Below, in pieces: positions 1-64,000 of a stretch of 64,000 nucleotides of DNA. The DNA comes from Caldilineaceae bacterium (GTDB lineage: Bacteria > Chloroflexota > Anaerolineae > Caldilineales > Caldilineaceae), in NCBI GenBank assembly GCA_022842065.1, contig JALHQH010000002.1:34199-98198 (forward strand), given 5' to 3'. The notes beneath the pieces are model-generated. The model saw only the letters and a program-made list of their open reading frames with translations, was not told where the DNA came from and did not search any database. Position 1 is the first letter of the stretch, and every line of letters starts with the position of its first letter. The translations under genes were made by a program, and so were the position numbers.

Positions 1-178
1 AGATGACAAGATGACAAGATGACAAGATGACAAGATGACAAGATGACAAGATGACAAGATGACAAGATGACAAGATGACAAGATGACAAGATGACAAGAT
101 GACAAGATGACAAGATGACCGCGCCCAGTGGCTCCCGCCGAATGACTCGGTATCCACCGACCTTGTCATCTTGTCATT
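1..178. repeat. Tandem 8-bp array with inverted complement (GATGACAA family)
   Basis: Bases 1-118 are about 14.7 uninterrupted copies of the 8-bp unit agatgaca; the left end is cut by the window. After about 40 bp of unique sequence, bases 161-178 carry the inverted complement (cttgtcat units), so a transcript could fold back. The element lies just past the 3' end of the minus-strand regulator gene. The same unit recurs at 27782-27830 and 40055-40235. There are no spacers, so it is not a CRISPR array. Confidence 0.9.
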
Positions 179-187
179 AACCTCGGC

Positions 188-961
188 TCAATACCCTTGC
201 GGCATCGGTGTGCCGGTCTCCAGCACCGTCTTCATGTTGCTGAGGATCCAGGCCCAGCCGCCGCTCTGCAAGCCTTGGTAGGTTGCCGTCTCGCCGGCGA
301 AGTCCTCGTGGACGACGGTGACCTTGGTGACATCAGCAGACATTGCCTCCAACTCCCAGGTGACTTTGGTGGGGGCATCTTTGTTCATCGGCGGCCAGAG
401 CGAATGGTAAGTATGGACCAGCCGATGCGGTGGGTCGGCCACGACGACCTCCCCTTCGACAATGGGCGCGCCGCTCGGCTTGTGATAGACAAAAGGCGAG
501 CCGACGGTGAGATCGGTTTTGAGCGTACAGTCGTAGTAGTAACGAGCGGTAAATTCCGGTGTGGTGATGGCCGCCCACACGCGCGCCTGTGGGGCGTTGA
601 TGATGATCTGATGAACGAGCCGGGGTTTTGTTTCGGTAGTCATACCATTTCCTCCTTCAAGAACGGTTTTCAGGTCGGCGAGCGCGCTCACACGCGCGGC
701 CGCATACTTGTTGATCCAGCGGTCGGTGATGAACTGGATCGGGACAGGGTTCAGGTAGTGCAATTTCTCACGGCCCACTTTGCGCGTGGTAATCAATCCT
801 GCTGCTTCCAGTACGTGCAGGTGCTTCATCACCCCGAAGCGCGTCATCGGCAGTTCCGCCTCCAGCTCGGTAAGCGTGCGGCCGTCACGCGCAAAGAGAA
901 GGTCGAGTAGCTGCCGACGGCTTTCGTCGGCGAGGGCGCGAAAGACAGATTCATGTTCCAT
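188..961 (-). CDS. ArsR-family regulator fused to SRPBCC (AHSA1-like) domain
   Basis: A 257-residue cytoplasmic regulator. Residues 1-85 form an ArsR-type winged helix (a FRALADESRRQLLDLL opening, recognition helix near residues 40-60, then a GLITTRKVGREKLHYLNP wing). Residues 113-257 form an SRPBCC/AHSA1-like ligand-binding fold (VHQIIINAPQARVWAAIT, later YQGLQSGGWAWILSNMKT). ArsR and AHSA1 proteins are often separate neighbouring genes; here they are one chain, so the C-terminal pocket may be the effector sensor. This is inference. The ATG at 961 fits: a consensus promoter with an operator ends 7 bases before it, which makes the mRNA probably leaderless. Most likely it represses itself. Confidence 0.9.
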   Translation of the reverse strand: MEHESVFRALADESRRQLLDLLFARDGRTLTELEAELPMTRFGVMKHLHVLEAAGLITTRKVGREKLHYLNPVPIQFITDRWINKYAAARVSALADLKTVLEGGNGMTTETKPRLVHQIIINAPQARVWAAITTPEFTARYYYDCTLKTDLTVGSPFVYHKPSGAPIVEGEVVVADPPHRLVHTYHSLWPPMNKDAPTKVTWELEAMSADVTKVTVVHEDFAGETATYQGLQSGGWAWILSNMKTVLETGTPMPQGY

Positions 962-967
962 GTGGAT

Positions 968-1020
968 ATTATACGTGACCTAATGGTCACATGTCAAATT
1001 TTAGGTGACCAAATAGTCAC
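968..1020 (-). promoter_or_regulatory. Consensus promoter with two ArsR-type operators
   Basis: Read on the minus strand, TTGACA (997-992) and TATAAT (973-968) are separated by 18 bp. The spacer is almost filled by a palindrome, GTGACC-TAAT-GGTCAC (975-990). A second copy with one arm mismatch, GTGACC-AAAT-AGTCAC, lies at 1005-1020, centred 30 bp upstream (about three helical turns). The predicted start of transcription falls on the ATG at 961. The layout is typical of repression by steric block of RNA polymerase. Confidence 0.85.
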
Positions 1021-1021
1021 A

Positions 1022-1410
1022 TATTGAGGCCATTGACTGGGGTAAGAGGTTGCGCGGTGGTTATTACAGGTTCACGATACATGCGTGCGCGATAGGGATG
1101 ATTGATAGTGTACCGAGGATGGCAAAGGTGATACCGATAGGATGGGACATACGTTACATCTGCAAAACAAACTACCCCAGATGTCATCAAATTCGCCAGC
1201 CTCAGCAGCCATAATCATGACAAAAGACTATCCTCCAACTCATATAACAAACTGGGGTCACTCTGCCATAAGTGAAGTAATTGATGACTGCTTGCTCAGA
1301 GATAATGGGTCCTATTATATTAGCCGTGTATAGGCATCACCTTCACACACATCAAACGCCGGCCAGTGGTCGGCCAGGTTTTCCGAGCTAAAGAGAAACC
1401 CGGCGCAAGC
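1022..1410. other. Intergenic region, no convincing gene
   Basis: About 390 bp between the ArsR promoter and the PhyH gene's 3' end. It contains an open frame of 63 codons (1142-1333, plus) with no recognisable motif and no clear ribosome binding site. I see no RNA gene. Promoter elements for anything rightward are not evident. Confidence 0.5.
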
Positions 1411-2202
1411 TCACTTGCCAGCGAGCGCCAGCTGTGACGCGGCAAGTAGATACCGCTGAGTCAGCATGAGGCGAGGGATCGACCGCGAATTCGGTGCCAC
1501 CGTATGGAGCACGCGTAAATCCATAAAGTAGACATCCCCCGCTTCGCCCGTCATTTCAACGACTTGGAGGGCGACGTTGCCCACCTGGCCGGCCGTGCGC
1601 AGAAAACGCAGACGGGCAGGCGTTTTGTCGGCCATCAACTCGGCAAAATAACGCTCCTGTTTCAGTTGCTTACGCAGATCGGTCGAACTGCGGCGTACCC
1701 CTTTTTGATTGAGTAACCGATGGGAGCCGGTCACGGCCAGTGTGCCGCCACCCCCTGCCTCCACTCTTTCTAAACAAGCAAAGATCTGCACACCAGGAAT
1801 GTCACCAGCGGGTAGACGTGGCATGTCGACATGCCAGTTCTGGTGGGGGAGAGTCCATGTGGTGGCATTCGGCAGCGTAAAGAGCAGACCGGGATGTGAG
1901 CTCATGGGAAAGAGCGGGCGCGCATTGACCAGGGCGCTGGCCGCGGCGGCGACCTCATCACTGACAAGATCAAGCAACGCTGGATGACGGTTAAGGGGTT
2001 TGACCAACGCCATCCCTGCCGTCAGCTCAGTTGATGCGGTATATTGATCAAGCGACCAGCCATCATCGCGCCAGAGGCCTTTCTGCGCGAGCTGTTGGAA
2101 AATCACCTGGCGCGCATTGGCAAGTTTCTCCGGCGAGAGGAAGTTGTTGCGTTTGATCAGGCCATGGACGGCAAAGTTTTCTTTTTCGCTGGCAGTAAAC
2201 AT
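1411..2202 (-). CDS. Phytanoyl-CoA dioxygenase (PhyH) family protein
   Basis: A 263-residue Fe(II)/2-oxoglutarate-dependent dioxygenase of the PhyH family. The metal triad is visible: H124-x-D126 in HQNWHVDMPR and distal H233 in DLRVLHTVAPN. R244 is a likely 2-oxoglutarate anchor. The frame is open to 2250, but I choose the ATG at 2202 because the upstream codons overlap the preceding DinB gene and look non-family (MIFNRTCAFAIIRYQF). It starts 37 bp after DinB and is probably co-transcribed. The substrate cannot be read; the family hydroxylates many small molecules besides phytanoyl-CoA. Confidence 0.85.
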   Translation of the reverse strand: MFTASEKENFAVHGLIKRNNFLSPEKLANARQVIFQQLAQKGLWRDDGWSLDQYTASTELTAGMALVKPLNRHPALLDLVSDEVAAAASALVNARPLFPMSSHPGLLFTLPNATTWTLPHQNWHVDMPRLPAGDIPGVQIFACLERVEAGGGGTLAVTGSHRLLNQKGVRRSSTDLRKQLKQERYFAELMADKTPARLRFLRTAGQVGNVALQVVEMTGEAGDVYFMDLRVLHTVAPNSRSIPRLMLTQRYLLAASQLALAGK

Positions 2203-2239
2203 AAACTGGTACCTGATTATGGCAAAGGCGCAAGTCCGA

Positions 2240-2731
2240 TTAAAGATCAACGGCGCGCAAACCGTTCATCCCCAAAATCAACGAGACTTCACCGCCATGA
2301 TGCAGATCGTGTTCCAGCACATGGTAGATCACCCAACTGCGCGAGACCTGGTAGACCTGGCCGTCCCATTCATCGGGGAAGGTTTCGGCGCAGTCGGCCG
2401 GGGTCCAGCGTTGCAAGCGGGCTTCGATAAAGGCCCACGTCTCATCCAGGCCACGGGCCAGCTCTGCCCCACGGCGCGCGGGTGATTCGCGTTGGCCCCA
2501 CATCATGTATGCGTTCATTGCTTCGTCTTCATCCTGGAGGGTGGCGCTGAACCACCCGGCGCGGACCGAAATAATATGCTGCACAAGCTGCCCTACCGGC
2601 CACATCTGCGCGGCCGGTTGCAGGGAGAGCTGCTCATTGGTCAGCGGGGCGATAGAGGTGCGCAGCTTTTCCTGATAGCCGCGCCAGTTTTCATAGATCA
2701 CTTCCAGGGTGGATTGGGTCTGCGGTTGCAT
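2240..2731 (-). CDS. DinB family protein
   Basis: A 163-residue four-helix-bundle protein of the DinB/YfiT metal-binding superfamily. The three expected metal histidines are visible: H52 in QLVQHIIS and H141/H145 in VLEHDLHHGGEVS. Length is normal for the family. Members act as metal-dependent thiol transferases or have unknown roles; the substrate here is unknown. It lies upstream of the PhyH gene in the same direction with a short gap, so they probably share a transcript. The ribosome binding site is weak. Confidence 0.85.
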   Translation of the reverse strand: MQPQTQSTLEVIYENWRGYQEKLRTSIAPLTNEQLSLQPAAQMWPVGQLVQHIISVRAGWFSATLQDEDEAMNAYMMWGQRESPARRGAELARGLDETWAFIEARLQRWTPADCAETFPDEWDGQVYQVSRSWVIYHVLEHDLHHGGEVSLILGMNGLRAVDL

Positions 2732-2887
2732 TGGTCTCTGCTACTTTCTGAATGATCGATCATTTCATGGTATTGAAGCTTTGCCAACCAAGGATTGGCG
2801 ATATAAAGCCTAGAAAAACGCTAACGGCCAGCCTTGTCTCCAATCGATATTTTGGATTTTGCCGCGCCACCGCTAGGTTGCTGCCGG

Positions 2888-3262
2888 CCGGCGGCTGGCA
2901 GCGTACGCCGGCGCGCACGGTACAAAGCGCTCGGTTAGCCGTCTCACCGCTAGCAGGGAAGAGGGCAGCGTCTAGGCGGTTGGGCGCAAACTGACGAGCA
3001 GCGGCCACCACATCAGCCTGACGGCCATTGACAACAGCGTCGGCACCGAGCTGCCACTCATGCCCGCACCATCCCAACCAAGCACGTAGGGAAACGCCGA
3101 CGCGCCGAACATTCCGGCGAAGCGGCCCTCGCACTCATCAAAATCCCACACCGACACCCCCGCCGCAGCGACCTGGATCAGCACTTCACCAGGCCCGACC
3201 TGCGGTACGGGCAACACTTGTACGGTGAGCGTCTTGATACCACCGAAGCGGTTGATCACCAC
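2888..3262 (-). pseudogene. Remnant of an MDR (zinc-type/quinone) oxidoreductase
   Basis: Codons from 3262 give the GroES-like N-terminus of a medium-chain dehydrogenase/reductase (VINRFGGIKTLTVQVLPVPQ, then FPYVLGWDGAG at residues 58-67). At about 3061 the family match jumps to another frame, which reads HEWQLGADAVVNGRQADVV and then ASGETANRALCTVRAG, the Rossmann-domain part of the same family. More than 100 residues between the two parts are missing and the frame is broken. The intact family is about 310-340 residues. This is a gene killed by an internal deletion plus frameshift; no promoter was identified. Confidence 0.75.
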
Positions 3263-3471
3263 GGCCGGCTCTGCCGGAGCGGGTGCCCATTGGGCGCGGA
3301 ACGAGCCTACCTCTGGTAGTAGAAAAACCTACTCCTGCAAGGAGGTTAGGAGGGGGTTAAAACTCCGCTTTTCAAATTGATCTTAGTGTCATTCTGGGCC
3401 GAAAGGGCAGCCCGGCTTTTTGCCCTCAAGAATCTCCAAGTTAACGATTGGTCTATTTAGGCCGCTTTGCA

Positions 3472-3690
3472 CTAGCCCGGTTTGGCCTGTGCGAGGTAAT
3501 AGGCAACCAGGGCATTAGCATGCCCATGGCCCAACTGATGTTCGGCCTTCAGCCACGCGACTAGCGCCATGTGTTTGCGCTCATCGAGCGCCTCCAGCAA
3601 ACCCAGCCAGTGGCTGATCGGCTGGCCATACTTCTTCTCGATGGACGGGAAGTACGAAGCCGGCCCTTTTGCTTTTTCACTTTCACTCAT
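3472..3690 (-). CDS. DUF4287 domain protein
   Basis: A 72-residue protein matching the DUF4287 pattern: SYFPSIEKKYGQPISHWLGLL near the N-terminus, then LVAWLKAEHQLGHGHANALV near the C-terminus. The family is small, cytoplasmic and of unknown function, often next to or fused with DUF5655. AAAGG lies about 10 bases before the ATG at 3690. It stands alone, with about 250 bp of non-coding sequence on its upstream side. Confidence 0.85.
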   Translation of the reverse strand: MSESEKAKGPASYFPSIEKKYGQPISHWLGLLEALDERKHMALVAWLKAEHQLGHGHANALVAYYLAQAKPG

Positions 3691-3948
3691 CTGCTATTTG
3701 CCTTTCGATCGAAGAGATTTTAGTAAAATGCGCCACAACCGCTTGTCCACACCGAGCGACTACTCAGGCCTGCGGCCTGACATTTGAGCCGAACCTATCT
3801 CTACGGTTCTAATTACGATGTAACACGTCCCGCGGTAGACAGATCACCCCATTACACAGGGCCATTATAACAGTAAACCCGGGTAGCATCCACCCAGGTT
3901 TCTGACTGGACAGTAATCACAGGTAGCATCCAGGGTAAGGCTAGGGTC

Positions 3949-4332
3949 TCAGAACAATGTCGCTTGCCTTGGCTCGTCGGCGTGGCCTGGACCTTGCCAT
4001 TGGTAGCGCTTCAGGTCAATCCTATCGTTGACAAAGACAATGCCCTCTTCCGTCAAGAGCCGCCGTTGGCGCTCGGAGCCAGCTCTTTGGCTAATCTTGC
4101 CTTGTGCGTTGATGACCCGCTGCCACGGCACGTCAGCGGGACAGGCCGCCATGGCGTCGCCAACCCAACGGGGACTCCACGCTTTGTATTCCTGCGGGTC
4201 AACCCCTGTGGGTAGGGGCAGCAGTTGGGCAATTTGGCCGTAGGTCACCACCTTGCCAGCTGGGATCTGGCGCGCCAACTGCCACACCTGTTCGTAATAC
4301 GCTTGTTGGTTTGGTGGGGAAGGATAGTCCAT
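3949..4332 (-). CDS. Alkyltransferase-like (ATL) DNA-repair protein, MGMT family
   Basis: A 127-residue protein with the DNA-binding domain of O6-methylguanine-DNA methyltransferase: IPAGKVVTYGQIAQLL, VGDAMAACP, then VPWQRVINAQGKIS. The acceptor cysteine of the PCHRV motif is replaced by Trp (PWQRV). It therefore cannot accept alkyl groups and belongs to the ATL group, which binds O6-alkylguanine and hands lesions to nucleotide excision repair. The ATG at 4332 is chosen because AGAGGAAG lies just upstream; the frame stays open upstream to 4581 but that part has no family resemblance. A proline- and charge-rich tail of about 20 residues extends beyond the core. Confidence 0.85.
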   Translation of the reverse strand: MDYPSPPNQQAYYEQVWQLARQIPAGKVVTYGQIAQLLPLPTGVDPQEYKAWSPRWVGDAMAACPADVPWQRVINAQGKISQRAGSERQRRLLTEEGIVFVNDRIDLKRYQWQGPGHADEPRQATLF

Positions 4333-4636
4333 GACGCTTCCTCTTCTCTTCCAAAATCGTTGGGCCGTCACGTCGCAAAAAAGTAACTGGGCGTCTACGC
4401 TGCAACATTGTCGTTCTGTTTCTAGCGTAATCATTGTTGTCGCTCCGCCTTTCTCATTTGCTACACGAAGCAACATGTCATTGACGACTAATCCAACGCT
4501 GCACCGACGCTGTGTAATGCTGATTAGGATCAACAAAGTGATATAAAGCGGCACAATAGCACAAATGTTCCATTTTGTCAACCAATGAGCTAAACGGGGA
4601 GCAACTTAGTTTCTATGCCACCGAGCCAGGATAAAA

Positions 4637-4667
4637 GAAAACCTGGGTAGATGCTACCCAGGTTTTC
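4637..4667 (-). terminator. Intrinsic terminator after katG
   Basis: A perfect 14-bp stem (gaaaacctgggtag / ctacccaggttttc) with a 3-nt loop lies 78 bp past the katG stop. On the minus strand it is followed by a T-rich run (ttttcttttatcc). A partial relative of the stem sequence (ggtagcatccaccc) appears near 3885 and again near 3921. Confidence 0.8.
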
Positions 4668-4744
4668 TAATTTTTCAGAGGAAAGCCTCTAGCCAACTAC
4701 GGCAGCCGGCGCGAGCAATAAACCCACGCGTAGCGTGGCTTCGT

Positions 4745-7471
<2,727 letters not shown>

Positions 7472-9868
7472 ATGAAACGAATCCTCATGCGAGGGCCTAT
7501 CATCGGTACCCTCGCCCTCGGCTTGCTCTTGCTGCTCATCCTGCCCACTGGAGGTGGGAATGAGCGTGGACACCTTCTAGCCCACTCCCTTGCCACCCCG
7601 GTCGCTAAGCTAGCGCTGACAACCCTGGTTGCCGATCCAGCGGGCAAACCGCCACTCACGAATGGCCTAGTGGTGCCGGCAGCGACAGTGGTACCATCCA
7701 TTAACAAACCGGCCGGCGCGCCAAGTCATGGTGCACTGTTACTTGCCCCCCAGATCACCTTCTGGTACGGCGACCAACAAAGTTTTGGCCAATGGGGCAA
7801 CCCACAACCATGGATCAATGTGTTGGGTAATGTCACAAGTGGCGCGGGCATTAACACCATAACCTACACCCTCAACGGGGGTACGCCCCAACCCCTTACG
7901 CTTGGGCCCGACACCCGGCGGCTGGCAGAAACCGGCGACTTCATCATTGAATTAGCCGTTACCGATCTGCACGCCGGCGCCAATCAGGTCATGGTCACGG
8001 CCACCGATCAGCAGCACTTGCGCACCACGGCGACGATGACTGTGCACTATACCAAGGGCACGGTTTGGCCGTTGCCCTATACGGCGGATTGGGGAGCGGC
8101 AGCCACCATTCACGCGGTCGCGCCGGTGAGTGATGGGCAGTGGAGCAAACAAGGGGCGACGATCCGCCCGCTAGTCTTGGCGTATGATCGGATGATCGGC
8201 ATTGGCGATCTGAGTTGGCAGAGCTACGAAGTAGTCGTGCCGGTGACCATTCATGGCATTGACGAAGCAGGCTATGCCTACCCCAGTAGCGGCCCCGGGG
8301 TTGGGATTCTGTTGCGCTGGCAGGGACATTACCAAGAAACCACGGAGCAACCGCGCACCGGTTGGCGTAACCTGGGGGCACTGGGTTGGTTCCGCTGGGG
8401 GCTGGATGGGCTGGGTAATCCACTGGCACATGGCCAAATGCTGGGTTATGATGGCGTCCAAATTACGACCAACTACCAGCTGATCCCGGCCTTTGAGCTG
8501 CCCTATCTCATGCGGATGCAGGTTGAGGCGGTCGCCAATACGGGAGATTGGTATCGCTTTAAAGTTTGGCCGGCCGCCCAAGCCGAACCGACGGCGTGGC
8601 AGATGATGGGGCAGGGGTTTGTCGGCGAGCCGGAACGTGGCTCACTGCTCCTCGTCGCGCATGAGGCAGATGCCAGCTTTGGGACGGTGGAGATCTGCCC
8701 GCTACAGACCGGCGAGGCCAATCACTTCCGCCCGACGGTAACGGTGGTCGGTGAGGGTGAGGTTACCTTCACGCCGGATCGAGATAGCTATCGCTGTGGC
8801 GAAGTAATTACGCTGCAGGCCACGCCGGCGTCGGGCTGGCGATTGGGTGGCTGGAGCGGGGCTGCCGACGGCGACCAAAACAGCTACCCCCTAGCACTGC
8901 GTGGCGCGCAGCCGGTCACGGCGACTTTTGTGCTCGATCGTCCCCCCTTGACCTACACCCTATCGCTGCCGATCATCGGCAATGGGGTGGTTACCCATAG
9001 CCCGGCGCAGACGTCATATTTGACGGGAACAACGGTTGTCCTAACCGCAACAGCGGCAGTCGGTTGGCAATTTGCCGGGTGGGAGCTGGCCCCAGGTGAC
9101 CTGATCACGGCAACTGCCACCAGCATCGTGCTGACAAGTAACCGCGTGGTGACGGCCACCTTTGTCCCGCGCTTCTATCAAGTGGCCGTCACTGGCATCG
9201 GCAATGGTAGGGTCAGCCGGTCGCCCGACTTGGCCAGTTATGCCCATGGCACAGCGCTTACCCTGACCGCCCAGCCGGCCACCGGTTGGCATTTTGACGG
9301 CTGGCAAGGGCAAGTGATCAGCACGACCAATCCGCTGACCTTGACGCTGGTACAGAACTATGCCATCGCCGCCCACTTTGCCCTGACGGAGGTCAACTTT
9401 GACCTGATTATTGAGGGGGATGGGACAGTTGCAGCCAGCGTGCCACCTGGGGTCTATCCCTACAGCACCAGCATCACCCTGACAGCCATCCCCGCGACGG
9501 GGAGCAGCTTTCTAGGGTGGGGGGGTGCCATCAGCGGGCAGGCCCCAACGGTGACCCTCGTATTGGCTGGCGATCAAGCAGTGACGGCCCGCTTTGGCCC
9601 CCTCGGCCATCCGCTCACCCTGCAAAGCAGTGGCGAAGGTGAAATCTTGGTCGAGCCAGCGCCCCCTTACCGCCACAACCAGCGCATCCAACTGCGGGCA
9701 GTCCCGCGCAATGGCTGGCATTTCCACGCGTGGGCCGGGGCGTTGGCCGGGCACCCCAATCCCACCGAACTCGTTATGGATGCGGATAAAAGTGTCACCG
9801 CGATCTTTGCCGCGGATCCGATCGACAACCCCGACTATCAATCCTATCTGCCCTTTGTGATCCACTGA
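7472..9868 (+). CDS. Secreted protein with five C-terminal InlB/Flg_new-type repeats
   Basis: About 798 residues. An N-terminal signal sequence (MKRILMRGP, then a Leu-rich core) directs export. Residues of roughly 80-420 form a beta-rich region without a confident family (WYGDQQSFGQWGNPQPWINV; later SWQSYEVVVPVTIHG, resembling a lectin-like sandwich). The last 380 residues hold five copies of a roughly 75-residue repeat with the pattern G-x-G-x-V, then Y-x-G-x-x-V-x-L-T-A-x-P, G-W-x-F-x-G-W, and V-T-A-x-F (bacterial repeat of the InlB-B/Flg_new type). The chain ends YQSYLPFVIH, resembling C-terminal YLPLV-type endings I associate with Chloroflexota exported proteins. The start at 7472 is chosen for the signal peptide. 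Probably a surface protein; ligand unknown. Confidence 0.8.
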   Translation: MKRILMRGPIIGTLALGLLLLLILPTGGGNERGHLLAHSLATPVAKLALTTLVADPAGKPPLTNGLVVPAATVVPSINKPAGAPSHGALLLAPQITFWYGDQQSFGQWGNPQPWINVLGNVTSGAGINTITYTLNGGTPQPLTLGPDTRRLAETGDFIIELAVTDLHAGANQVMVTATDQQHLRTTATMTVHYTKGTVWPLPYTADWGAAATIHAVAPVSDGQWSKQGATIRPLVLAYDRMIGIGDLSWQSYEVVVPVTIHGIDEAGYAYPSSGPGVGILLRWQGHYQETTEQPRTGWRNLGALGWFRWGLDGLGNPLAHGQMLGYDGVQITTNYQLIPAFELPYLMRMQVEAVANTGDWYRFKVWPAAQAEPTAWQMMGQGFVGEPERGSLLLVAHEADASFGTVEICPLQTGEANHFRPTVTVVGEGEVTFTPDRDSYRCGEVITLQATPASGWRLGGWSGAADGDQNSYPLALRGAQPVTATFVLDRPPLTYTLSLPIIGNGVVTHSPAQTSYLTGTTVVLTATAAVGWQFAGWELAPGDLITATATSIVLTSNRVVTATFVPRFYQVAVTGIGNGRVSRSPDLASYAHGTALTLTAQPATGWHFDGWQGQVISTTNPLTLTLVQNYAIAAHFALTEVNFDLIIEGDGTVAASVPPGVYPYSTSITLTAIPATGSSFLGWGGAISGQAPTVTLVLAGDQAVTARFGPLGHPLTLQSSGEGEILVEPAPPYRHNQRIQLRAVPRNGWHFHAWAGALAGHPNPTELVMDADKSVTAIFAADPIDNPDYQSYLPFVIH

Positions 9869-9921
9869 GCCAGCGCAACCGCGCCAGGACATTTGTTTGA
9901 AAATTGGTCGTTGTTCCGCGC

Positions 9922-9958
9922 TGTGCCTAGCTGCGCGCAATGGGCGCAGCTAGGCACA
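9922..9958. terminator. Bidirectional hairpin between convergent genes
   Basis: A perfect 15-bp stem (tgtgcctagctgcgc / gcgcagctaggcaca) with a 7-nt loop lies between the secreted protein's stop and the 3' end of kup. Its position between convergent genes fits a shared terminator, although no long T-run follows on either side. Confidence 0.7.
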
Positions 9959-10005
9959 TAATTTAACGTTATCGGACTATGTTTCTGCAGCCACCAGCCT
10001 TGGTC

Positions 10006-11940
10006 TTATAATTCGATTTGTGTACCCAACTCTACCACCCGGCCGGGGGGCAGACGGAAAAAGTCGGTGGCTGGACGGGCGTTGCGGCTCAGCACAGCGA
10101 ATAATTTTTCGCGCCAGATGGCCATGCCCGGCTGTTTGGAAGCAAAAAGCCGCTCGCGGCCAAGGAAGTAGCTCACTTCCTTCATTTTGATCTGTAACCC
10201 GGCATGGCGTGCCAACGCCAAGTCGCGCGGCACATTCGGCATTTCCATAAACCCATAGTGCAAGATCACACGCGAAAAGCCATTCTCCAACTTGTGTACT
10301 TCAATCCGCTCATCGCTCGCCACGTGCGGGATCTCCTCTACAATCACAGAAAGCAGAATCACCTTTTCGTGCAGTACTTTGTTATGTTTGACATTCTGCA
10401 ACAGTGCCGGGGGCGTTGCTTCGGGGTCACTATACATAAAGACCGCGGTGCCGGGCACATGGTTGATACCATCGGTACGCATCTTTTCAGCGAATTGGAC
10501 AAAACGCATTGTCCCCGTGCCCAAGCGCTGGCTTAAGATTAAACGGCCGCGCTTCCAAGTCGTCATCAAGGTAAAGATCAGCGCGCCAAGGACCAGTGGG
10601 AACCAGCCGCCATGCGGGATTTTAATCAGATTTGCACCCCAAAATGCGCTCTCGATGATCAGGAAGAAGGCAGTAAAGGCGATGGAAGTCCATAACGGCC
10701 AGCCCCACCGTTCGTGCTGCACGGTGAATAGCAGTAAGGTGGTGACCACCATCGTTGTTGTCACCGCGACGCCATAAGCCGCGGCCAAATTGCTGGAAGA
10801 GCCAAAAGCAATCACCAGCGCAATACAGGCAACCATCAAGATCCAATTGACGCCAGGAATGTAAATCTGCCCCCGCTCTTCGGCGGAGGTATGGTCAATC
10901 TCAACCCGTGGCAAATAGCCCAACTGTACAGCTTGCATGGTTAGGGAAAACGCACCGGTGATGAGCGCCTGCGAAGCAATGACCGTGGCCATGGTCGCGA
11001 TCAGCACCACAGGGTAGAGCGCCCATTCGGGGGCCATCCGGTAAAACGGATTTTCAACGGCGTCGGGATGGATCAACAGCAGCGCGCCCTGGCCAAAGTA
11101 ATTGAGCAACAGCGCCGGCAAGACGATGATAAACCAAGCCAGACGAATGGGTTGTTTACCAAAATGCCCCATATCGGCGTAGAGCGCTTCGCCACCAGTC
11201 ACCACGAGAAAGACGGAGCCGAGGACCAAGAAGCCCGGCCAACCATTGTGGGCAAAAAAGTTAACCGCGTAGAGTGGATTAACCGCGGCCAGTACACTTG
11301 GCACTTGGATAATCCAGCGGATCCCCAGCAGGGCCAGGACAATGAACCAGACAAGGGTCGTTGGCCCAAAAATTTTACCGACACGTGCCGTACCGTGACG
11401 CTGGATCAAAAAGAGCCCAACCAAAATCACAATGGTGATCGGCACAATGTAGGGCGCAAAGAAAGGGGTGGCGACTTGTAAACCTTCAACCGCCGACAGC
11501 ACAGAAATCGCGGGTGTGATAATGCCATCGCCATAGAGCAGGGCCGTGCCAAAGAGGCCAAGCAAGATCAGCCGGTAGCGATAACTATGGCGGCTAAGCC
11601 GGCGCTCGGGGCTAATCAACGCGGTGAGGGCCAAAATCCCCCCTTCGCCTCGGTTATCAGCACGCAATACAAAGGCTAGATATTTGACAGAGATAATCAA
11701 AACCAGCGCCCAGAAGATCAGCGAGAGAATCCCTAATACATTTTCCGGCACCACAGCCAAGCCATGGCCAGGGTGGAATGATTCGCGAAACGCATAGAGC
11801 GGGCTAGTGCCTATGTCACCATAAACGACGCCTAACGCGCCGAGGGTCAGGTAGAGCAAATAGCGATTTTGCGAATGACCATGGGCGTGCGCGCCCCCAT
11901 GTACACTCTTCTTTTCCGGTTCAGGTGTAACTTCGTTCAT
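10006..11940 (-). CDS. kup: Potassium uptake protein Kup
   Basis: A 644-residue KUP/HAK/KT potassium-proton symporter. The family signature GALGVVYGDIGTSPLYAFRESF starts near residue 35. The first half contains 12 predicted membrane helices, with GDGIITPAISVLSAVEGL and GGEALYADMGHFG as conserved loops, followed by a cytoplasmic C-terminal domain ending in FFRLPPGRVVELGTQIEL. The ATG at 11940 is chosen because AAGGATC lies 7-8 bases upstream. The N-terminus before the first helix is His/Gly-rich (GGAHAHGHSQNR). It is transcribed away from dhaM with a 250-bp leader. Confidence 0.97.
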   Translation of the reverse strand: MNEVTPEPEKKSVHGGAHAHGHSQNRYLLYLTLGALGVVYGDIGTSPLYAFRESFHPGHGLAVVPENVLGILSLIFWALVLIISVKYLAFVLRADNRGEGGILALTALISPERRLSRHSYRYRLILLGLFGTALLYGDGIITPAISVLSAVEGLQVATPFFAPYIVPITIVILVGLFLIQRHGTARVGKIFGPTTLVWFIVLALLGIRWIIQVPSVLAAVNPLYAVNFFAHNGWPGFLVLGSVFLVVTGGEALYADMGHFGKQPIRLAWFIIVLPALLLNYFGQGALLLIHPDAVENPFYRMAPEWALYPVVLIATMATVIASQALITGAFSLTMQAVQLGYLPRVEIDHTSAEERGQIYIPGVNWILMVACIALVIAFGSSSNLAAAYGVAVTTTMVVTTLLLFTVQHERWGWPLWTSIAFTAFFLIIESAFWGANLIKIPHGGWFPLVLGALIFTLMTTWKRGRLILSQRLGTGTMRFVQFAEKMRTDGINHVPGTAVFMYSDPEATPPALLQNVKHNKVLHEKVILLSVIVEEIPHVASDERIEVHKLENGFSRVILHYGFMEMPNVPRDLALARHAGLQIKMKEVSYFLGRERLFASKQPGMAIWREKLFAVLSRNARPATDFFRLPPGRVVELGTQIEL

Positions 11941-12192
11941 CAAAAGATCCTTGTTGGTTTCTATGTCTATAGTCGATGGAAGAATAAAGACGAAAGCAGT
12001 CATCTGTCGGATGATCAATAGACCACAATCGCTCCCACAGATCGGGCAGCGATTAGCCCTAGCCGCGCCGTGCGCGTAAATCCAATAGATTAGCTGCACC
12101 CTACTCTACGTTATCGCATTAGACAAGTTTCAAGGTTGTTTATAAAAATTTGACAAAGGAATGATACCACACACAGCTTCTGCGCAATGGGG
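11941..12192 (-). other. kup upstream leader with possible RNA structure
   Basis: 250 bp between kup and the 3' end of dhaM. On the minus strand, around 12005-12050, a stem aatcgct/agcgatt encloses a short CC/GG inner helix. I compared it by eye with the c-di-AMP ydaO element, which controls some potassium genes, and could not match the conserved core. No terminator with a U-tract was identified. Confidence 0.3.
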
Positions 12193-14709
12193 TTAGCGTG
12201 CAGCTAAGGCAGCGCGGATGGCCGCGGCATGGGGCAGCGCCAGTAGCGTCTGCGCCAATTCAACTCCGTTGCGATAGCTCATGGCCCGAATCTGTGCTTT
12301 CACCTGCGGAATCGCCGGTGCGCTCATGCTCAGTTCATCAATGCCCAAGCCAACCAACAGCGGCGTGGCTAGTGGATCACCAGCCAATTCGCCACAGATG
12401 CCAACCCAGATGCCGGCAGCGTGAGCCACGGCGATAACTTGCGCAATCGCCGCAATCACGGCTGGTTGCAAGGCATCGATCAACCCGGCCACTTTAGCAT
12501 TGCCCCGGTCGGCGGCCATCAAATATTGAGTTAGATCGTTGGTGCCAATGCTAAAGAAGTCAACTACGGCGGCCAAGCGCGTGGCGTTGAGGACCGCAGC
12601 CGGCGTCTCGATCATAATGCCGATAGCCAGTTCCTCGGCACAATCGATCCCGGCAGCCTTTAAGGCCTGCGCTTCCGCGGCCAACAAGGCGCGGGCCTGC
12701 TCGACTTCGGCGACTGTGCTGACCATCGGGAACATCAATTGCAAGGGATGCCCATAGCCGGCCCGTAAGATGGCGCGCAGTTGCGTGCGAAAGAGCGTGG
12801 GGTTATCCAGACAATAACGAATACCCCGCCAGCCGAGAAAGGGATTTTCCTCGACCCCAATCCCCAAATAGGGCAGCGGTTTATCACCCCCCACATCCAG
12901 GGTGCGAATCAGCAGGGGACGATCGCCCAGGGCAAGGGCGGCGGCGCGATAGGCTTGAAACTGTGTCTCCTCGTCGGGCGCTTCGGTGCGCCCCATGAAA
13001 AGAAATTCGGTGCGAAAAAGGCCAACGCCTTCGGCCCCTTGGGCGAGCGCAGGGGCGACTTCAGCCGCGCTGCCAATGTTGGCGGCAATCTCAATGCGGT
13101 GGCCATCGGTGGTAATCGCTGGGGCTAGTGCAAGCGTACGCGCGGCGTTGCGGCCTGCCAGCCACACTTCGCGGCGCGCCTGTAATTCAGTTTTAGTCGC
13201 CGCATCGAGCGCAAGCCAAAGTTGACCACTGCTGCCGTCCAGGGCAAGTTCCTGGCCATGGTTGATCAGCGCTAACGCGTCGGCCACCCCTGTCACCGCG
13301 GGAATGCCCAGGCTGCGAGCGATGATCGCCGCGTGGCCAGTTGCACCACCAGTCGCCGTGACAATGCCCAACACAAGCGCCGGGTCAAGTGCCGCGGTGT
13401 CAGAGGGGGTCAACTCGGCGGCGACGAGAATTGCGGGTTCACGCATAGTCGGCGCGGCGTTGGCCAGGGCGCGATCCACTGCCAGGTGGCACAGGACACG
13501 ATTGCCGACATCGCGCACATCGGCAGCGCGGCGACGCAGATAGTCATCTTCGAGCGCTTGATAATCGGCCACTAGCGCGTCAATCGCCTGTTGCCAGGCC
13601 CAGGCCGCGTTGACCGCCTCGGCAGCGATCTGGTGATTCACCTGTGCCAGCAGCGCCCGATCAGCCAACATCAACCGTTGCGCAGTGAGGATACCGGCTT
13701 CATCAGAACTGGCGCGGGTAGCAAGTGTTTGTTCCAATGCGGCCAGCGCACCTTTAGCCGCGCCGACCGCTTGCGCAAACTTGTGCTGTTCAGCCACAAC
13801 ATCGGTGATCGGCTCGCGCATAACGACAGGGGGTTGTTGCCCCAACACAAAGGCCGGTCCGATGGCGATCCCACTGGAAGCGGGTAGACCGAGAGGTTGA
13901 CCAGAGGTCGGGGCGTGGTCAACAACGTCCGGGGCTGTGACCGCAGTATCAGCAGCAGCCGGCACATTGTCCTCAGGCGCGTCACCAAAATTCTGTGCCG
14001 CCAATTGCTGAATGGCGGCGAGTACGGCGGCGCTGTCCGGCCCGGTCGCCGCAAAGGTGATCAGATCACCTTGTCGCGCACCGGAGGTGATCACCTGGGT
14101 GATGCTGCCGGCGTCAATGGTGCGCGGTCCATTAGTGAGTGTCACGCGGGCGGCAAAGCGGTTCACCAATTCGACCAAACGTGCTGCCGGGCGGGCATGC
14201 AGGCCAAGGCGATTGGGGATGGTGAGGGTCAGTTCGGCATCAGCAGCGGTGAGGGGGGCAGGGGTTGGCGGCAGCGCCGCGACGGGCGGCTTGATCCGCA
14301 GCACTGGTTCGAGTTGCGCCAACTTGGCGGGCAGGGCGGCCCGTGCTTCGGTCAACACCTGTGCTAAGGCTGCGCCACCCGCCGCCGCCACCGCCGCCGC
14401 CAACGCCCCCTCGACCAGCGGCACTTCACAGAGATAGATCTGCGCCTGTTGGTCGGATTCCAGAAATTCGATGGCCGCTTCGGCACTCATGATCGCGCTG
14501 CCCAGATCCATCAGGATCAACACCCCATCGGCACTATAGACCGCTTCCATCGCCTCATAGACGCGCATGGGATCGGTGCCGATGGGCGCATCGGGATTGT
14601 CTGTGCCGGCAGCCAGCGCGACCGCCGCGGTCGGGGCCATCTGGCGAATCAGCGCCAGCAGCCCTTCGGCCAGCGCTAAACTGTGAGAAACGAGGACGAT
14701 ACCGACCAT
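12193..14709 (-). CDS. dhaM: DhaM: EIIA(DHA)-HPr-EI phosphotransferase fusion
   Basis: An 838-residue chain that carries phosphate from PEP to the DhaK/DhaL kinase. Domains in order: the dihydroxyacetone EIIA domain (residues 1-130, active H9 in VLVSHSLALAEG); HPr (158-240, active H171 in NRLGLHARPAARLV); and complete enzyme I (about 275-838, active H459 in GGATGHAAIIARSLGIP, then a PEP-binding barrel with GTNDLTQYLMAADR and the ICGELAGDP cysteine). E. coli DhaM has a truncated EI; this one is full length and needs no separate PTS proteins. Ala/Pro-rich linkers join the domains. It is last in the cluster, after DhaK, DhaL and an ASCH gene. No clear Shine-Dalgarno. Confidence 0.93.
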   Translation of the reverse strand: MVGIVLVSHSLALAEGLLALIRQMAPTAAVALAAGTDNPDAPIGTDPMRVYEAMEAVYSADGVLILMDLGSAIMSAEAAIEFLESDQQAQIYLCEVPLVEGALAAAVAAAGGAALAQVLTEARAALPAKLAQLEPVLRIKPPVAALPPTPAPLTAADAELTLTIPNRLGLHARPAARLVELVNRFAARVTLTNGPRTIDAGSITQVITSGARQGDLITFAATGPDSAAVLAAIQQLAAQNFGDAPEDNVPAAADTAVTAPDVVDHAPTSGQPLGLPASSGIAIGPAFVLGQQPPVVMREPITDVVAEQHKFAQAVGAAKGALAALEQTLATRASSDEAGILTAQRLMLADRALLAQVNHQIAAEAVNAAWAWQQAIDALVADYQALEDDYLRRRAADVRDVGNRVLCHLAVDRALANAAPTMREPAILVAAELTPSDTAALDPALVLGIVTATGGATGHAAIIARSLGIPAVTGVADALALINHGQELALDGSSGQLWLALDAATKTELQARREVWLAGRNAARTLALAPAITTDGHRIEIAANIGSAAEVAPALAQGAEGVGLFRTEFLFMGRTEAPDEETQFQAYRAAALALGDRPLLIRTLDVGGDKPLPYLGIGVEENPFLGWRGIRYCLDNPTLFRTQLRAILRAGYGHPLQLMFPMVSTVAEVEQARALLAAEAQALKAAGIDCAEELAIGIMIETPAAVLNATRLAAVVDFFSIGTNDLTQYLMAADRGNAKVAGLIDALQPAVIAAIAQVIAVAHAAGIWVGICGELAGDPLATPLLVGLGIDELSMSAPAIPQVKAQIRAMSYRNGVELAQTLLALPHAAAIRAALAAR

Positions 14710-14750
14710 GATAATTACTCAGTTCGCTGGTGACAATAGGGCAGTGGAAT

Positions 14751-14820
14751 AGTAAATCGGTAAATCAGTAAATCGGTAGGACAGTGGACAGTAACTGTCC
14801 TACCGATTTACCGATTTACT
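14751..14820. repeat. Hairpin from 8-bp units (GGTAAATC family)
   Basis: Left side: agtaaatc/ggtaaatc-type 8-bp units (14751-14784). Right side (14795-14820): the inverted complement, ctgtcctaccgatttaccga and on, one mismatch over 26 bp. It lies between dhaM and the ASCH gene, and the right arm encodes the last five residues and the stop codon of the ASCH protein. Relatives: 29828-29955 and 52635-52726. Confidence 0.9.
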
Positions 14821-15303
14821 GTCTCCTGGCAAAGGGTAGAGCAGGCGGAAACGTTCGCAGACCAGCGGCATGGTATCGCTGAAGTCGCGGCCGATGGCGG
14901 CAAGTGTGCGGGTAAAAAAGCGTTGGTGGCCGGCGCGCCAAGAGGCGAGGGTGCGCTCAGCTTCTCCTTCTTCATAGGCGAATTGCTCGTCAACTTCGTT
15001 AAAGGGGCAGATGGTGATCTCGATTGTCTCAATCACGCAGAGCGGCGCGCCGCGCCCATCAAGCACGATCGTTTTCTGTCCCACCGTTGGTATGGGATCG
15101 CCCGTTGCTTCATAGTCCCAGAGGGCACCGCAGGTGGCAGTTTTGGTGCCGGCCGCAATCAAGCTACCCAGTTCATCGGCCAAGGCGGGGTTATCACCCC
15201 AGGCTTCAGCAGTGTAGCCTCGCTGTTGAGCGGCATGACGGGCTGCTTCCGGTAAGGTGGCAAGATAGTGATACCAGAGTTGTTCAATCGCAGTGTTTGT
15301 CAT
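14800..15303 (-). CDS. ASCH domain protein
   Basis: A 167-residue protein of the ASCH superfamily (PUA-like fold, RNA-associated; YhfF-like subgroup). Visible motifs are LIAAGTKTATCGALWDYEATGDP near residues 48-70 and the FNEVDEQFAYEEGEAERTLASW segment. The family is implicated in RNA binding or nucleotide chemistry; no substrate can be named. It starts 9 bp after dhaL and precedes dhaM, so it is part of the dha transcript although it has no obvious role in triose metabolism. The C-terminal SKSVNR and stop are encoded by a palindromic repeat, meaning the native end has been overwritten. Confidence 0.85.
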   Translation of the reverse strand: MTNTAIEQLWYHYLATLPEAARHAAQQRGYTAEAWGDNPALADELGSLIAAGTKTATCGALWDYEATGDPIPTVGQKTIVLDGRGAPLCVIETIEITICPFNEVDEQFAYEEGEAERTLASWRAGHQRFFTRTLAAIGRDFSDTMPLVCERFRLLYPLPGDSKSVNR

Positions 15304-15312
15304 CGGTTGTGC

Positions 15313-15948
15313 TCAATCCGATTGAACGACATTGGCCAGTTCGTTCAGCAACAGATAAGTCGAAGTCGCCCCCGGATCCTGGTGGCCGATGCTGCGCTCG
15401 CCGAGATAGCTGGCACGCCCTTTGCGCGCTTGCAGGGGGATGGTGGCTTTCATGCCGGCCTCGGCCGCGTCAACGGTGGCATGTAACGCCACGGGCAATG
15501 ACTGGCCGGCGGCAACCGCAGCTTGCAACGCGTCCAGGGCCGGCGTCCAGGCGTCGATCATGGTCTTGTCACCTAGCTCGGCGCGGCCACGTTGGATGAT
15601 GCCATCCTTGCCGGCGCTGAAGACTGTGAGCAGTTCCTCGGCGCTCAATGCTTCCTTACCAGTAGCCACAGTTGATGCCTTCATAAAAAAGTTGCCATAG
15701 AGCAGGCCGCTAGCACCGCCGACCGCGGACATGAGGGTCATGGCGACTAGTTTGAAGATCGCGCCAATGTCTTTATCAGCCACCGTAGGCAGCTTTTCGG
15801 CAATGGCCTTGAAGCCACGCGCGATGTTGGCCCCGTGGTCGGCGTCACCAATCGGCGAGTCGAGTTCGGTGAGGTACGCTTTGTTTTCGTCAAGCACCGT
15901 GGCGGATCGTTGCAGCCAGGTGATGATTTGGGTTTTGGTCAGGGTCAT
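15313..15948 (-). CDS. dhaL: Dihydroxyacetone kinase subunit DhaL (PTS type)
   Basis: A 211-residue ADP-binding subunit of the PEP-dependent dihydroxyacetone kinase. The Mg-ADP site is visible as D30-SPIG-D35-A-D37-H38-G. Other hallmarks are VGGASGLLYGNFF (residues 75-90), GDKTMIDAW and the terminal GERSIGHQDPGATST. DhaL keeps a bound ADP that DhaM rephosphorylates and passes phosphate to the substrate held by DhaK. It sits between dhaK (separated by a hairpin) and the ASCH gene. The ribosome binding site is weak (GAG). Confidence 0.93.
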   Translation of the reverse strand: MTLTKTQIITWLQRSATVLDENKAYLTELDSPIGDADHGANIARGFKAIAEKLPTVADKDIGAIFKLVAMTLMSAVGGASGLLYGNFFMKASTVATGKEALSAEELLTVFSAGKDGIIQRGRAELGDKTMIDAWTPALDALQAAVAAGQSLPVALHATVDAAEAGMKATIPLQARKGRASYLGERSIGHQDPGATSTYLLLNELANVVQSD

Positions 15949-15969
15949 GGGTTTTTCTCATCATATTCA

Positions 15970-16045
15970 GCAAAGCGTTCCGGGGACGGCCCAGCAAAAC
16001 TTGCGATGACGTAAATCGCGATGGGCCGTCCCCGGAACGCTTTGC
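15970..16045. repeat. 24-bp perfect inverted repeat between dhaK and dhaL
   Basis: Arms gcaaagcgttccggggacgg-ccca (15970-15993) and its exact complement (16022-16045) enclose a 28-nt loop that itself has gcgat/atcgc complementarity. It fills the whole dhaK-dhaL junction. No U-tract follows, so an mRNA-stability or processing role is more likely than full termination (inference). Confidence 0.9.
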
Positions 16046-16050
16046 GCAAC

Positions 16051-17121
16051 TTACACGCCCCAGCGCAGGGCAGGGGTTTTGACGGGGGCATCCCAGAATT
16101 TTAGGATTTCGGCGTCCGCTTTGACGAGGGTGATCGAGCAGCCTTGCATTTCCAGTGAAGTGATGTAGGGGCCGATCAGGTTGCGCACGATCTGGACGCC
16201 GCGCGCCTCACAAATTTGGGCCAGTTTGCGGTAGACCCCATAGAGTTCGGCGACCGGGGTGCCGCCCAGGCTGTTGACAAAGGCGATCACCTCATCGCCG
16301 GCTTGGATCGGCTCGTCGGTCAGGGTTTTGTCGATCCACTCACCAGCGTCGCGGTCAAATTCGCGCACGGTGCGGGTGTAGGGGCCGTCGTCCAGAATTT
16401 CGTTGGCGAGCAGGGTGGTGATCGCATCGACGGTGGTCATTTTGATGCGCTGCATCCCCGGTTCGCCGTGGATCCCGACCCCAATCTCGATTTCGTCATC
16501 GGGCAGGTCAAAGATCGGCGAACCCTTGGAGGGGGTCACACACGAGGTCAGCGCCATGCCCATCGAACGGCCATTTTGGTTGACTTTGCGCGCCAGGTCG
16601 GCACATTGGTCAAGATCATAACCAGCTTGGGCTGCGGCCCCGACAATCTTCTCGACAATGACGGTGGTCCCGACGCCGCGGCGACCTGCCGTGTAAAGGC
16701 TATCCTTGACGGCGACATCGTCATCGATCAGGATATTCTGCACCTTGATGCCGTCAAAGTGGAGCAATTCCGCGCCGGTCTCGAAGCTGAGCACGTCGCC
16801 GGTATAGTTCTTGACGAGAAAGAGCACCCCCGCCCCACTATCGACCGCCTTGCCACATTCGTACATCTGGTCCGGCGTGGGCGAGGTGAAGACTTCGCCG
16901 GGGCAGGCACCGGTCAACATGCCCACGCCGACAAAACCACCGTGCATCGGTTCGTGGCCACTCCCGCCGCCGGAGACAATCGCAACCTTGCCGGCCAACG
17001 GCGCATCCGCACGGATGATGTAATGGGGGCTGATGTTGATTTTAAGTTCGGGGTGGGCGGCGGCCATGCCCTGGAGTTGTTCGACGACGACATCATCGAC
17101 ACCGTTGATGAGTTTTTTCAT
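16051..17121 (-). CDS. dhaK: Dihydroxyacetone kinase subunit DhaK (PTS type)
   Basis: A 356-residue substrate-binding subunit. Dihydroxyacetone is held covalently by a histidine: H218 in [11 protein letters not shown], the same number as the E. coli residue. H56 in [12 protein letters not shown] and the N-terminal [15 protein letters not shown] are typical of the PTS-dependent DhaK. Length equals E. coli DhaK. AAGGA lies about 9 bases before the ATG at 17121. Downstream are dhaL and dhaM; upstream is a toxin-antitoxin cassette, then the ABC ATPases. Together these suggest uptake followed by phosphorylation of dihydroxyacetone. Confidence 0.95.
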
Positions 17122-17160
17122 GGTAGATGTATCCTTAAAATTGCTGAGAGAACAGGATCA

Positions 17161-17526
17161 TCAGAAAATTGGCAGATGATGATAACGCACACGATTGGGG
17201 GAAACGGTTAGCATAGCACCAGAATCTAATTCTTCTGCCCACTCTTTTATCAGGGTTTCAAGCAATCTTGCGAGTGGTTCGGCCTCTAAGCCTTCGATTC
17301 GAACACGGATAACAGATGGGCTTATCGCGCTAGACAGAGCCAATAGCGTATGAAAGTCTGCATCCAGCGTGACAATAACACGCTTTTCTGCTTGTGCCCT
17401 TTGTAGGATTTCAAAATCTTCAGCAGTGGCAAGATTAATTTCGCCAGTATGGACTGCATCAATGTCTACGGCGCGCAGCAACGCCGCGGCGGACCGTGGC
17501 AAACATTGATCAAGTAGCAATTTCAT
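17161..17526 (-). CDS. DUF5615 (PIN-like) putative toxin
   Basis: A 121-residue protein of the DUF5615 PIN-like family. Typical features are the N-terminal KLLLDQCLPRSAAALLRA with an acidic residue early, a central acidic strand (IVTLDADFHTLL), and the C-terminal part of a compact nuclease fold. These proteins are usually partners of DUF433 and are thought to be RNase toxins; activity is inferred from the family. The start overlaps the DUF433 gene by 17 bp, as usual for toxin-antitoxin pairs. It lies within the glycerol-type catabolic cluster just upstream of dhaK. Confidence 0.85.
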   Translation of the reverse strand: MKLLLDQCLPRSAAALLRAVDIDAVHTGEINLATAEDFEILQRAQAEKRVIVTLDADFHTLLALSSAISPSVIRVRIEGLEAEPLARLLETLIKEWAEELDSGAMLTVSPNRVRYHHLPIF

Positions 17527-17755
17527 AATTAAACTCTACCACTTTATCATCTAAAGAAGCAGCGGCGTAGACAAGCGCTTGATTGATATCTTCATCTTCT
17601 AACTCTGGGTACTCTATACGTAATTCATCACGATTAGGGTAAAGGGCTAGTATCTCCAAGACGCGCTTTACAGTTAAACGCAGATCGCGAATGGTTGGTT
17701 GGCCATTCATACGCGCCGGGTTAACACGAATACGATCAAGTTTTGTGGCTGTCAT
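17510..17755 (-). CDS. DUF433 antitoxin-like protein
   Basis: An 81-residue DUF433 protein: LDRIRVNPARMNGQPTIRDLRLTVKRVLEIL followed by a PELEDEDINQALVYAA helix, the usual helix-turn-helix antitoxin core. It pairs with the overlapping DUF5615 gene. I place the start at ATG 17755 because family members begin about here and GGA lies 8 bases upstream. An in-frame GTG at 17806 overlaps the preceding gene's stop (GTGA) and would add 17 residues, so coupled translation from that codon is possible. Confidence 0.85.
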   Translation of the reverse strand: MTATKLDRIRVNPARMNGQPTIRDLRLTVKRVLEILALYPNRDELRIEYPELEDEDINQALVYAAASLDDKVVEFNYEIAT

Positions 17756-17802
17756 ATCATTATCCATTAGCAAAAAAGCACATCTTGAACGGGAAATCAA
17801 GC

Positions 17803-18048
17803 TCACCGCTGTGCATGAAATGGCTCCCCATCAAGCACAGTAAAGCTCGTTAATTCTTCGTCATTCTCATAGTCGGCCAGCAACAGTGCCGCAGCTTGAG
17901 CAAGCGTAATGCTTGAAGCATCATTATCTGCTGGTAAAGACACAACACGCACCTTTGCAGAAACGATTTCACGTGCAGATTGCAACATTTCAAGTTGTTG
18001 GGGAAGGGTTAGTTGGCTAAATTCATCCAGCAATTGCATTTGTGTCAT
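17803..18048 (-). CDS. Small hypothetical protein upstream of the DUF433/DUF5615 pair
   Basis: An 81-residue protein (MTQMQLLDEFSQLTLPQQLE...; later LAQAAALLLADYENDEELTSF). The N-terminal half resembles small antitoxin-like or regulatory proteins that begin with a L-x-x-L-x-x-x-Q-Q-x-E helix, and the tail ends TVLDGEPFHAQR. I do not recognise a named family. It is immediately upstream of and possibly coupled to DUF433, so it may be a third member of the toxin-antitoxin unit. Confidence 0.6.
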   Translation of the reverse strand: MTQMQLLDEFSQLTLPQQLEMLQSAREIVSAKVRVVSLPADNDASSITLAQAAALLLADYENDEELTSFTVLDGEPFHAQR

Positions 18049-18143
18049 TCTTGCACTCCATTCTCTAACAAGTATTCACTGAGCTGATTATACCATAGAA
18101 AAGGAGTGAAGGCTGCTCAAGTACGCGAAAAGACGCGAACGGT

Positions 18144-19256
18144 TCAAGCCGTCGTCAACGTCACATCCGGTGTATGACCATCTGCGCCGAACAAGCGCAC
18201 CCGATTCAGGGGAAATTCCACCCAGACGCTATCACCAAAGCCGCTGCCCTGGCCCGCCGGCAACTTGGCCTTACAAGTGCGATCACCCACTTTGAGTTGG
18301 AGCAGTGTCTGGCCACCGATCACAATTGCCCGGTCAACCACTTGGGCGGGGACGGCAGCCAGAGATTGGGCGGCACTGACACGGACATGCTCAGGGCGGA
18401 TACCCAGGGTGAGTTGGTGAGGGTTACTGTTAACGCCAGCCACTTTAACCGCTTGGGCAAAAAAGGGCAGGCGATAGGCCCCATTTTGCGCAGAGGTAAA
18501 GAGCCCCTCGAAAAAGTTCATCCCTGGGTTGCCCATAAACCAGCCGCCAAAGACATCGTTGGGCTGATTGTAAATTTCACGCGGGGAGGCGTATTGAATA
18601 ATCCGGCCATCCTTCATCAGCGCGATGCGGTCGGCCAGGGTCATCGCCTCGGTCTGATCGTGGGTGACGTAGATGATCGTCTGGTTGAGACGGGTGAAGA
18701 GTTCTTTGAGCGCCCTCTTGAGTTGCAACTTGGCGTTGATATCGACATTGGTAATCGGCTCGTCAAAGAGGATAATGCGCGGTTGACGGGCAACGGCACG
18801 CGCAACGGCGACCTTTTGGCGCGTGCCATTATCAAGGCTGCGAATATCCTTGTCCACGCTATCGCCCATCTCCAGCAATTCGACCACCTCGTGGACACGC
18901 CGCGCGCGTTCGGCCTTGGAGAGCTTTTCTTCGCGCAGCGGCAATTCGATATTTTCGCGTACACTGATGCCGCGATAGACCACCGGATATTGAAAGACCA
19001 TGCCAATGTTGCGCTGGCGCGTTGACAGCCCGGTGATGCGCTCATCGCCAAAGTAGATCTCCCCGTGCGAGGGGCTTTCCAACCCTGCGATCATACGCAT
19101 CAGCGTTGTCTTGCCACAGCCGGACGGACCGAGTAGACAGGTCGTCGTGCCGGCGGGGAAGGTCATGGTCAGATCATTGACGGCGACCACTTTGCCCCCT
19201 TTGGATCTGTCACTGCCGAATGCTTTGTGTAAGTGTTCGAGACGGATGTCGAGCAT
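18144..19256 (-). CDS. ABC importer ATPase 1 (GlpS/MalK-type) with degenerate signature motif
   Basis: A 370-residue sugar-type (CUT1) ABC ATPase with a C-terminal TOBE/regulatory domain (LGIRPEHVRV near residue 290). Walker A is GPSGCGKT (43-50), Walker B IILFDEP with the catalytic Glu, and switch H199 in YVTHDQTEA. The signature is LDNGT (141-145) instead of LSGGQ. The gene sits 14 bp after a small DUF433 gene that is coupled to the second ATPase. AGGAA lies before the ATG at 19256. With two permeases, a DUF2160 protein and a binding protein upstream it matches the rhizobial glycerol importer, which also uses two different ATPases. Likely heterodimer with the 19471-20553 product. Confidence 0.9.
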   Translation of the reverse strand: MLDIRLEHLHKAFGSDRSKGGKVVAVNDLTMTFPAGTTTCLLGPSGCGKTTLMRMIAGLESPSHGEIYFGDERITGLSTRQRNIGMVFQYPVVYRGISVRENIELPLREEKLSKAERARRVHEVVELLEMGDSVDKDIRSLDNGTRQKVAVARAVARQPRIILFDEPITNVDINAKLQLKRALKELFTRLNQTIIYVTHDQTEAMTLADRIALMKDGRIIQYASPREIYNQPNDVFGGWFMGNPGMNFFEGLFTSAQNGAYRLPFFAQAVKVAGVNSNPHQLTLGIRPEHVRVSAAQSLAAVPAQVVDRAIVIGGQTLLQLKVGDRTCKAKLPAGQGSGFGDSVWVEFPLNRVRLFGADGHTPDVTLTTA

Positions 19257-19270
19257 GAAAACATTTCCTA

Positions 19271-19474
19271 CTAATTCGTGTGATAAGAAAGCGCCGCAAT
19301 TACATCGTCAACTTCAAGATCGGGCAACTCTTCGAGAATATCAGCGACACCTAATCCGGCAGCAGATAATTCGACAATGTCTTGCACACGAATCCGCATG
19401 CCGCGAATACACGGTCTTCCACCACACTGGGCCGGATTGATCGTAATCCGCTCGTTACTTGGTTGATTGCTCAT
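19271..19474 (-). CDS. Lone DUF433 protein between the two ABC ATPase genes
   Basis: A 67-residue DUF433 protein: RITINPAQCGGRPCIRGMRIRVQDIVELS, then VADILEELPDLEVDDVIAAL. The ATG at 19474 overlaps the stop of the preceding ATPase gene by 4 bp (ATGA), which indicates translational coupling. No toxin partner is adjacent; the nearest DUF5615 gene is 1.7 kb downstream, past the other ATPase. It could be an orphan antitoxin, a transcriptional regulator of the operon, or the relic of a second cassette. Confidence 0.85.
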   Translation of the reverse strand: MSNQPSNERITINPAQCGGRPCIRGMRIRVQDIVELSAAGLGVADILEELPDLEVDDVIAALSYHTN

Positions 19475-20553
19475 GCGTTTCGCTGACCATCCACATAGAC
19501 CACCAAATCGGTCGGTCGTAGCCAATAGGTCACCAGTTGATCAATATTGACATGGGCCTGCGATTCATCATCGCTGCGCAAGACGGTTGTCAGTTGATGA
19601 CCAGCAACGTCGAGATAGACGATTTCTTCGCCACCCAGATCTTCGCGCAGGAGCACTTTGGCGCGGCCGGTAATGGTGTTGGCCGGGGCGGCGGTCGCCA
19701 GGTTGATATGTTCGGGACGCACCCCAATCGCAACCGTTTGGCCGGCAACCAGTGACCCATTGGCCGGCACGGTAAAAAGTGGGGTCTCGACTAACGTCTG
19801 CCCACCCCGCTGCACCACCTTGCCTTCGACAAAGTTCGCCTGGGGAAAGCCGACATAACGCATCGTTTCCGCCCGTTGTGGTATGGTGTAGAGTTGCGGC
19901 GGATTACCCTGCTCCACAATGCGCCCCCCATGCAACACCGCAATCGACCGCGCCAACATCAACGTTTCCACCGCGTCGGAGGTGGTGTAAATAAAGGTGA
20001 CACCAAGCGTCTGTTGTGTCTGTTTCAGGTCATCGATCAGGCGCTCGCGCAGCTTAAAATCGAGGCCGACCAGCGGATCATCCAGGATGAAAACTTCGGT
20101 ATTTTTGACCAAGCCGCGCGCAATCGCCACGCGCTGCTTCTGGCCACCGCTCAACTGGTCGGGTTTGCGATCTAAGAGTTCAGCAATCCCTAACAATTTA
20201 GCCACCCGTTGCACCGCTGGTTCGACTTGCGCTTTGGGGGTACTGGACAAAGTCAGCGGATAGGCAATGTTTTTATAGACGCTCAAATGGGGATAGAGCG
20301 CAAAGGATTGGGGCACATAGCCGATGTTGCGCGCCCCGGCGGAAGCATTGGTTACATCCTGGCCGCGCAGCAAGATCTGGCCACTGTCTGGGCGTTCCAA
20401 GCCGGTCAACAAGCGCACCAACACGGATTTACCACTGCTGGGCGTGCCATAGATCACCGCGAAATCACCCGGTTCTACCGTCAAGGTGACATCGTGTAAG
20501 ATCGTCGTCTGGCCATAACGTTTGGCTAACTGCTTTAGTTCAAGAATTGCCAT
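19471..20553 (-). CDS. ABC importer ATPase 2 (GlpT/MalK-type) with degenerate catalytic residues
   Basis: A 360-residue CUT1-type ABC ATPase with a TOBE domain (IGVRPEHINLATAAP). The signature LSGGQ (134-138) is canonical and Walker A reads GTPSSGKS (36-43). The Walker B motif reads VFILDDP, with Asp where the catalytic Glu belongs, and the switch-His motif reads YTTSDAVE, with Ser in place of His. It should bind but poorly hydrolyse ATP. Its defects complement those of ATPase 1. Its stop overlaps the DUF433 start, and a multi-hairpin repeat precedes it; no clear Shine-Dalgarno. Confidence 0.9.
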   Translation of the reverse strand: MAILELKQLAKRYGQTTILHDVTLTVEPGDFAVIYGTPSSGKSVLVRLLTGLERPDSGQILLRGQDVTNASAGARNIGYVPQSFALYPHLSVYKNIAYPLTLSSTPKAQVEPAVQRVAKLLGIAELLDRKPDQLSGGQKQRVAIARGLVKNTEVFILDDPLVGLDFKLRERLIDDLKQTQQTLGVTFIYTTSDAVETLMLARSIAVLHGGRIVEQGNPPQLYTIPQRAETMRYVGFPQANFVEGKVVQRGGQTLVETPLFTVPANGSLVAGQTVAIGVRPEHINLATAAPANTITGRAKVLLREDLGGEEIVYLDVAGHQLTTVLRSDDESQAHVNIDQLVTYWLRPTDLVVYVDGQRNA

Positions 20554-20560
20554 AAAAATT

Positions 20561-20690
20561 AGGTGATTGGTGATTAGGTGATTGGTGTAGGCGAATCAAT
20601 TCGCCACTACACAAACGAAGTCCACCGGCGTGGACTGTAATTTAGCCTGCGCAGGCAGGCTTTGTTTAGGTTGCAGCGGTTTCCAACCGC
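20561..20690. repeat. Multi-hairpin repeat cluster
   Basis: Begins with a ggtgattggtgatta array (20561-20587), followed by four consecutive short hairpins: ggcgaat/attcgcc (20590-20605), agtccac/gtggact (20619-20636), agcctgc/gcaggct (20644-20661) and gcggtt/aaccgc (20676-20690). Fills the junction between the DUF2160 gene and ATPase 2. The ggtgatt unit recurs at 31800-31871. Confidence 0.9.
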
Positions 20691-20975
20691 CTACCGCCCC
20701 AGCCCGACCAATACCGGGGCCAGGGCGATGCTGATGGCAAAAATGGCGGCGGTGACGCCCATAAAAATTGCATACATGCGCAGCGACTTGCCCAACCGGG
20801 CCGAGGGCGGAATGTTGCCAAAGGCGATCTGGCTCAAAGTGGTCACCGCCAACAGAATTAACCCAGCTTTATAGCCGTCAAAGCTGCTACGCTGGCCGAT
20901 CAACACGATACTCAACAACATCAGAAAGACCAGCACCAGTTGCATGACCGAAGTGAAGGTTCGTTTACCGCCCAT
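20691..20975 (-). CDS. DUF2160-like small membrane protein (GlpU-like)
   Basis: A 94-residue protein with three hydrophobic segments: SVMQLVLVFLMLLSIVLIG (9-27), AGLILLAVTTLSQIAFGN (37-54) and YAIFMGVTAAIFAISIALAP (68-87). Position and size match the DUF2160 membrane protein found with rhizobial-type glycerol ABC importers (GlpU). Its role is unknown; it may assist the permease. The start follows the permease stop after 3 bp, with GGGGAGG about 8 bases upstream of the ATG at 20975. Confidence 0.75.
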   Translation of the reverse strand: MGGKRTFTSVMQLVLVFLMLLSIVLIGQRSSFDGYKAGLILLAVTTLSQIAFGNIPPSARLGKSLRMYAIFMGVTAAIFAISIALAPVLVGLGR

Positions 20976-20978
20976 TGC

Positions 20979-21833
20979 CTAAACCTCCCCACGCACGGTG
21001 CCAAAGGTCATGCCGACCAGCAGATATTTTTGGAAGAAGAAGATCATCACCACCGGTAGCAACACATAAGCGGTTGAGAGGGAGGCAACAAAGGCCCAGT
21101 CAATGTTACCACCCGCGCTGACCAGCCCAACCGCCAGCGCATAGGGAATCATCTGCGTGGTACGGCCGCCGAGAATAAAGTTGAACAAGAATTCGTTCCA
21201 GACGAAGATCAGGTTGAAGATAAAAGCGGCGATGATCCCCGGCCAGACCTGGGGCAGCACGACCCGGAAGATCACATGCATGCGACTGGCCCCATTAACC
21301 AACCCGGTTTCATCAAAGCGCTGCGAAACGCCATCAATAAACCCCTTCAGAATCCAGATCGAAAAGGGAATGCTAAAGGAGGCATAGAGCAGAAAAACCC
21401 CCAACGCGGTGGAGCGCATGGGAATGCCCAGTCCCTTTTCCATGGCGTTAAACATCTGGAAAACCGGCACAATCGCGGCGGCAGCCGGCACCATGCGTGT
21501 GGACAAAAGCAGAAACATCAAAAAGTTGGTTGCCCGAAAGTTGTAGCGTGAAAAGGCATAGGCCGCCAAAAAGGAGACCACCGTTGCCACCAAGACCGAC
21601 CCCAACGAGAGAAAGAGGCTGTTGATAAAGTAAGGGATCGTGTTGGGCGCCGAAACCGTCTTGATGATATTGTCAAAAGTCGGCGTAAAGATAAACTTGG
21701 GCGGGATCGCCAGAATGTCATCCGGCGTCTTCAACGCAGCCAGGATAATCCAGAAGACTGGCAGGAAGAAGAGGATCGCAATCAGCCATAGAATGGCGTA
21801 GTAGAGACGGGTTTGGTTGGCGCTTGGTTGCAT
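20979..21833 (-). CDS. ABC importer permease 2 (MalG/GlpQ-like)
   Basis: A 284-residue inner-membrane permease of the MalG type with six predicted helices. The cytoplasmic coupling loop is visible as RFDETGLVNGASRMHVIFRVVLPQVWPG (EAA-type, around residues 190-215). The N-terminus LYYAILWLIAILFFLPVFWIILAALKTPDDIL is typical. It partners the permease at 22007-22960 and, from synteny, corresponds to GlpQ of the rhizobial glycerol importer. No strong Shine-Dalgarno before the ATG at 21833. Confidence 0.92.
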   Translation of the reverse strand: MQPSANQTRLYYAILWLIAILFFLPVFWIILAALKTPDDILAIPPKFIFTPTFDNIIKTVSAPNTIPYFINSLFLSLGSVLVATVVSFLAAYAFSRYNFRATNFLMFLLLSTRMVPAAAAIVPVFQMFNAMEKGLGIPMRSTALGVFLLYASFSIPFSIWILKGFIDGVSQRFDETGLVNGASRMHVIFRVVLPQVWPGIIAAFIFNLIFVWNEFLFNFILGGRTTQMIPYALAVGLVSAGGNIDWAFVASLSTAYVLLPVVMIFFFQKYLLVGMTFGTVRGEV

Positions 21834-21861
21834 AGGAATCCGGGATAATAATTAATGGAAA

Positions 21862-21975
21862 ACAATTAATTGTGAATGGTTAATGGGCTAGTCACGCCCA
21901 GTCAGCACTGTGCCTAGCCAGTCCGTGACTGGCGGCCGGTCACGGACCATGCCGCGCACAGTTGCGGTCTCCTGT
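21862..21975. repeat. Palindromic elements between the two permease genes
   Basis: Contains the palindrome acaattaattgt (21862-21873), the hairpin gtccgtgac/gtcacggac with a 9-nt loop (21921-21929/21939-21947), and near-complementary ctgtgc/gcacag segments flanking it. Fills the permease-permease junction. Confidence 0.8.
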
Positions 21976-22006
21976 TAATGGCTGGGTACAGCGCGCACCC
22001 GACTTC

Positions 22007-22960
22007 TCAGCTTTCACTGGTACTGCGGCTCAAATTCAAAATATATAGATAGATCGACGTGAAGGCAATCGCAATCAACAACAAGACCAACGCCAGCGCC
22101 GATGAAAAACCCAAGTCTAAGCTGGCAAAGGCGAAGCGATAAAGCTTGAGGCCGATCAATTCGGTCACATTGCCGGGGCCGCCGTTGGTCATCAGGAAGA
22201 CCAAGTCGGTTGTCTTGAAGGCGTCGATGGTGCGCAGCAGAATACCAAGCATCAGGATAAACTTGCCATGCGGAATGATCACATGCCAGATACGCTTCCA
22301 CCACGAAAGGCGGTCGATCTCCGCGGCTTCGAGTTCGGCAGTGGGCACCGAGCCGAGCGCGGCCAGCGTCATCAGGATCATAAAGGGGGTCCACATCCAG
22401 ATATCCACAAAGAGCACCGCCGCAAAGGCCCAATCGACATTGGTTAGAAAGTCGATCTTGCCGGCACCGACGACGGTTAACAAATAGTTGGCAATGCCAA
22501 AGGTCGGCTCATAGATCAGCCGCCAGAAGAGGCCGCTAGCGACCGGCGTAAGTACCATCGGCGTGAAGAGCAGGGTCAACGCCACGCGGCGACCGGGCAT
22601 CTGCGTGCTGCCCCAAAAGAGAAAACCCAATCCCACGCCCGCCACGGTCTGCATGCTGACTGCCAACACGACAAAGAGAAAGGTGCGGCCAAAGGCACTC
22701 CACATCTCGGCGTCGTTGTAGATATCGGTAAAATTCTTCAGCGCCGCAAACTTGGGTGCGCCCGCGGACATCAGCGAGTAGTCATAAAAGCCCAAGCCGA
22801 CCATCCACAAAGTGGGGATCACGTTGAGCAGCACAAAGAAGGCAAGGATCGGGACAAGCAGGGCGATCGAGAAGTATTGGGACTCCTCAAAGCGGCGCCA
22901 GGGGCTAGGCGCGCGGGTCAAGGTCTTTTCGTTTTGTTGGATGATGGTATTTGAGGACAT
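22007..22960 (-). CDS. ABC importer permease 1 (MalF/GlpP-like)
   Basis: A 317-residue permease with a cytoplasmic N-terminus (about 28 residues) and six predicted helices. The EAA coupling loop is clear: ELEAAEIDRLSWWKRIWHVIIPHGKF (around residues 215-240). FTPMVLTPVASGLFWRLIYEP is typical of sugar and polyol permeases. It pairs with the downstream permease and the two ATPases. Between it and its binding protein gene are two unrelated open frames, which is unusual for such operons. No Shine-Dalgarno is evident 5' of ATG 22960; the preceding gene ends 7 bp earlier. Confidence 0.92.
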   Translation of the reverse strand: MSSNTIIQQNEKTLTRAPSPWRRFEESQYFSIALLVPILAFFVLLNVIPTLWMVGLGFYDYSLMSAGAPKFAALKNFTDIYNDAEMWSAFGRTFLFVVLAVSMQTVAGVGLGFLFWGSTQMPGRRVALTLLFTPMVLTPVASGLFWRLIYEPTFGIANYLLTVVGAGKIDFLTNVDWAFAAVLFVDIWMWTPFMILMTLAALGSVPTAELEAAEIDRLSWWKRIWHVIIPHGKFILMLGILLRTIDAFKTTDLVFLMTNGGPGNVTELIGLKLYRFAFASLDLGFSSALALVLLLIAIAFTSIYLYILNLSRSTSES

Positions 22961-22967
22961 AAATTAA

Positions 22968-23285
22968 TTAGCTCAGTGGTGGATGAATACCACGGCGAAC
23001 CGCTTCTGCCAGCGCTTCTGATTGGCGAATCCAAAGTTGATTGTAGATTTGCATTAAAGCGACTAAAGAGAGATGATCGGGATCTTTCAACATACCGGCC
23101 TGTTGCATATTCAATAACCTGTTCAATTGCCCAGCTTGAAACTCATCCATCTGGATGGCTGTTAATGCCAGCACTTCATCATTGCTCAGGGTTGTGAGTG
23201 GCGATTCGATAGTTAGATCACTATGAACTGGAGTTAGGACAATTCTTAATGCGTCAGTTAGTGTTTCGGTAATGTCTCGATGCAT
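22968..23285 (-). CDS. Small hypothetical protein (Leu/Gln-rich helical)
   Basis: A 105-residue, probably all-helical, cytoplasmic protein. The pattern LSNDEVLALTAIQMDEFQAGQLNRLLNMQQAGML, followed by LVALMQIYNQLWIRQSEALAEAVRRGI, resembles small uncharacterised proteins often seen in Chloroflexota and cyanobacteria near nuclease genes; this is recollection and not a family assignment. It lies 7 bp before the permease gene and after the DUF1963-like gene. No function is proposed. Confidence 0.7.
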   Translation of the reverse strand: MHRDITETLTDALRIVLTPVHSDLTIESPLTTLSNDEVLALTAIQMDEFQAGQLNRLLNMQQAGMLKDPDHLSLVALMQIYNQLWIRQSEALAEAVRRGIHPPLS

Positions 23286-23416
23286 GATATTTGACCAATT
23301 CTGTGCATTCTGCGATAGGTAATCAGGTAGAGTAGAATTAGCGTTACTGCTTTGCTTATATGTCTGGCCCTTTTTGCCGTAACATGATACTCAGAACCCA
23401 TCCTATTGTTAACGCA

Positions 23417-24226
23417 TTAATGAAATTGCACAACGCTCTTTGTACGGAGACAATCAAAACAGTAAAAGACGTAGATCATGCCAACATCAGCAAACATATA
23501 GCTCGGCACTATGTCCTGTTGAGACGAACCCTGGTCAAACGAGTCAATTTGTGCAACAAACATCATTTTGCGCCGACATCCAGGACACTTGGGCGTATCA
23601 TCACGTTGGATCCACTCAGGGCTACCACCTAACTTTGTCTTTTGGCCGGATACTGTAGCATCGAACGTCGATACGACCTCAATATGATTCTGCCCCTTAC
23701 GTTGCAAACCAATTCGCGCTTCTGTAAGTAATGGTAGTTTTTGCCGTATTGTACTCCTAGTCGATTTTCTTGGTAAAAATTGCCGAGAGAAATTCCCAAA
23801 AGCCACTTGTTGCCCGCGGAACTCATCAAAAATTGCGGCTAATTCCCACTGCAAATCACCTTCGAACTGTTGTGGCACGCTGGTCGCATTATCTTCTAAA
23901 CTGATTAAGAGGAATTCATTTGGCAATTGCAGCGTATGTAATGCTTGCTGTAATAATATATCGTCAGCAATACCACGGATCGGTAAAGGATTCCCTGTGA
24001 TTACGAAAAGATCCGGTTGGGGTTGATATTGCTGCAACAATACATCAAATTCTTCCTTCGTCTTCAACAAGTGATAACAGCGGGGTTGCTGTGCAATTGA
24101 TCCTAAGCTTTTCTGAATGACAACTAACACCTCACCTTGTTGCGCAAAGGCTTCATGAAGTTGTCGCGCGAAACTATTCGATTTGATTGAAATACAAGAT
24201 AGTGTAATCGATTTTCTTGGGGGCAT
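23417..24226 (-). CDS. DUF1963-like protein with C-terminal zinc-ribbon
   Basis: A 269-residue protein. The C-terminal third (about 195-269) has the pattern GGSPEWIQRDDTPKCPGCRRKMMFVAQIDSF, then DVGMIYVFYCFDCLRTK. Paired CPGC and CFDC motifs suggest a bound zinc, and the arrangement LGG-x-P-x-W-I-Q/QIDS/D-x-G-x-x-Y-x-F-x-C resembles the YwqG/DUF1963 family. The N-terminal part (a beta-strand, then LLISLEDNATSVPQQFEG) is unassigned. It is AT-richer than its neighbours and interrupts the importer operon between binding protein and permease, so it may have been inserted. Confidence 0.65.
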   Translation of the reverse strand: MPPRKSITLSCISIKSNSFARQLHEAFAQQGEVLVVIQKSLGSIAQQPRCYHLLKTKEEFDVLLQQYQPQPDLFVITGNPLPIRGIADDILLQQALHTLQLPNEFLLISLEDNATSVPQQFEGDLQWELAAIFDEFRGQQVAFGNFSRQFLPRKSTRSTIRQKLPLLTEARIGLQRKGQNHIEVVSTFDATVSGQKTKLGGSPEWIQRDDTPKCPGCRRKMMFVAQIDSFDQGSSQQDIVPSYMFADVGMIYVFYCFDCLRTKSVVQFH

Positions 24227-24273
24227 GGGAAACCATAACTGTTAAATTAACCTAGTATACTATGCCAGGATGA

Positions 24274-24306
24274 TTGAGTTTAGGCTCTTCCTGCTGCTAA
24301 ACTCAA
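24274..24306 (-). terminator. Hairpin after the binding-protein gene
   Basis: ttgagtttag (24274-24283) and ctaaactcaa (24297-24306) form a 10-bp stem with a 13-nt loop 31 bp past the binding-protein stop. It could attenuate transcription so that the binding protein is made in excess over the membrane parts. No strong U-tract. Confidence 0.55.
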
Positions 24307-24337
24307 CCACCCCTACAGGACGCTTATATCAGCAAAA

Positions 24338-25876
24338 TTACCCTTCCAGGGTAATCCCTTCCAACTCGGCTGGCACCGGCGTCGTGGTGCGACCGGCGTC
24401 CAACAGGATCTTCTGCTGTTTGGCGGCGATGAAGTCGAGGACGCGCTGCGGGTCGGTGACCTGGCCGGCGGCATAGGCGCTGTAGGCCTCTTGCTGCACG
24501 GCGAGCAGTTCGGCGTATTCGGGCAAGTGCCAGAAGTCGCGCGATTTGCCTTCACCAAGCATGTACTTGAAGGCGCGGGTATAGGGAGTCGCTTCTTCAA
24601 AGCCTTCAGCATTGACACCGGCTTCGGACCAGGGCAAGCCACCATTGGCGATAAACTCTTCCTGCGCCTCCGGCGTGTACCACCACTTGAGGAAGTCGAT
24701 GCAGGCACGCATGTGGTCATCGTCATTGTACGAGTTGATCACCCACGGCTGACCACCCATCGCGCCGATCACATCCTTGCTGCCATCGGGGAAGACAAAC
24801 TTGGGATGGGGGCAAGCCAAGACTTTGCCCTCCAGTTCCGCCGGGATCATAAAGAGGCCGACGGCCAGCCACTGGAAGGCCGAGAAGACCTTACCCTGGG
24901 TGAAGAGGTCGATCATATCACCAATGCCGTAGTTCTCCGCGCCGGGCAGTTGGTATTGCTGCAGCGAGACGAAGTACTCAAGTTGGGCGGCGTTCTCGGG
25001 CGTATTGAGCACGCCGACGACATCGCCGGTCTCCGGGTTCCAGATGTCGCCGCCGGTAGCATAGACATAGGGATGGTAAGCGCAGGAGAAGAAGTCATAT
25101 TCCTTGCTGTACATGATCGCGGTGCCGGCAAAATCTTCGTCCGGGCGATGGAAGTGGGCAAAGATCTCTTCGTATTCCTGGACGGTCATCCCCTCAAATT
25201 CTTCGTAGGTGGTCGGCAGCTTCTTGCCATAGGTCGCTTCAAAGGCGGCCTGCTCTTCGGGATCTTCGAGCATATCCAAGCGCATAAAGATGCCCTGGGT
25301 GTCCGGCATCTGCGGGAAACCCCAGCGTTTGCCGGAGCCATCGGGGTAGACCTGATAGGTTTCGCGCACCAGTGAACTGTAGACGGGAATGTCCAGTTCG
25401 GGGTTCAGGGCGTAGACATCTTCAGCGCTGACAATCCAACCTGGTTCCGACAAAGCACCCAGCCATTGGCTATCCGAAACGATCAGGTTATATTCCTGGG
25501 AACCGGAGGCAAGCGTTGGGGCCACTTTTTGGAAGAGCGCAGCAAAGGGTGCTTCCGTCTTGGTGACCGTGACATCGTAGCCGTACTTCTCTTTGGCGTG
25601 GGCAGCAAACTTGGGGAACATGTCGATCGGCAACTGGCTGGGCGGCCAACCGGCGATCACGGCCAGACTCAAGTTGAGCGACTTGCCCTGCATGTTAGTC
25701 TCATTGCTGCCGGCCAACGGGCTATCGGCACTGGGTGCTTCACCCGCGGCGGGGGCATCAGTGCTGCCGCCAGGGGCTGCACAGGCGGCTAGCGCCGCGG
25801 CGGCACTCAACGCCGCAGTGCTTTGCAGAAAGCGCCGCCGCGAAAAGGGGGATAGAGCAAATCTCTTCTCAGACAT
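24338..25876 (-). CDS. Tat-exported substrate-binding lipoprotein of the glycerol-type ABC importer (GlpV-like)
   Basis: A 512-residue solute-binding protein. The N-terminus has a twin-arginine motif (FSRRRFLQS) and a lipobox (LAAC), so it is probably exported folded by Tat and lipid-anchored. The mature part begins with a Gly/Ala/Pro-rich linker and reads LSLAVIAGWPPSQLPIDMF. Later features (FSAFQWLAVGLFMIP, FLKWWYTPEAQEEFI) fit the family 1 sugar/polyol binding fold. Strong ribosome binding site AAGGAG 7 bases before ATG 25876. It begins the importer genes, downstream of DhaL2. By synteny it resembles GlpV; the ligand (glycerol, DHA or a tetritol) is inferred. Confidence 0.85.
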   Translation of the reverse strand: MSEKRFALSPFSRRRFLQSTAALSAAAALAACAAPGGSTDAPAAGEAPSADSPLAGSNETNMQGKSLNLSLAVIAGWPPSQLPIDMFPKFAAHAKEKYGYDVTVTKTEAPFAALFQKVAPTLASGSQEYNLIVSDSQWLGALSEPGWIVSAEDVYALNPELDIPVYSSLVRETYQVYPDGSGKRWGFPQMPDTQGIFMRLDMLEDPEEQAAFEATYGKKLPTTYEEFEGMTVQEYEEIFAHFHRPDEDFAGTAIMYSKEYDFFSCAYHPYVYATGGDIWNPETGDVVGVLNTPENAAQLEYFVSLQQYQLPGAENYGIGDMIDLFTQGKVFSAFQWLAVGLFMIPAELEGKVLACPHPKFVFPDGSKDVIGAMGGQPWVINSYNDDDHMRACIDFLKWWYTPEAQEEFIANGGLPWSEAGVNAEGFEEATPYTRAFKYMLGEGKSRDFWHLPEYAELLAVQQEAYSAYAAGQVTDPQRVLDFIAAKQQKILLDAGRTTTPVPAELEGITLEG

Positions 25877-25914
25877 AGAGTTCTCCTTTGGTTTGTGAAA
25901 CGATAAGTACAATT

Positions 25915-26005
25915 GACGGTGGATGAATGACGACCTTTGGCTTCGACAAGCCCTTCGACCAGCTCAGGACGAAGCTCAGCCGCCGGTCGTCATTCATCCA
26001 CCGTC
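25915..26005. repeat. 21-bp perfect inverted repeat
   Basis: Arms gacggtggatgaatgacgac-c (25915-25935) and its complement (25985-26005). The 49-nt loop contains ttcgacaagccc/ttcgaccagctcagg, related to the cttcgacaagctcag element at 56658-56736. Lies between DhaL2 and the binding-protein gene. Confidence 0.9.
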
Positions 26006-26012
26006 GTTAACA

Positions 26013-26645
26013 TCAACAATGCTCTGCCAACACAGCCCCGACGGTTTGCAGGATGTACAACATGGAATAAGCCCCTGGATCGGGATGACCGATGCTGCGC
26101 TCAGCCAGCCGCGAGGAACGCCCCCGTTTGGCAGGTAGATCGGCAGTCGACGCGGCACCGGTGGCGGCGGCGGGGAGTGCGGCGTTCCAGGCCTGGGTCA
26201 ACCCAGCCCCTGCCATTACTTGGGCTGTAAACGCAGTAACAAACGGGTCGAGCGTATCGAGCATCGTCTTGTCACCCACCTTGGCTTTGCCTAGTTTCGC
26301 TAGCGCATCCCGGCTGGCGGTCATGGCGGCAGCAACAGTGGCCGCGGTTGGCGCTGCGCCAATCTTCTGCCCAATTGCGCTCATCATCATGCCATAGAGC
26401 GCACCGGACGAACCACCGGCGGCATCGGCAAAGGCACTGCCGGCCTGCATAAAGAGGTGCGGCACCGTTGTATCCATCGGGGCGCTTTCCAGCACGGTGA
26501 CCGCGGCGCGCATGCCGCGGGTCATACCGGTGCCGTGGTCGCCATCACCGGCGGCGGCGTCAAGTTTGCCCAGTTCTTCCTCGGCTGCGGTCAGCCGGTC
26601 GAGCATGGCTTGAAAAATTTGGCGCACAATCTCTGAAGCAGTCAT
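26013..26645 (-). CDS. Second DhaL-like kinase subunit
   Basis: A 210-residue DhaL homologue. ADP site: AAAGDGDHGTGMTRGM. Also GGSSGALYGMMMSAIG, VGDKTMLDTLDPF and a terminal AERSIGHPDPGAYSM. It is only moderately similar to the other DhaL (15313-15948). The ATG at 26645 is preceded by GAGGGTG; in-frame codons further upstream lie in a palindromic repeat and are not credible. It pairs with the DhaK homologue at 26750-27748. Because no second DhaM is present, it either shares DhaM or uses ATP directly, as erythrulose kinases of this family do (inference). Confidence 0.88.
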   Translation of the reverse strand: MTASEIVRQIFQAMLDRLTAAEEELGKLDAAAGDGDHGTGMTRGMRAAVTVLESAPMDTTVPHLFMQAGSAFADAAGGSSGALYGMMMSAIGQKIGAAPTAATVAAAMTASRDALAKLGKAKVGDKTMLDTLDPFVTAFTAQVMAGAGLTQAWNAALPAAATGAASTADLPAKRGRSSRLAERSIGHPDPGAYSMLYILQTVGAVLAEHC

Positions 26646-26656
26646 GATCACCCTCG

Positions 26657-26741
26657 TTCCACGCTCTGCGTGGAATGCGCATGGGGGCGCTCTGCGCCCA
26701 GGACGCAGAGCGTCCGCACTTGCGCCCACGCAGAGCGTGGG
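26657..26741. repeat. Four palindromes sharing the core CGCTCTGCG
   Basis: ttccacgc-tct-gcgtggaa (26657-26675), gggcgctctgcgccc (26685-26699), gacgcagagcgtc (26702-26714) and cccacgcagagcgtggg (26725-26741). All share cgctctgcg or its complement cgcagagcg. Fills the junction between DhaK2 and DhaL2. Confidence 0.9.
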
Positions 26742-26749
26742 TGCGAGTA

Positions 26750-27748
26750 TTAATGATTGGTATATGCCGGCGACGCGCAGGGGGCGTCGTATAAGGCTTG
26801 CAGTTCATCATCCAGCCAGAGTAGGGTCAAGGAACAACCGGCCATGTCGAGTGAGGTCACCATCTCGGTGACGATGGGCTTGTGCAGTTGCAACCCGGCG
26901 GCGGTCAGGTGCTGTTGTACCGAGCCATAGAGCACAAATAACTCTTCATATTTGGTCGAGCCCAACCCGTTGAGCAGCACGGCCACTTTGCTGTTGGCTC
27001 CAGCAGGCAGATCACCCAGCAATTTATCAACCAACAGCTTGGCAATCTCGGCGGCGGGGCGCATGATGTCGGTTTGGATGCCCGGCTCGCCGTGGACACC
27101 AAGGCCCAATTCCATCTTGTCCGCCTCGACCGTAAAGAGCGGTTCGCGCTGACCAGGGAGGGTGCAGCCATTAAAGGCAACGCCAAAGGAGCGAGTACGG
27201 TCGTTGGCCAAACGGGCATAGGCTTCAACGGTCGCCAGATCGTCGCCGCGTTCGGCACTGGCGCTGGCCACTTTGAAGACATGAAAATCACCGGCAATGC
27301 CACGGCGATTTTCTTCGTCACCCTTAGGGGCGGAGGCCACATCATCGGTGACGACGACGGTGCGCACCTCGATCCCTTCCATTTCGCAGCGCATGGCGGC
27401 CATGTCAAAGTTCATCACATCGCCACTGTAGTTGCCATAGCTGTAGAGCACCCCTTTGTCCGCGGCAATCGCCTTGGTACAGCGGTAAACCTGCTCGGTC
27501 GAAGGGCTGGTAAAGATCTCGCCGATGACAGCGCCCGTGGCCAAGCCCGGCCCCACAAAGCCACAAAAGGCAGGATAATGACCGGAGCCACCACCGATTA
27601 ACACGGAGACTTTGCCCGATGTCGGCGCACTGTGCGCCATCACCCCGGATGCGCCAGGAACGCGCTTGAGATAACGACCATAGGCGGCCACAAAACCGTC
27701 GATCATCTCTTCGCGAAAATTAATTGGATTATTATACAGTCGTGTCAT
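26750..27748 (-). CDS. Second DhaK-like kinase subunit (possibly erythrulose kinase)
   Basis: A 332-residue DhaK homologue. Substrate histidine H219 in GLGVHGEPGIQ and H57 in GGGSGHYPAFCGF. The N-terminus MTRLYNNPINFREEMIDGF is unlike the PTS DhaK at 16051 and resembles the DhaK-like kinases of tetrulose (L- or D-erythrulose) pathways. The pair with DhaL2, adjacent to a TIM-like isomerase and a PfkB kinase, supports a substrate other than, or in addition to, DHA. ATG 27748 is chosen: GGAAAG lies upstream, and the codons before it fall in a palindromic repeat. Confidence 0.88.
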   Translation of the reverse strand: MTRLYNNPINFREEMIDGFVAAYGRYLKRVPGASGVMAHSAPTSGKVSVLIGGGSGHYPAFCGFVGPGLATGAVIGEIFTSPSTEQVYRCTKAIAADKGVLYSYGNYSGDVMNFDMAAMRCEMEGIEVRTVVVTDDVASAPKGDEENRRGIAGDFHVFKVASASAERGDDLATVEAYARLANDRTRSFGVAFNGCTLPGQREPLFTVEADKMELGLGVHGEPGIQTDIMRPAAEIAKLLVDKLLGDLPAGANSKVAVLLNGLGSTKYEELFVLYGSVQQHLTAAGLQLHKPIVTEMVTSLDMAGCSLTLLWLDDELQALYDAPCASPAYTNH

Positions 27749-27781
27749 GGTACGTCTTTCCGTATATGCAGAGGAAGGGCA

Positions 27782-27830
27782 GACAAGATGACCGGATGAC
27801 AAGATGATTTTGTCATCCGGTCATCTTGTC
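27782..27830. repeat. 20-bp perfect hairpin (GATGACAA family)
   Basis: gacaagatgaccggatgaca (27782-27801) and its exact complement (27811-27830) with a 9-nt loop. Shares its unit with 1-178 and 40055-40235. Lies between the TIM-like gene and DhaK2. Confidence 0.92.
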
Positions 27831-27842
27831 ATTCGATCTTTT

Positions 27843-28637
27843 CTATTCAACCCAGCTCGCGCGATGGGCCGCCAACCCCAATTGCAACACCTCAACAAAA
27901 CCCTGCGGTGTCCACGCCGCCCGCCCGACAAAAAGGCCATCGACATCGGGTAAAGCCGCATACGCCGCACAGTTATCACGGTTGACACTGCCGCCGTAAA
28001 GCAAGGGGATCTGCCGAGCAACGTCACCAAATTTGGTCAGCAATACCGCACGCATCCAACTGTGCATCTCGCCAACCACCGTCGGTTCAGCCGGTGTGCC
28101 CCCTTCGCCAATCGACCAAATTGGTTCATAAGCGACCAACAGATTAGGCAGGGCAGCGGTTGGCAGATCAGCGAGCGCAGTCTTGAGTTGAATCGCAACT
28201 ACCTCTTGCGAAATACCGACAGCGCGTTCGGCGGCATGTTCACCAACACAGAGTAGCACACGCAGACTGGCAGATGTTGCCGCCATCACCTTTTTGCGCA
28301 GCGCTTCATTTGTCTCGCCAAAGAGCGTGCGCCGTTCCGCATGGCCAAGCATGACCAGTTCAGCGCCGGCTGCCCGCACCATTGAGGCCGAAATCTCACC
28401 GGTATATGCGCCTTCGGCAGCCCAGTGCATCGTCTGCGCCCCCAGCCAGATGGGGCGATCTTTCAGCCGTTCTGCCGCCGTTGTCAACGATGTAAAAGGG
28501 GGAATCAAAAAAAGTTGCAGTGTTGCACTAGCCAACGGATGGTCAGTCAACAGTTGACTAAGTTCTGTAATAAACGCCGCGGTCTGTGCTGGCGTCTGGT
28601 GCATCTTAAAGTTCGAGCCAAAGTAAAAAGGCATCAT
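27843..28637 (-). CDS. Triosephosphate isomerase-like protein
   Basis: A 264-residue TIM-barrel isomerase. Catalytic residues are kept: N9/K11 in GSNFKMH, H99 in MLGHAERR and E171 in VAYEPIW. Two departures from classic TIM are visible: the serine after the histidine is Ala (LGHAERR instead of LGHSERR), and flexible loop 6 reads PIWSIGEGGTP instead of PVWAIGTGKT. The phosphate-binding LYGGSVNRDN is kept. Such paralogues in polyol clusters isomerise erythrulose phosphates, so this is probably not the housekeeping enzyme (inference). Its ATG abuts the stop of the PfkB gene (TAAATG), indicating coupled translation. Confidence 0.85.
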   Translation of the reverse strand: MMPFYFGSNFKMHQTPAQTAAFITELSQLLTDHPLASATLQLFLIPPFTSLTTAAERLKDRPIWLGAQTMHWAAEGAYTGEISASMVRAAGAELVMLGHAERRTLFGETNEALRKKVMAATSASLRVLLCVGEHAAERAVGISQEVVAIQLKTALADLPTAALPNLLVAYEPIWSIGEGGTPAEPTVVGEMHSWMRAVLLTKFGDVARQIPLLYGGSVNRDNCAAYAALPDVDGLFVGRAAWTPQGFVEVLQLGLAAHRASWVE

Positions 28638-29606
28638 TTAGTCGGTCATCGGCAAGTGTTCAGCATTGCGCATAAAGGCCAGCGTCTGTTCCAGATCAAC
28701 AATCCCCGCATCCGAGCCAAGCCCGGTGGCGACCAAACCGGAAGCAGCCGTCCCCAAGCGCCCCGCCTCTTCTAATGACCAACCCTGACTCAGCCCATAA
28801 ATAAAGCCGGCGCAATAGGCATCACCACAACCGGTGGTATCAACCACAGCCACCTTGAAGGCGGGCAGGCGAATTTCGCCAAAGGCTCTCGCGGCGATGC
28901 TACTGCCCTGTGCACCCATCTTGAGTACGGTATGTTTCGCGCCGCGATCAAGGAAGAAATCGATCACATCCTGGCGACTTTGGTAGGGGTGCCCAGCCAG
29001 GCGCATCATCATCTGTGCTTCGTCCAAACTCGGCATGAAATAGTCGATATAGGGCAGACAGGGTTCGATCAAATCGAGCAGATCAGGCCGCTCGACCGCG
29101 ACCAGATCAAACGAAGTGATCACTCCATGTTGATGGGCAAATTTCAACAGTTCCACGGTCGGTTGGCCATCGAACTTAGGCATCAACGAAGTGCCGCCCA
29201 TGTGTAAATATTGGGCGGCTTTGATCACCTCCCAGTTGACATCTGCCAGGGTCATTTCGCCGTTTGCACCTGGGACATGCAGGGCTGGGCGTTCGCCATT
29301 CGGGCGGATCGGCAGCATAGTGGCGGAGCTTTGTACACCGGCCTTACGCACCAGATTGGTGGTGTCGATGCCATAGTTCTGCATGGTGTTGACGAGGAAA
29401 TTGCCCAGTTCGTCGGTGCCGACGGCACCCATCGCCACGACCTTTGCCCCTAGTTTGGCTAGGTCAACGCTGGTGCCGGCGGCCGTACCGGCCACCGTAA
29501 TCCGAATTTCATCAAGCAGGGCAACGTTCTGACCGGGGGGAATACTCGTGACAGGACGGCCAAGAATATCAACAATGTGGATGCCGATACTAATCACAGT
29601 CGCCAT
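28638..29606 (-). CDS. PfkB-family carbohydrate kinase
   Basis: A 322-residue ribokinase/PfkB-type sugar kinase. ATP and catalytic motif DTTGCGDAYCAGF (D256 to D262; the usual Ala is Cys), N-terminal GTAAGTSVDLAKLGAKV and PSLDEAQMMMRLAG are visible. It is the first gene of the catabolic cluster, translationally coupled to the TIM-like gene, so it may phosphorylate the sugar or sugar phosphate that the isomerase handles. The exact substrate cannot be read. A promoter-like TTGGCG-N18-TATGTT lies on the minus strand within the 350-bp upstream region. Confidence 0.88.
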   Translation of the reverse strand: MATVISIGIHIVDILGRPVTSIPPGQNVALLDEIRITVAGTAAGTSVDLAKLGAKVVAMGAVGTDELGNFLVNTMQNYGIDTTNLVRKAGVQSSATMLPIRPNGERPALHVPGANGEMTLADVNWEVIKAAQYLHMGGTSLMPKFDGQPTVELLKFAHQHGVITSFDLVAVERPDLLDLIEPCLPYIDYFMPSLDEAQMMMRLAGHPYQSRQDVIDFFLDRGAKHTVLKMGAQGSSIAARAFGEIRLPAFKVAVVDTTGCGDAYCAGFIYGLSQGWSLEEAGRLGTAASGLVATGLGSDAGIVDLEQTLAFMRNAEHLPMTD

Positions 29607-29827
29607 GCAAAACCAACTTTCATGCGAGGTTCAGGTAAGAGAGCGGCAAGTCACGACGCGGCAGCCTTGCACTAAGGATTGCGATCCAATGGATTTTGCG
29701 TTGAATATACCGTCGTTACTGAACTACTGTATTTGGATATCACTTTGGGTGAGGAGAAAAGTGCTGTTTGTCAGCGGCCTATAACATAACACAGCTTGGG
29801 GTAGAACGCCAAAATTTCGATTTTCGT

Positions 29828-29955
29828 GGGAAGGTAAATCGGTAGACTGGTACATCGGTAGACTGGTACATCGGTAGATAAGTACATCGGTAGACTGGTA
29901 CATCGGTATGAATTTCCCGATTTACCGATTTACCAGTCTACCAGTCTACCTGCTT
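29828..29955. repeat. Large hairpin from 8-bp units (GGTAAATC family)
   Basis: Left side (29828-29908) has about ten 8-bp units of the type cggtagac/tggtacat/cggtaaat. Right side (29914-29950) is the inverted complement (cgatttac, cagtctac). It lies between the AraC gene's 3' end and the PfkB operon start, which otherwise holds about 220 bp (29607-29827) with no gene. Confidence 0.92.
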
Positions 29956-29957
29956 CC

Positions 29958-30785
29958 CTACCCCACCTGCGATGGCGGGATGCCGAGGATCTGTTTGAAG
30001 ACGCGCGAAAAGTAGAAGGGGTCTTGGTAACCGACGGCGTAGGCGGCTTCTTTGACACTTTTGCCTTCCTCGTGAATTAGGCGGTACGCCGTCATCACGC
30101 GCTCGCGGTTGATGACGGTGGAGGGGGTGATACCCAATTCGCGGCGGAAGAGCAGGTTGACATGTTCGGGGGTCAGGCCAAAGGCGGCGGCGAGGACGGT
30201 GCGCGATAGTGGTTGTTGCAAGTTGGCACGGATAAAGGCGATCATCTCCTCCATCCGCGCGCTCAGGGTGACCGTGGTTGGCTGTTGCCAATGGCCGAGG
30301 AGCAGCAACAAGATCTCCTGCGCAATGGCGGCCATCAACAATTCACGCTGCGGCAGATAACTGCGGAAGATCGCCGCGTTGCGCCTGAAGCGTTCATGCA
30401 TGTAGGCAAAGTCAGCGACACGCGTCACCAACTCAGGTGTTTGGGCCAGGCGATAATCACCAGCCGCCCAGGCCGCAAGTGGCACACATTCCAAATGCAG
30501 ACCGGAAATCAGGCCGTCACTGCCCCCAGGGTTATAGGCGGCGCCCGCATGGCGAAAAGTGTGCCGCCGCGCCGGTTCGATCCAGAGTAACTCCCCAGCC
30601 CGTACCAGAATTTCAGCCCGCGCCGCCTCCCTTTCCTCCGCGCGGTAGAGAAAAGTGCCACGGATCACCAGGATCAACTGCAAATCCGGGATCACCCGGT
30701 AGGCCCAACTCTGGTCAGGTTGCACATCGTGGTAATTGGCAATCCGCACCACGGGGCGCAGATCAGCAGGTGATAAAATTCGCAT
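29958..30785 (-). CDS. AraC-family transcriptional regulator
   Basis: A 275-residue regulator. An N-terminal cupin-like sensor domain (residues 1-165) contains ILVIRGTFLYRAEEREA and RAGELLWIEPARRHTF. A C-terminal AraC double helix-turn-helix (175-275) has LSRTVLAAAFGLTPEHVNLLFRRELG and the signature AAYAVGYQDPFYFSRVFKQILGIPPSQ. It is upstream of and parallel to the 12-30 kb catabolic cluster, so it is the prime candidate for its sugar or polyol-responsive activator. The divergent PhyH gene at 31003 may be a second target. Confidence 0.92.
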   Translation of the reverse strand: MRILSPADLRPVVRIANYHDVQPDQSWAYRVIPDLQLILVIRGTFLYRAEEREAARAEILVRAGELLWIEPARRHTFRHAGAAYNPGGSDGLISGLHLECVPLAAWAAGDYRLAQTPELVTRVADFAYMHERFRRNAAIFRSYLPQRELLMAAIAQEILLLLLGHWQQPTTVTLSARMEEMIAFIRANLQQPLSRTVLAAAFGLTPEHVNLLFRRELGITPSTVINRERVMTAYRLIHEEGKSVKEAAYAVGYQDPFYFSRVFKQILGIPPSQVG

Positions 30786-30891
30786 AAAATATTATTCTCG
30801 TCCATGTCTGGCTAATCCGAGTCCATTCCATTTTGCGCGATTATCCTATATCATCAGCGCAGTTTGATCAATTCCAGCGCCCATCTAGGAC

Positions 30892-30943
30892 TCACGCCTC
30901 GTCGTAGGGGCACGGTATACTGTGCCCCTACGACGAGGCGTGA
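30892..30943. repeat. 22-bp perfect hairpin
   Basis: tcacgcctcgtcgtaggggc-ac (30892-30913) and its complement (30922-30943) with an 8-nt loop, in the AraC-PhyH divergent region. Located 60 bp before the PhyH start, so it would fold in that leader. Confidence 0.9.
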
Positions 30944-31002
30944 CGTAAGTGCTAAACACCATAGAAGTCCATGTCAACCATCATTTAGTTCAGGAGAAAC
31001 AG

Positions 31003-31797
31003 ATGCTTTCCCAAGCCCAGATTGATTTTTTTCACGCCAATGGTTATGTCAACGGCGGCCTGGTCTTAACCGATGAAGAAGTCGAAACGCTACGCGCCGA
31101 AACGATGCGTGTCATCGAAGAGCGCGAACGCACCGATATTCCCCAGCCTGTACTGGTGCGCAACTTGGGCCGCGATGATAGCGCCCAGGTCTGGCAGATC
31201 GTCGATATTTGGATGGCCAGCGTGCCTTTCAAGACCCTCATGGCCCATGAAAAGATCACCAAGGGGCTGGCCCAACTGACCAGTGCTACCGAACTACGGA
31301 TCTGGCATGACCAGATCCAGTACAAACCACCGGCAGTGGGTGGTGTCAACATGTGGCACCAGGACGCCCCCTACTGGCCAATCGTCGCGCCGATGACCGA
31401 AGTGACCGCCTGGGTCGCACTGGATGATGCCGACGAGGAGAACGGGTGCATGAGCATGGTCCCCGGCTCGCATCTGTGGGGCGACAATATTAACTTCCTG
31501 CACACGCTGCGCAATTATGAAGAGATGCCGGATCGCTTTGCAGAGCACGAAATCAAAGTGATCCGCTGCCCGGTTAAAAAGGGCGAAGTCCACTATCACC
31601 ACGCCCTCACCTGGCACGGTTCACACGCCAACAAGAGTGGCCGCCCCCGCCGCGCGATTGCCCTGCACTACATGACACAGGACGCCCGCTTTGTCGCCGC
31701 CGGGCAACACCCGATGAAGCCCTACGTCGAAGTCAATGACGGCGAACTGATGCGGGGGAAGGCTTTCCCCCAAGTCTATCCGATGCGCGAGGTATAG
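31003..31797 (+). CDS. Phytanoyl-CoA dioxygenase (PhyH) family protein
   Basis: A 264-residue Fe(II)/2-oxoglutarate dioxygenase. Metal ligands H119-x-D121 in MWHQDAPYWP and H205 in LTWHGSHAN; R216/R217 near it is the likely 2-oxoglutarate anchor. VPGSHLWG and VKKGEVHYHH are typical of PhyH. The ATG at 31003 follows AGGAGA at optimal spacing. Little similarity to the other PhyH at 1411-2202 beyond the metal site. Divergent from the AraC gene and followed by a hairpin; substrate unknown. Confidence 0.92.
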   Translation: MLSQAQIDFFHANGYVNGGLVLTDEEVETLRAETMRVIEERERTDIPQPVLVRNLGRDDSAQVWQIVDIWMASVPFKTLMAHEKITKGLAQLTSATELRIWHDQIQYKPPAVGGVNMWHQDAPYWPIVAPMTEVTAWVALDDADEENGCMSMVPGSHLWGDNINFLHTLRNYEEMPDRFAEHEIKVIRCPVKKGEVHYHHALTWHGSHANKSGRPRRAIALHYMTQDARFVAAGQHPMKPYVEVNDGELMRGKAFPQVYPMREV

Positions 31798-31799
31798 GA

Positions 31800-31871
31800 T
31801 TGGGTGATTGGTGATTGGGTGATTGGTGATTCAGCTTGTCGAAATCACCAATCACCCAATTACCAATCACC
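31800..31871. repeat. Hairpin from GGTGATTG units
   Basis: Left side ttgggtgattggtgatt twice (31800-31831), a loop containing cagcttgtcgaa, right side aatcaccaatcaccc plus (31843-31871). Sits directly after the PhyH stop; the same unit starts the cluster at 20561. Confidence 0.9.
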
Positions 31872-31921
31872 TTATCATAATCAAGTTGGCATTGTCAGCA
31901 ATTACTGCTATAGTGACTGGT

Positions 31922-34789
31922 ATGCTACGGTCGTTGTTACTTTTTGATCTCTGTCGTTTAACCTTTCAACGCTTGGTGAGCCGCCCGGCGCTTTCGCTGT
32001 TGGCGCTGATTGGGATTGTGCTTGCGGTCGGGCTGGTGACGAGTGCCCCCTTCTTCAGCCAAGCCGTCGACCGGGTCATTCTGCAACAAGAATTGGATGC
32101 ACTGAGTGCGACGACTGGGCGTATCCCATTCTCGACACGGGTCTACTTTCAACCATCCTCGCGCAAACCGCTATCCCTGGTTGATGCCGAAAATGTAGGG
32201 CGCAGTATTGGCGACACGATTGCCGCCGAGATCGGGCTGCCGTTGGCACACATGGGCATCCAGGTCGAGAGCGGCGGTTTGATGTTGCTGCCCGCCCCTG
32301 ATGATGCCCGTTACACCTCAAAAAACTCCTTTTTGAACACTGTCAACGCCGCCTATGTGGGTGATGTGGCCGAACACCTGGAGATTATCGCCGGTGAGCC
32401 ACTGGCCGACTATGAACCGTCCGCCCCCGAAACCCTTGATGTCTGGATGCATGTGCGGCTGGCAGAGGAGATGGGGCTACATGTCGGGGAGCGTTTCCAG
32501 GTGGCGCTCAATTTGCGCGCCACTCCCCGCTTTATTTACATTCGCGGCTTCTGGCAGGCGAAAGATCCGACTGATCGCTTCTGGTTTAGCAACCCTGACA
32601 CAGGGATGCGCACGACCCTGTTGGTGACGCGCACGGGCTACCTGCAATTTATCGAGGCGATGGTACCGGCCAAATCGGGCTTTGTCAACTGGCACATTAT
32701 TCTGGATGAGAGCGGGCTCAACCCCAAGTATGCCGCCCAATATGCCGCCGGCTTTGAACAGGGGATGGCGGTGGTCAATAAATACTTGCCGGGCGCGCGG
32801 CTTGATATTTCGCCGCTGGATCCGCTAAAGGAATTTGTGCGCCGCCAGTCACGCTTGACGCTGGTGCTGCTTGGCTTTAATATTCCGGCGTTGGCCTTTC
32901 TGCTCTACTTTTTGCTCCAGATCTCCCTGATCATTGTGCGTTGGCAACAGCGCGAAACCGCGCTGCTCGTCAGCCGCGGCATGAGCATACCCCACGTCCT
33001 GGGGCTGACCTTACTGGAAGAGATCATCCTCTTTATCGTGGGCATTCCCCTTGGCATTGGCTTTGGCATGTTGCTCGCGCGCGGGATGGGCTATACGGTG
33101 AGTTTTCTCGCCTTTATGGATCGACCACCATTGCCGGTTTCGCTACAGGGGATGAGCATCTGGCTCCTGTTGTTGGCGCTGGCGGTAGCCTTGCTGTCGC
33201 GACTCTTACCAACTTTCCAAGCGGCGCGGCAGAGTGTGGTTGAGCAGGCGCGTGAAGGGGCACGGCCCTTGCGCGGCCCCTTTTGGCAACGCATCTATCT
33301 GGATTTTGTCTTAATTCTGCCCACCTATTATGTCTATCAACAGTTGGCACAACGCGGGACTTTGGCGGTGGGCGCAGATGGGGCAACGCTGTTGAATACT
33401 ACCGGCGGCGTGGCCCCCGCCGAATCAACCCAACTTTTTCAGGATCCACTGTTGATCCTGGCCCCAGCGCTCTTTATCCTCTGTGTCACCTTGCTGAGTA
33501 TGCGCGTCTTTCCCTGGATCTTGCGCTTCTTTGATCTGATCGCCAGCCGCACGCCGTGGCTATCGCTACATCTGGCGTTGCGGCAACTGGGGCGGAGCAG
33601 TCACCACTATATCACCCCGCTGATGTTAGTGATTGTGGCACTGGCGATGGGCGTCTACATGCGCTCGCTGGCCGAGAGCCTTGATCAGTGGTTGATTGAT
33701 CAAGTTTATTATCACACGGGGGCGGATCTCTCCTTTGTGCCCTATATTGAACCCAGCGAAAATAGCGAACTACGCACAGAGGGACTGATTCCGCCCAAGG
33801 ATGACTTTGCGGTAATGCCCGGTGTGGCAGCCGCCACGCGTGTCGGCAACTATGGGATCACCATTGGCACGGCCGATGGTCGTGGGCTAAACGGCCGCAT
33901 GTTGGCGATTGATCGGGTCGATTTTAGCAACGTTGCCTGGTTTCGCTCTGACTTTGCCAGCGAACCACTGGGTGCGCTGATGAATCGGCTGGCCTTAGCG
34001 CCCGAAGGCATCCTTGTGACGCAAGCGCTGCTCGATGGTCTGCAATTGCGCATCGGCGACCGCCTGTCCATGCGGGTCCGCCTGGCGGATGGCATCTCGA
34101 TCGACAGCACCTTTCAGATCGCCGGCCTCTATCGTCACTTTCCGACCGTTGAAAATGAAGAAGTGGTGGTCGTCGGCAATTTGGAAAATCTCTTTACCGA
34201 AGCTGGGGCCGAATTTGAGCACCAGATCTGGATGCGTACCAAAGCTGGCTTCGACGAAAAAGCGCTCTTTCAGGCGGTGCGGAGCAAAGGGGTAGAGCCA
34301 ATTTTACAGCGCAACGCGCGCACCACGATTGCAGCGGATCAGGCCAAGTTGGAGCGCGTTGGCATCTTCGGCACCTTGACCGTTGGCTTTATGGCCGCCA
34401 CCCTGATGGCCATGTTGGCCCTGTTGGTCCACAACTATGCCTCGCTGCAGGAGCGACTTTATCAATTTGGCGTCATGCGCGCGATTGGGCTCTGGCGCAG
34501 CCAAGTGATCACACAGGTGGTGCTCGAATACAGCATGTTAACCGCGTATGGCGCGATTGTGGGCGCGCTCATTGGCTTGTACACTTCACAGATCTTCGCC
34601 CCCTTCTTCCGCATCCCCGAACAGAGTGGTCTGCCCTTGCCCCCGTTGCTGCCGATCATCGCTGAAGATGCTACCCTGACCCTCGGCCTGACCTTTGCCG
34701 CGCTGATGATCACCTGCGAGCTCTTTGTGATGACGCGGGCGTTGACTTCACGGGTCTTTGCCGCGCTGCGCATGGGTCACCAGGGGTAG
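31922..34789 (+). CDS. ABC-type export permease, FtsX/MacB type
   Basis: About 955 residues. One N-terminal membrane helix (LALIGIVLAVGLVTSAPFF), a large extracytoplasmic region, a first FtsX-like three-helix block (residues 320-440), a second extracellular region, and a C-terminal FtsX block ending LTFAALMITCELFVMTRAL, with YQFGVMRAIGLWRSQVI between its first two helices. The architecture matches permeases of the MacB/LolC/FtsX class with two FtsX domains. No cognate ATPase is adjacent. Start at ATG 31922; codons upstream to 31823 lie in a repeat. Confidence 0.8.
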   Translation: MLRSLLLFDLCRLTFQRLVSRPALSLLALIGIVLAVGLVTSAPFFSQAVDRVILQQELDALSATTGRIPFSTRVYFQPSSRKPLSLVDAENVGRSIGDTIAAEIGLPLAHMGIQVESGGLMLLPAPDDARYTSKNSFLNTVNAAYVGDVAEHLEIIAGEPLADYEPSAPETLDVWMHVRLAEEMGLHVGERFQVALNLRATPRFIYIRGFWQAKDPTDRFWFSNPDTGMRTTLLVTRTGYLQFIEAMVPAKSGFVNWHIILDESGLNPKYAAQYAAGFEQGMAVVNKYLPGARLDISPLDPLKEFVRRQSRLTLVLLGFNIPALAFLLYFLLQISLIIVRWQQRETALLVSRGMSIPHVLGLTLLEEIILFIVGIPLGIGFGMLLARGMGYTVSFLAFMDRPPLPVSLQGMSIWLLLLALAVALLSRLLPTFQAARQSVVEQAREGARPLRGPFWQRIYLDFVLILPTYYVYQQLAQRGTLAVGADGATLLNTTGGVAPAESTQLFQDPLLILAPALFILCVTLLSMRVFPWILRFFDLIASRTPWLSLHLALRQLGRSSHHYITPLMLVIVALAMGVYMRSLAESLDQWLIDQVYYHTGADLSFVPYIEPSENSELRTEGLIPPKDDFAVMPGVAAATRVGNYGITIGTADGRGLNGRMLAIDRVDFSNVAWFRSDFASEPLGALMNRLALAPEGILVTQALLDGLQLRIGDRLSMRVRLADGISIDSTFQIAGLYRHFPTVENEEVVVVGNLENLFTEAGAEFEHQIWMRTKAGFDEKALFQAVRSKGVEPILQRNARTTIAADQAKLERVGIFGTLTVGFMAATLMAMLALLVHNYASLQERLYQFGVMRAIGLWRSQVITQVVLEYSMLTAYGAIVGALIGLYTSQIFAPFFRIPEQSGLPLPPLLPIIAEDATLTLGLTFAALMITCELFVMTRALTSRVFAALRMGHQG

Positions 34790-34863
34790 TGTAATAGGCG
34801 ATTTCGTGGTATAATTATCAATCGAGGAAGTCAGCGGGAAGAGATGGCAGCAAGAGGTGTAAG

Positions 34864-36591
34864 ATGAAAAAACGAATTCTGTATAGTGTTTCCAACTATG
34901 AAGAACTCATACGCGACAATGGTTATTTTGTCGACAAAACACCATTCATCACCCGCTTAGAGTCAGTCAAAAATCCAGTTTTTCTCCGCCCGCGACGTTT
35001 TGGCAAGTCGCTGCTCTGTTCCATGTTACAATATTATTATGACCGCAACTACGCAGACCGGTTTGTAGAATTGTTTGGTCACACCTGGATTGGTCAAAAT
35101 CCAACCAGCGAACACAATCAATATCTCGTGTTGTCGCTAGACTTTTCCAGCATTGCGGTCGGCCCGACCGTAGAGGAGATCGAGCTAAGTTTTCGCCGCC
35201 AGTGCAACGCGATCCTCAGCTATATGCGCGCGGCCTATGCCCCGCTGCTGGAAGCGCTACCGGAAGTTGACCTCAAAGCGCCGGTGGCCGATAACCTGGA
35301 CAACCTGCTCTATTTTTTAGTCATGCACCGGCTGCCGCCGCTTTATGTGATTATTGATGAATATGACAATTTCGCCAACCAACTGATTACCGGCCATAAA
35401 GATCAGCTTTACCATGAACTCACCGCTGATGATAGCTTCTTAAAGACCTTCTTCAAAACCTTGAAGGAGGGACGCAAAACGGGTGCGATCGCCAATGTCT
35501 TTATCACCGGCGTGCTGCCGATGACGCTGGATGAGTTGGCCTCAGCCTTCAACATTGCGACTTATTTAACCCTACGGCCAGATTTTGAGGAGATGCTTGG
35601 TTTTACGCAAGCTGAGGTTGATCAGCTGCTTGATGCCATTTACGATGACTATGCCTTGGCGCCGACCACACGCAATGAAGTCAACACGATCATCAAAAAT
35701 CATTACAATGGCTATCATTTTGTCGATCCGCAAGGCGCGGCGCTCTACAACGCCACGATCCTCATGTACTTTCTCGATTATTTTACCATCCACAAAGAGA
35801 TCCCAAAGCGCTTGATTGATGGCAATCTAAAGACCGACATTTCCTGGGTGCGGCGGTTGACGGCCTCGAATGTGGCACTGACCGAGGAATTTGTCAATCA
35901 ACTGACCCTGCACAATGTCATTCGGTTTGATGAGAGCTTTCTCGCCGAGAAATTCAATATGTATCAATTTCTTGAAAAAGGCTACTTTCCCGTCTCTTTC
36001 TTCTATCTCGGCCTGTTGACCCGCCAAGATGACTTTTATCTGCGCCTGCCGAACTTAAACATGCGGCAGATTTTTATTGAGTATTTCAATGAAATTCATC
36101 ACATTGATGTCTCCACGCGCTACACCGAAGTGATGCAAGCGTTTGTCAATGAGCCCAATTTAGAGCTGCTCTTTACCGGCTATTGGCATGAATATGTCTC
36201 GCAGTTGCCCGAAGTAGTCTTTGCGCAGATGAATGAGAACTTTTACCGGACCACCTTCTTTGAGCTGTGCAGCCGCTATCTCTCCCGCTGGTTCACCTGG
36301 AATGTGGAGCGTTCTTATCCGACGGGCAAAAGCGATCTTGAATTTGTGGGCAAATATCATGAGCGCTTTGCCGGCTTGCGCTGGGTGATCGAATTTAAGT
36401 ACTACTCTAATAGCGCCTTTCAGCGGCTAAACACTACGATTGAAGCCTTTACCTTGCAGCTGGCCGACCAAGGACAAATTGCCGGCTATGTGGAAGGATT
36501 ACGGCAGGAGTATCCGGAAGCAGAAATAAGTCAGTTTGTCATCTATTGCTTTGGCAACCAGGGTTTTAAAGTCTTTCGTACGTCAGGTTAA
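34864..36591 (+). CDS. AAA-ATPase-like / PD-(D/E)XK nuclease protein
   Basis: A 575-residue protein of the AAA-ATPase-like (DUF1703-associated) family. The N-terminus YSVSNYEELIRDNGYFVDKT and P-loop-like LRPRRFGKSLLCSML (residues 43-57) are hallmarks, and YVIIDEYDNF is a Walker B-type strand. The C-terminal 120 residues carry a PD-(D/E)XK core: SDLEFVG then WVIEFKYYSN. Families of this kind expand in Chloroflexota, Bacteroidota and anaerobic Firmicutes; function is unknown, with a defence or mobile-element role sometimes suggested. Ribosome binding site AGAGGTG before ATG 34864. Confidence 0.9.
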   Translation: MKKRILYSVSNYEELIRDNGYFVDKTPFITRLESVKNPVFLRPRRFGKSLLCSMLQYYYDRNYADRFVELFGHTWIGQNPTSEHNQYLVLSLDFSSIAVGPTVEEIELSFRRQCNAILSYMRAAYAPLLEALPEVDLKAPVADNLDNLLYFLVMHRLPPLYVIIDEYDNFANQLITGHKDQLYHELTADDSFLKTFFKTLKEGRKTGAIANVFITGVLPMTLDELASAFNIATYLTLRPDFEEMLGFTQAEVDQLLDAIYDDYALAPTTRNEVNTIIKNHYNGYHFVDPQGAALYNATILMYFLDYFTIHKEIPKRLIDGNLKTDISWVRRLTASNVALTEEFVNQLTLHNVIRFDESFLAEKFNMYQFLEKGYFPVSFFYLGLLTRQDDFYLRLPNLNMRQIFIEYFNEIHHIDVSTRYTEVMQAFVNEPNLELLFTGYWHEYVSQLPEVVFAQMNENFYRTTFFELCSRYLSRWFTWNVERSYPTGKSDLEFVGKYHERFAGLRWVIEFKYYSNSAFQRLNTTIEAFTLQLADQGQIAGYVEGLRQEYPEAEISQFVIYCFGNQGFKVFRTSG

Positions 36592-36593
36592 TT

Positions 36594-36677
36594 TTGCGCA
36601 CTCTTGCGCATTTTATCACAATCGTGCGCAATTCAGCGTTTTCAGCATTTGACACACCCCCCTATTCCATCTATAAT
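36594..36677 (+). promoter_or_regulatory. Consensus promoter with TTGCGCA operator sites
   Basis: TTGACA (36649-36654) and TATAAT (36672-36677) are separated by exactly 17 bp. Upstream lie two direct TTGCGCA copies 10 bp apart (36594-36600, 36604-36610) and an inverted TGCGCAA (36625-36631). The arrangement fits one regulator binding several turns of the helix, probably the DeoR protein itself. Confidence 0.75.
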
Positions 36678-36770
36678 ACGCCAAGCAAATCCCATTATTC
36701 AACAATTTATTTTATCCCTGAGAAACTGCTCCCCAACAGCTTTCCTCACCCTCTTGCGTATCAGGCGCAT

Positions 36771-37535
36771 ATGTATTCAGCAGAAAGAAGACAAGAGATT
36801 CTCTCGCTGATTGAGCAACGGTCCCGCGTTAGCGTCGACCATCTGGCCGGCTATTTTGGTGTTAGCCGGTCGTCGATTCGGCGCGATCTAAGTCAACTAC
36901 ACGATGATGGGCTACTTACGCGCACCTATGGCGGCGCGGTCGCCCTTAATGGCAACAGCAGCGAAACCCCCTTTAATGAACGCAAAGTCGCCAATTTTGC
37001 CGAGAAGGATCGGATTGGCGCGACGGCGGCCCACCATGTGATGAATGGGGAGACGATCTTTATCGATGGCGGCACAACGACAGAATGTATGTTGCCCTAT
37101 CTAGCCGACAAGCGGATTACCGTCGTCACCTATGGGTTGAATATTATCAACCGCCTAAGTAGTAACAGCCAGATTACATTGATTGCCATTGGCGGCGCGC
37201 TCCACAAAGAATCACTTACCTTCAACGGCGTGTTAGCGTTGGCTAACATCCAAACCTATAACATTCGGTTTGACAAGACCTTCATGGCAGCCAGTGGCGT
37301 TGCTGCCTTGGCTGGGGTTACGAATGCCAGCCTCGAAGAGATCTCGATCAAGCGCAAAGCGATTGAGGCTGGCCAGCAGAATATCCTACTGGCAGACGCC
37401 AGCAAAATTGGGGTAATCCGGGCCGGCTTTATTGCGCCGCTCTATGAAATCAAGCGGCTGATTACTGGTACACAAGCGGACAACAATGAACTTGGCAAGA
37501 TGCGCGAGTTGGGTCTAGCCATTGAACTCGTGTAA
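36771..37535 (+). CDS. DeoR-family transcriptional regulator
   Basis: A 254-residue DeoR-type repressor. Helix-turn-helix: MYSAERRQEILSLIEQRSRV, then VDHLAGYFGVSRSSIRRDLSQL (residues 1-45). The sugar-phosphate-sensing DeoRC domain follows, with GETIFIDGGTTTECMLPYL and VVTYGLNI, ending LGKMRELGLAIELV. The start at 36771 fits the family; the frame is open to 36594 but that stretch carries the promoter. It precedes the peptide-type importer by about 500 bp and could control it, or a sugar pathway elsewhere. Confidence 0.93.
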   Translation: MYSAERRQEILSLIEQRSRVSVDHLAGYFGVSRSSIRRDLSQLHDDGLLTRTYGGAVALNGNSSETPFNERKVANFAEKDRIGATAAHHVMNGETIFIDGGTTTECMLPYLADKRITVVTYGLNIINRLSSNSQITLIAIGGALHKESLTFNGVLALANIQTYNIRFDKTFMAASGVAALAGVTNASLEEISIKRKAIEAGQQNILLADASKIGVIRAGFIAPLYEIKRLITGTQADNNELGKMRELGLAIELV

Positions 37536-37566
37536 CTATGCGAAGCCGCCCGATAACGACCAAGGC

Positions 37567-37818
37567 ACCCCCTCCTAACCTCCCCCTGCTAAGGGGAGGA
37601 ACTGTCTCGGGGTCAACCCTTCCCCCCTTAGCAGGCGAGGGTTAGGGACACTGCCATTAAGGTAAGAGGTGCACCAGTTACCCCACCCCCTGGCTCCCTC
37701 TCCAAGTTGGAGAGGGGGAACCTGCTCTCCCCTCTCCGTCGCGGAGAGGTGCCCAAAGGCGGGTACCCACTGGGTGCAGGGGTGAGGTAGATCAGCCCCC
37801 CTTAACTTAATGGCAGTG
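37567..37818. repeat. Nested GC-rich palindromes
   Basis: First element at 37567-37648: cctaacctccccctgctaag and a near-complement cttagcaggcgagggttagg. A second, outer 13-bp inverted repeat cactgccattaag (37649-37661) / cttaatggcagtg (37806-37818) encloses a block with ccctctcc-aagttggagaggg hairpins (37695-37715). Its style matches the element inside the glycosyltransferase gene at 46208-46335. Confidence 0.8.
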
Positions 37819-37839
37819 AGGGTTAGGTCGGGGTTAGTC

Positions 37840-37868
37840 GTTACAGTAGCCGAAGCGCCCTCTATAAT
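37840..37868 (+). promoter_or_regulatory. Probable promoter of the peptide-type ABC operon
   Basis: GTTACA (37840-37845), 17-bp spacer, TATAAT (37863-37868). Predicted leader of about 175 nt before the binding-protein ATG at 38053. A tttgcgaca motif follows the -10 box and loosely resembles the TTGCGCA sites of the DeoR promoter. Confidence 0.5.
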
Positions 37869-38052
37869 TTGCGACAGTCGTCCAATTGTTGAGAATTTAA
37901 ACCTACGCAGCTTGCAGAATGCGGTCATAGTTGGCAACGACCGATTATACCCACATGGCGTAACGCAGTTTGACGGATTCTTCAACAATCGACGTGTCAT
38001 CATATTCCCGTTTTTTCAGCTTTCTGTCCGACATGAACGAGGAGAACCATTT

Positions 38053-40041
38053 ATGAAACGATTGCGATTTCTGAGTTTGCTGGTGATCATCGCGCTGCTC
38101 GTCGCCGCCTGTGGTGGCGGTGCCCCCGCAGCCGAAGCCCCAGCCGCCGACGCCCCAGCCGCGGAAGCGCCTGCGGCCGAAGCACCGGCAGCTGATGCCG
38201 CTGCCGCCGATGGGGCGTTGGAAGCACCGATGCTGGCCGCCAAGGTTGCCGCCGGTGAGTTGCCGCCGCTAGAAGAACGTCTCCCCAAGACCCCGCGTGT
38301 GGTTGGCCCAGAGACCCTTTTGGTCGCTGAGCACCAGCCCGACTGGGCCCCTGGCCAATACCAGGATGGCAGCGTCTTGCGCACCGCGCACAGCGTCGCC
38401 GATTGGGCCCCTGATGTCTTCGTCATGCTCAACGAGCCGGCCTTATCTGCGCCGGATCTGGGGGTACAGGGCATCGAAGGCAACGTGTTGGAAAGCTTCG
38501 AAGTCTCTGATGACAACACTATCTTTACCTTCCATATGCGCGAAGGGTTGAAGTGGAGCGACGGCGAACCAGTTACCACCGAAGATGTGCGCTTTACCTG
38601 GGAGAACATTTACGGCAACGAAAAGCTGACCCCAGCTGGTCTTAAGTCCCGCTTCCGTGTCGGCAACGACCCCAAGGGCGAGCCTGGTGTGTTGGAAATC
38701 ACCGATGATTACACCTTCTCGATCACCTTTGCCTCCCCTTACGGTGGGTTCCTCCGTAACCTCGTGATTGAAGGCTGGAACGGCTCGACTGAGCTGATCA
38801 ACCCCGCGCATTTCCTCAAGCAATGGCACACCGATTTCACCCCAATCGAGGATCTGAAGGCTGATCTCGAAGCCAACAACCTGACCGAAGAGTGGTGGAC
38901 CCTGTTTGGCCAGAAGTGGTGCCAAAACTGGGATGTGACCCGCGAACGCTGCCTTGGCTACCCAACGATCAACGCTTGGGTGCTGCAACCGTCCGATTCA
39001 CCGAGCACCAAGATCTTCGAACGCAACCCCTACTACTTCAAGGTTGACACCGAAGGCAAACAACTGCCCTACATCGACAAGATTATTTCGCAACAGGTCG
39101 AAGATGTCGAAGCCGTCAACCTGAAGGTCTTGACCGGCGAAGTCGACTTCCTGCGCGAGAGCACGGGCCTGGTCAAGGTGCCGCTCTACAAAGAGAACGA
39201 AGAGAAGGCCGGCTTTAACACCGTCCTGCTCGACATGCACGTCGATTCCAGCACGATTTTTGTGAATATGACCTATGACGATCCGGTCTGGCAGTCGGTT
39301 GTGCAGGATGTGCGCTTCCGCAAGGCGCTGAGCCATGCGATTAACCGCGATGAGATTATCGAAAGCATCTACTACGGCTTCGCCAGCTATCCCGACCAAA
39401 CCGTTGGGGCAGAGAATGCCACCTATGATGTGGCTGCGGCTAATGCGCTGCTCGACGAGATGGGTATGACCGAAAAGGATGCCGACGGCTTCCGCATGGC
39501 CCCCGATGGCAGCCCCTTCTCGATGTTGGTGGAACATGGTGCCCATGCTCCCGATCTTGAACCAATTGCCGAACTGCTTTCTGAGCAGATGAAAGACATC
39601 GGCATCAACTTCCAGATCAAGCGCATCGATTCCCAACTCTGGGGGCAACGGAACGACGCCAATGAGTTACAAGCAACTGTCTTCTGGGCCCACGATCAGA
39701 ATGGTGACAACGACCGCCTGATGGGCAATATGGGTCTGTTTGGACGAGCCTGGCTGATTTGGTTCAATACCGCTGGTGCCGAAGGCGTCGAGCCACCGGA
39801 TTGGGTACAAGAAGCCCTCGCAATGAACAAGGCGCGTTGGGAATCGGTTGCCGGCAGTGACGAATACAATGCCTTTGTGGAACAAGGTCACCAATGGCAA
39901 CAGACCAATCTGCCGCAGATTACCATCGTCGAAAATGTGAAATATCCAATGATCGCCAGCAAGCGCCTGCGCAATGTGCCCGTCGCCGGGTACGCCATCG
40001 CCGGCAACTTCGCTGGTGAGCAGTTGTGGTTTGGTGAATAA
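38053..40041 (+). CDS. Substrate-binding lipoprotein, peptide-type ABC importer 1
   Basis: A 662-residue family 5 (DppA/OppA type) binding protein. Signal MKRLRFLSLLVIIALLVAAC with lipobox LVAAC, then an Ala/Glu/Asp/Pro tract (PAAEAPAADAP...) as a flexible tether. After it comes LAAKVAAGELPPLEERLP, a segment shared with the second binding protein at 60034. Family features follow: FHMREGLKWSDGEPVTTEDV and FRKALSHAINRDEIIE. Ribosome binding site GGAG before ATG 38053. The ligand may be a peptide or an oligosaccharide; the family binds both. Confidence 0.93.
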   Translation: MKRLRFLSLLVIIALLVAACGGGAPAAEAPAADAPAAEAPAAEAPAADAAAADGALEAPMLAAKVAAGELPPLEERLPKTPRVVGPETLLVAEHQPDWAPGQYQDGSVLRTAHSVADWAPDVFVMLNEPALSAPDLGVQGIEGNVLESFEVSDDNTIFTFHMREGLKWSDGEPVTTEDVRFTWENIYGNEKLTPAGLKSRFRVGNDPKGEPGVLEITDDYTFSITFASPYGGFLRNLVIEGWNGSTELINPAHFLKQWHTDFTPIEDLKADLEANNLTEEWWTLFGQKWCQNWDVTRERCLGYPTINAWVLQPSDSPSTKIFERNPYYFKVDTEGKQLPYIDKIISQQVEDVEAVNLKVLTGEVDFLRESTGLVKVPLYKENEEKAGFNTVLLDMHVDSSTIFVNMTYDDPVWQSVVQDVRFRKALSHAINRDEIIESIYYGFASYPDQTVGAENATYDVAAANALLDEMGMTEKDADGFRMAPDGSPFSMLVEHGAHAPDLEPIAELLSEQMKDIGINFQIKRIDSQLWGQRNDANELQATVFWAHDQNGDNDRLMGNMGLFGRAWLIWFNTAGAEGVEPPDWVQEALAMNKARWESVAGSDEYNAFVEQGHQWQQTNLPQITIVENVKYPMIASKRLRNVPVAGYAIAGNFAGEQLWFGE

Positions 40042-40054
40042 CTGATCAGATGAA

Positions 40055-40235
40055 GGGATGACAAGGTGACAAGGTGACAAGGTGACAAGATGACAAGATG
40101 ACAAGGTGACAAGGTGATTGGATACCAAGTGATTTGTATGGAATTAGATCATTCAGTTATCCCGTCATCTGGTCATCCCCTCATCTTGTCATCCGGTCCT
40201 CTTGTCATCCGGTCCTCTTGTCATCCGGTCACGGA
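40055..40235. repeat. Tandem 8-bp array and inverted array (GATGACAA family)
   Basis: Left: gatgacaa/ggtgacaa units (40055-40112). Middle about 55 nt unique. Right: inverted units catcttgt/catccggtcctcttgt (40160-40235). Located between the binding-protein and permease genes; related to 1-178 and 27782-27830. Confidence 0.92.
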
Positions 40236-40248
40236 AGGTTTCCTTCAA

Positions 40249-41247
40249 ATGCTACTTTACATTGTCCGCCGGGTGATCATGTTGATCCCCATTTTGTTTT
40301 TGATCTCGATTGTCTCGTTTGTGGTGATCGAGTTGCCGCCTGGGGATTGGGTAAGCAACTACATCACCAACTTGCGCAATTCGGGGATTGATTTGCAGGA
40401 GGAAGAAGCGGCGCGTCTGAGCGCGATCTATGGCTTCGACCAACCCTCCTATGTGCGCTATGCCAAGTGGATGACCGGGATCCTCACCCGTGGCGATTTT
40501 GGCTGGTCCTTTCAGTGGGGCAAACCGGTCAACGATATTTTGCGCGAACGCTTGCCCTTTACGATCCTCATCTCTTTTAGCGCGCTGATTCTCTCTTGGA
40601 TCATTGCCATTCCCATCGGGATCTACTCGGCCACGCATCCCTATTCGTTGGTTGACTACATTGCGACGATCCTGGCCTTTGTTTGGGTGGCGACACCAGG
40701 CTTTTTGCTGGCCTTTGTGGCGGCCTGGTTGGTTTTCCGCTATCTCGATTTTTCGCCATTGGGGCTAAATTCAACCGACTTTCTCGATGCACCTTGGAAT
40801 ACGGCCAAATTGATCGACCGGATCAAACACTTGATTTTGCCGATTGTAATCATTGGTCTCTCCGGCACGGGCGCGACCATTCGCGTGATGCGTGCCAACT
40901 TGCTGGACGAATTGAAGAAACAATATGTCACCACAGCCCGCGCCAAAGGGGTGCCCGAGTTGACGATTCTCTTCAAATATCCGGTGCGGATCGCCTTTAA
41001 TCCACTCTTTAGCACCATTGGCTGGCTCTTGCCGGCGATTATCTCGGGCGAAGTGATTATTTCGGTGGTGCTGAGTATGCCGACGATGGGACCGACTTTG
41101 TTGCGCGCCACACTGGCCCAAGATATGTATCTGGTCGGCAGCATCATCTTAATCTTGAGTTCGCTCACTGTGTTAGGCACCCTCATTTCGGATATTTACC
41201 TGGCCTGGGCCGACCCACGGATTCGTTTTGAAGCAACGGGAAAATAA
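40249..41247 (+). CDS. DppB/OppB-type ABC permease, importer 1
   Basis: A 332-residue permease. N-terminal YIVRRVIMLIPILFLISIVSFVVIELPPGDW and cytoplasmic loop MRANLLDELKKQYVTTARAKGVPE are diagnostic of the OppB family. Six predicted helices. ATG 40249 is chosen: GGAAGG is upstream and the codons before it lie in the repeat. Followed by the second permease after 11 bp. Confidence 0.95.
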   Translation: MLLYIVRRVIMLIPILFLISIVSFVVIELPPGDWVSNYITNLRNSGIDLQEEEAARLSAIYGFDQPSYVRYAKWMTGILTRGDFGWSFQWGKPVNDILRERLPFTILISFSALILSWIIAIPIGIYSATHPYSLVDYIATILAFVWVATPGFLLAFVAAWLVFRYLDFSPLGLNSTDFLDAPWNTAKLIDRIKHLILPIVIIGLSGTGATIRVMRANLLDELKKQYVTTARAKGVPELTILFKYPVRIAFNPLFSTIGWLLPAIISGEVIISVVLSMPTMGPTLLRATLAQDMYLVGSIILILSSLTVLGTLISDIYLAWADPRIRFEATGK

Positions 41248-41258
41248 GGAAGCGTGCA

Positions 41259-42446
41259 ATGACCGTACAAGAGCAGACCAAACCGGCGGCACAGGGGCTG
41301 GTCAGCCAGCCGGCTGGGGAGCAAGAAGCGCTCGTCGAAGAGCAGCTTGATCTAAAATCAGAGCGTTATTATTATGCCAAACAGTGGCAACTGATCTGGT
41401 GGCGCTTTCGCCGGCATCGACTGGCGATGCTTTCGTCGGTTTTGCTGGGCTTCTTCTACTTGATCGCCATTATCCCCGGCTTCATGTCGCCCTATCTGCC
41501 GCAAACGCGCTTTGAAGATCGCCAACAGAGCCCGCCCAGCAAAGTAAAGATCTGGGATGAAAATGGCTCACTGCAGCGCCCCTTTGTCTATGCGCTGACT
41601 CGCGTGTTGGACCAAAAGACCTTCAAGTATATTTATACGGAAGATACAAGCCAGCGCTTCCCCATTCGCTTCTTTGTCGAAGGGGATACCTACAAATTCT
41701 GGGGCCAATGGGAGACCAATCGCCACTTGTTTGGCACCGGCTTGGGCGGCCCGCCCCTGGTGCTCTTTGGCACCGATGAATTAGGCCGCGATATTTTGAG
41801 CCGCACTTTCTATGGTTCGCGCATTTCGCTTTCGATCGGCTTTGTCGGCGTCTTCCTGAGCTTTTTTATCGGCGTCACGTTGGGTGGCATCTCCGGCTAC
41901 TTTGGTGGGATTGCCGACGAGATTATTCAGCGCATCATTGATTTCCTGCTGTCGATTCCGGCGCTGCCCTTCTGGATGGCCCTCGCTGCGTCGCTGCCGC
42001 GCGATTGGTCGGTCACCCAAACCTACTTTGCGATTACGGTAATTCTCTCGATCATTGGGTGGAGTGGGCTGGCGCGCGTCGTGCGTGGCAAGTTGTTAGC
42101 GCTGCGCGAAGAGGACTACACACTGGCAGCCCAAGCAGCCGGGGCCAGTCAACCACGCATTATTTTCCGCCATCTGCTGCCCGGCTTTACCAGCCATCTG
42201 ATCGTCTCGTTAACTTTGGCGATCCCCGGCTCGATCTTGGGCGAAACGACCTTGAGCTTCCTCGGCTTAGGTATGCAACCTCCTGCCGTCAGTTGGGGTG
42301 TCTTGCTAGGTGATGCGCAAGATATGGTTGTCGTCGCGCAACAGCCGTGGCGGCTGATCCCGGGGGCCTTTGTCGTGGTCGCTGTGCTGCTCTTCAACTT
42401 CATCGGTGACGGGCTGCGTGACGCGGCGGATCCGTACGCTAACTAA
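41259..42446 (+). CDS. DppC/OppC-type ABC permease, importer 1
   Basis: A 395-residue permease, longer than typical OppC (about 300). Residues 1-50 are a cytoplasmic tail, one helix follows (LSSVLLGFFYLIAIIPGFMSP), then an extracytoplasmic segment of about 90 residues (IWDENGSLQRPFVYAL...). The core reads LFGTDELGRDILSRTFYGSRISLSIG, with EEDYTLAAQAAGASQPRIIFRHLLPG as coupling loop. The extra segment is shared in style with the partial homologue at 63200. AAGGA before the ATG. Confidence 0.95.
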   Translation: MTVQEQTKPAAQGLVSQPAGEQEALVEEQLDLKSERYYYAKQWQLIWWRFRRHRLAMLSSVLLGFFYLIAIIPGFMSPYLPQTRFEDRQQSPPSKVKIWDENGSLQRPFVYALTRVLDQKTFKYIYTEDTSQRFPIRFFVEGDTYKFWGQWETNRHLFGTGLGGPPLVLFGTDELGRDILSRTFYGSRISLSIGFVGVFLSFFIGVTLGGISGYFGGIADEIIQRIIDFLLSIPALPFWMALAASLPRDWSVTQTYFAITVILSIIGWSGLARVVRGKLLALREEDYTLAAQAAGASQPRIIFRHLLPGFTSHLIVSLTLAIPGSILGETTLSFLGLGMQPPAVSWGVLLGDAQDMVVVAQQPWRLIPGAFVVVAVLLFNFIGDGLRDAADPYAN

Positions 42447-42479
42447 CTTACTCACTGATTACTTTCTGGATAATCAAGC

Positions 42480-43496
42480 ATGACAGATCAAAGAGATGTT
42501 TTAGTAGAAGTCGAAGATTTACGGGTCCACTTTCATCTGCAAGAGGGCATTGTCCGTGCCGTGGATGGGGTCAGCTTTAAGATCCGCCAGGGTCAAACCT
42601 TGGGCGTGATCGGCGAGAGCGGCTCGGGCAAGTCGGTCTCATCGCAGGCGCTGTTGGGTATTTTGCCCATGCCGCCGGCCAAGATCGAAAGTGGCAAGAT
42701 TGTGCTGCATCTCCAGGAGAATGGCGTGGGCAATCGCTCGGTCATCCTCTCGGATCTGCCAACTCGTGGACGTGACTATCGCGCGATCCGCGGCAAAGAG
42801 ATCGGCATTATCTTTCAGGAGCCGATGACCTCCTTTAGCCCAGTCCATTCGATCGGCAATCAGATCATGGAATCGGTCGTATTGCATATGGAGGGGCTGA
42901 GCAAAAAAGAGGCACGCGAACGCACCATCGAAATCCTGCGGCGGGTGGGCATTCCACGTGCCGAGCAACGGGTCGACAACTATCCGCACCAATTTAGCGG
43001 TGGCATGCGCCAACGGGCGATGATCGCGATGGCCCTGGCCTGTAACCCCAAATTGGTGATCGCCGACGAGCCGACCACCGCGCTTGATGTGACGATTGAA
43101 GCCCAAATTCTGGAATTGCTGCAAGATCTGCAAAAAGAGTTTGGGATGGCGATCATGTATATCAGCCATGATCTGGCCGTGGTGGGCAGTGTGGCCGATG
43201 AGATCATGGTGATGTACCTGGGGCTGGTGATGGAACATGCCAGCACCGACCAACTCTTTGAAAACCCACTGCATCCCTATACGCAAGCACTACTCCGGTC
43301 GATTCCCACGATTGATGGGCCGATGGAACGGTTGCACACGATTCAGGGCACGATGCCCAGTCCATTCACGGTGCATAAAGGCTGCCCCTTCTTTTCGCGC
43401 TGTGGCAAACGGATTGCTGGCGTCTGTGACACCGCCCGCCCGCCGCTGGTCGAAGTCGAGCCGGGGCACAAAGTGCGCTGTGTTTTGTATCAATAA
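42480..43496 (+). CDS. DppD/OppD-type ABC ATPase, importer 1
   Basis: A 338-residue ATPase. Walker A GESGSGKS, signature [16 protein letters not shown], Walker [13 protein letters not shown], switch His in YISHDLAVV, and the oligopeptide-family C-terminal cysteine cluster [16 protein letters not shown] (a likely iron-sulphur or metal site). All catalytic residues are intact, unlike the glycerol-type pair. Confidence 0.95.
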
Positions 43497-43517
43497 TTAT
43501 TTTGTGGAGCCAGCATC

Positions 43518-44555
43518 GTGTCTGAACAAAATCGCGTATTGTTAGAAATTCAAGGGCTGAAAAAGTACTTTCCCATTCAACAGGGCCTGTTGCGGCGCGT
43601 GGTCGGCCATGTCAAGGCAGTAGATGATGTCTCTTTCAACGTGAGCAGGGGCGAAACCTTAGGCGTCGTCGGCGAAAGTGGCTGTGGCAAGACAACCTTG
43701 GGCCGCTGCCTGGTCAAATTGTATGAGCCGTCAGCCGGCAAGGTGCTGCTCCATACGCCCGAAAAGACCCTCTCACTCACGGCATTGCAGGGACAGGATA
43801 AACGCCTGTTCCGGACCAGCGCGCAAATCATTTTTCAGGATCCCTACGCCTCACTCAACCCACGCATGAATATTTTGGAGACAGTGGGCGAACCGCTGCT
43901 AGTCAATGGCATTGCGAAAGGGCGCGAGTTGGAAGAGCGGGTCAAGGAAGTGATTACGCAGGTAGGATTGCGTGTTGAACATCTGCGCCGCTACCCGCAC
44001 AGCTTTAGCGGTGGTCAACGCCAGCGTGTTGGGATCGCACGGGCCTTGGTGGTACACCCAAGTTTAGTCGTGGCCGACGAACCGGTTTCGGCGCTTGATG
44101 TGTCGATTCAGGCCCAGATATTGAACTTGCTCGAAGATCTACAAGAGAAGTATAATCTTACTTATATTTTTGTCTCGCATAACATGTCCGTGGTCCGCTA
44201 TATCAGCGACCGCATTGCCGTGATGTATGCCGGCAAGCTGGTCGAACTGGGGACAAAAGAGGAAGTGTTGGCCCATCCCCAACACCCCTATACCGAGTTG
44301 CTCTTGGCTGCCGTACCGCGTACAGTCAACCGTATGCAGGGGCAGCGCACGATTACGCCGGGCGAACCGCCAGATCTAGGCAACTTGCCCAAAGGCTGTG
44401 TCTTCCAGAAGCGCTGTAAGTATGTCAAAGCGCGCTGTGAGCAAGAGGAACCCCTGTTGCGCAAGTTGAGCGACAAACATTCAGCCGCCTGTCACTTTGC
44501 CGAAGAACTCGATCTGCAAGGGATCGTGCTGCGTGCGCCAGTTGCGGAGCGCTAG
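43518..44555 (+). CDS. DppF/OppF-type ABC ATPase, importer 1
   Basis: A 345-residue ATPase. Walker [10 protein letters not shown], signature [15 protein letters not shown], Walker [13 protein letters not shown], switch His in [10 protein letters not shown]-terminal cysteine cluster [19 protein letters not shown]. Starts at GTG 43518 with GGAG upstream. It completes the five-gene importer, which ends before the hairpin at 44581. Confidence 0.95.
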
Positions 44556-44580
44556 CGAGCGCGAGTTTAACAGCTTAATC

Positions 44581-44659
44581 GAACGCGGATTTGGCGGATA
44601 CGGCGGATAGAGGCGGATAAAATCCGTGTCAATCTGCCAAATCCGCCAAATCCGCGTTC
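44581..44659. repeat. 19-bp inverted repeat with GGCGGAT units
   Basis: gaacgcggatttggcggat (44581-44599) and its perfect complement (44641-44659). The space between holds more ggcggata copies. After OppF and before the membrane protein gene; a relative is at 46869-46926. Confidence 0.92.
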
Positions 44660-44689
44660 ACGAATTGTTGTAGGGAAAGGTAAGTCGTC

Positions 44690-45154
44690 TTGGTACAAAA
44701 AACATCACGCTATGTGTTGGCCTATCTACTATGGGCTGTCAGCGTAGCGGTGGCGGTTACGGCCCTGTTGAGCGCGCGCACTTCACTTATTATTGCGTTC
44801 GGCGTCACCCAGTGGGATCGCTATGTGGAACATGCGATCAACCAATTTGGTTTTCTCTTTCTGGCGATCTTTGGCTTGGCAATCATTGTCTTTACCGAAC
44901 ATTTCTATCGCACGGGCGTCGAAAAAGGCCGCCTCTTTATACGTTTCTTTCTGGTCAGCTTTTGGGAATTGCTCATCCTAACGCTTGTGCATTTGGCGGC
45001 ATGGCGTGGGCTAGCACAGACGGCCACCCTGCTTGGCGGGCAAATTGACCTCTCCTTCTATGCCCAACTGGTGGTTGGTGAAGCAGTCGTTTGTGCCATT
45101 CTCTATTGGCTCTATCGCCGCGCCCGCCGCGTCTATGTCAAGCCCGTGTTATGA
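44690..45154 (+). CDS. Small four-helix membrane protein, unknown
   Basis: A 154-residue integral membrane protein with four predicted helices: YVLAYLLWAVSVAVAVTALL (8-27), FGFLFLAIFGLAIIVFTEHF (46-68), LFIRFFLVSFWELLILTLVHL (78-100) and AQLVVGEAVVCAILYWLYRRA (121-145). No family recognised. Starts at TTG 44690 with AGGGAAAGG upstream. Its stop overlaps the next gene (ATGA), so it probably works with the glycosyltransferase, perhaps as an accessory membrane subunit. Confidence 0.75.
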   Translation: MVQKTSRYVLAYLLWAVSVAVAVTALLSARTSLIIAFGVTQWDRYVEHAINQFGFLFLAIFGLAIIVFTEHFYRTGVEKGRLFIRFFLVSFWELLILTLVHLAAWRGLAQTATLLGGQIDLSFYAQLVVGEAVVCAILYWLYRRARRVYVKPVL

Positions 45155-46860
45155 TCATGCGCCGCATCTTCGGGACGTTGCTGCTGGTTGGCACCGCTTG
45201 CCTCTGCCTGCTCCCAATCAAAACGCCGCTCAATATCTATGACGAAGGGCTGGCATTGGTCGGCGGGTGGAGACTGTTGCAGGGCGACGTGCCCTTTCGC
45301 GACTATTGGGCCCTCTATCCACCCGGTCAATCCTATGTGCTGTCACTGGTTTTTCAATTTGTGGGACCTACGGTCATTGCCGAACGGCTATATGATGTGG
45401 GCGTGCGCGCCCTCTGCGCGTTGATCATCTTCGCTGTTGCGAACAGGCTCTTGCCCTCATTCGTACTGACGCTCGTCACCACGCTTGCCATCAGTCTGCT
45501 CTTGGCCGCTGCGACTTTTTATGGCTATGTCATGTTTCCGGCGCTGCTCTTTGCATTTCTGGCGCTCTTCATGTTTTCCACCTATCTGACCAAAATCAGC
45601 CTGCATCAGCTTTTTTTTACGGGATTGGCGATTGGCATAACCGCACTTTTTCGGGTTGATGTCGCCGGCTATGTGGGGATTGCCACGCTGATTGGTCTGC
45701 TGCTCTGGCACTGGCGCGGCGATGTGGCCGTTAATCAACCGCTGTGGCGCAAAGTGTTTTCATTGCTGGGTGGCGCATTGCTGATCGTGCTCCCAGTCTA
45801 CGGTTATCTGGCCACAGTGAGCGATCCGCGAGAGATCTTCACCAACCTCTTTGTCTTTCCAGCAACCACCTTTCGCGCCGTGCGCCACTTGCCCTATCCT
45901 GGGCTATTGCCCGATTGGACGCGCTGGGCCGAACGAGGCAGTTGGCTGGCGCAAGTTGATTGGGTAATTGGCGAATGGGCGCGCTTCTATCTGCCACTGC
46001 TGGTTTATGGGCTGGTGGGTTTAGGGTTGTTGATCAAAATGGCGCGCACCCGCCTGACGAGGAATGATGTACTAGCCGTGACCGTGCTGCTCTTGGGGCT
46101 TGGCTTGTTTCTCCAGGCGATGAGCCGCTACGACGCAATCCATGCCCTGCCGACCTCGTTGCCGACGATTCTGTTGATTGGTTGGCTCTGGCAGCGGCGC
46201 ATGGGGCACCCCACCCTAACCCTCCCCAGTTTGGGGAGGGGACAGTACAGGGGCAACCAAGATCTCGCCCCGCACAGCCAACCCAACAACGAGACTACAG
46301 TTCCCTCCCCAAACTGGGGAGGGTTAGGGTGGGGTCTTGTGCTGCTCTTATTGACGTTGCTGCCCCTCTTTATCTATCTCTACATTCCCTATGCGAAGCT
46401 GAGCGAGTATGCTGAGTTCTTCCCCCCAACGAAGTGTTATTCAAGCTTGCCGCGCGCCAGTTGTGTGCCGATCAGCCAGGATCAGGCGGCGATTATCGAG
46501 TGGCTGAATAAACTTGATCCCAGCAGAAGGGAAGCTGTCTTTGTTGCCGCGCGCCGCCATGACCAGATCTTTGTCAACGATGTTTCGCTCTACTTTCTGG
46601 CCGGACGCCCCATTCCCACCCGTTATCATGAGTTGCACCCTGGTGTGGCAACCACGGCCCCCGTACAGCAGGCGATTGTCGATGAGTTGACGCGTGGCGC
46701 AACAGGGTGGCTCTTTGTCGTCCATTACCCCGATTCCAACGAGCCCAATGATAGCGCCAAGAGCAGTGGCGTCACGCTATTGGACGAGTATATCAAGGCG
46801 CATTATCAGCCGGTCCAACAATATGGGATCTATCAACTCTGGCAACGGCAGTTAGAATAA
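45151..46860 (+). CDS. Membrane glycosyltransferase, GT-C/PMT-like, carrying an in-frame palindrome
   Basis: A 569-residue polytopic protein. The first extracytoplasmic loop NIYDEGLALVGGWRLLQGDVPFRDYW carries the Asp-Glu typical of GT-C enzymes that use lipid-phosphate sugars (as in ArnT/PMT). Roughly ten helices follow; the last 130 residues are a periplasmic domain (FLAGRPIPTRYHELHPGV). Residues about 353-395 (MGHPTLTLPSLGRGQ... VPSPNWGGLGWG) are encoded by a 128-bp palindromic repeat inserted between two helices. The ATG at 45151 overlaps the preceding stop. Substrate unknown. Confidence 0.8.
   Translation: MIMRRIFGTLLLVGTACLCLLPIKTPLNIYDEGLALVGGWRLLQGDVPFRDYWALYPPGQSYVLSLVFQFVGPTVIAERLYDVGVRALCALIIFAVANRLLPSFVLTLVTTLAISLLLAAATFYGYVMFPALLFAFLALFMFSTYLTKISLHQLFFTGLAIGITALFRVDVAGYVGIATLIGLLLWHWRGDVAVNQPLWRKVFSLLGGALLIVLPVYGYLATVSDPREIFTNLFVFPATTFRAVRHLPYPGLLPDWTRWAERGSWLAQVDWVIGEWARFYLPLLVYGLVGLGLLIKMARTRLTRNDVLAVTVLLLGLGLFLQAMSRYDAIHALPTSLPTILLIGWLWQRRMGHPTLTLPSLGRGQYRGNQDLAPHSQPNNETTVPSPNWGGLGWGLVLLLLTLLPLFIYLYIPYAKLSEYAEFFPPTKCYSSLPRASCVPISQDQAAIIEWLNKLDPSRREAVFVAARRHDQIFVNDVSLYFLAGRPIPTRYHELHPGVATTAPVQQAIVDELTRGATGWLFVVHYPDSNEPNDSAKSSGVTLLDEYIKAHYQPVQQYGIYQLWQRQLE
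46208..46335. repeat. 33-bp perfect inverted repeat inside a coding region
   Basis: accccaccctaaccctcccc plus 13 bases (46208-46240) is matched exactly by its complement at 46303-46335 around a 62-nt loop. Each arm has an inner palindrome (ctcccc...ggggag). The element is read in frame through the glycosyltransferase gene. Related in style to 37567-37818. Confidence 0.95.
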
Positions 46861-46868
46861 AGCAATTA

Positions 46869-46926
46869 GAACGCGGATTTTACGGATGACCAGCAAAAAT
46901 TCGCCTAATCCGTAAAATCCGCATTC
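46869..46926. repeat. Inverted repeat, GCGGATTTTACGGAT type
   Basis: gaacgcggattttacggat (46869-46887) and atccgtaaaatccgcattc (46908-46926), one mismatch over 19 bp, loop 20 nt. Between the glycosyltransferase and the oxidoreductase gene. Confidence 0.9.
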
Positions 46927-46975
46927 CATCCAACCGTAACCAACGCAAGTTTTCTTTGAGAACCAGGAGTCTATC

Positions 46976-47977
46976 ATGACATTAAAAGTCGCTGTAATCG
47001 GTCTGGGTGGCATTGGCAACACCCATGCGCCCGTCTACCAAGCCAATCCCGCCGTCCAACTCGTCGCGGTCTGTGACATTATCAAGGAACGCGCGGACAA
47101 GGCCGCCGAGCGCTATGGCGTCAAGGCTTACTATAGCGTGGAGGATCTGCTGAAAAATGAGGAACTCGACGCCGTCAGCGTCTGTAGCGCCGGCAAAGAG
47201 AACGGCGGCGACCACTTTGAGCCGACCATGCAATGTTTGGAAGCCGGCAAACATGTCCTGGGCGAGAAGCCCATTTCCAACGAGATCGAAAAGGCGCGCG
47301 AGATGGTGCGCAAGGCCGAGCAGAAGGGCGTTTACTATGGCATCAACCTCAACCACCGCTTTGTGCCACCGGCCGCCAAGGCCAAAGAGTGGGTCACCGC
47401 CGGCAAGTTAGGCGACCTTTTGCTGATCAATATGACCATGTGGATCGGCAACCCGAATGAGACCTCACCTTGGTTCCATGCGCGCGCGCTGCATCCTCAT
47501 TCGGTGGATGTGATGCGCTACTACTGTGGCGATGTCGCCCGTGTCCATGCCTTTTTCAACAAAGCACCGGGCCGCATCTGCTACTCCAACATGCAGGTCA
47601 ACATTGAATTTGAGAATGGCGTGGTCGGTCACCTCACCGGCAGCTATGACACCAACCCGCGCCACAATCTGGAACGTTGCGAAGTGATGGGCACGGAGGG
47701 ACGCTTTGTGCTCGACAACTGTTACGAAGAGTTGACCCTCTACCCCCGCCGCAGCGACGAACTGACCGTGATCCGCAACAGCATCATGGGTGGGCTAAGC
47801 GGCTTCAACGCCACCTTCACCAACCGCATCAACCGTTGGATCGAACAGGTTGACAGCAAAGTGCCCCGCGAGCAGATCGACGCCTCCGGCAAAGATGGCT
47901 TGGCGGTACAAGAGGTGATCGAGGCCGCCATTCGGTCATACGAAACGGGCCGCGCCGAAGAAGTGCCGATTGGATAG
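46976..47977 (+). CDS. Gfo/Idh/MocA family oxidoreductase
   Basis: A 333-residue NAD(P)-dependent sugar or cyclitol dehydrogenase. Rossmann start VAVIGLGGIGNTHAPVYQ with a GxGxxG fingerprint; VLGEKPISNEIEKA with the family EKP lysine near residue 96; YYGINLNHRFVPPA marks the C-terminal domain. ALHPHSVDVMRYYCGDV supplies the likely catalytic histidine and aspartate. It is about half identical by eye to the paralogue at 49051. AGGAG precedes the ATG. Substrate unknown. Confidence 0.93.
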   Translation: MTLKVAVIGLGGIGNTHAPVYQANPAVQLVAVCDIIKERADKAAERYGVKAYYSVEDLLKNEELDAVSVCSAGKENGGDHFEPTMQCLEAGKHVLGEKPISNEIEKAREMVRKAEQKGVYYGINLNHRFVPPAAKAKEWVTAGKLGDLLLINMTMWIGNPNETSPWFHARALHPHSVDVMRYYCGDVARVHAFFNKAPGRICYSNMQVNIEFENGVVGHLTGSYDTNPRHNLERCEVMGTEGRFVLDNCYEELTLYPRRSDELTVIRNSIMGGLSGFNATFTNRINRWIEQVDSKVPREQIDASGKDGLAVQEVIEAAIRSYETGRAEEVPIG

Positions 47978-48029
47978 GGTTTGGGCAGGGCAGGGGGCAA
48001 CCTGATCGGCAGGGATCCACAAAGATACC

Positions 48030-48062
48030 GGGAAGCGGCCAAGTTAGCTTTGGCCGCTTCCC
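48030..48062. terminator. Hairpin between convergent genes
   Basis: gggaagcggcca (48030-48041) / tggccgcttccc (48051-48062), 9-nt loop. Lies between the plus-strand oxidoreductase and the minus-strand nuclease-family gene. Confidence 0.7.
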
Positions 48063-48099
48063 AGCATGTCAACCACCTGCGTTTGGCCGCCGCCAAAGC

Positions 48100-48948
48100 C
48101 TAAGCGGTTAGGTTGCGAAGCTCATCCTCACTGAGGTCGGTCACTTCGCGAATAAGGGCAATGTCCAGGCCTTTGGCAAGTAGGGAACGTGCAATGGCAA
48201 CCTTTGCTTCGCCTTGTCCCTCTGCCTTGCCTTCTGCCTTGCCTTCTGCCTTGCCTTCTGCCTTGCCTTCTGCCTTGGCTTCGAGCACAACGGTTCGTTT
48301 ATGTTGCTCTAGGTTATATTGCTCGATCATTTGGAAACGTTCTTCGGGAGAAACTTGATCTTGTTCAATGTGATCAAAAATGCGCCGAATCAAGGGGTGT
48401 GTATAGTTGGCTTCATCAACCTGTGAATCTAAGGAATCATCAATCGCCCGCAGCCATTCCCGCAACGGGGCCGGCGTCTCAGCTGAGGCATATTTGGGGC
48501 AAAGGTAGACAACTTTGTGGGGAATCTCGCCTAAGCTCCTGTTGTCACGCGTCTTAGGATCAAAATCGATGCTCGCCCAGTCAACTTTATGTTTGTCACC
48601 GCTGGTCAGGACAATGATGCTGTATACGGCTAACTTTGGCCGGTAATTTTCCGCTTTGATGATCTGTTCGAGAATGGCGGCACAGTGATAGTGCAGAAAG
48701 GCATCGTAGTGATCCTCAAACCGTACATGCTGAATATCGACAATGATGCGGTTCTTGACATCTTCGGCAAACAGGTCAAAGCGCGATGCCACCCGGCCAA
48801 TGGGCGGGGCAAACGACTTTTCCGTCTCGACTCTGTCAATCTCAAGCTTAATGCCCAACACGGCCTCGACAAACGCCGTAAAGATTTCGGGATCGCTAAA
48901 CGCTTTCTTGAAGATCACATCATAGCGCAATGGCGCAACCTGTTTCAT
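48100..48948 (-). CDS. Rpn/PDDEXK family protein (transposase-like nuclease) with EGKA tail
   Basis: A 282-residue protein of the Rpn/TIGR01784-type PD-(D/E)XK family. Opening PLRYDVIFKKAFSDPEIF and core RFDLFAEDVKNRIIVDIQH give D58, D71 and Q73 as the nuclease residues. The C-terminal region has five EGKA-type tetrapeptide repeats (EAKAEGKAEGKAEG...) encoded by a 12-bp tandem repeat, then a helical ARSLLAKGLDIALIREVTDLSEDELRNL tail. The Shine-Dalgarno GGAGG is strong. Such proteins are linked to DNA breakage and recombination. It separates two paralogous oxidoreductase genes and runs against them, so it may have inserted there. Confidence 0.9.
   Translation of the reverse strand: MKQVAPLRYDVIFKKAFSDPEIFTAFVEAVLGIKLEIDRVETEKSFAPPIGRVASRFDLFAEDVKNRIIVDIQHVRFEDHYDAFLHYHCAAILEQIIKAENYRPKLAVYSIIVLTSGDKHKVDWASIDFDPKTRDNRSLGEIPHKVVYLCPKYASAETPAPLREWLRAIDDSLDSQVDEANYTHPLIRRIFDHIEQDQVSPEERFQMIEQYNLEQHKRTVVLEAKAEGKAEGKAEGKAEGKAEGQGEAKVAIARSLLAKGLDIALIREVTDLSEDELRNLTA
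48221..48277. repeat. 12-bp coding tandem repeat
   Basis: About 4.7 copies of tctgccttgcct, encoding the EGKA repeats of the Rpn-type protein. Copy number changes here would keep the frame, so the tail length is probably variable between strains. Confidence 0.9.
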
Positions 48949-49050
48949 CTATCTACCTCCATATACCCAAAAGTGTGTAACACTTATTTGTGTAATATTG
49001 TAACATAAGGTTGAGCAAAAGACTGGACCTTCAAATCGGGAGAAATAGCT

Positions 49051-50046
49051 ATGACGCTAAAAACTTGTGTGATCGGGATGGGGCCAATCGGCAACATCCA
49101 TTCGACAATGTATAAAGAGGATGAGCTGGCGAATTTCGCCGCGGTCTGCGACTGGAACAAAGAACGCGCCGATGCCGGAGCGGCCAAGTATGGCGTCAAA
49201 GCCTATTATGATGTGCAGACCATGCTCGAAGCTGAAAGACCCGATGTGGTCAGCGTGACGACCGGCGGCAAAGAGTATGGCAGCGAACATTATCTGCCCA
49301 CCATGCAGGCACTTGAATTCGGCTGCAACGTGCTGGGGGAAAAGCCGATCTCGAATGAAGTCGAAGAGGGCGAAGAGATGGTGGCCAAAGGCAAAGCCAA
49401 AGGGGTACGCTACGGCGTCAACCTCAACCACCGCTTTACCCCGGCGGCACGGCTGGCCAAACGCTGGGTCGAAGAGGGGCGGATTGGCCATCAGCTCTTT
49501 ATCAACATGAGCATGTGGATCATGAATCCACGCGAGAGTTCGCCCTATTTTCACCTCAAAGCGCTGCATCCCCATACCATTGATGTCATGCGCTACTTTT
49601 GTGGTGACATTGAAGCGGTCCACTGTTTTGCGCAGATGGCACCGGGGCGTAAAATTTGGTCCACCGCAGTCTTCAATATGAAGTTCAAAAATGGCTGTGT
49701 CGGCACCCTCACCGGCAGCTATGACATTCAGCGCGGTCACCCCATGGAACGCTGTGAGGTCGCCGGGGTCAACGGCCGGTTTGTGATCGATGACATGTAC
49801 CGCGAAGTCACCCTCTATCCCGCCGGCAATCTGGAAAAGACGGTCTACACGAACCCGCTCTTCGGCGGCTTTCGCGACTTCAATGACACCTTCCGCGAGC
49901 GCATTCACACCTTCCTGCGCCAGATCACCGACGACGTGCCGCCTGATCAGATCGACGGCACAGCCGCCGAAGCGTTGGCCGCACAGAAGGTAATCGCTGC
50001 CGCGATTGAGTCAATGGAGACGGAGACAGTCGTTCATGTGAGATAA
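49051..50046 (+). CDS. Gfo/Idh/MocA family oxidoreductase (paralogue)
   Basis: A 331-residue protein. VIGMGPIGNIHSTMYKEDEL Rossmann start, NVLGEKPISNEVEEGEEM with the EKP lysine, VNLNHRFTPAARLAKRW, LHPHTIDVMRYFCGD. The same layout as 46976-47977 points to a local duplication with later divergence; the two may form a hetero-oligomer or act on successive steps. GGGAG lies before ATG 49051. Confidence 0.93.
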   Translation: MTLKTCVIGMGPIGNIHSTMYKEDELANFAAVCDWNKERADAGAAKYGVKAYYDVQTMLEAERPDVVSVTTGGKEYGSEHYLPTMQALEFGCNVLGEKPISNEVEEGEEMVAKGKAKGVRYGVNLNHRFTPAARLAKRWVEEGRIGHQLFINMSMWIMNPRESSPYFHLKALHPHTIDVMRYFCGDIEAVHCFAQMAPGRKIWSTAVFNMKFKNGCVGTLTGSYDIQRGHPMERCEVAGVNGRFVIDDMYREVTLYPAGNLEKTVYTNPLFGGFRDFNDTFRERIHTFLRQITDDVPPDQIDGTAAEALAAQKVIAAAIESMETETVVHVR

Positions 50047-50061
50047 GGGGATCGGTCCACG

Positions 50062-50667
50062 TTGCCGCGCACCTTCATCGCCATTGTATTTCCCCTCACT
50101 ATCCACCAAGCACTTGACGAACGCACTCAAGCGTTGCGTAATTATCTGCGCGCCCACAAGGCCGCTGACGACTTGCGCTGGGCAACGCTGGCGAACGTCC
50201 ATTTGACCATCCGCTTCCTCGGCGAAACCACCGATGCCCAAACGCAAGCGCTTGCACCAAGATTGCGTGCGCTTGCCGCCGCGCACGCGCCCTTTGAACT
50301 TGCGCTGGGGAATATTGGTGGCTTTCCCACCCTACGCCAACCGCGCGTGTTCTGGCTGGGCCTGGTAGGGGATCTGGCACCCCTCAACGCGTTACAGGCA
50401 GCGGTTGAGCAACAGGTACAACAGGTGGGCTTTACCGCAGAGACACGTCCTTTCTCTCCCCACATCACGCTAGCCCGAGTGCGCCGCGAGGCTGGGCGCG
50501 ATCAAGTGCGCCAGCTTGGTCAACTGGTTGAAGTATATCGCGCGGCGGCAACGCCCCACCACTGGCAGGTGGATGAGTTTGTCCATCTGCACAGTGATCT
50601 GCGCCCCACCGGTGCGGTTTATCGATCCCTAGTCCGTCTGCACCTGAGTAGCCAGAGCCAACACTAG
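50062..50667 (+). CDS. thpR: RNA 2',3'-cyclic phosphodiesterase ThpR (LigT family)
   Basis: A 201-residue 2H phosphoesterase. The two catalytic HxTx motifs are H47-L-T-I and H134-I-T-L. It opens RTFIAIVFPLTIHQALDER, typical of LigT/ThpR. It hydrolyses 2',3'-cyclic phosphates in RNA ends or cyclic nucleotides. TTG 50062 is the likely start. It follows the oxidoreductase after 15 bp and precedes the dehydrogenase at 50690, so it shares their transcript. Confidence 0.92.
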   Translation: MPRTFIAIVFPLTIHQALDERTQALRNYLRAHKAADDLRWATLANVHLTIRFLGETTDAQTQALAPRLRALAAAHAPFELALGNIGGFPTLRQPRVFWLGLVGDLAPLNALQAAVEQQVQQVGFTAETRPFSPHITLARVRREAGRDQVRQLGQLVEVYRAAATPHHWQVDEFVHLHSDLRPTGAVYRSLVRLHLSSQSQH

Positions 50668-50689
50668 ACAAATTCAGGAGAGATCAAGC

Positions 50690-51697
50690 ATGAACCAGGT
50701 CAAACTACTGGTCCTCGATGACGATGAGGGCGAGTTAGCCAAAGCCCCAGCGATGGTACGCCTACAACAGCTTGCCACCGTCGAGATTCTCGATCAGCCA
50801 CTCAGTGTTGATGACTATCAGCAGCTGGCCAGTTGCCAAATCCTGTTGGCGCTGCGTGAACGCACCAGGATGGACGACCGCTTCTTTGCCAGCTGCCCTA
50901 CTCTAGAGTTGGTCTTACAGACTGGTGGCCATGCCTATCATCTGGATGAAACAGCGGCGACAGCGCGCGGGATTGTCATTGCGCTCGGTCGCCGGGTGAC
51001 GAAACCACCGATCGTTGTGCCGGAATTGGCCTTTGGTTTGCTGCTGGGATTGGTCAGACAGATCTATGGGTTAAACGCGGCCATGCAGGCCGGCGCTTGG
51101 CCAACCGCGATGGGCGGCTCGCTGGCCGGCCGGACGATAGGAATTCTCGGTTACGGGCGCCATGGGCGGCCCGTCGCGCGGCTGGCGGCAGCCTTTGGGA
51201 TGAAGGTGATCGCCTGGGACAGAAGCGCGACGGGTGGCGTTGATGAATTTGGCGTCAGGCGGATGCCATTGGATGAGTTGCTGGCAACGGCCGATGTCGT
51301 CTCGATCCATCTGCGGCTCTCCCCAGCATCGCAAGGGTTATTGAATCGGGAACGCATCGGGCAAATGAAACCTGGCGCGATCTTAATCAATACCGCGCGT
51401 GGGGCGATTGTCGATGAGGCAGCGCTCGTCGAGGCTTTGCAAAACAACCATTTGGCCGGGGCGGGGTTGGATGTCTTTGCCGTCGAACCACTGCCCCCGT
51501 CAAGCCCCTTACGGACATTGCCCAATGTTTTGCTGACGCCCCACATCGGCTGGAAAGTCCAGGATGTCCTGCATGAGTTCGTCCAGATTGCCGCTGATCA
51601 ACTAGAGGCATGGTTAGATCACCGATTAGCGAGCAACGAAGTGTTAAACCCCGCGGCCCTGGCGATGCCGCGCCGACGCGCAGGCGGACTTTTGTAG
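50690..51697 (+). CDS. D-2-hydroxyacid dehydrogenase family protein
   Basis: A 335-residue NAD-dependent D-2-hydroxyacid dehydrogenase. Nucleotide fingerprint GYGRHG (154-159) and the catalytic triad R237 (NTARGAIVDE), E266 (VFAVEPLPPSS) and H285 (LTPHIGW) are intact. Members reduce 2-keto acids or oxidise D-2-hydroxy acids, including phosphoglycerate and glyoxylate. AGGAGA precedes ATG 50690. Substrate unknown. Confidence 0.93.
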   Translation: MNQVKLLVLDDDEGELAKAPAMVRLQQLATVEILDQPLSVDDYQQLASCQILLALRERTRMDDRFFASCPTLELVLQTGGHAYHLDETAATARGIVIALGRRVTKPPIVVPELAFGLLLGLVRQIYGLNAAMQAGAWPTAMGGSLAGRTIGILGYGRHGRPVARLAAAFGMKVIAWDRSATGGVDEFGVRRMPLDELLATADVVSIHLRLSPASQGLLNRERIGQMKPGAILINTARGAIVDEAALVEALQNNHLAGAGLDVFAVEPLPPSSPLRTLPNVLLTPHIGWKVQDVLHEFVQIAADQLEAWLDHRLASNEVLNPAALAMPRRRAGGLL

Positions 51698-51829
51698 TTT
51701 CACGCCTGCTCTCTGCGCAACAAAACGGCACCATCAACATTAGATTTTGTTGACATGTCAACAGATGGTTACACTTATAGTCAGCATCATCTTGGAAGCT
51801 AATTTCATCCAGCAGCAGGAGATCAACTT

Positions 51830-52639
51830 GTGACCGCTAGCCTAACCCGTTTTGAAAACAAAGTTGTGATTGTCACCGGCGCAGCCAAAGGGATTGGCCG
51901 GGCGATTGCCGAACGTTTTGGCGCAGAAGGGGCCAACGTGGTTGTCGCCGATATTGACGCCGCCGGGGCCGCCGCCGTCGCTGCGGCGATTCACGATAAA
52001 GGGGGCCAAGCCCTGGCCATCGCCGTCGACATTGCCGATGAGGCGCAAGTGGATCAACTCTTCGACCAGACGCTAGCCCACTATGGCACAGTCGATGTGC
52101 TGGTCAACAACGCCGGGGTCGTCAGCCCGACCAAACATTTTCTCGACGCCGACAAAGCGTGGTGGGATCGGATCATCGGCGTCAACCTCACCGGCGCGTT
52201 CCTCTGCTGCAAACGGGCTGCGCCGATTATGGCGCAGAAAGATGCCGGCAACATCATCAACCTTTCCTCCGGCGGTGCCCAACGTGCGCACCGCGCCTTT
52301 GTCGCCTATGACGCCACCAAGGGTGGGATTGAAGCGATGACGAGGGCCTTGGCCCTCGATCTTGGCCCTTATGGCATCCGTGTCAACGCCCTGGTTCCCG
52401 GCTCGATCGATACGAGTGGTCTGAGCACAGCAGAACGCAAGCAGCGCGGCATCAACCTGCCCCTGGAACGCATTGGCGAACCTGATGATCTAGCCGGAGC
52501 CGCAGCCTTCCTTGCCTCCGACGACGCCCGCTATATCACCGGCCACTGTCTGGTCGTTGACGGCGGCATGTTGGCCCAGCAGCGTTCGGCGACTGTTGAT
52601 ATTTATCCACCTAGCCTCTTTCCAAAGCTGGTGGGGTAA
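51830..52639 (+). CDS. Short-chain dehydrogenase/reductase (SDR)
   Basis: A 269-residue classical SDR. Cofactor fingerprint TGAAKGIG, acidic D41 (VVADIDAAG) favouring NAD, NNAGVVSP, S146 (NLSSGGAQ), Y160-x-x-x-K164 (YDATKGG). Starts at GTG 51830 with AGGAGA 8 bases upstream. The stop codon TAA lies within a hairpin repeat (52635-52726). A typical sugar or polyol dehydrogenase; substrate not readable. Confidence 0.93.
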   Translation: MTASLTRFENKVVIVTGAAKGIGRAIAERFGAEGANVVVADIDAAGAAAVAAAIHDKGGQALAIAVDIADEAQVDQLFDQTLAHYGTVDVLVNNAGVVSPTKHFLDADKAWWDRIIGVNLTGAFLCCKRAAPIMAQKDAGNIINLSSGGAQRAHRAFVAYDATKGGIEAMTRALALDLGPYGIRVNALVPGSIDTSGLSTAERKQRGINLPLERIGEPDDLAGAAAFLASDDARYITGHCLVVDGGMLAQQRSATVDIYPPSLFPKLVG

Positions 52640-52726
52640 ATCGGTATATCGGTACATCAGTAGAGCACATACGAAGAAATGATAACCGCCTACCGATTTA
52701 CTGATTTACCGATTTACCGGCCTACC
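52635..52726. repeat. Hairpin from 8-bp units (GGTAAATC family)
   Basis: Left ggtaaatcggtatatcggta (52635-52663 overall), right inverted taccgatttactgattta (52690-52726). It provides the SDR stop codon. Family relatives: 14751-14820, 29828-29955. Confidence 0.92.
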
Positions 52727-52749
52727 CAATCACAAAGAATAGAAGAGTT

Positions 52750-54900
52750 ATGACAAGCAAAACGTATCGTGTCGGCGTTGATATTGGTGGTACTTTTACT
52801 GATCTAATTGTGGTAGAAAATGGCTCAGGGGCGTTCGCCATCGGCAAGGTGCTAACGACGCCGGATGATCCGTCGCGCGCGGTCGAAGAAGCGTTGACGG
52901 CAACCTTGCAGGGCTTTGGTGTGCAGACCAATCAGGTCCAACATCTGATCCACGGCACAACCCTGGTAACCAATGCGATGATCGAGCGCAAAGGAGCGAA
53001 GACGGCGCTGTTGACCACGCAGGGCTTTCGCGATTCAGTCGAGATCGGCCGCGAAAATCGGTATGAACTCTACGATCTGATGCTCGAACAGCCCAAGCCG
53101 TTGACGCCGCGTCACCTGCGTTTTGATGTGCCGCAGCGCACCCTCTCCGATGGCAGCACCTATCAGGAACTTGACACTGATTATGTCGAAAAGCTGGCGC
53201 GTGAGTTAGCCGACACTGGCATCGAAGCCGTGGCGATTGTCTTTTTACACAGCTTCACCAATCCCGATGCCGAACGGGCGGCGCGGGCGATTGTACAGCA
53301 GGTTGCCCCCAATCTACGCGTCTCGATCTCGTCGGATGTGGTGCCGGAAATGCGTGAGTTTGAGCGCGGCTCGACCACTATCGCCAATGTCTACGTGCAA
53401 GCGCTGGTCGAACGTTATGTGCGTGACCTGGAAACGCGGCTGCACAGCTTGGGTTTTACCGGCAACTTCTACCTGATGCTCTCCAGCGGCGGTATTGCGA
53501 CGGTGGAGACGACGATCCAATACCCGGTACGCCTGCTCGAATCGGGGCCGGCCGCCGGTGCGCTGGCCGCCAATGCCTATGGCCTTGCCGCTGGCCACAG
53601 CAGCTTGATCTCCTTTGACATGGGCGGGACCACCGCCAAAATCTGTGTGATCGACCAGGGTAAGCCGCTGATTGCGCATGAGTTTGAGGTGGATCGCATC
53701 TACCGCTTTAAAAAAGGCTCTGGCTTACCGATCAAGATCCCAGTGATTGAGTTGATCGAAATCGGCACCGGTGGCGGCTCAATTGCGCGGGTCGATGGGT
53801 TAGGCTTGCTCAAAGTCGGGCCGGACTCGTCAGGGGCGCTGCCGGGGCCGGTCTGTTATGGCCGCGGCGGGGAAGAGCCAACGGTAACCGATGCCAATCT
53901 GATCCTCGGTTATCTGGATCCAGCCTACTTTCTGGGCGGGCGGATGGTGCTCGACCTGGCCAAGGCGCGCGAGATGATCAAAACCAAGATCGCCGACAAG
54001 TTGGGGCTTTCCGTGGAAGAGGCGGCGTGGGGGATTCACCAGATTGCGAATGAAAATATGGCGAACGCGGCGCGTGTCCACGCGCTAGAACGGGGCAAGG
54101 ATCCGCGCCGTTTCCCGCTCTTTGCTTTTGGCGGCGCGGGGCCGGTCCATGCTTACCGGATCGCGCTCTCACTGGGGTCACCGTTGTTGTTGGCACCTCT
54201 GGGGGCCGGGGTGATGAGCACGGTTGGCTTCCTTTCCGCACCGCTGGCCTTTGACTTTGTGCGCTCGTGGGCGGTTGAACTCAATGCGATCGACTGGACA
54301 AAAGCGAACCAACTGTTGACCGAAATGGCCGCCGAAGGCGAAGCCCTGCTGATCAACTCTGGGGTGCCCGTCGAGCAGATCGAGCACCGCCGGGCGGTGG
54401 ATATGCGCTATGTCGGCCAAGGGCACGAAATTCGCGTCCCCTTAGCTGCTGGCGTGTTGGATGGGGAGAGCGTACCGGCCTTAAAAGCGGCCTTTCAACA
54501 GGTCTACCAAGAGCTATATGAGCGGCTGGGACCGCCGGTCAACATTGAGATTCTGCACTGGCGCGTCGTCTCGTCCGGCCCCAAACCAGATGTGCGGCTG
54601 CAAATTACAACAAGCGCGCAGGCGGCCACCACTGTAGTCGAGACACAAAAGGGGGCACGACCAGCCTATTTCCCCGAGGCAGGTGGTTTTATGGAGACGC
54701 CGATCTATGATCGCTATCGCATGCAGCCAGGGCTCTCTTTTAGAGGGCCGGCGATTATTGAAGAACGTGAATCGACGGTGATTGTGGGGCCGGCTGGGGC
54801 CTGCCAGATCGATGAACATTACAATCTGGTGATTACGATGGCCGGCAGTCAAACCCTCAGTGGCGCACAAAAAGAAAGTGAAGGCGAAGATGGCGCTTAA
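52750..54900 (+). CDS. hyuA: Hydantoinase/oxoprolinase subunit A (HyuA family)
   Basis: A 716-residue ATP-dependent amidohydrolase or carboxylase subunit. The actin-like fold is marked by VGVDIGGTFTDLIVV (residues 7-21) and FDMGGTTAKICVID (around 294-307); GTGGGSIARVDGLG follows. The family includes N-methylhydantoinase A, 5-oxoprolinase N-half and acetone carboxylase beta. It partners the overlapping HyuB; which of these reactions it performs is not readable. The neighbouring M28 peptidase hints at release or use of amino-acid-derived compounds. Confidence 0.93.
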   Translation: MTSKTYRVGVDIGGTFTDLIVVENGSGAFAIGKVLTTPDDPSRAVEEALTATLQGFGVQTNQVQHLIHGTTLVTNAMIERKGAKTALLTTQGFRDSVEIGRENRYELYDLMLEQPKPLTPRHLRFDVPQRTLSDGSTYQELDTDYVEKLARELADTGIEAVAIVFLHSFTNPDAERAARAIVQQVAPNLRVSISSDVVPEMREFERGSTTIANVYVQALVERYVRDLETRLHSLGFTGNFYLMLSSGGIATVETTIQYPVRLLESGPAAGALAANAYGLAAGHSSLISFDMGGTTAKICVIDQGKPLIAHEFEVDRIYRFKKGSGLPIKIPVIELIEIGTGGGSIARVDGLGLLKVGPDSSGALPGPVCYGRGGEEPTVTDANLILGYLDPAYFLGGRMVLDLAKAREMIKTKIADKLGLSVEEAAWGIHQIANENMANAARVHALERGKDPRRFPLFAFGGAGPVHAYRIALSLGSPLLLAPLGAGVMSTVGFLSAPLAFDFVRSWAVELNAIDWTKANQLLTEMAAEGEALLINSGVPVEQIEHRRAVDMRYVGQGHEIRVPLAAGVLDGESVPALKAAFQQVYQELYERLGPPVNIEILHWRVVSSGPKPDVRLQITTSAQAATTVVETQKGARPAYFPEAGGFMETPIYDRYRMQPGLSFRGPAIIEERESTVIVGPAGACQIDEHYNLVITMAGSQTLSGAQKESEGEDGA

Positions 54901-56638
54901 TCCAATTTTGCTCGAAGTGCTCTGGAATCGGCTGCTCTCAGTGGCGAATGAGCAGCAGGTGGCGTTGATGCGCACCGCCTTTAGCACGATTGTGCGTGAA
55001 TCCCAGGATCTCGCCTGCGGTGTCTTTGATACGCGCGGCTACATGATCGCGCAGTCGCTCACCGGTACCCCCGGCCACATCAACCCCATGGCGACCGGGG
55101 CGATTCACTTTTTGGAGGCCTATCCACCGCACACCCTCAAGCCGGGCGATGTGCTGGTCACCAACGATCCGTGGATGACCGCCGGCCAGGTCAACGACCT
55201 GACGGTGATGACCCCCGTCTTCCGCGGCGAGACCATTGTCGGCTACTTTGCCAACTGCTGTCACGCACCGGATATTGGCGGGCGCATTCTCTCGGCGCAG
55301 GCGCGCGAGGTCTATGAAGAAGGGCTACGCGTGCCGATCACCAAGCTCTTTCGCGAAGGCGAGCCAAACGAGGAATTGCTCAAGATCATCCGCGCCAATG
55401 TGCGCACACCGGACGAAACGGTTGGCGATCTCTATGCGCAGACGGCCTGTAACGCGGTGGGGGCGCGCAGCCTCTTGCAGATGATGGACGAGTTTGGCCT
55501 GGAGAGCATCGATCCGCTGGCCGACGAGATCATCGCGCGCTCGGAACAGGCCATGCGGGCGGCGATCCGCAAGCTGCCCAATGGGCACTATGAGCATGTG
55601 GTCTGGAGCGATGGCTTTGAAGAGCCGCTGCATCTTAATGTCGCGGTCACGGTGGAGGATGAAGATATCTATATTGACTTTGGGGGCTCGTCGCCACAGA
55701 GTAATTTAGGCATCAACGTGGTGCTGAACTACACGCGTGGCTATGCTTCCTTTGCGATGAAAGCCGCGATCAACCCAGAGGTGCCGCACAATGAAGGGGC
55801 CTTCCGCCCGGTCCATGTGACCGCACCCGAAGGGTCGATCCTCAACTGCCGCCCACCCGCCGCGGTCGCCTCCCGCCATCTGGTCGGCCACTTTGTGCCG
55901 AGCGCGATCTTTGGCGCGCTGGCCAAGGCGATCCCCGACCGCATCGTCGCGGGCAGCGCCGACCCGATCTGGATGAGCATCTGGCGTTCACGCTGGCCGG
56001 CCACCGACCTGCGCATGGGCAAACAGGCGGGCAAGGAGAGCAATTTTACCCTCTTCCAGGTGGGCGGCATGGGTGCTCGCTCCATCAAAGATGGCCTCAA
56101 CACCACCGGTTTTCCCAGCGGTGTGGCCGGCGTGCCCGCCGAGGTGCTGGAGACCCAAGCACCGCTGATCCAACACCAGCGCCAGTTGCGCACCGATTCG
56201 GGGGGGGCCGGCCAATTTCGCGGCGGACTGGGGCAGGCTACGTCGATCACCTATCGCGGTGACCAAGCGTGGAGTGTTTCGGGCATGGTCGATCGCACGC
56301 GCTTTGCCGCGCATGGGCTCGCCGGTGGGCAAGCAGGCGCGCTCGGCCAATTCCAGGCTGATGGCCAGGATGTAGAAGCAAAAACCGTGATGTGGCTCGA
56401 TCCAGGGGTACGCATGACCTTGAGTCCCCCTGGCGGTGGTGGCTATGGCGATCCGTTGGACCGCGAGCCAGCGCGTGTGCTGGACGATGTAATCAACGGC
56501 TATGTTTCGCTGGCCGGGGCAGAGGAAATCTACGGGGTCGTCATCGAATATCACGGCAAGGCGGATGCCCTCGTGCGCCTGCCGCAGCACTATCGGCTCG
56601 ATTTACAAGCGACAGCAGCGCTGCGCAGTAAACATTGA
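54890..56638 (+). CDS. hyuB: Hydantoinase/oxoprolinase subunit B (HyuB family)
   Basis: A 582-residue partner subunit. It opens NPILLEVLWNRLLSVANEQQ and shows family motifs RESQDLACGVFD, PGHINPMATG, VTNDPWMTAGQVNDLTV, and a C-terminal GGGYGDPLDR. ATG 54890 overlaps the end of hyuA by 11 bp and follows AAGGCG. Shared transcript and co-translation imply a heteromeric enzyme. Confidence 0.93.
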   Translation: MALNPILLEVLWNRLLSVANEQQVALMRTAFSTIVRESQDLACGVFDTRGYMIAQSLTGTPGHINPMATGAIHFLEAYPPHTLKPGDVLVTNDPWMTAGQVNDLTVMTPVFRGETIVGYFANCCHAPDIGGRILSAQAREVYEEGLRVPITKLFREGEPNEELLKIIRANVRTPDETVGDLYAQTACNAVGARSLLQMMDEFGLESIDPLADEIIARSEQAMRAAIRKLPNGHYEHVVWSDGFEEPLHLNVAVTVEDEDIYIDFGGSSPQSNLGINVVLNYTRGYASFAMKAAINPEVPHNEGAFRPVHVTAPEGSILNCRPPAAVASRHLVGHFVPSAIFGALAKAIPDRIVAGSADPIWMSIWRSRWPATDLRMGKQAGKESNFTLFQVGGMGARSIKDGLNTTGFPSGVAGVPAEVLETQAPLIQHQRQLRTDSGGAGQFRGGLGQATSITYRGDQAWSVSGMVDRTRFAAHGLAGGQAGALGQFQADGQDVEAKTVMWLDPGVRMTLSPPGGGGYGDPLDREPARVLDDVINGYVSLAGAEEIYGVVIEYHGKADALVRLPQHYRLDLQATAALRSKH

Positions 56639-56657
56639 TGGGGAGTGAGCCATCGCT

Positions 56658-56736
56658 GTCTTGAGCGTAGGCTGAGCTTGTCGAAGCCGAAGCGGGAGCC
56701 GCTTCGGCTTCGACAAGCTCAGCCTACGCTCAAGAC
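56658..56736. repeat. 36-bp perfect inverted repeat
   Basis: gtcttgagcgtaggctgagc plus 16 bases (56658-56693) and its exact complement (56701-56736), with a 7-nt loop. It contains cttcgacaagctcag, also found partly at 25940-25970 and near 31835. Sits between hyuB and the peptidase gene. Confidence 0.95.
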
Positions 56737-56795
56737 TCACCATTCATCGGCGATCCGTTGTTCCATTTGAAGCGCAAGTTCAGTGAGGGGAAACC

Positions 56796-58517
56796 ATGAC
56801 CACAGAAACCGAATTAATCAGCGCCGTCTCTGCCGACCACCTCTGGCAAACTGTCAGCACCATCGCCCAATGGGAGCGCAATTCCGGCACCGAGGCGGAG
56901 CGGGCCGCTTTTGACTATGTGCAGCAGACCCTTGCTGGTTATGGCCTGCGGACAACTTTGCTTGAACACCCAGCATTGGTCAGTTACCCACTCAGCGCGC
57001 AGTTAGGTCTGCTCGATGACCAACAAGGAACCGCCCAGACCTATCGCTGTCTCGGCACCGCCTACAGTGCCAGCACCGATGGTTTGACAGCGGAAGTTGT
57101 TGATGTTGGTTATGGCACAGCGGACGACTATGCGCAAAAAGAGGTCAAAGGCAAGATCGTGCTGATCAACGGCCTGGCCACGCCGACTGCGGTCTACGCC
57201 GCGGAACAGGCTGGTGCCAGCGGCCAGATCTTTATCAACGACGACCACCTGCACTACATGATCGTCAGCACAATTTGGGGCACGCCTACCCCTGAATCCG
57301 CGGTGCGCATTCCCAGCACCCCTTCCGTTTCGGTGGTCGAGCAGGATGGCCATGATCTGCGCGCCCGTATTGCCCAAGGCCCGGTCCAAGTGCGGTTGAC
57401 TAGTGAAGTTTTTATGGATTGGCAGCAAACGCCACTGCTCGTCGCCGAATTGAAGGGCAGCCAGAGTGACGACTTTGTCATGTTCAGCGGCCACCTCGAT
57501 TCGTGGGAAGTGGGCGCGATGGACAACGGCGCGGCCAACGCGACGATGATCGAGGTGGCGCGGCTGCTGGCGGCACACAAAAGCGCACTCTACCGCGGGC
57601 TGCGCCTGATCTTCTGGAGCGGCCACAGCCACGGCCGCTATTCTGGTTCCACCTGGTATGTGGACAATCATTGGGAAGAGCTCTATGACCACTGTGTCGC
57701 CCACGTCAATGTCGATTCGACCGGCGCGCAGGGTGCCACCAGTTACAGCAGCTTTCCGGCCAACCTGGAATTGAGTGATTTTGGCATTGACATCATCAAG
57801 GCGCAGACCGGGCAGAATGCCAAGGCCAACCGCATGAGTCGCGCCGGCGATATGAGCTTTAATGGCGTGGGCATTCCTGCGCTTTTTATGACCTTGAGCG
57901 CCGTGCCCTTTGATCCCAGCCAGACCAACTATGTGACCGAAGCGGCCGGCAAATTGCTGGGGGCAGCCTTACCCTGGTTCTGGCACACCAGTGAAGATAC
58001 CATTGACAAGATCGACCGCAATGTCCTCACCCTGGATACCCAGATTTATATGCGGACGCTCTGGCAACTTTGTCATAACCCGCTGTTGCCCATGGATTTT
58101 CGCCCCATTGTGATCGATCTGGAGGCAACCCTGAGCCGCTTACAAGCCCAAGCTGGTGAACATCTTGATCTGAGCGTAGCGATCGCGCGGGTGGGGCAGT
58201 TGGCGCAAGGGGTCACGCGCTTAACGGCCCGCGCCACAACGGCCACCACCAACGATCTGATCTTGGTCACGGCCCTCAACAAACAGATGAAAAAACTTTC
58301 GCGCGCCCTCATCCCGATTACCTATACCGCGGCCGGCCACTTCGATCACGATCCAGCCTGGGGTATGGGTCATCTGCCCCTACTACAAGGCGTCAAACAG
58401 TTGGCACAGCTTGACCCCGATAGTGATGAATACCACTTCTTGCACACCCGCCTCGTCCGCAACCGCAACGCCGTCAACTGGGCACTGCGTCAGGCGGCAG
58501 AGATTGTGGGAGACTAA
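56796..58517 (+). CDS. M28-like metallopeptidase with altered active site
   Basis: A 573-residue protein. Residues 20-50 form an M28-type start (ERNSGTEAERAAFDYV). A PA-like insert (90-200) follows, then the M28 core: SGHLDSWEVGAMDNGAANAT (metal His and bridging Asp), FWSGHSHGRYSGSTWY, VNVDSTGA, and WFWHTSEDTIDKI (C-terminal metal His). The usual catalytic Glu-Glu of the F-x-x-E-E-x-G-x-x-G-S motif is replaced by Ser-His, so either the chemistry differs or it is inactive. No signal peptide, so cytoplasmic. Ribosome binding site GAGGGG. It follows hyuAB and precedes a LacI gene. Confidence 0.82.
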   Translation: MTTETELISAVSADHLWQTVSTIAQWERNSGTEAERAAFDYVQQTLAGYGLRTTLLEHPALVSYPLSAQLGLLDDQQGTAQTYRCLGTAYSASTDGLTAEVVDVGYGTADDYAQKEVKGKIVLINGLATPTAVYAAEQAGASGQIFINDDHLHYMIVSTIWGTPTPESAVRIPSTPSVSVVEQDGHDLRARIAQGPVQVRLTSEVFMDWQQTPLLVAELKGSQSDDFVMFSGHLDSWEVGAMDNGAANATMIEVARLLAAHKSALYRGLRLIFWSGHSHGRYSGSTWYVDNHWEELYDHCVAHVNVDSTGAQGATSYSSFPANLELSDFGIDIIKAQTGQNAKANRMSRAGDMSFNGVGIPALFMTLSAVPFDPSQTNYVTEAAGKLLGAALPWFWHTSEDTIDKIDRNVLTLDTQIYMRTLWQLCHNPLLPMDFRPIVIDLEATLSRLQAQAGEHLDLSVAIARVGQLAQGVTRLTARATTATTNDLILVTALNKQMKKLSRALIPITYTAAGHFDHDPAWGMGHLPLLQGVKQLAQLDPDSDEYHFLHTRLVRNRNAVNWALRQAAEIVGD

Positions 58518-58518
58518 G

Positions 58519-58657
58519 GAGAAGACACGAGAGACGAGAGACGAGACACGGGAGTCTCCGTGTCTCGTCTCTCCGTGTCTCGTCTCTCCGTGTCTCGTGT
58601 CTCCGTGTCTCGTGTCTCCGTGTCTCGTGTCTCCGTGTCTCGTCTCTCCGTGTCTCC
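58519..58657. repeat. 15-bp tandem array with inverted copy
   Basis: Left gacacgagagacgagagacg (58519-58558), right six or more units of cgtgtctcgtctctc (58559-58657). It begins directly at the peptidase stop, so the transcript end would fold. Confidence 0.92.
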
Positions 58658-58966
58658 TTCATGTAGGCCCAATCCCCAAATTCATGGTTGACAAATCTAA
58701 CAATTTCTATTATGCGGTCGTTACCGCTAACGTGAACGCAAACAAAACCTAGCTTTATCTACAATATTTCGCCTACAGTGTCAGCACTGTAGCGGGTATC
58801 GCTACTGCCAGCTCCCCCGGTAATGTATACCAAAACCTTGTATCCGACTCGATTATCCTGCGCGCTGTTTAAAACCTAACATTGCCTTGGATATCAATGA
58901 TTGCCCAGGTGGCGTCGACAGCAACGCAGACTACCAGACTGGTTACCCGTTGTGAACCCACGCGCT
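58658..58966. other. Intergenic region with a possible gene remnant
   Basis: About 300 bp before the LacI gene. From 58768 a frame reads FAYSVSTVAGIATASSPGNV and continues to a stop at 58872, with coding-like composition but no start. It may be the decayed 3' end of a lost gene. No promoter is clear. Confidence 0.3.
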
Positions 58967-59995
58967 ATGCGCGTCCGCATTACGATTGCGGACGTAGCGC
59001 GCGAGGCACAGGTCTCCACCCAAACTGTTTCGCGCGCGTTCAACAACAAAAGTGAAATTCGCCCAGAGACGCGCCAGCATGTGCTCGCGATTGCCAATCG
59101 GCTGGGCTATTTACCCAACAATCTGGCGCGTGCGCTGGCGACTGATCGCACGGGTACGCTGGGAATTGTGGTGCCGGATGTTGCCAATCCCTATTTTGCT
59201 GAGCTGATCCGCGGGGCTGAGGATGCGGCGCTCCCCCATGACTATACGATCTTTCTTTGCAATACCAACGAAGATGCCAAGCGCGAAAGTACACTCTTAC
59301 GCCTGCTCGAAAGCAAACGGGTCGATGGGATGATCCACTGTAGCCCATCATTGCCGAGCCAAGAGCTGATTTCGCTTTTAGCGCGTCAACCGGCAACAGT
59401 TTTAGTCGGCCATCCTGCCATTGCCAACAGTATGGGAGCGATCTGGGTTGATAACAATAGCGGTGTGCGCCAAGCCGTAACGCATCTCTTACAGTGTGGA
59501 CGCCGCCAGATTGGGTTGCTCTATGGGTTGCCCAATACCTTCTCACGGCGACAGCGGCGGCAGGCCTATATGGCCGCGCTGAAAGCGGCGGGGATTACCC
59601 TGGATCGCACCTTAATGCAGGGCTGCGTGCCCCAGATGGAGGAAGGTTATCAGGCGGCGCTGACCTTGTTGCAACGCCGCCCGGACCTTAATGCACTGAT
59701 CTGTCACAACGATCTGGTCGCGGTCGAGGCACTCCAAGCCTGTGCCGCCCTTAATCGAGCAGTACCAGAGCAAGTGGCCGTGATTGGTTTTGACAACATC
59801 GCGCTAGCCCACCTTGTTTGGCCAACCTTATCGACGCTCCATTATCCCCTTGCCCAACTCGGTGCGCAGGCATTTGAGTTGCTGTTGCAAGCGATTAACG
59901 GCCACAGCCAGGGCGCACCCCAAGAGATCTGTGTAAAGCCGACGTTGATCCTGCGTGAGAGCACCCCTGGTGTTTTACAAAATATCTTATGTTAG
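58967..59995 (+). CDS. LacI-family transcriptional regulator
   Basis: A 342-residue repressor. Helix-turn-helix ITIADVAREAQVSTQTVSRAFNNKSEIRPETR (residues 5-36), then a periplasmic-binding-like sensor with GIVVPDVANPYFAELIRGAE and DGMIHCSPSLPS, ending in LILRESTPG. Start at ATG 58967 from the family. Directly upstream of and parallel to the second peptide-type importer, so it likely controls it. Its ligand would be a sugar or oligosaccharide, as usual for LacI proteins, which hints that importer 2 may not carry peptides. Confidence 0.93.
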   Translation: MRVRITIADVAREAQVSTQTVSRAFNNKSEIRPETRQHVLAIANRLGYLPNNLARALATDRTGTLGIVVPDVANPYFAELIRGAEDAALPHDYTIFLCNTNEDAKRESTLLRLLESKRVDGMIHCSPSLPSQELISLLARQPATVLVGHPAIANSMGAIWVDNNSGVRQAVTHLLQCGRRQIGLLYGLPNTFSRRQRRQAYMAALKAAGITLDRTLMQGCVPQMEEGYQAALTLLQRRPDLNALICHNDLVAVEALQACAALNRAVPEQVAVIGFDNIALAHLVWPTLSTLHYPLAQLGAQAFELLLQAINGHSQGAPQEICVKPTLILRESTPGVLQNILC

Positions 59996-60033
59996 GTCTA
60001 CTGTCGCACAATTATTGAGCACAAGGAGAACCC

Positions 60034-62073
60034 ATGATACAAGCAAGAAAGATGAAGAGTACCGCGCAACGAGGTCGTCAACTTGGCCTTTGGTTAAGCC
60101 TCTTGCTGATTGTTGGCCTATTGGCCGCCTGTACGCCGGCAGCGCCGATGGAAGAGACGGCACCCGCGGCCAGTGAAAGCACGACGAGCACAGCCGCCGT
60201 TGATACCACAGAGCTGGAAGCCCCTAGCTTGGCCGCGCGTGTGGCAGCCGGTGAATTACCAGCGCTGGCAGAACGGCTGCCGGCTACCCCAATGGTGATC
60301 GAACCGGTCGAGAGCTTGGGCCAATATGGTGGCACCTGGCGCATGGGACTGAATGGTGGGCAGGACAACGCCCTACTCGTGCGAACAATGGCCTATCAGA
60401 ATCTTGCCCGTTGGACGCCGGATTGGAGCGGGATCATCCCGAATATCGCCGAATCCTATGAAGCCAGCGATGACGCCACGGCCTATACCTTCAAATTGCG
60501 CGCCGGCATGAAATGGTCCGACGGGGCACCCTTCACGGCGGATGACAGCCTCTTCTGGTATGAAGTCAACGTGGTTGACCCCGATTACGAAGCAGCACAT
60601 AATGTCGCCAGTTGGCTCACCGCCGGCGGCGAACCGGTCGTGGTCGAAAAAGTGGACGATTACACGGTAAAATTCATCTTTGCCGAACCGAACGGGCTTT
60701 TCCTCCAAAATTTGGCTACCCCTTCCGGGCTGAATATCACCAGTTTCCCCAAACACTATTGTGGCCAGTTCTATCCGCCCACGGCCACCGGTGATCTTGA
60801 TGCGTTGATTGCCGAGAATCAGGCCAATGATTGGATCAACCTGGTGGAACTCAAATGCGGTGGCGTCTCCGGCACGCCCTATGACGCGCACTGGTACAAC
60901 GCCGAATTACCCACGTTAATGGCTTGGGACATTGTCCGCTCCTATGGCACGGGAGCCACGCAGGTGGTGGCCGAACGCAACCCCTACTACTGGAAGGTTG
61001 ATCCGGCAGGACGGCAGTTGCCTTATATTGACAGCGTCGTCTATGACATTTTGGAAGATCGCGAAGTGCTGTTGCTCAAGGTGCTCAATGGCGAAGTCGA
61101 TATGATGAGCCGCCACTTCAACACCAATGACAACAAGGCGGTGTTAGCCGATAATATGGCCGCCGGTGACTTTGACTTCTTTACCACCGTCGCCAATGGC
61201 AACACCACCGGTTTCATGTTCAACCTCACGCACAAAGATCCGCGCATGCGGGCGATCTTCCAGGATAAGAACTTCCGCATTGCCATGTCCCACTGTATTA
61301 ATCGCCAAGAGATTATCGACGTCCTCTATGTCGGTCAGGGCGAGCCCATGCAGAATGCCATCGGCAAGGAAGTGCCAGCGCTCTTTGATGAAGAAATGTA
61401 CGCCATGTACACCGAATCCGATGTCGAACTGGCCCACCAATATCTGGCCGACGCGGGGATCACCGAACAGGATAGCGAAGGCTTTTTCCTGGGGCCGGAT
61501 GGCGAACCCTTCTCCTTTGTCGTGCAGGTGACCGATTCGTTTGGCTTTGATGACCGCGCCGAAATGGTCGTCAACGAATGGCGGGCCTGTGGGGTAAACG
61601 CCCAGTTACAGGTGATCGACCGCTCACTGCTCTACACGCGCAAGGACAGCAATGAACACGATGTCCATGTGTGGGGTGCCGGGGCCGGGCCGGATCTCTT
61701 CCTCGATCCACGTCATCTGTTCCCCCAAAATGCCGAATCGGCCTATGCCCAAGCGTGGGTTACCTGGTACACCAATCCCACCGGCGAAGGGGCCTTGACG
61801 CCGCCGGAAGAACCACCCGCCCCAGTGCAAGAACAGATGGCCCTGTATGATCAGATCAAAGCGACCGGCGACGCCGAGAAACAAAACGAGCTGATGCGGC
61901 AGATCATTGCGATTGCCAAGGATCAGTTCTACATGATCGGCCTTTCCTCCAGCCCGCCCGGCTATGGCGTGGTCAAAAATAATTTTCACAACGTCCCAAC
62001 GACCATGCCCGATTCCTGGCAATATCCCACCCCCGCCCCCACGAATCCGGAACAGTATTGGCTTGAGCAGTAG
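60034..62073 (+). CDS. Substrate-binding lipoprotein, peptide-type ABC importer 2
   Basis: A 679-residue family 5 binding protein. Signal LGLWLSLLLIVGLLAAC with lipobox LLAAC, an Ser/Thr/Ala-rich tether, then LAARVAAGELPALAERLP (shared with the 38053 protein) and QYGGTWRMGLNGGQ. Later: FKLRAGMKWSDGAPFTADD and FRIAMSHCINRQEIID. AAGGAGA before ATG 60034. The LacI gene upstream suggests control by a carbohydrate; family members of this QYGGTWR type often bind oligosaccharides. Confidence 0.93.
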   Translation: MIQARKMKSTAQRGRQLGLWLSLLLIVGLLAACTPAAPMEETAPAASESTTSTAAVDTTELEAPSLAARVAAGELPALAERLPATPMVIEPVESLGQYGGTWRMGLNGGQDNALLVRTMAYQNLARWTPDWSGIIPNIAESYEASDDATAYTFKLRAGMKWSDGAPFTADDSLFWYEVNVVDPDYEAAHNVASWLTAGGEPVVVEKVDDYTVKFIFAEPNGLFLQNLATPSGLNITSFPKHYCGQFYPPTATGDLDALIAENQANDWINLVELKCGGVSGTPYDAHWYNAELPTLMAWDIVRSYGTGATQVVAERNPYYWKVDPAGRQLPYIDSVVYDILEDREVLLLKVLNGEVDMMSRHFNTNDNKAVLADNMAAGDFDFFTTVANGNTTGFMFNLTHKDPRMRAIFQDKNFRIAMSHCINRQEIIDVLYVGQGEPMQNAIGKEVPALFDEEMYAMYTESDVELAHQYLADAGITEQDSEGFFLGPDGEPFSFVVQVTDSFGFDDRAEMVVNEWRACGVNAQLQVIDRSLLYTRKDSNEHDVHVWGAGAGPDLFLDPRHLFPQNAESAYAQAWVTWYTNPTGEGALTPPEEPPAPVQEQMALYDQIKATGDAEKQNELMRQIIAIAKDQFYMIGLSSSPPGYGVVKNNFHNVPTTMPDSWQYPTPAPTNPEQYWLEQ

Positions 62074-62079
62074 GTAGGA

Positions 62080-62155
62080 TGCGTAAAACGTAAAACGTGA
62101 TGCGTAAAATGCTGGACAGCACCATTACGTTTTACGTTTTACGTTTTACGTTTTA
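62080..62155. repeat. Hairpin from 7-bp CGTAAAA units
   Basis: Left tgcgtaaaacgtaaaacgtg (62080-62111 overall), loop with gctggacagc, right cattacgttttacgttttac to 62155, period 7. It fills the gap between the binding protein and permease genes. Confidence 0.92.
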
Positions 62156-62171
62156 AAGATATAGAGGTTCT

Positions 62172-63158
62172 ATGCTCCAATTTATTCTCCGGCGGATCAT
62201 CTTTTTGATTCCAACGTTGATTGCAATTTCGCTGGTGGTCTTCGTGATCATTCAGCTGCCTCCTGGCGATTACTTGACGACGCTGGTGGCGGCGATGGCG
62301 TCACAGGGGGAAAATGTTGACCAGTCGGCACTGAACGCGCTGCGCGAACGGTATGGACTCGGCCAGCCGATCTATGTCCAATATTGGAAGTGGATCTCAG
62401 GGATTGTGCTGCGCGGTGACTTTGGGCGGTCATTTGGCTGGAATATGCCGGTTGCCGATCTGATCTGGGGGCGCTTGGCGCTGACCTTTGTGCTCTCGCT
62501 CGTTACCCTGCTCTTTGTCTGGATTGTCTCCTTTCCGATTGGGGTCTATTCGGCGGTGCGCCAATATTCACCCGGCGATTATATTGCCACCTTTTTCGGC
62601 TTTCTCGGCGTGGCGACCCCCAGCTTTCTGTTAGCGCTGGTGTTGATGTACGTAGCCTTTAAATATTTCAACCAGAGCGTGGGTGGCCTCTTTTCGCCCG
62701 AATACCAGGAAGCGCCCTGGAATATGGACAAGGTCTGGGATCTGCTGGGGCACATCTGGATCCCGGTGATTATCATTGGCATGGAAGGGACCGCGGGCTT
62801 GATCCGCATTATGCGTGCCAATCTACTGGATGAATTGCGCAAACCCTATGTCGTGACCGCCCGCGCCAAGGGGCTGCCGGAATGGAAGCTGTTGCTGAAA
62901 TACCCAGTACGTGTCGCCCTCAACCCCTTTATCAGCACGGTGGGGTGGGTTTTGCCGGCGTTGGTCTCTGGCTCGGCGATTGTCTCGATTGTGCTCAGTT
63001 TGCCCACTACCGGCCCGATTCTGTTACGCGCCTTACTGTCGCAAGATATGTATCTGGCCGCCAGTTTCCTGCTCATGTTGAGCGTTTTGACGGTGATCGG
63101 CACCCTGCTTTCCGATCTGTTGCTGGCATGGCTGGATCCACGGATTCGATATGAGTAA
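62172..63158 (+). CDS. DppB/OppB-type ABC permease, importer 2
   Basis: A 328-residue permease. FILRRIIFLIPTLIAISLVVFVIIQLPPGDY and MRANLLDELRKPYVVTARAKGLPE are diagnostic. Close relative of the permease at 40249. GAGG lies before ATG 62172. Confidence 0.95.
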   Translation: MLQFILRRIIFLIPTLIAISLVVFVIIQLPPGDYLTTLVAAMASQGENVDQSALNALRERYGLGQPIYVQYWKWISGIVLRGDFGRSFGWNMPVADLIWGRLALTFVLSLVTLLFVWIVSFPIGVYSAVRQYSPGDYIATFFGFLGVATPSFLLALVLMYVAFKYFNQSVGGLFSPEYQEAPWNMDKVWDLLGHIWIPVIIIGMEGTAGLIRIMRANLLDELRKPYVVTARAKGLPEWKLLLKYPVRVALNPFISTVGWVLPALVSGSAIVSIVLSLPTTGPILLRALLSQDMYLAASFLLMLSVLTVIGTLLSDLLLAWLDPRIRYE

Positions 63159-63199
63159 AGCGACGACCGTCGTCGGTCGTTATGAAGTAAAGGATAGTT

Positions 63200-64000
63200 A
63201 TGGCAACTGATGTTCAACCGTTGGCACCAGGCAATGTGAATGCCAGTGCACGCCCACAGCCACCAGAAAGCCGCGTGCAGGTCGCATCACAGTGGAAGTT
63301 GATGTGGTGGAAGTTCCGCCGCCACAAGGCCGCGATGATCGGCGCGGTGATCACGATCTTGATCTACCTGGTGGTGCTCTTTGCCGAGTTTTTGGCCCCC
63401 TTTGACACTGAGCGCTTTAGCGCGCAGCATACTTATGCGCCCCCACAGCCGCTGCATCTTTTCGAAACAGATGCCACTGGTACGCGCTTCAATCCGTACG
63501 TCAACGGCTACACAGTGGAGATCGACCAAGTGGCGTTGCGCCGCACCTTTGTCGTGGATGAAACAAGCAAGTACTATGTTAATTTCTTTGTAGAAGGCGC
63601 GCCCTACAAGCTGCTCGGCTTCTATGAGACCAACATCCACCTCATTGCGCCGGAAGATCCAACCGCGCCCATGTATCTGCTGGGGGCCGACCGCTTGGGG
63701 CGCGATCTCTTTAGCCGCATGATCCTGGGTACGCGCATCTCAATGACGATTGGCCTGGTCGGGGTGGCAATGAGCTTTGTCTTTGGCATTTTACTGGGCG
63801 GCATTTCCGGCTTTTATAGCGGTGCCACCGACAACCTGATCCAGCGTGTGATCGAATTTATTCGCTCGATCCCACAGATTCCGCTGTTGATGGCGTTGGC
63901 CGCGGCGGTACCCACCACCTGGTCGGTGCAGCGCACCTATTTTATGATCACCGTGATCCTCGCCTTTGTCGGCTGGACGGGATTGGCCCGCGTGATTCGC
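63200..64000 (+). CDS. DppC/OppC-type ABC permease, importer 2 (cut by window end)
   Basis: The first 267 codons are present and remain open at the edge. N-terminus MATDVQPLAPGNVNASARPQ, a helix (MIGAVITILIYLVVLFAEFL), an extended extracytoplasmic segment of about 100 residues, then YLLGADRLGRDLFSRMILG and the first core helices, ending before the coupling loop. AAAGGAT precedes the ATG at 63200. ATPase genes for this importer may follow outside the window. Confidence 0.93.
   Translation, partial: MATDVQPLAPGNVNASARPQPPESRVQVASQWKLMWWKFRRHKAAMIGAVITILIYLVVLFAEFLAPFDTERFSAQHTYAPPQPLHLFETDATGTRFNPYVNGYTVEIDQVALRRTFVVDETSKYYVNFFVEGAPYKLLGFYETNIHLIAPEDPTAPMYLLGADRLGRDLFSRMILGTRISMTIGLVGVAMSFVFGILLGGISGFYSGATDNLIQRVIEFIRSIPQIPLLMALAAAVPTTWSVQRTYFMITVILAFVGWTGLARVIR

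Follow-up and report, generated by a model that had tools for sequence, protein, structure and literature searches.

Complementary defects in two MalK-type ATPases suggest a CUT1 importer that probably hydrolyzes ATP at one site and holds it at the other

In the window, i.e., the whole 64,000-nucleotide stretch of Caldilineaceae DNA analyzed here, one operon encodes two MalK-type ATPases, A1 (ATPase 1, T-type) and A2 (ATPase 2, S-type), with complementary motif defects, and this complementarity is a trait of the family to which the pair belongs. We are reasonably confident that A1 and A2 constitute a heterodimeric MalK-type (CUT1) importer motor, predicted to combine one hydrolytic and one ATP-holding site.

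Both open reading frames and their motifs are listed in Table 1. This reading confirmed what the earlier note had seen: A1 retains Walker A, the Walker B Glu and the switch His together with an LDNGT signature, and A2 retains LSGGQ together with Asp and Ser at the positions of the catalytic Glu and the switch His. The Q-loop of A1 (Q89) is intact as well; in A2, Walker A reads GTPSSGKSV (residues 36 to 44) and the Q-loop residue is Q82. In both proteins, ABC_tran, OB_MalK, and TOBE_2 all scored above their Pfam gathering scores. No solved structure was found for this family, the best solved chains being MalK-type (246 bits for A1 and 221 bits for A2).

Table 1. Coordinates of the two ATPases, their motifs, and neighboring genes in the window
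Feature	Position	Strand	Remark
A1 (ATPase 1, T-type)	18144..19256	-	370 aa; ORF and motifs read
A1 Walker A GPSGCGKTT, residues 43-51	19104..19130	-	
A1 signature LDNGT, residues 141-145	18822..18836	-	replaces LSGGQ; position computed from residue number
A1 Walker B (LFDEP), D165-E166	18759..18764	-	catalytic Glu present
A1 switch H199 (VTHD)	18660..18662	-	His present
A2 (ATPase 2, S-type)	19471..20553	-	360 aa; ORF and motifs read
A2 signature LSGGQ, residues 134-138	20140..20154	-	
A2 D159 (ILDDP, after D158)	20077..20079	-	at catalytic Glu position
A2 S192 (TTSD)	19978..19980	-	at switch His position
94-aa hydrophobic ORF	20691..20975	-	between permease B and A2
Permease B	20979..21833	-	MalG/GlpQ-like
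Permease A	22007..22960	-	MalF/GlpP-like
Solute-binding protein (SBP)	24338..25912	-	
DhaL (15313-15948) and DhaK (16051-17121)	15313..17121	-	dihydroxyacetone kinase genes
DhaM-like EIIA-HPr-EI fusion	12193..14709	-	
Second DhaL/DhaK, triose-phosphate isomerase family protein, PfkB kinase	26013..29606	-	

The family was taken as the 35 loci (L001 to L034 and L038) with A1 relatives at 46 to 67% identity; judging by record titles, some of which we interpreted to assign a phylum, these belong to Chloroflexota, Bacillota, Actinomycetota, Spirochaetota, Pseudomonadota, and Deinococcota, one being labeled just "bacterium." A pair was counted if signature, Walker B, and switch were readable in both subunits, and four of the 35 loci have no usable A2. 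In all 31 readable pairs, A1 lacks SGG and has Glu and His, whereas A2 has SGG with Asp and Ser; the A2 Walker A, readable in 30 pairs, contains GK in every one. Judged by its signatures, catalytic Glu, and switch His, each pair has all of its defects on one composite site and the other site complete (31/31). The two defect sets, whose co-occurrence the earlier note had proposed to check, occur together in every readable pair of the family, and pairing A1 with A2 is the only combination that gives a canonical site. Left out of the counts were duplicate copies of loci (L087, L102, L103, and L122), loci with no partner above the length cut (L004, L019, L026, L028, and L100), one with no partner in its stretch (L131), and the weaker matches L039 to L080 (26 to 34% identity). 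The partial A2 of L028 likewise has DDP and Ser, and L037 is a solitary ATPase with canonical motifs. The label of L019 (a Bifidobacterium breve MAG) possibly reflects a mislabeled bin; its A1 motifs fit those of other actinobacterial loci.

The same pattern was found among the nearest protein clusters. For A1 (best 120 of 7,999 scored), Glu and His were present in 120/120, LDNGT in 102/120, and SGG in none; for A2 (best 120 of 7,371 scored), all 120 combined Asp and Ser with [LI]SGG[QE]. Since the defects are the same in 31/31 pairs and in 120/120 nearest clusters for each subunit, they go beyond chance. Homodimeric CUT1 ATPases of the MalK/UgpC/MsmX type have the same domains as A1 and A2 but are canonical in signature, Glu, and His: all 19 comparison ATPases grouping with ordinary MalK-type references, a nonrandom set drawn from 20 stretches and four loci (with L122, L131, and L134 to L136 set apart), read [LM]SGGQ/DEP/H. 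The A1 family is also sharply delimited, as an A1 profile run against eight genomes gave A1 516 to 593 bits and no other MalK-type ATPase more than 331. In wider samples of 400, 149, and 150 genomes, A1 was found in the center genome alone, a lower bound given that 5 or 13 candidates were scored per genome.

Conservation was assessed in 156 rows for A1 and 151 to 152 for A2, locus and cluster rows overlapping and hence being partly nonindependent. All nine Walker A positions of A1 are invariant, as are Q89, D165, E166, and H199, and the variability of its signature is near the domain median, with relatives drifting to, e.g., LPSVL and LTHAV. One signature residue, D142, is Asp in 151 of the 156 rows, so the A1 signature is not free throughout and might itself serve some function. 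In A2, S135, G136, and G137 are invariant (152/152), and so are the Walker A Lys K42 (151/151), Q82 (151/151), and the Mg-binding D158 (152/152), with the free positions of Walker A drifting; the two substitutes, D159 and S192, are fixed in all 152 rows. Because the Walker A Lys, the Q-loop Gln, and the Mg-binding Asp are all present, A2 has probably retained ATP binding. The earlier note had predicted one canonical and one "fully" degenerate site; the former holds, and the latter is too strong a description given the binding residues that A2 keeps. Invariance of site 1 (defined below) and of the A2 binding residues next to a variable signature would suggest that the second site is kept for binding rather than catalysis, although the change from Glu to Asp in A2 may leave residual hydrolysis. 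Neutral decay, with one ATPase copy on its way to becoming a pseudogene, might explain the varying A1 signature, but we regard it as extremely improbable, as both genes have long open frames in 30 of the 31 pairs, across several phyla (the exception, L029, is a 3,374-base locus in which A2 is cut off at its N terminus and was retained in the counts), and as the A2 substitutes show no variation at all.

In a head-to-tail ABC dimer, each site combines the Walker motifs of one subunit with the signature of the other, as outlined in PMC7756269. If A1 and A2 pair in this manner, site 1 would consist of the A1 Walker motifs and switch His facing the A2 LSGGQ; it would be complete and expected to hydrolyze ATP. 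Site 2 would set the A2 Walker motifs, with D159 and S192, against the A1 LDNGT; MgATP would presumably be bound there and be hydrolyzed slowly or not at all, so that the site might serve as a closed hinge or a nucleotide sensor. The A1:A2 heterodimer is favored since either homodimer would comprise two half-broken sites. One ATP per import cycle would be expected by analogy with exporters, in which Glu-to-Asp sites are slow and a single ATP may suffice for reset. Specifically, human asymmetric exporters have an altered partner signature and commonly a Glu-to-Asp change in Walker B, and Glu-to-Asp sites hydrolyze slowly (PMC7756269); for heterodimeric exporters with degenerate sites, one ATP has been suggested to be enough for reset (PMC7756565). 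A CUT1 importer running on one site should not be taken for granted, given that MalFGK2 of E. coli reportedly needs both of its sites.

On the minus strand, the operon runs SBP, two ORFs, permease A, permease B, 94-aa ORF, A2, a DUF433 gene, and A1, and its two MalF/MalG-type permeases and extracytoplasmic SBP place the system in the CUT1 class. The SBP ORF opens at a TTG, the real start probably being an ATG further downstream; its match to the Tat signal falls just below the Pfam cutoff (20.7 versus 22.7 bits), and a lipobox-like LAAC was spotted by eye. The order SBP, permease A, permease B, small ORF, A2, and A1 recurs in 25 of the 35 loci, and the other 10 show the same order shortened by contig ends, except for one without a small-ORF match. 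Relatives of the 94-aa ORF were found in 29/35 loci; against Pfam, it gave nothing above the cutoff and no match to DUF2160 (GlpU) at E values up to 1. At a similar place, the operon of L081, one of the DHA-type loci described below, has a 70-aa ORF, and the glp operon has a DUF2160 protein. The DUF433 gene (19271-19525, minus strand), a downstream ATG of which overlaps the A2 stop codon as ATGA, looks inserted because the two ATPase genes are adjacent in L001. Directly downstream of A1, a DUF433 and a DUF5615 (PIN-like) gene (17161-17806, minus strand) form a toxin-antitoxin-like pair. The two ORFs (105 and 269 aa; 22968-24226, minus strand) that part the SBP gene from permease A, with a weak DUF1963 match below the cutoff, have no counterpart in the spacing of L001, where these genes lie close together.

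With a single permease pair and a single SBP in the operon, A1 and A2 most simply serve one transporter. That they instead work apart, each as a homodimer or as an ATPase serving several transporters in the way of MsmX, has some precedent, since sharing occurs among CUT1 ATPases and homodimers among MalK-type chains. We nevertheless consider it very unlikely for A1 and A2, which are encoded side by side in a conserved operon and carry complementary defects in 31/31 pairs; any homodimer would have two defective sites. As for the cargo of the predicted heterodimeric importer, dihydroxyacetone kinase genes flank the operon on both sides (Table 1), with an AraC-type regulator on the side of the second DhaL/DhaK set, and relatives of Dha, TIM, or PfkB proteins, one or more per locus, are encoded nearby in 31 of the 35 loci (none in the stretches of L001, L005, L028, and L029). 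Dihydroxyacetone, glycerol, or another C3-C4 polyol or ketose akin to them is the probable substrate, and the importer would accordingly carry a short compound of the glycerol, dihydroxyacetone, or tetritol kind.

Two distinct ATPases also occur in the rhizobial GlpST system. In R. johnstonii 3841 (L086), formerly named R. leguminosarum, we found the glp operon on pRL9 and read both ATPases there: GlpT has LTADQ with Glu and His present, and GlpS combines LSGGQ and Glu with a Thr that takes the place of the switch His. The operon published earlier comes from R. leguminosarum strain VF39 (PMC7912956). Together with 18 pairs from two class-wide samples (GlpT in 14 of 142 and 5 of 143 genomes, one of them without GlpS in its stretch), L086 gave 19 Glp pairs; GlpT relatives were further matched on 258 plasmid records. 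The GlpT signature is degenerate (LTADQ-like) in all 19 pairs, and the GlpS switch His is replaced by Thr in 15 and by Ser in 4, with Glu present throughout. GlpST, which the earlier note had raised as a possible counterpart, is therefore asymmetric at the same composite site, in a milder form that leaves the GlpS Walker B Glu intact. The window system shares with GlpSTPQUV its paired MalK-type ATPases and paired CUT1 permeases, as well as one small membrane protein and one SBP. The two systems differ in gene order (S-T-P-Q-U-V for the former), in the small protein (GlpU matches PF09928, i.e., DUF2160; the window ORF does not), and in their neighbors, with glpR, glpD, and glpK adjoining GlpSTPQUV and Dha kinases adjoining the window system; the ATPases are about 35% identical. 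No glpD or glpK was found among the identified neighbors in the window, and in the stretches around the 35 loci, a GlpD-like gene was found in none and a GlpK-like gene in three, at 26 to 27% identity. On the basis of neighboring genes and the missing DUF2160 match, we rejected the identification of the window system as GlpSTPQUV.

The Glp pairs also bear on the possibility that both sites of A1 and A2 hydrolyze alternately and function near-symmetrically, with Asp and Ser still catalytic and LDNGT divergent but working. A tuned catalytic set would suit the invariance of D159 and S192 and the near-invariance of D142, Glu-to-Asp sites apparently still hydrolyze, if slowly (PMC7756269), and GlpS retains its Glu in 19/19 pairs. 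In the window family, however, three defects converge on one site, and the SGG core is altered in 31/31 pairs, drifting as far as LPSVL and LTHAV; we thus judge alternating hydrolysis to be unlikely, more readily conceivable though it is than separate action or decay.

Not all two-ATPase relatives are asymmetric in this way. In 12 pairs of the DHA type, which is typically encoded beside dhaKLM-type genes (L035, L036, L081, L084, and the ATPase relatives L109 to L116), Glu and His are present in both subunits, and one subunit has a signature of LAGGD (six pairs), LSGGD (three), LSSGD (two), or LTSGD (one). The proteobacterial members L081, L084, L035, and L036 resemble the window in operon makeup and dihydroxyacetone kinase neighbors (in L081, permeases and SBP are 34% and 25% identical to those of the window), and DHA-type ATPases are approximately 33 to 38% identical to A1 and A2; unlike the latter, they combine intact Glu and His in both ATPases with a signature just mildly altered to L[AST][GS]GD. 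Of the plasmid matches listed for A1, five were read: three proved to be lone CUT1 ATPases of the ordinary kind, and two were pairs of the DHA type. In L134 and L135, signature, Glu, and His are intact in both subunits, and the Q-loop Gln is Glu in both. The counterevidence named in the earlier note, homologous pairs canonical in both subunits, is thus partly borne out outside the family, among more distant relatives and with the caveats just given for the DHA-type pairs, L134, and L135, and no such pair was found inside it; universal asymmetry of paired CUT1 ATPases is ruled out by these same pairs. In a further type, comprising L136, L138, and L139, the S-type subunit combines LSNGQ and DDP with a switch Gln (3/3), and its partner carries [IV]SGGQ, Glu, and His along with a Q-loop Glu; these three pairs blur the rule of one intact site, as that site is itself altered. 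Next to the L136 operon (L141, G004) lie two genes, one GlpD-like (50%) and the other weakly GlpK-like (44 bits). Over all 67 pairs (31 of the window type, 19 Glp, 12 DHA, L134, L135, L136, L138, and L139), loss of the Walker B Glu or switch His was confined to the S-type subunit and never seen in the partner.

For the ancestry of these pairs, a tree was built without the motif columns from 77 rows, to which 157 candidates had been reduced by even thinning within groups. A1 and GlpT came out as sisters (support, 99/99), and A2 and GlpS grouped weakly (75/68). Split from the canonical and T-type ATPases (98/92) were the second ATPases, namely, A2, GlpS, the partner in DHA-type pairs, and a single subunit from each of L134 to L136. 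In AU tests, a clade of A1 and A2 was not rejected (P = 0.162), and one of GlpS and GlpT was not firmly rejected (P = 0.058). A single ancestral ATPase pair is likely on this sequence evidence, and not firm, because the AU tests leave both of those clades possible; asserting such common descent outright was rejected in view of the weak grouping of A2 with GlpS and the A1-A2 clade that passes the AU test.

Asymmetric exporters such as TM287/288 and TmrAB have one consensus and one degenerate site. A1 and A2 resemble these, as well as TAP (ABCB2/B3), in that respect; the exporters carry TMD and NBD in one chain, whereas A1 and A2 are separate importer ATPases of the MalK type. Among importers, the CUT2 systems RbsA and NupO, with two NBDs per chain, have a degenerate ATP site, the second NBD lacking the Walker A Lys (PMC11466899). 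A1 and A2, in contrast, are encoded by two separate genes, and both have the Walker A Lys; a CUT2 (RbsA) type was ruled out, the NBDs not being in one polypeptide. The sections seen of the E. coli DppABCDF paper refer to a supplementary alignment with a degenerate-site ATPase and do not describe a degenerate site of its own (PMC12136057). Asymmetric ATP sites are thus already known in exporters and in fused CUT2 importers. For CUT1 importers, none of the open-access matches listed described a degenerate site; Ding et al. (2012), in first presenting GlpST, may mention one.

Tentatively, the two-ATPase CUT1 importers could be read as a series, from the near-symmetric DHA type through GlpST, lacking an intact signature and switch His, to the window family, lacking the Glu as well, in which importers have been converted to motors that use one ATP per substrate; we hold this to be possible, if somewhat doubtful. 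If it were true, half the price would be paid for a C3-C4 substrate. The number of ATP molecules spent per substrate is difficult to determine in symmetric importers, e.g., MalFGK2, and a naturally asymmetric close relative with near-symmetric cousins would allow a direct test of ATP stoichiometry. The mechanism of paired consensus and degenerate sites, mostly studied in exporters, would thereby extend to the best-studied class of importers.
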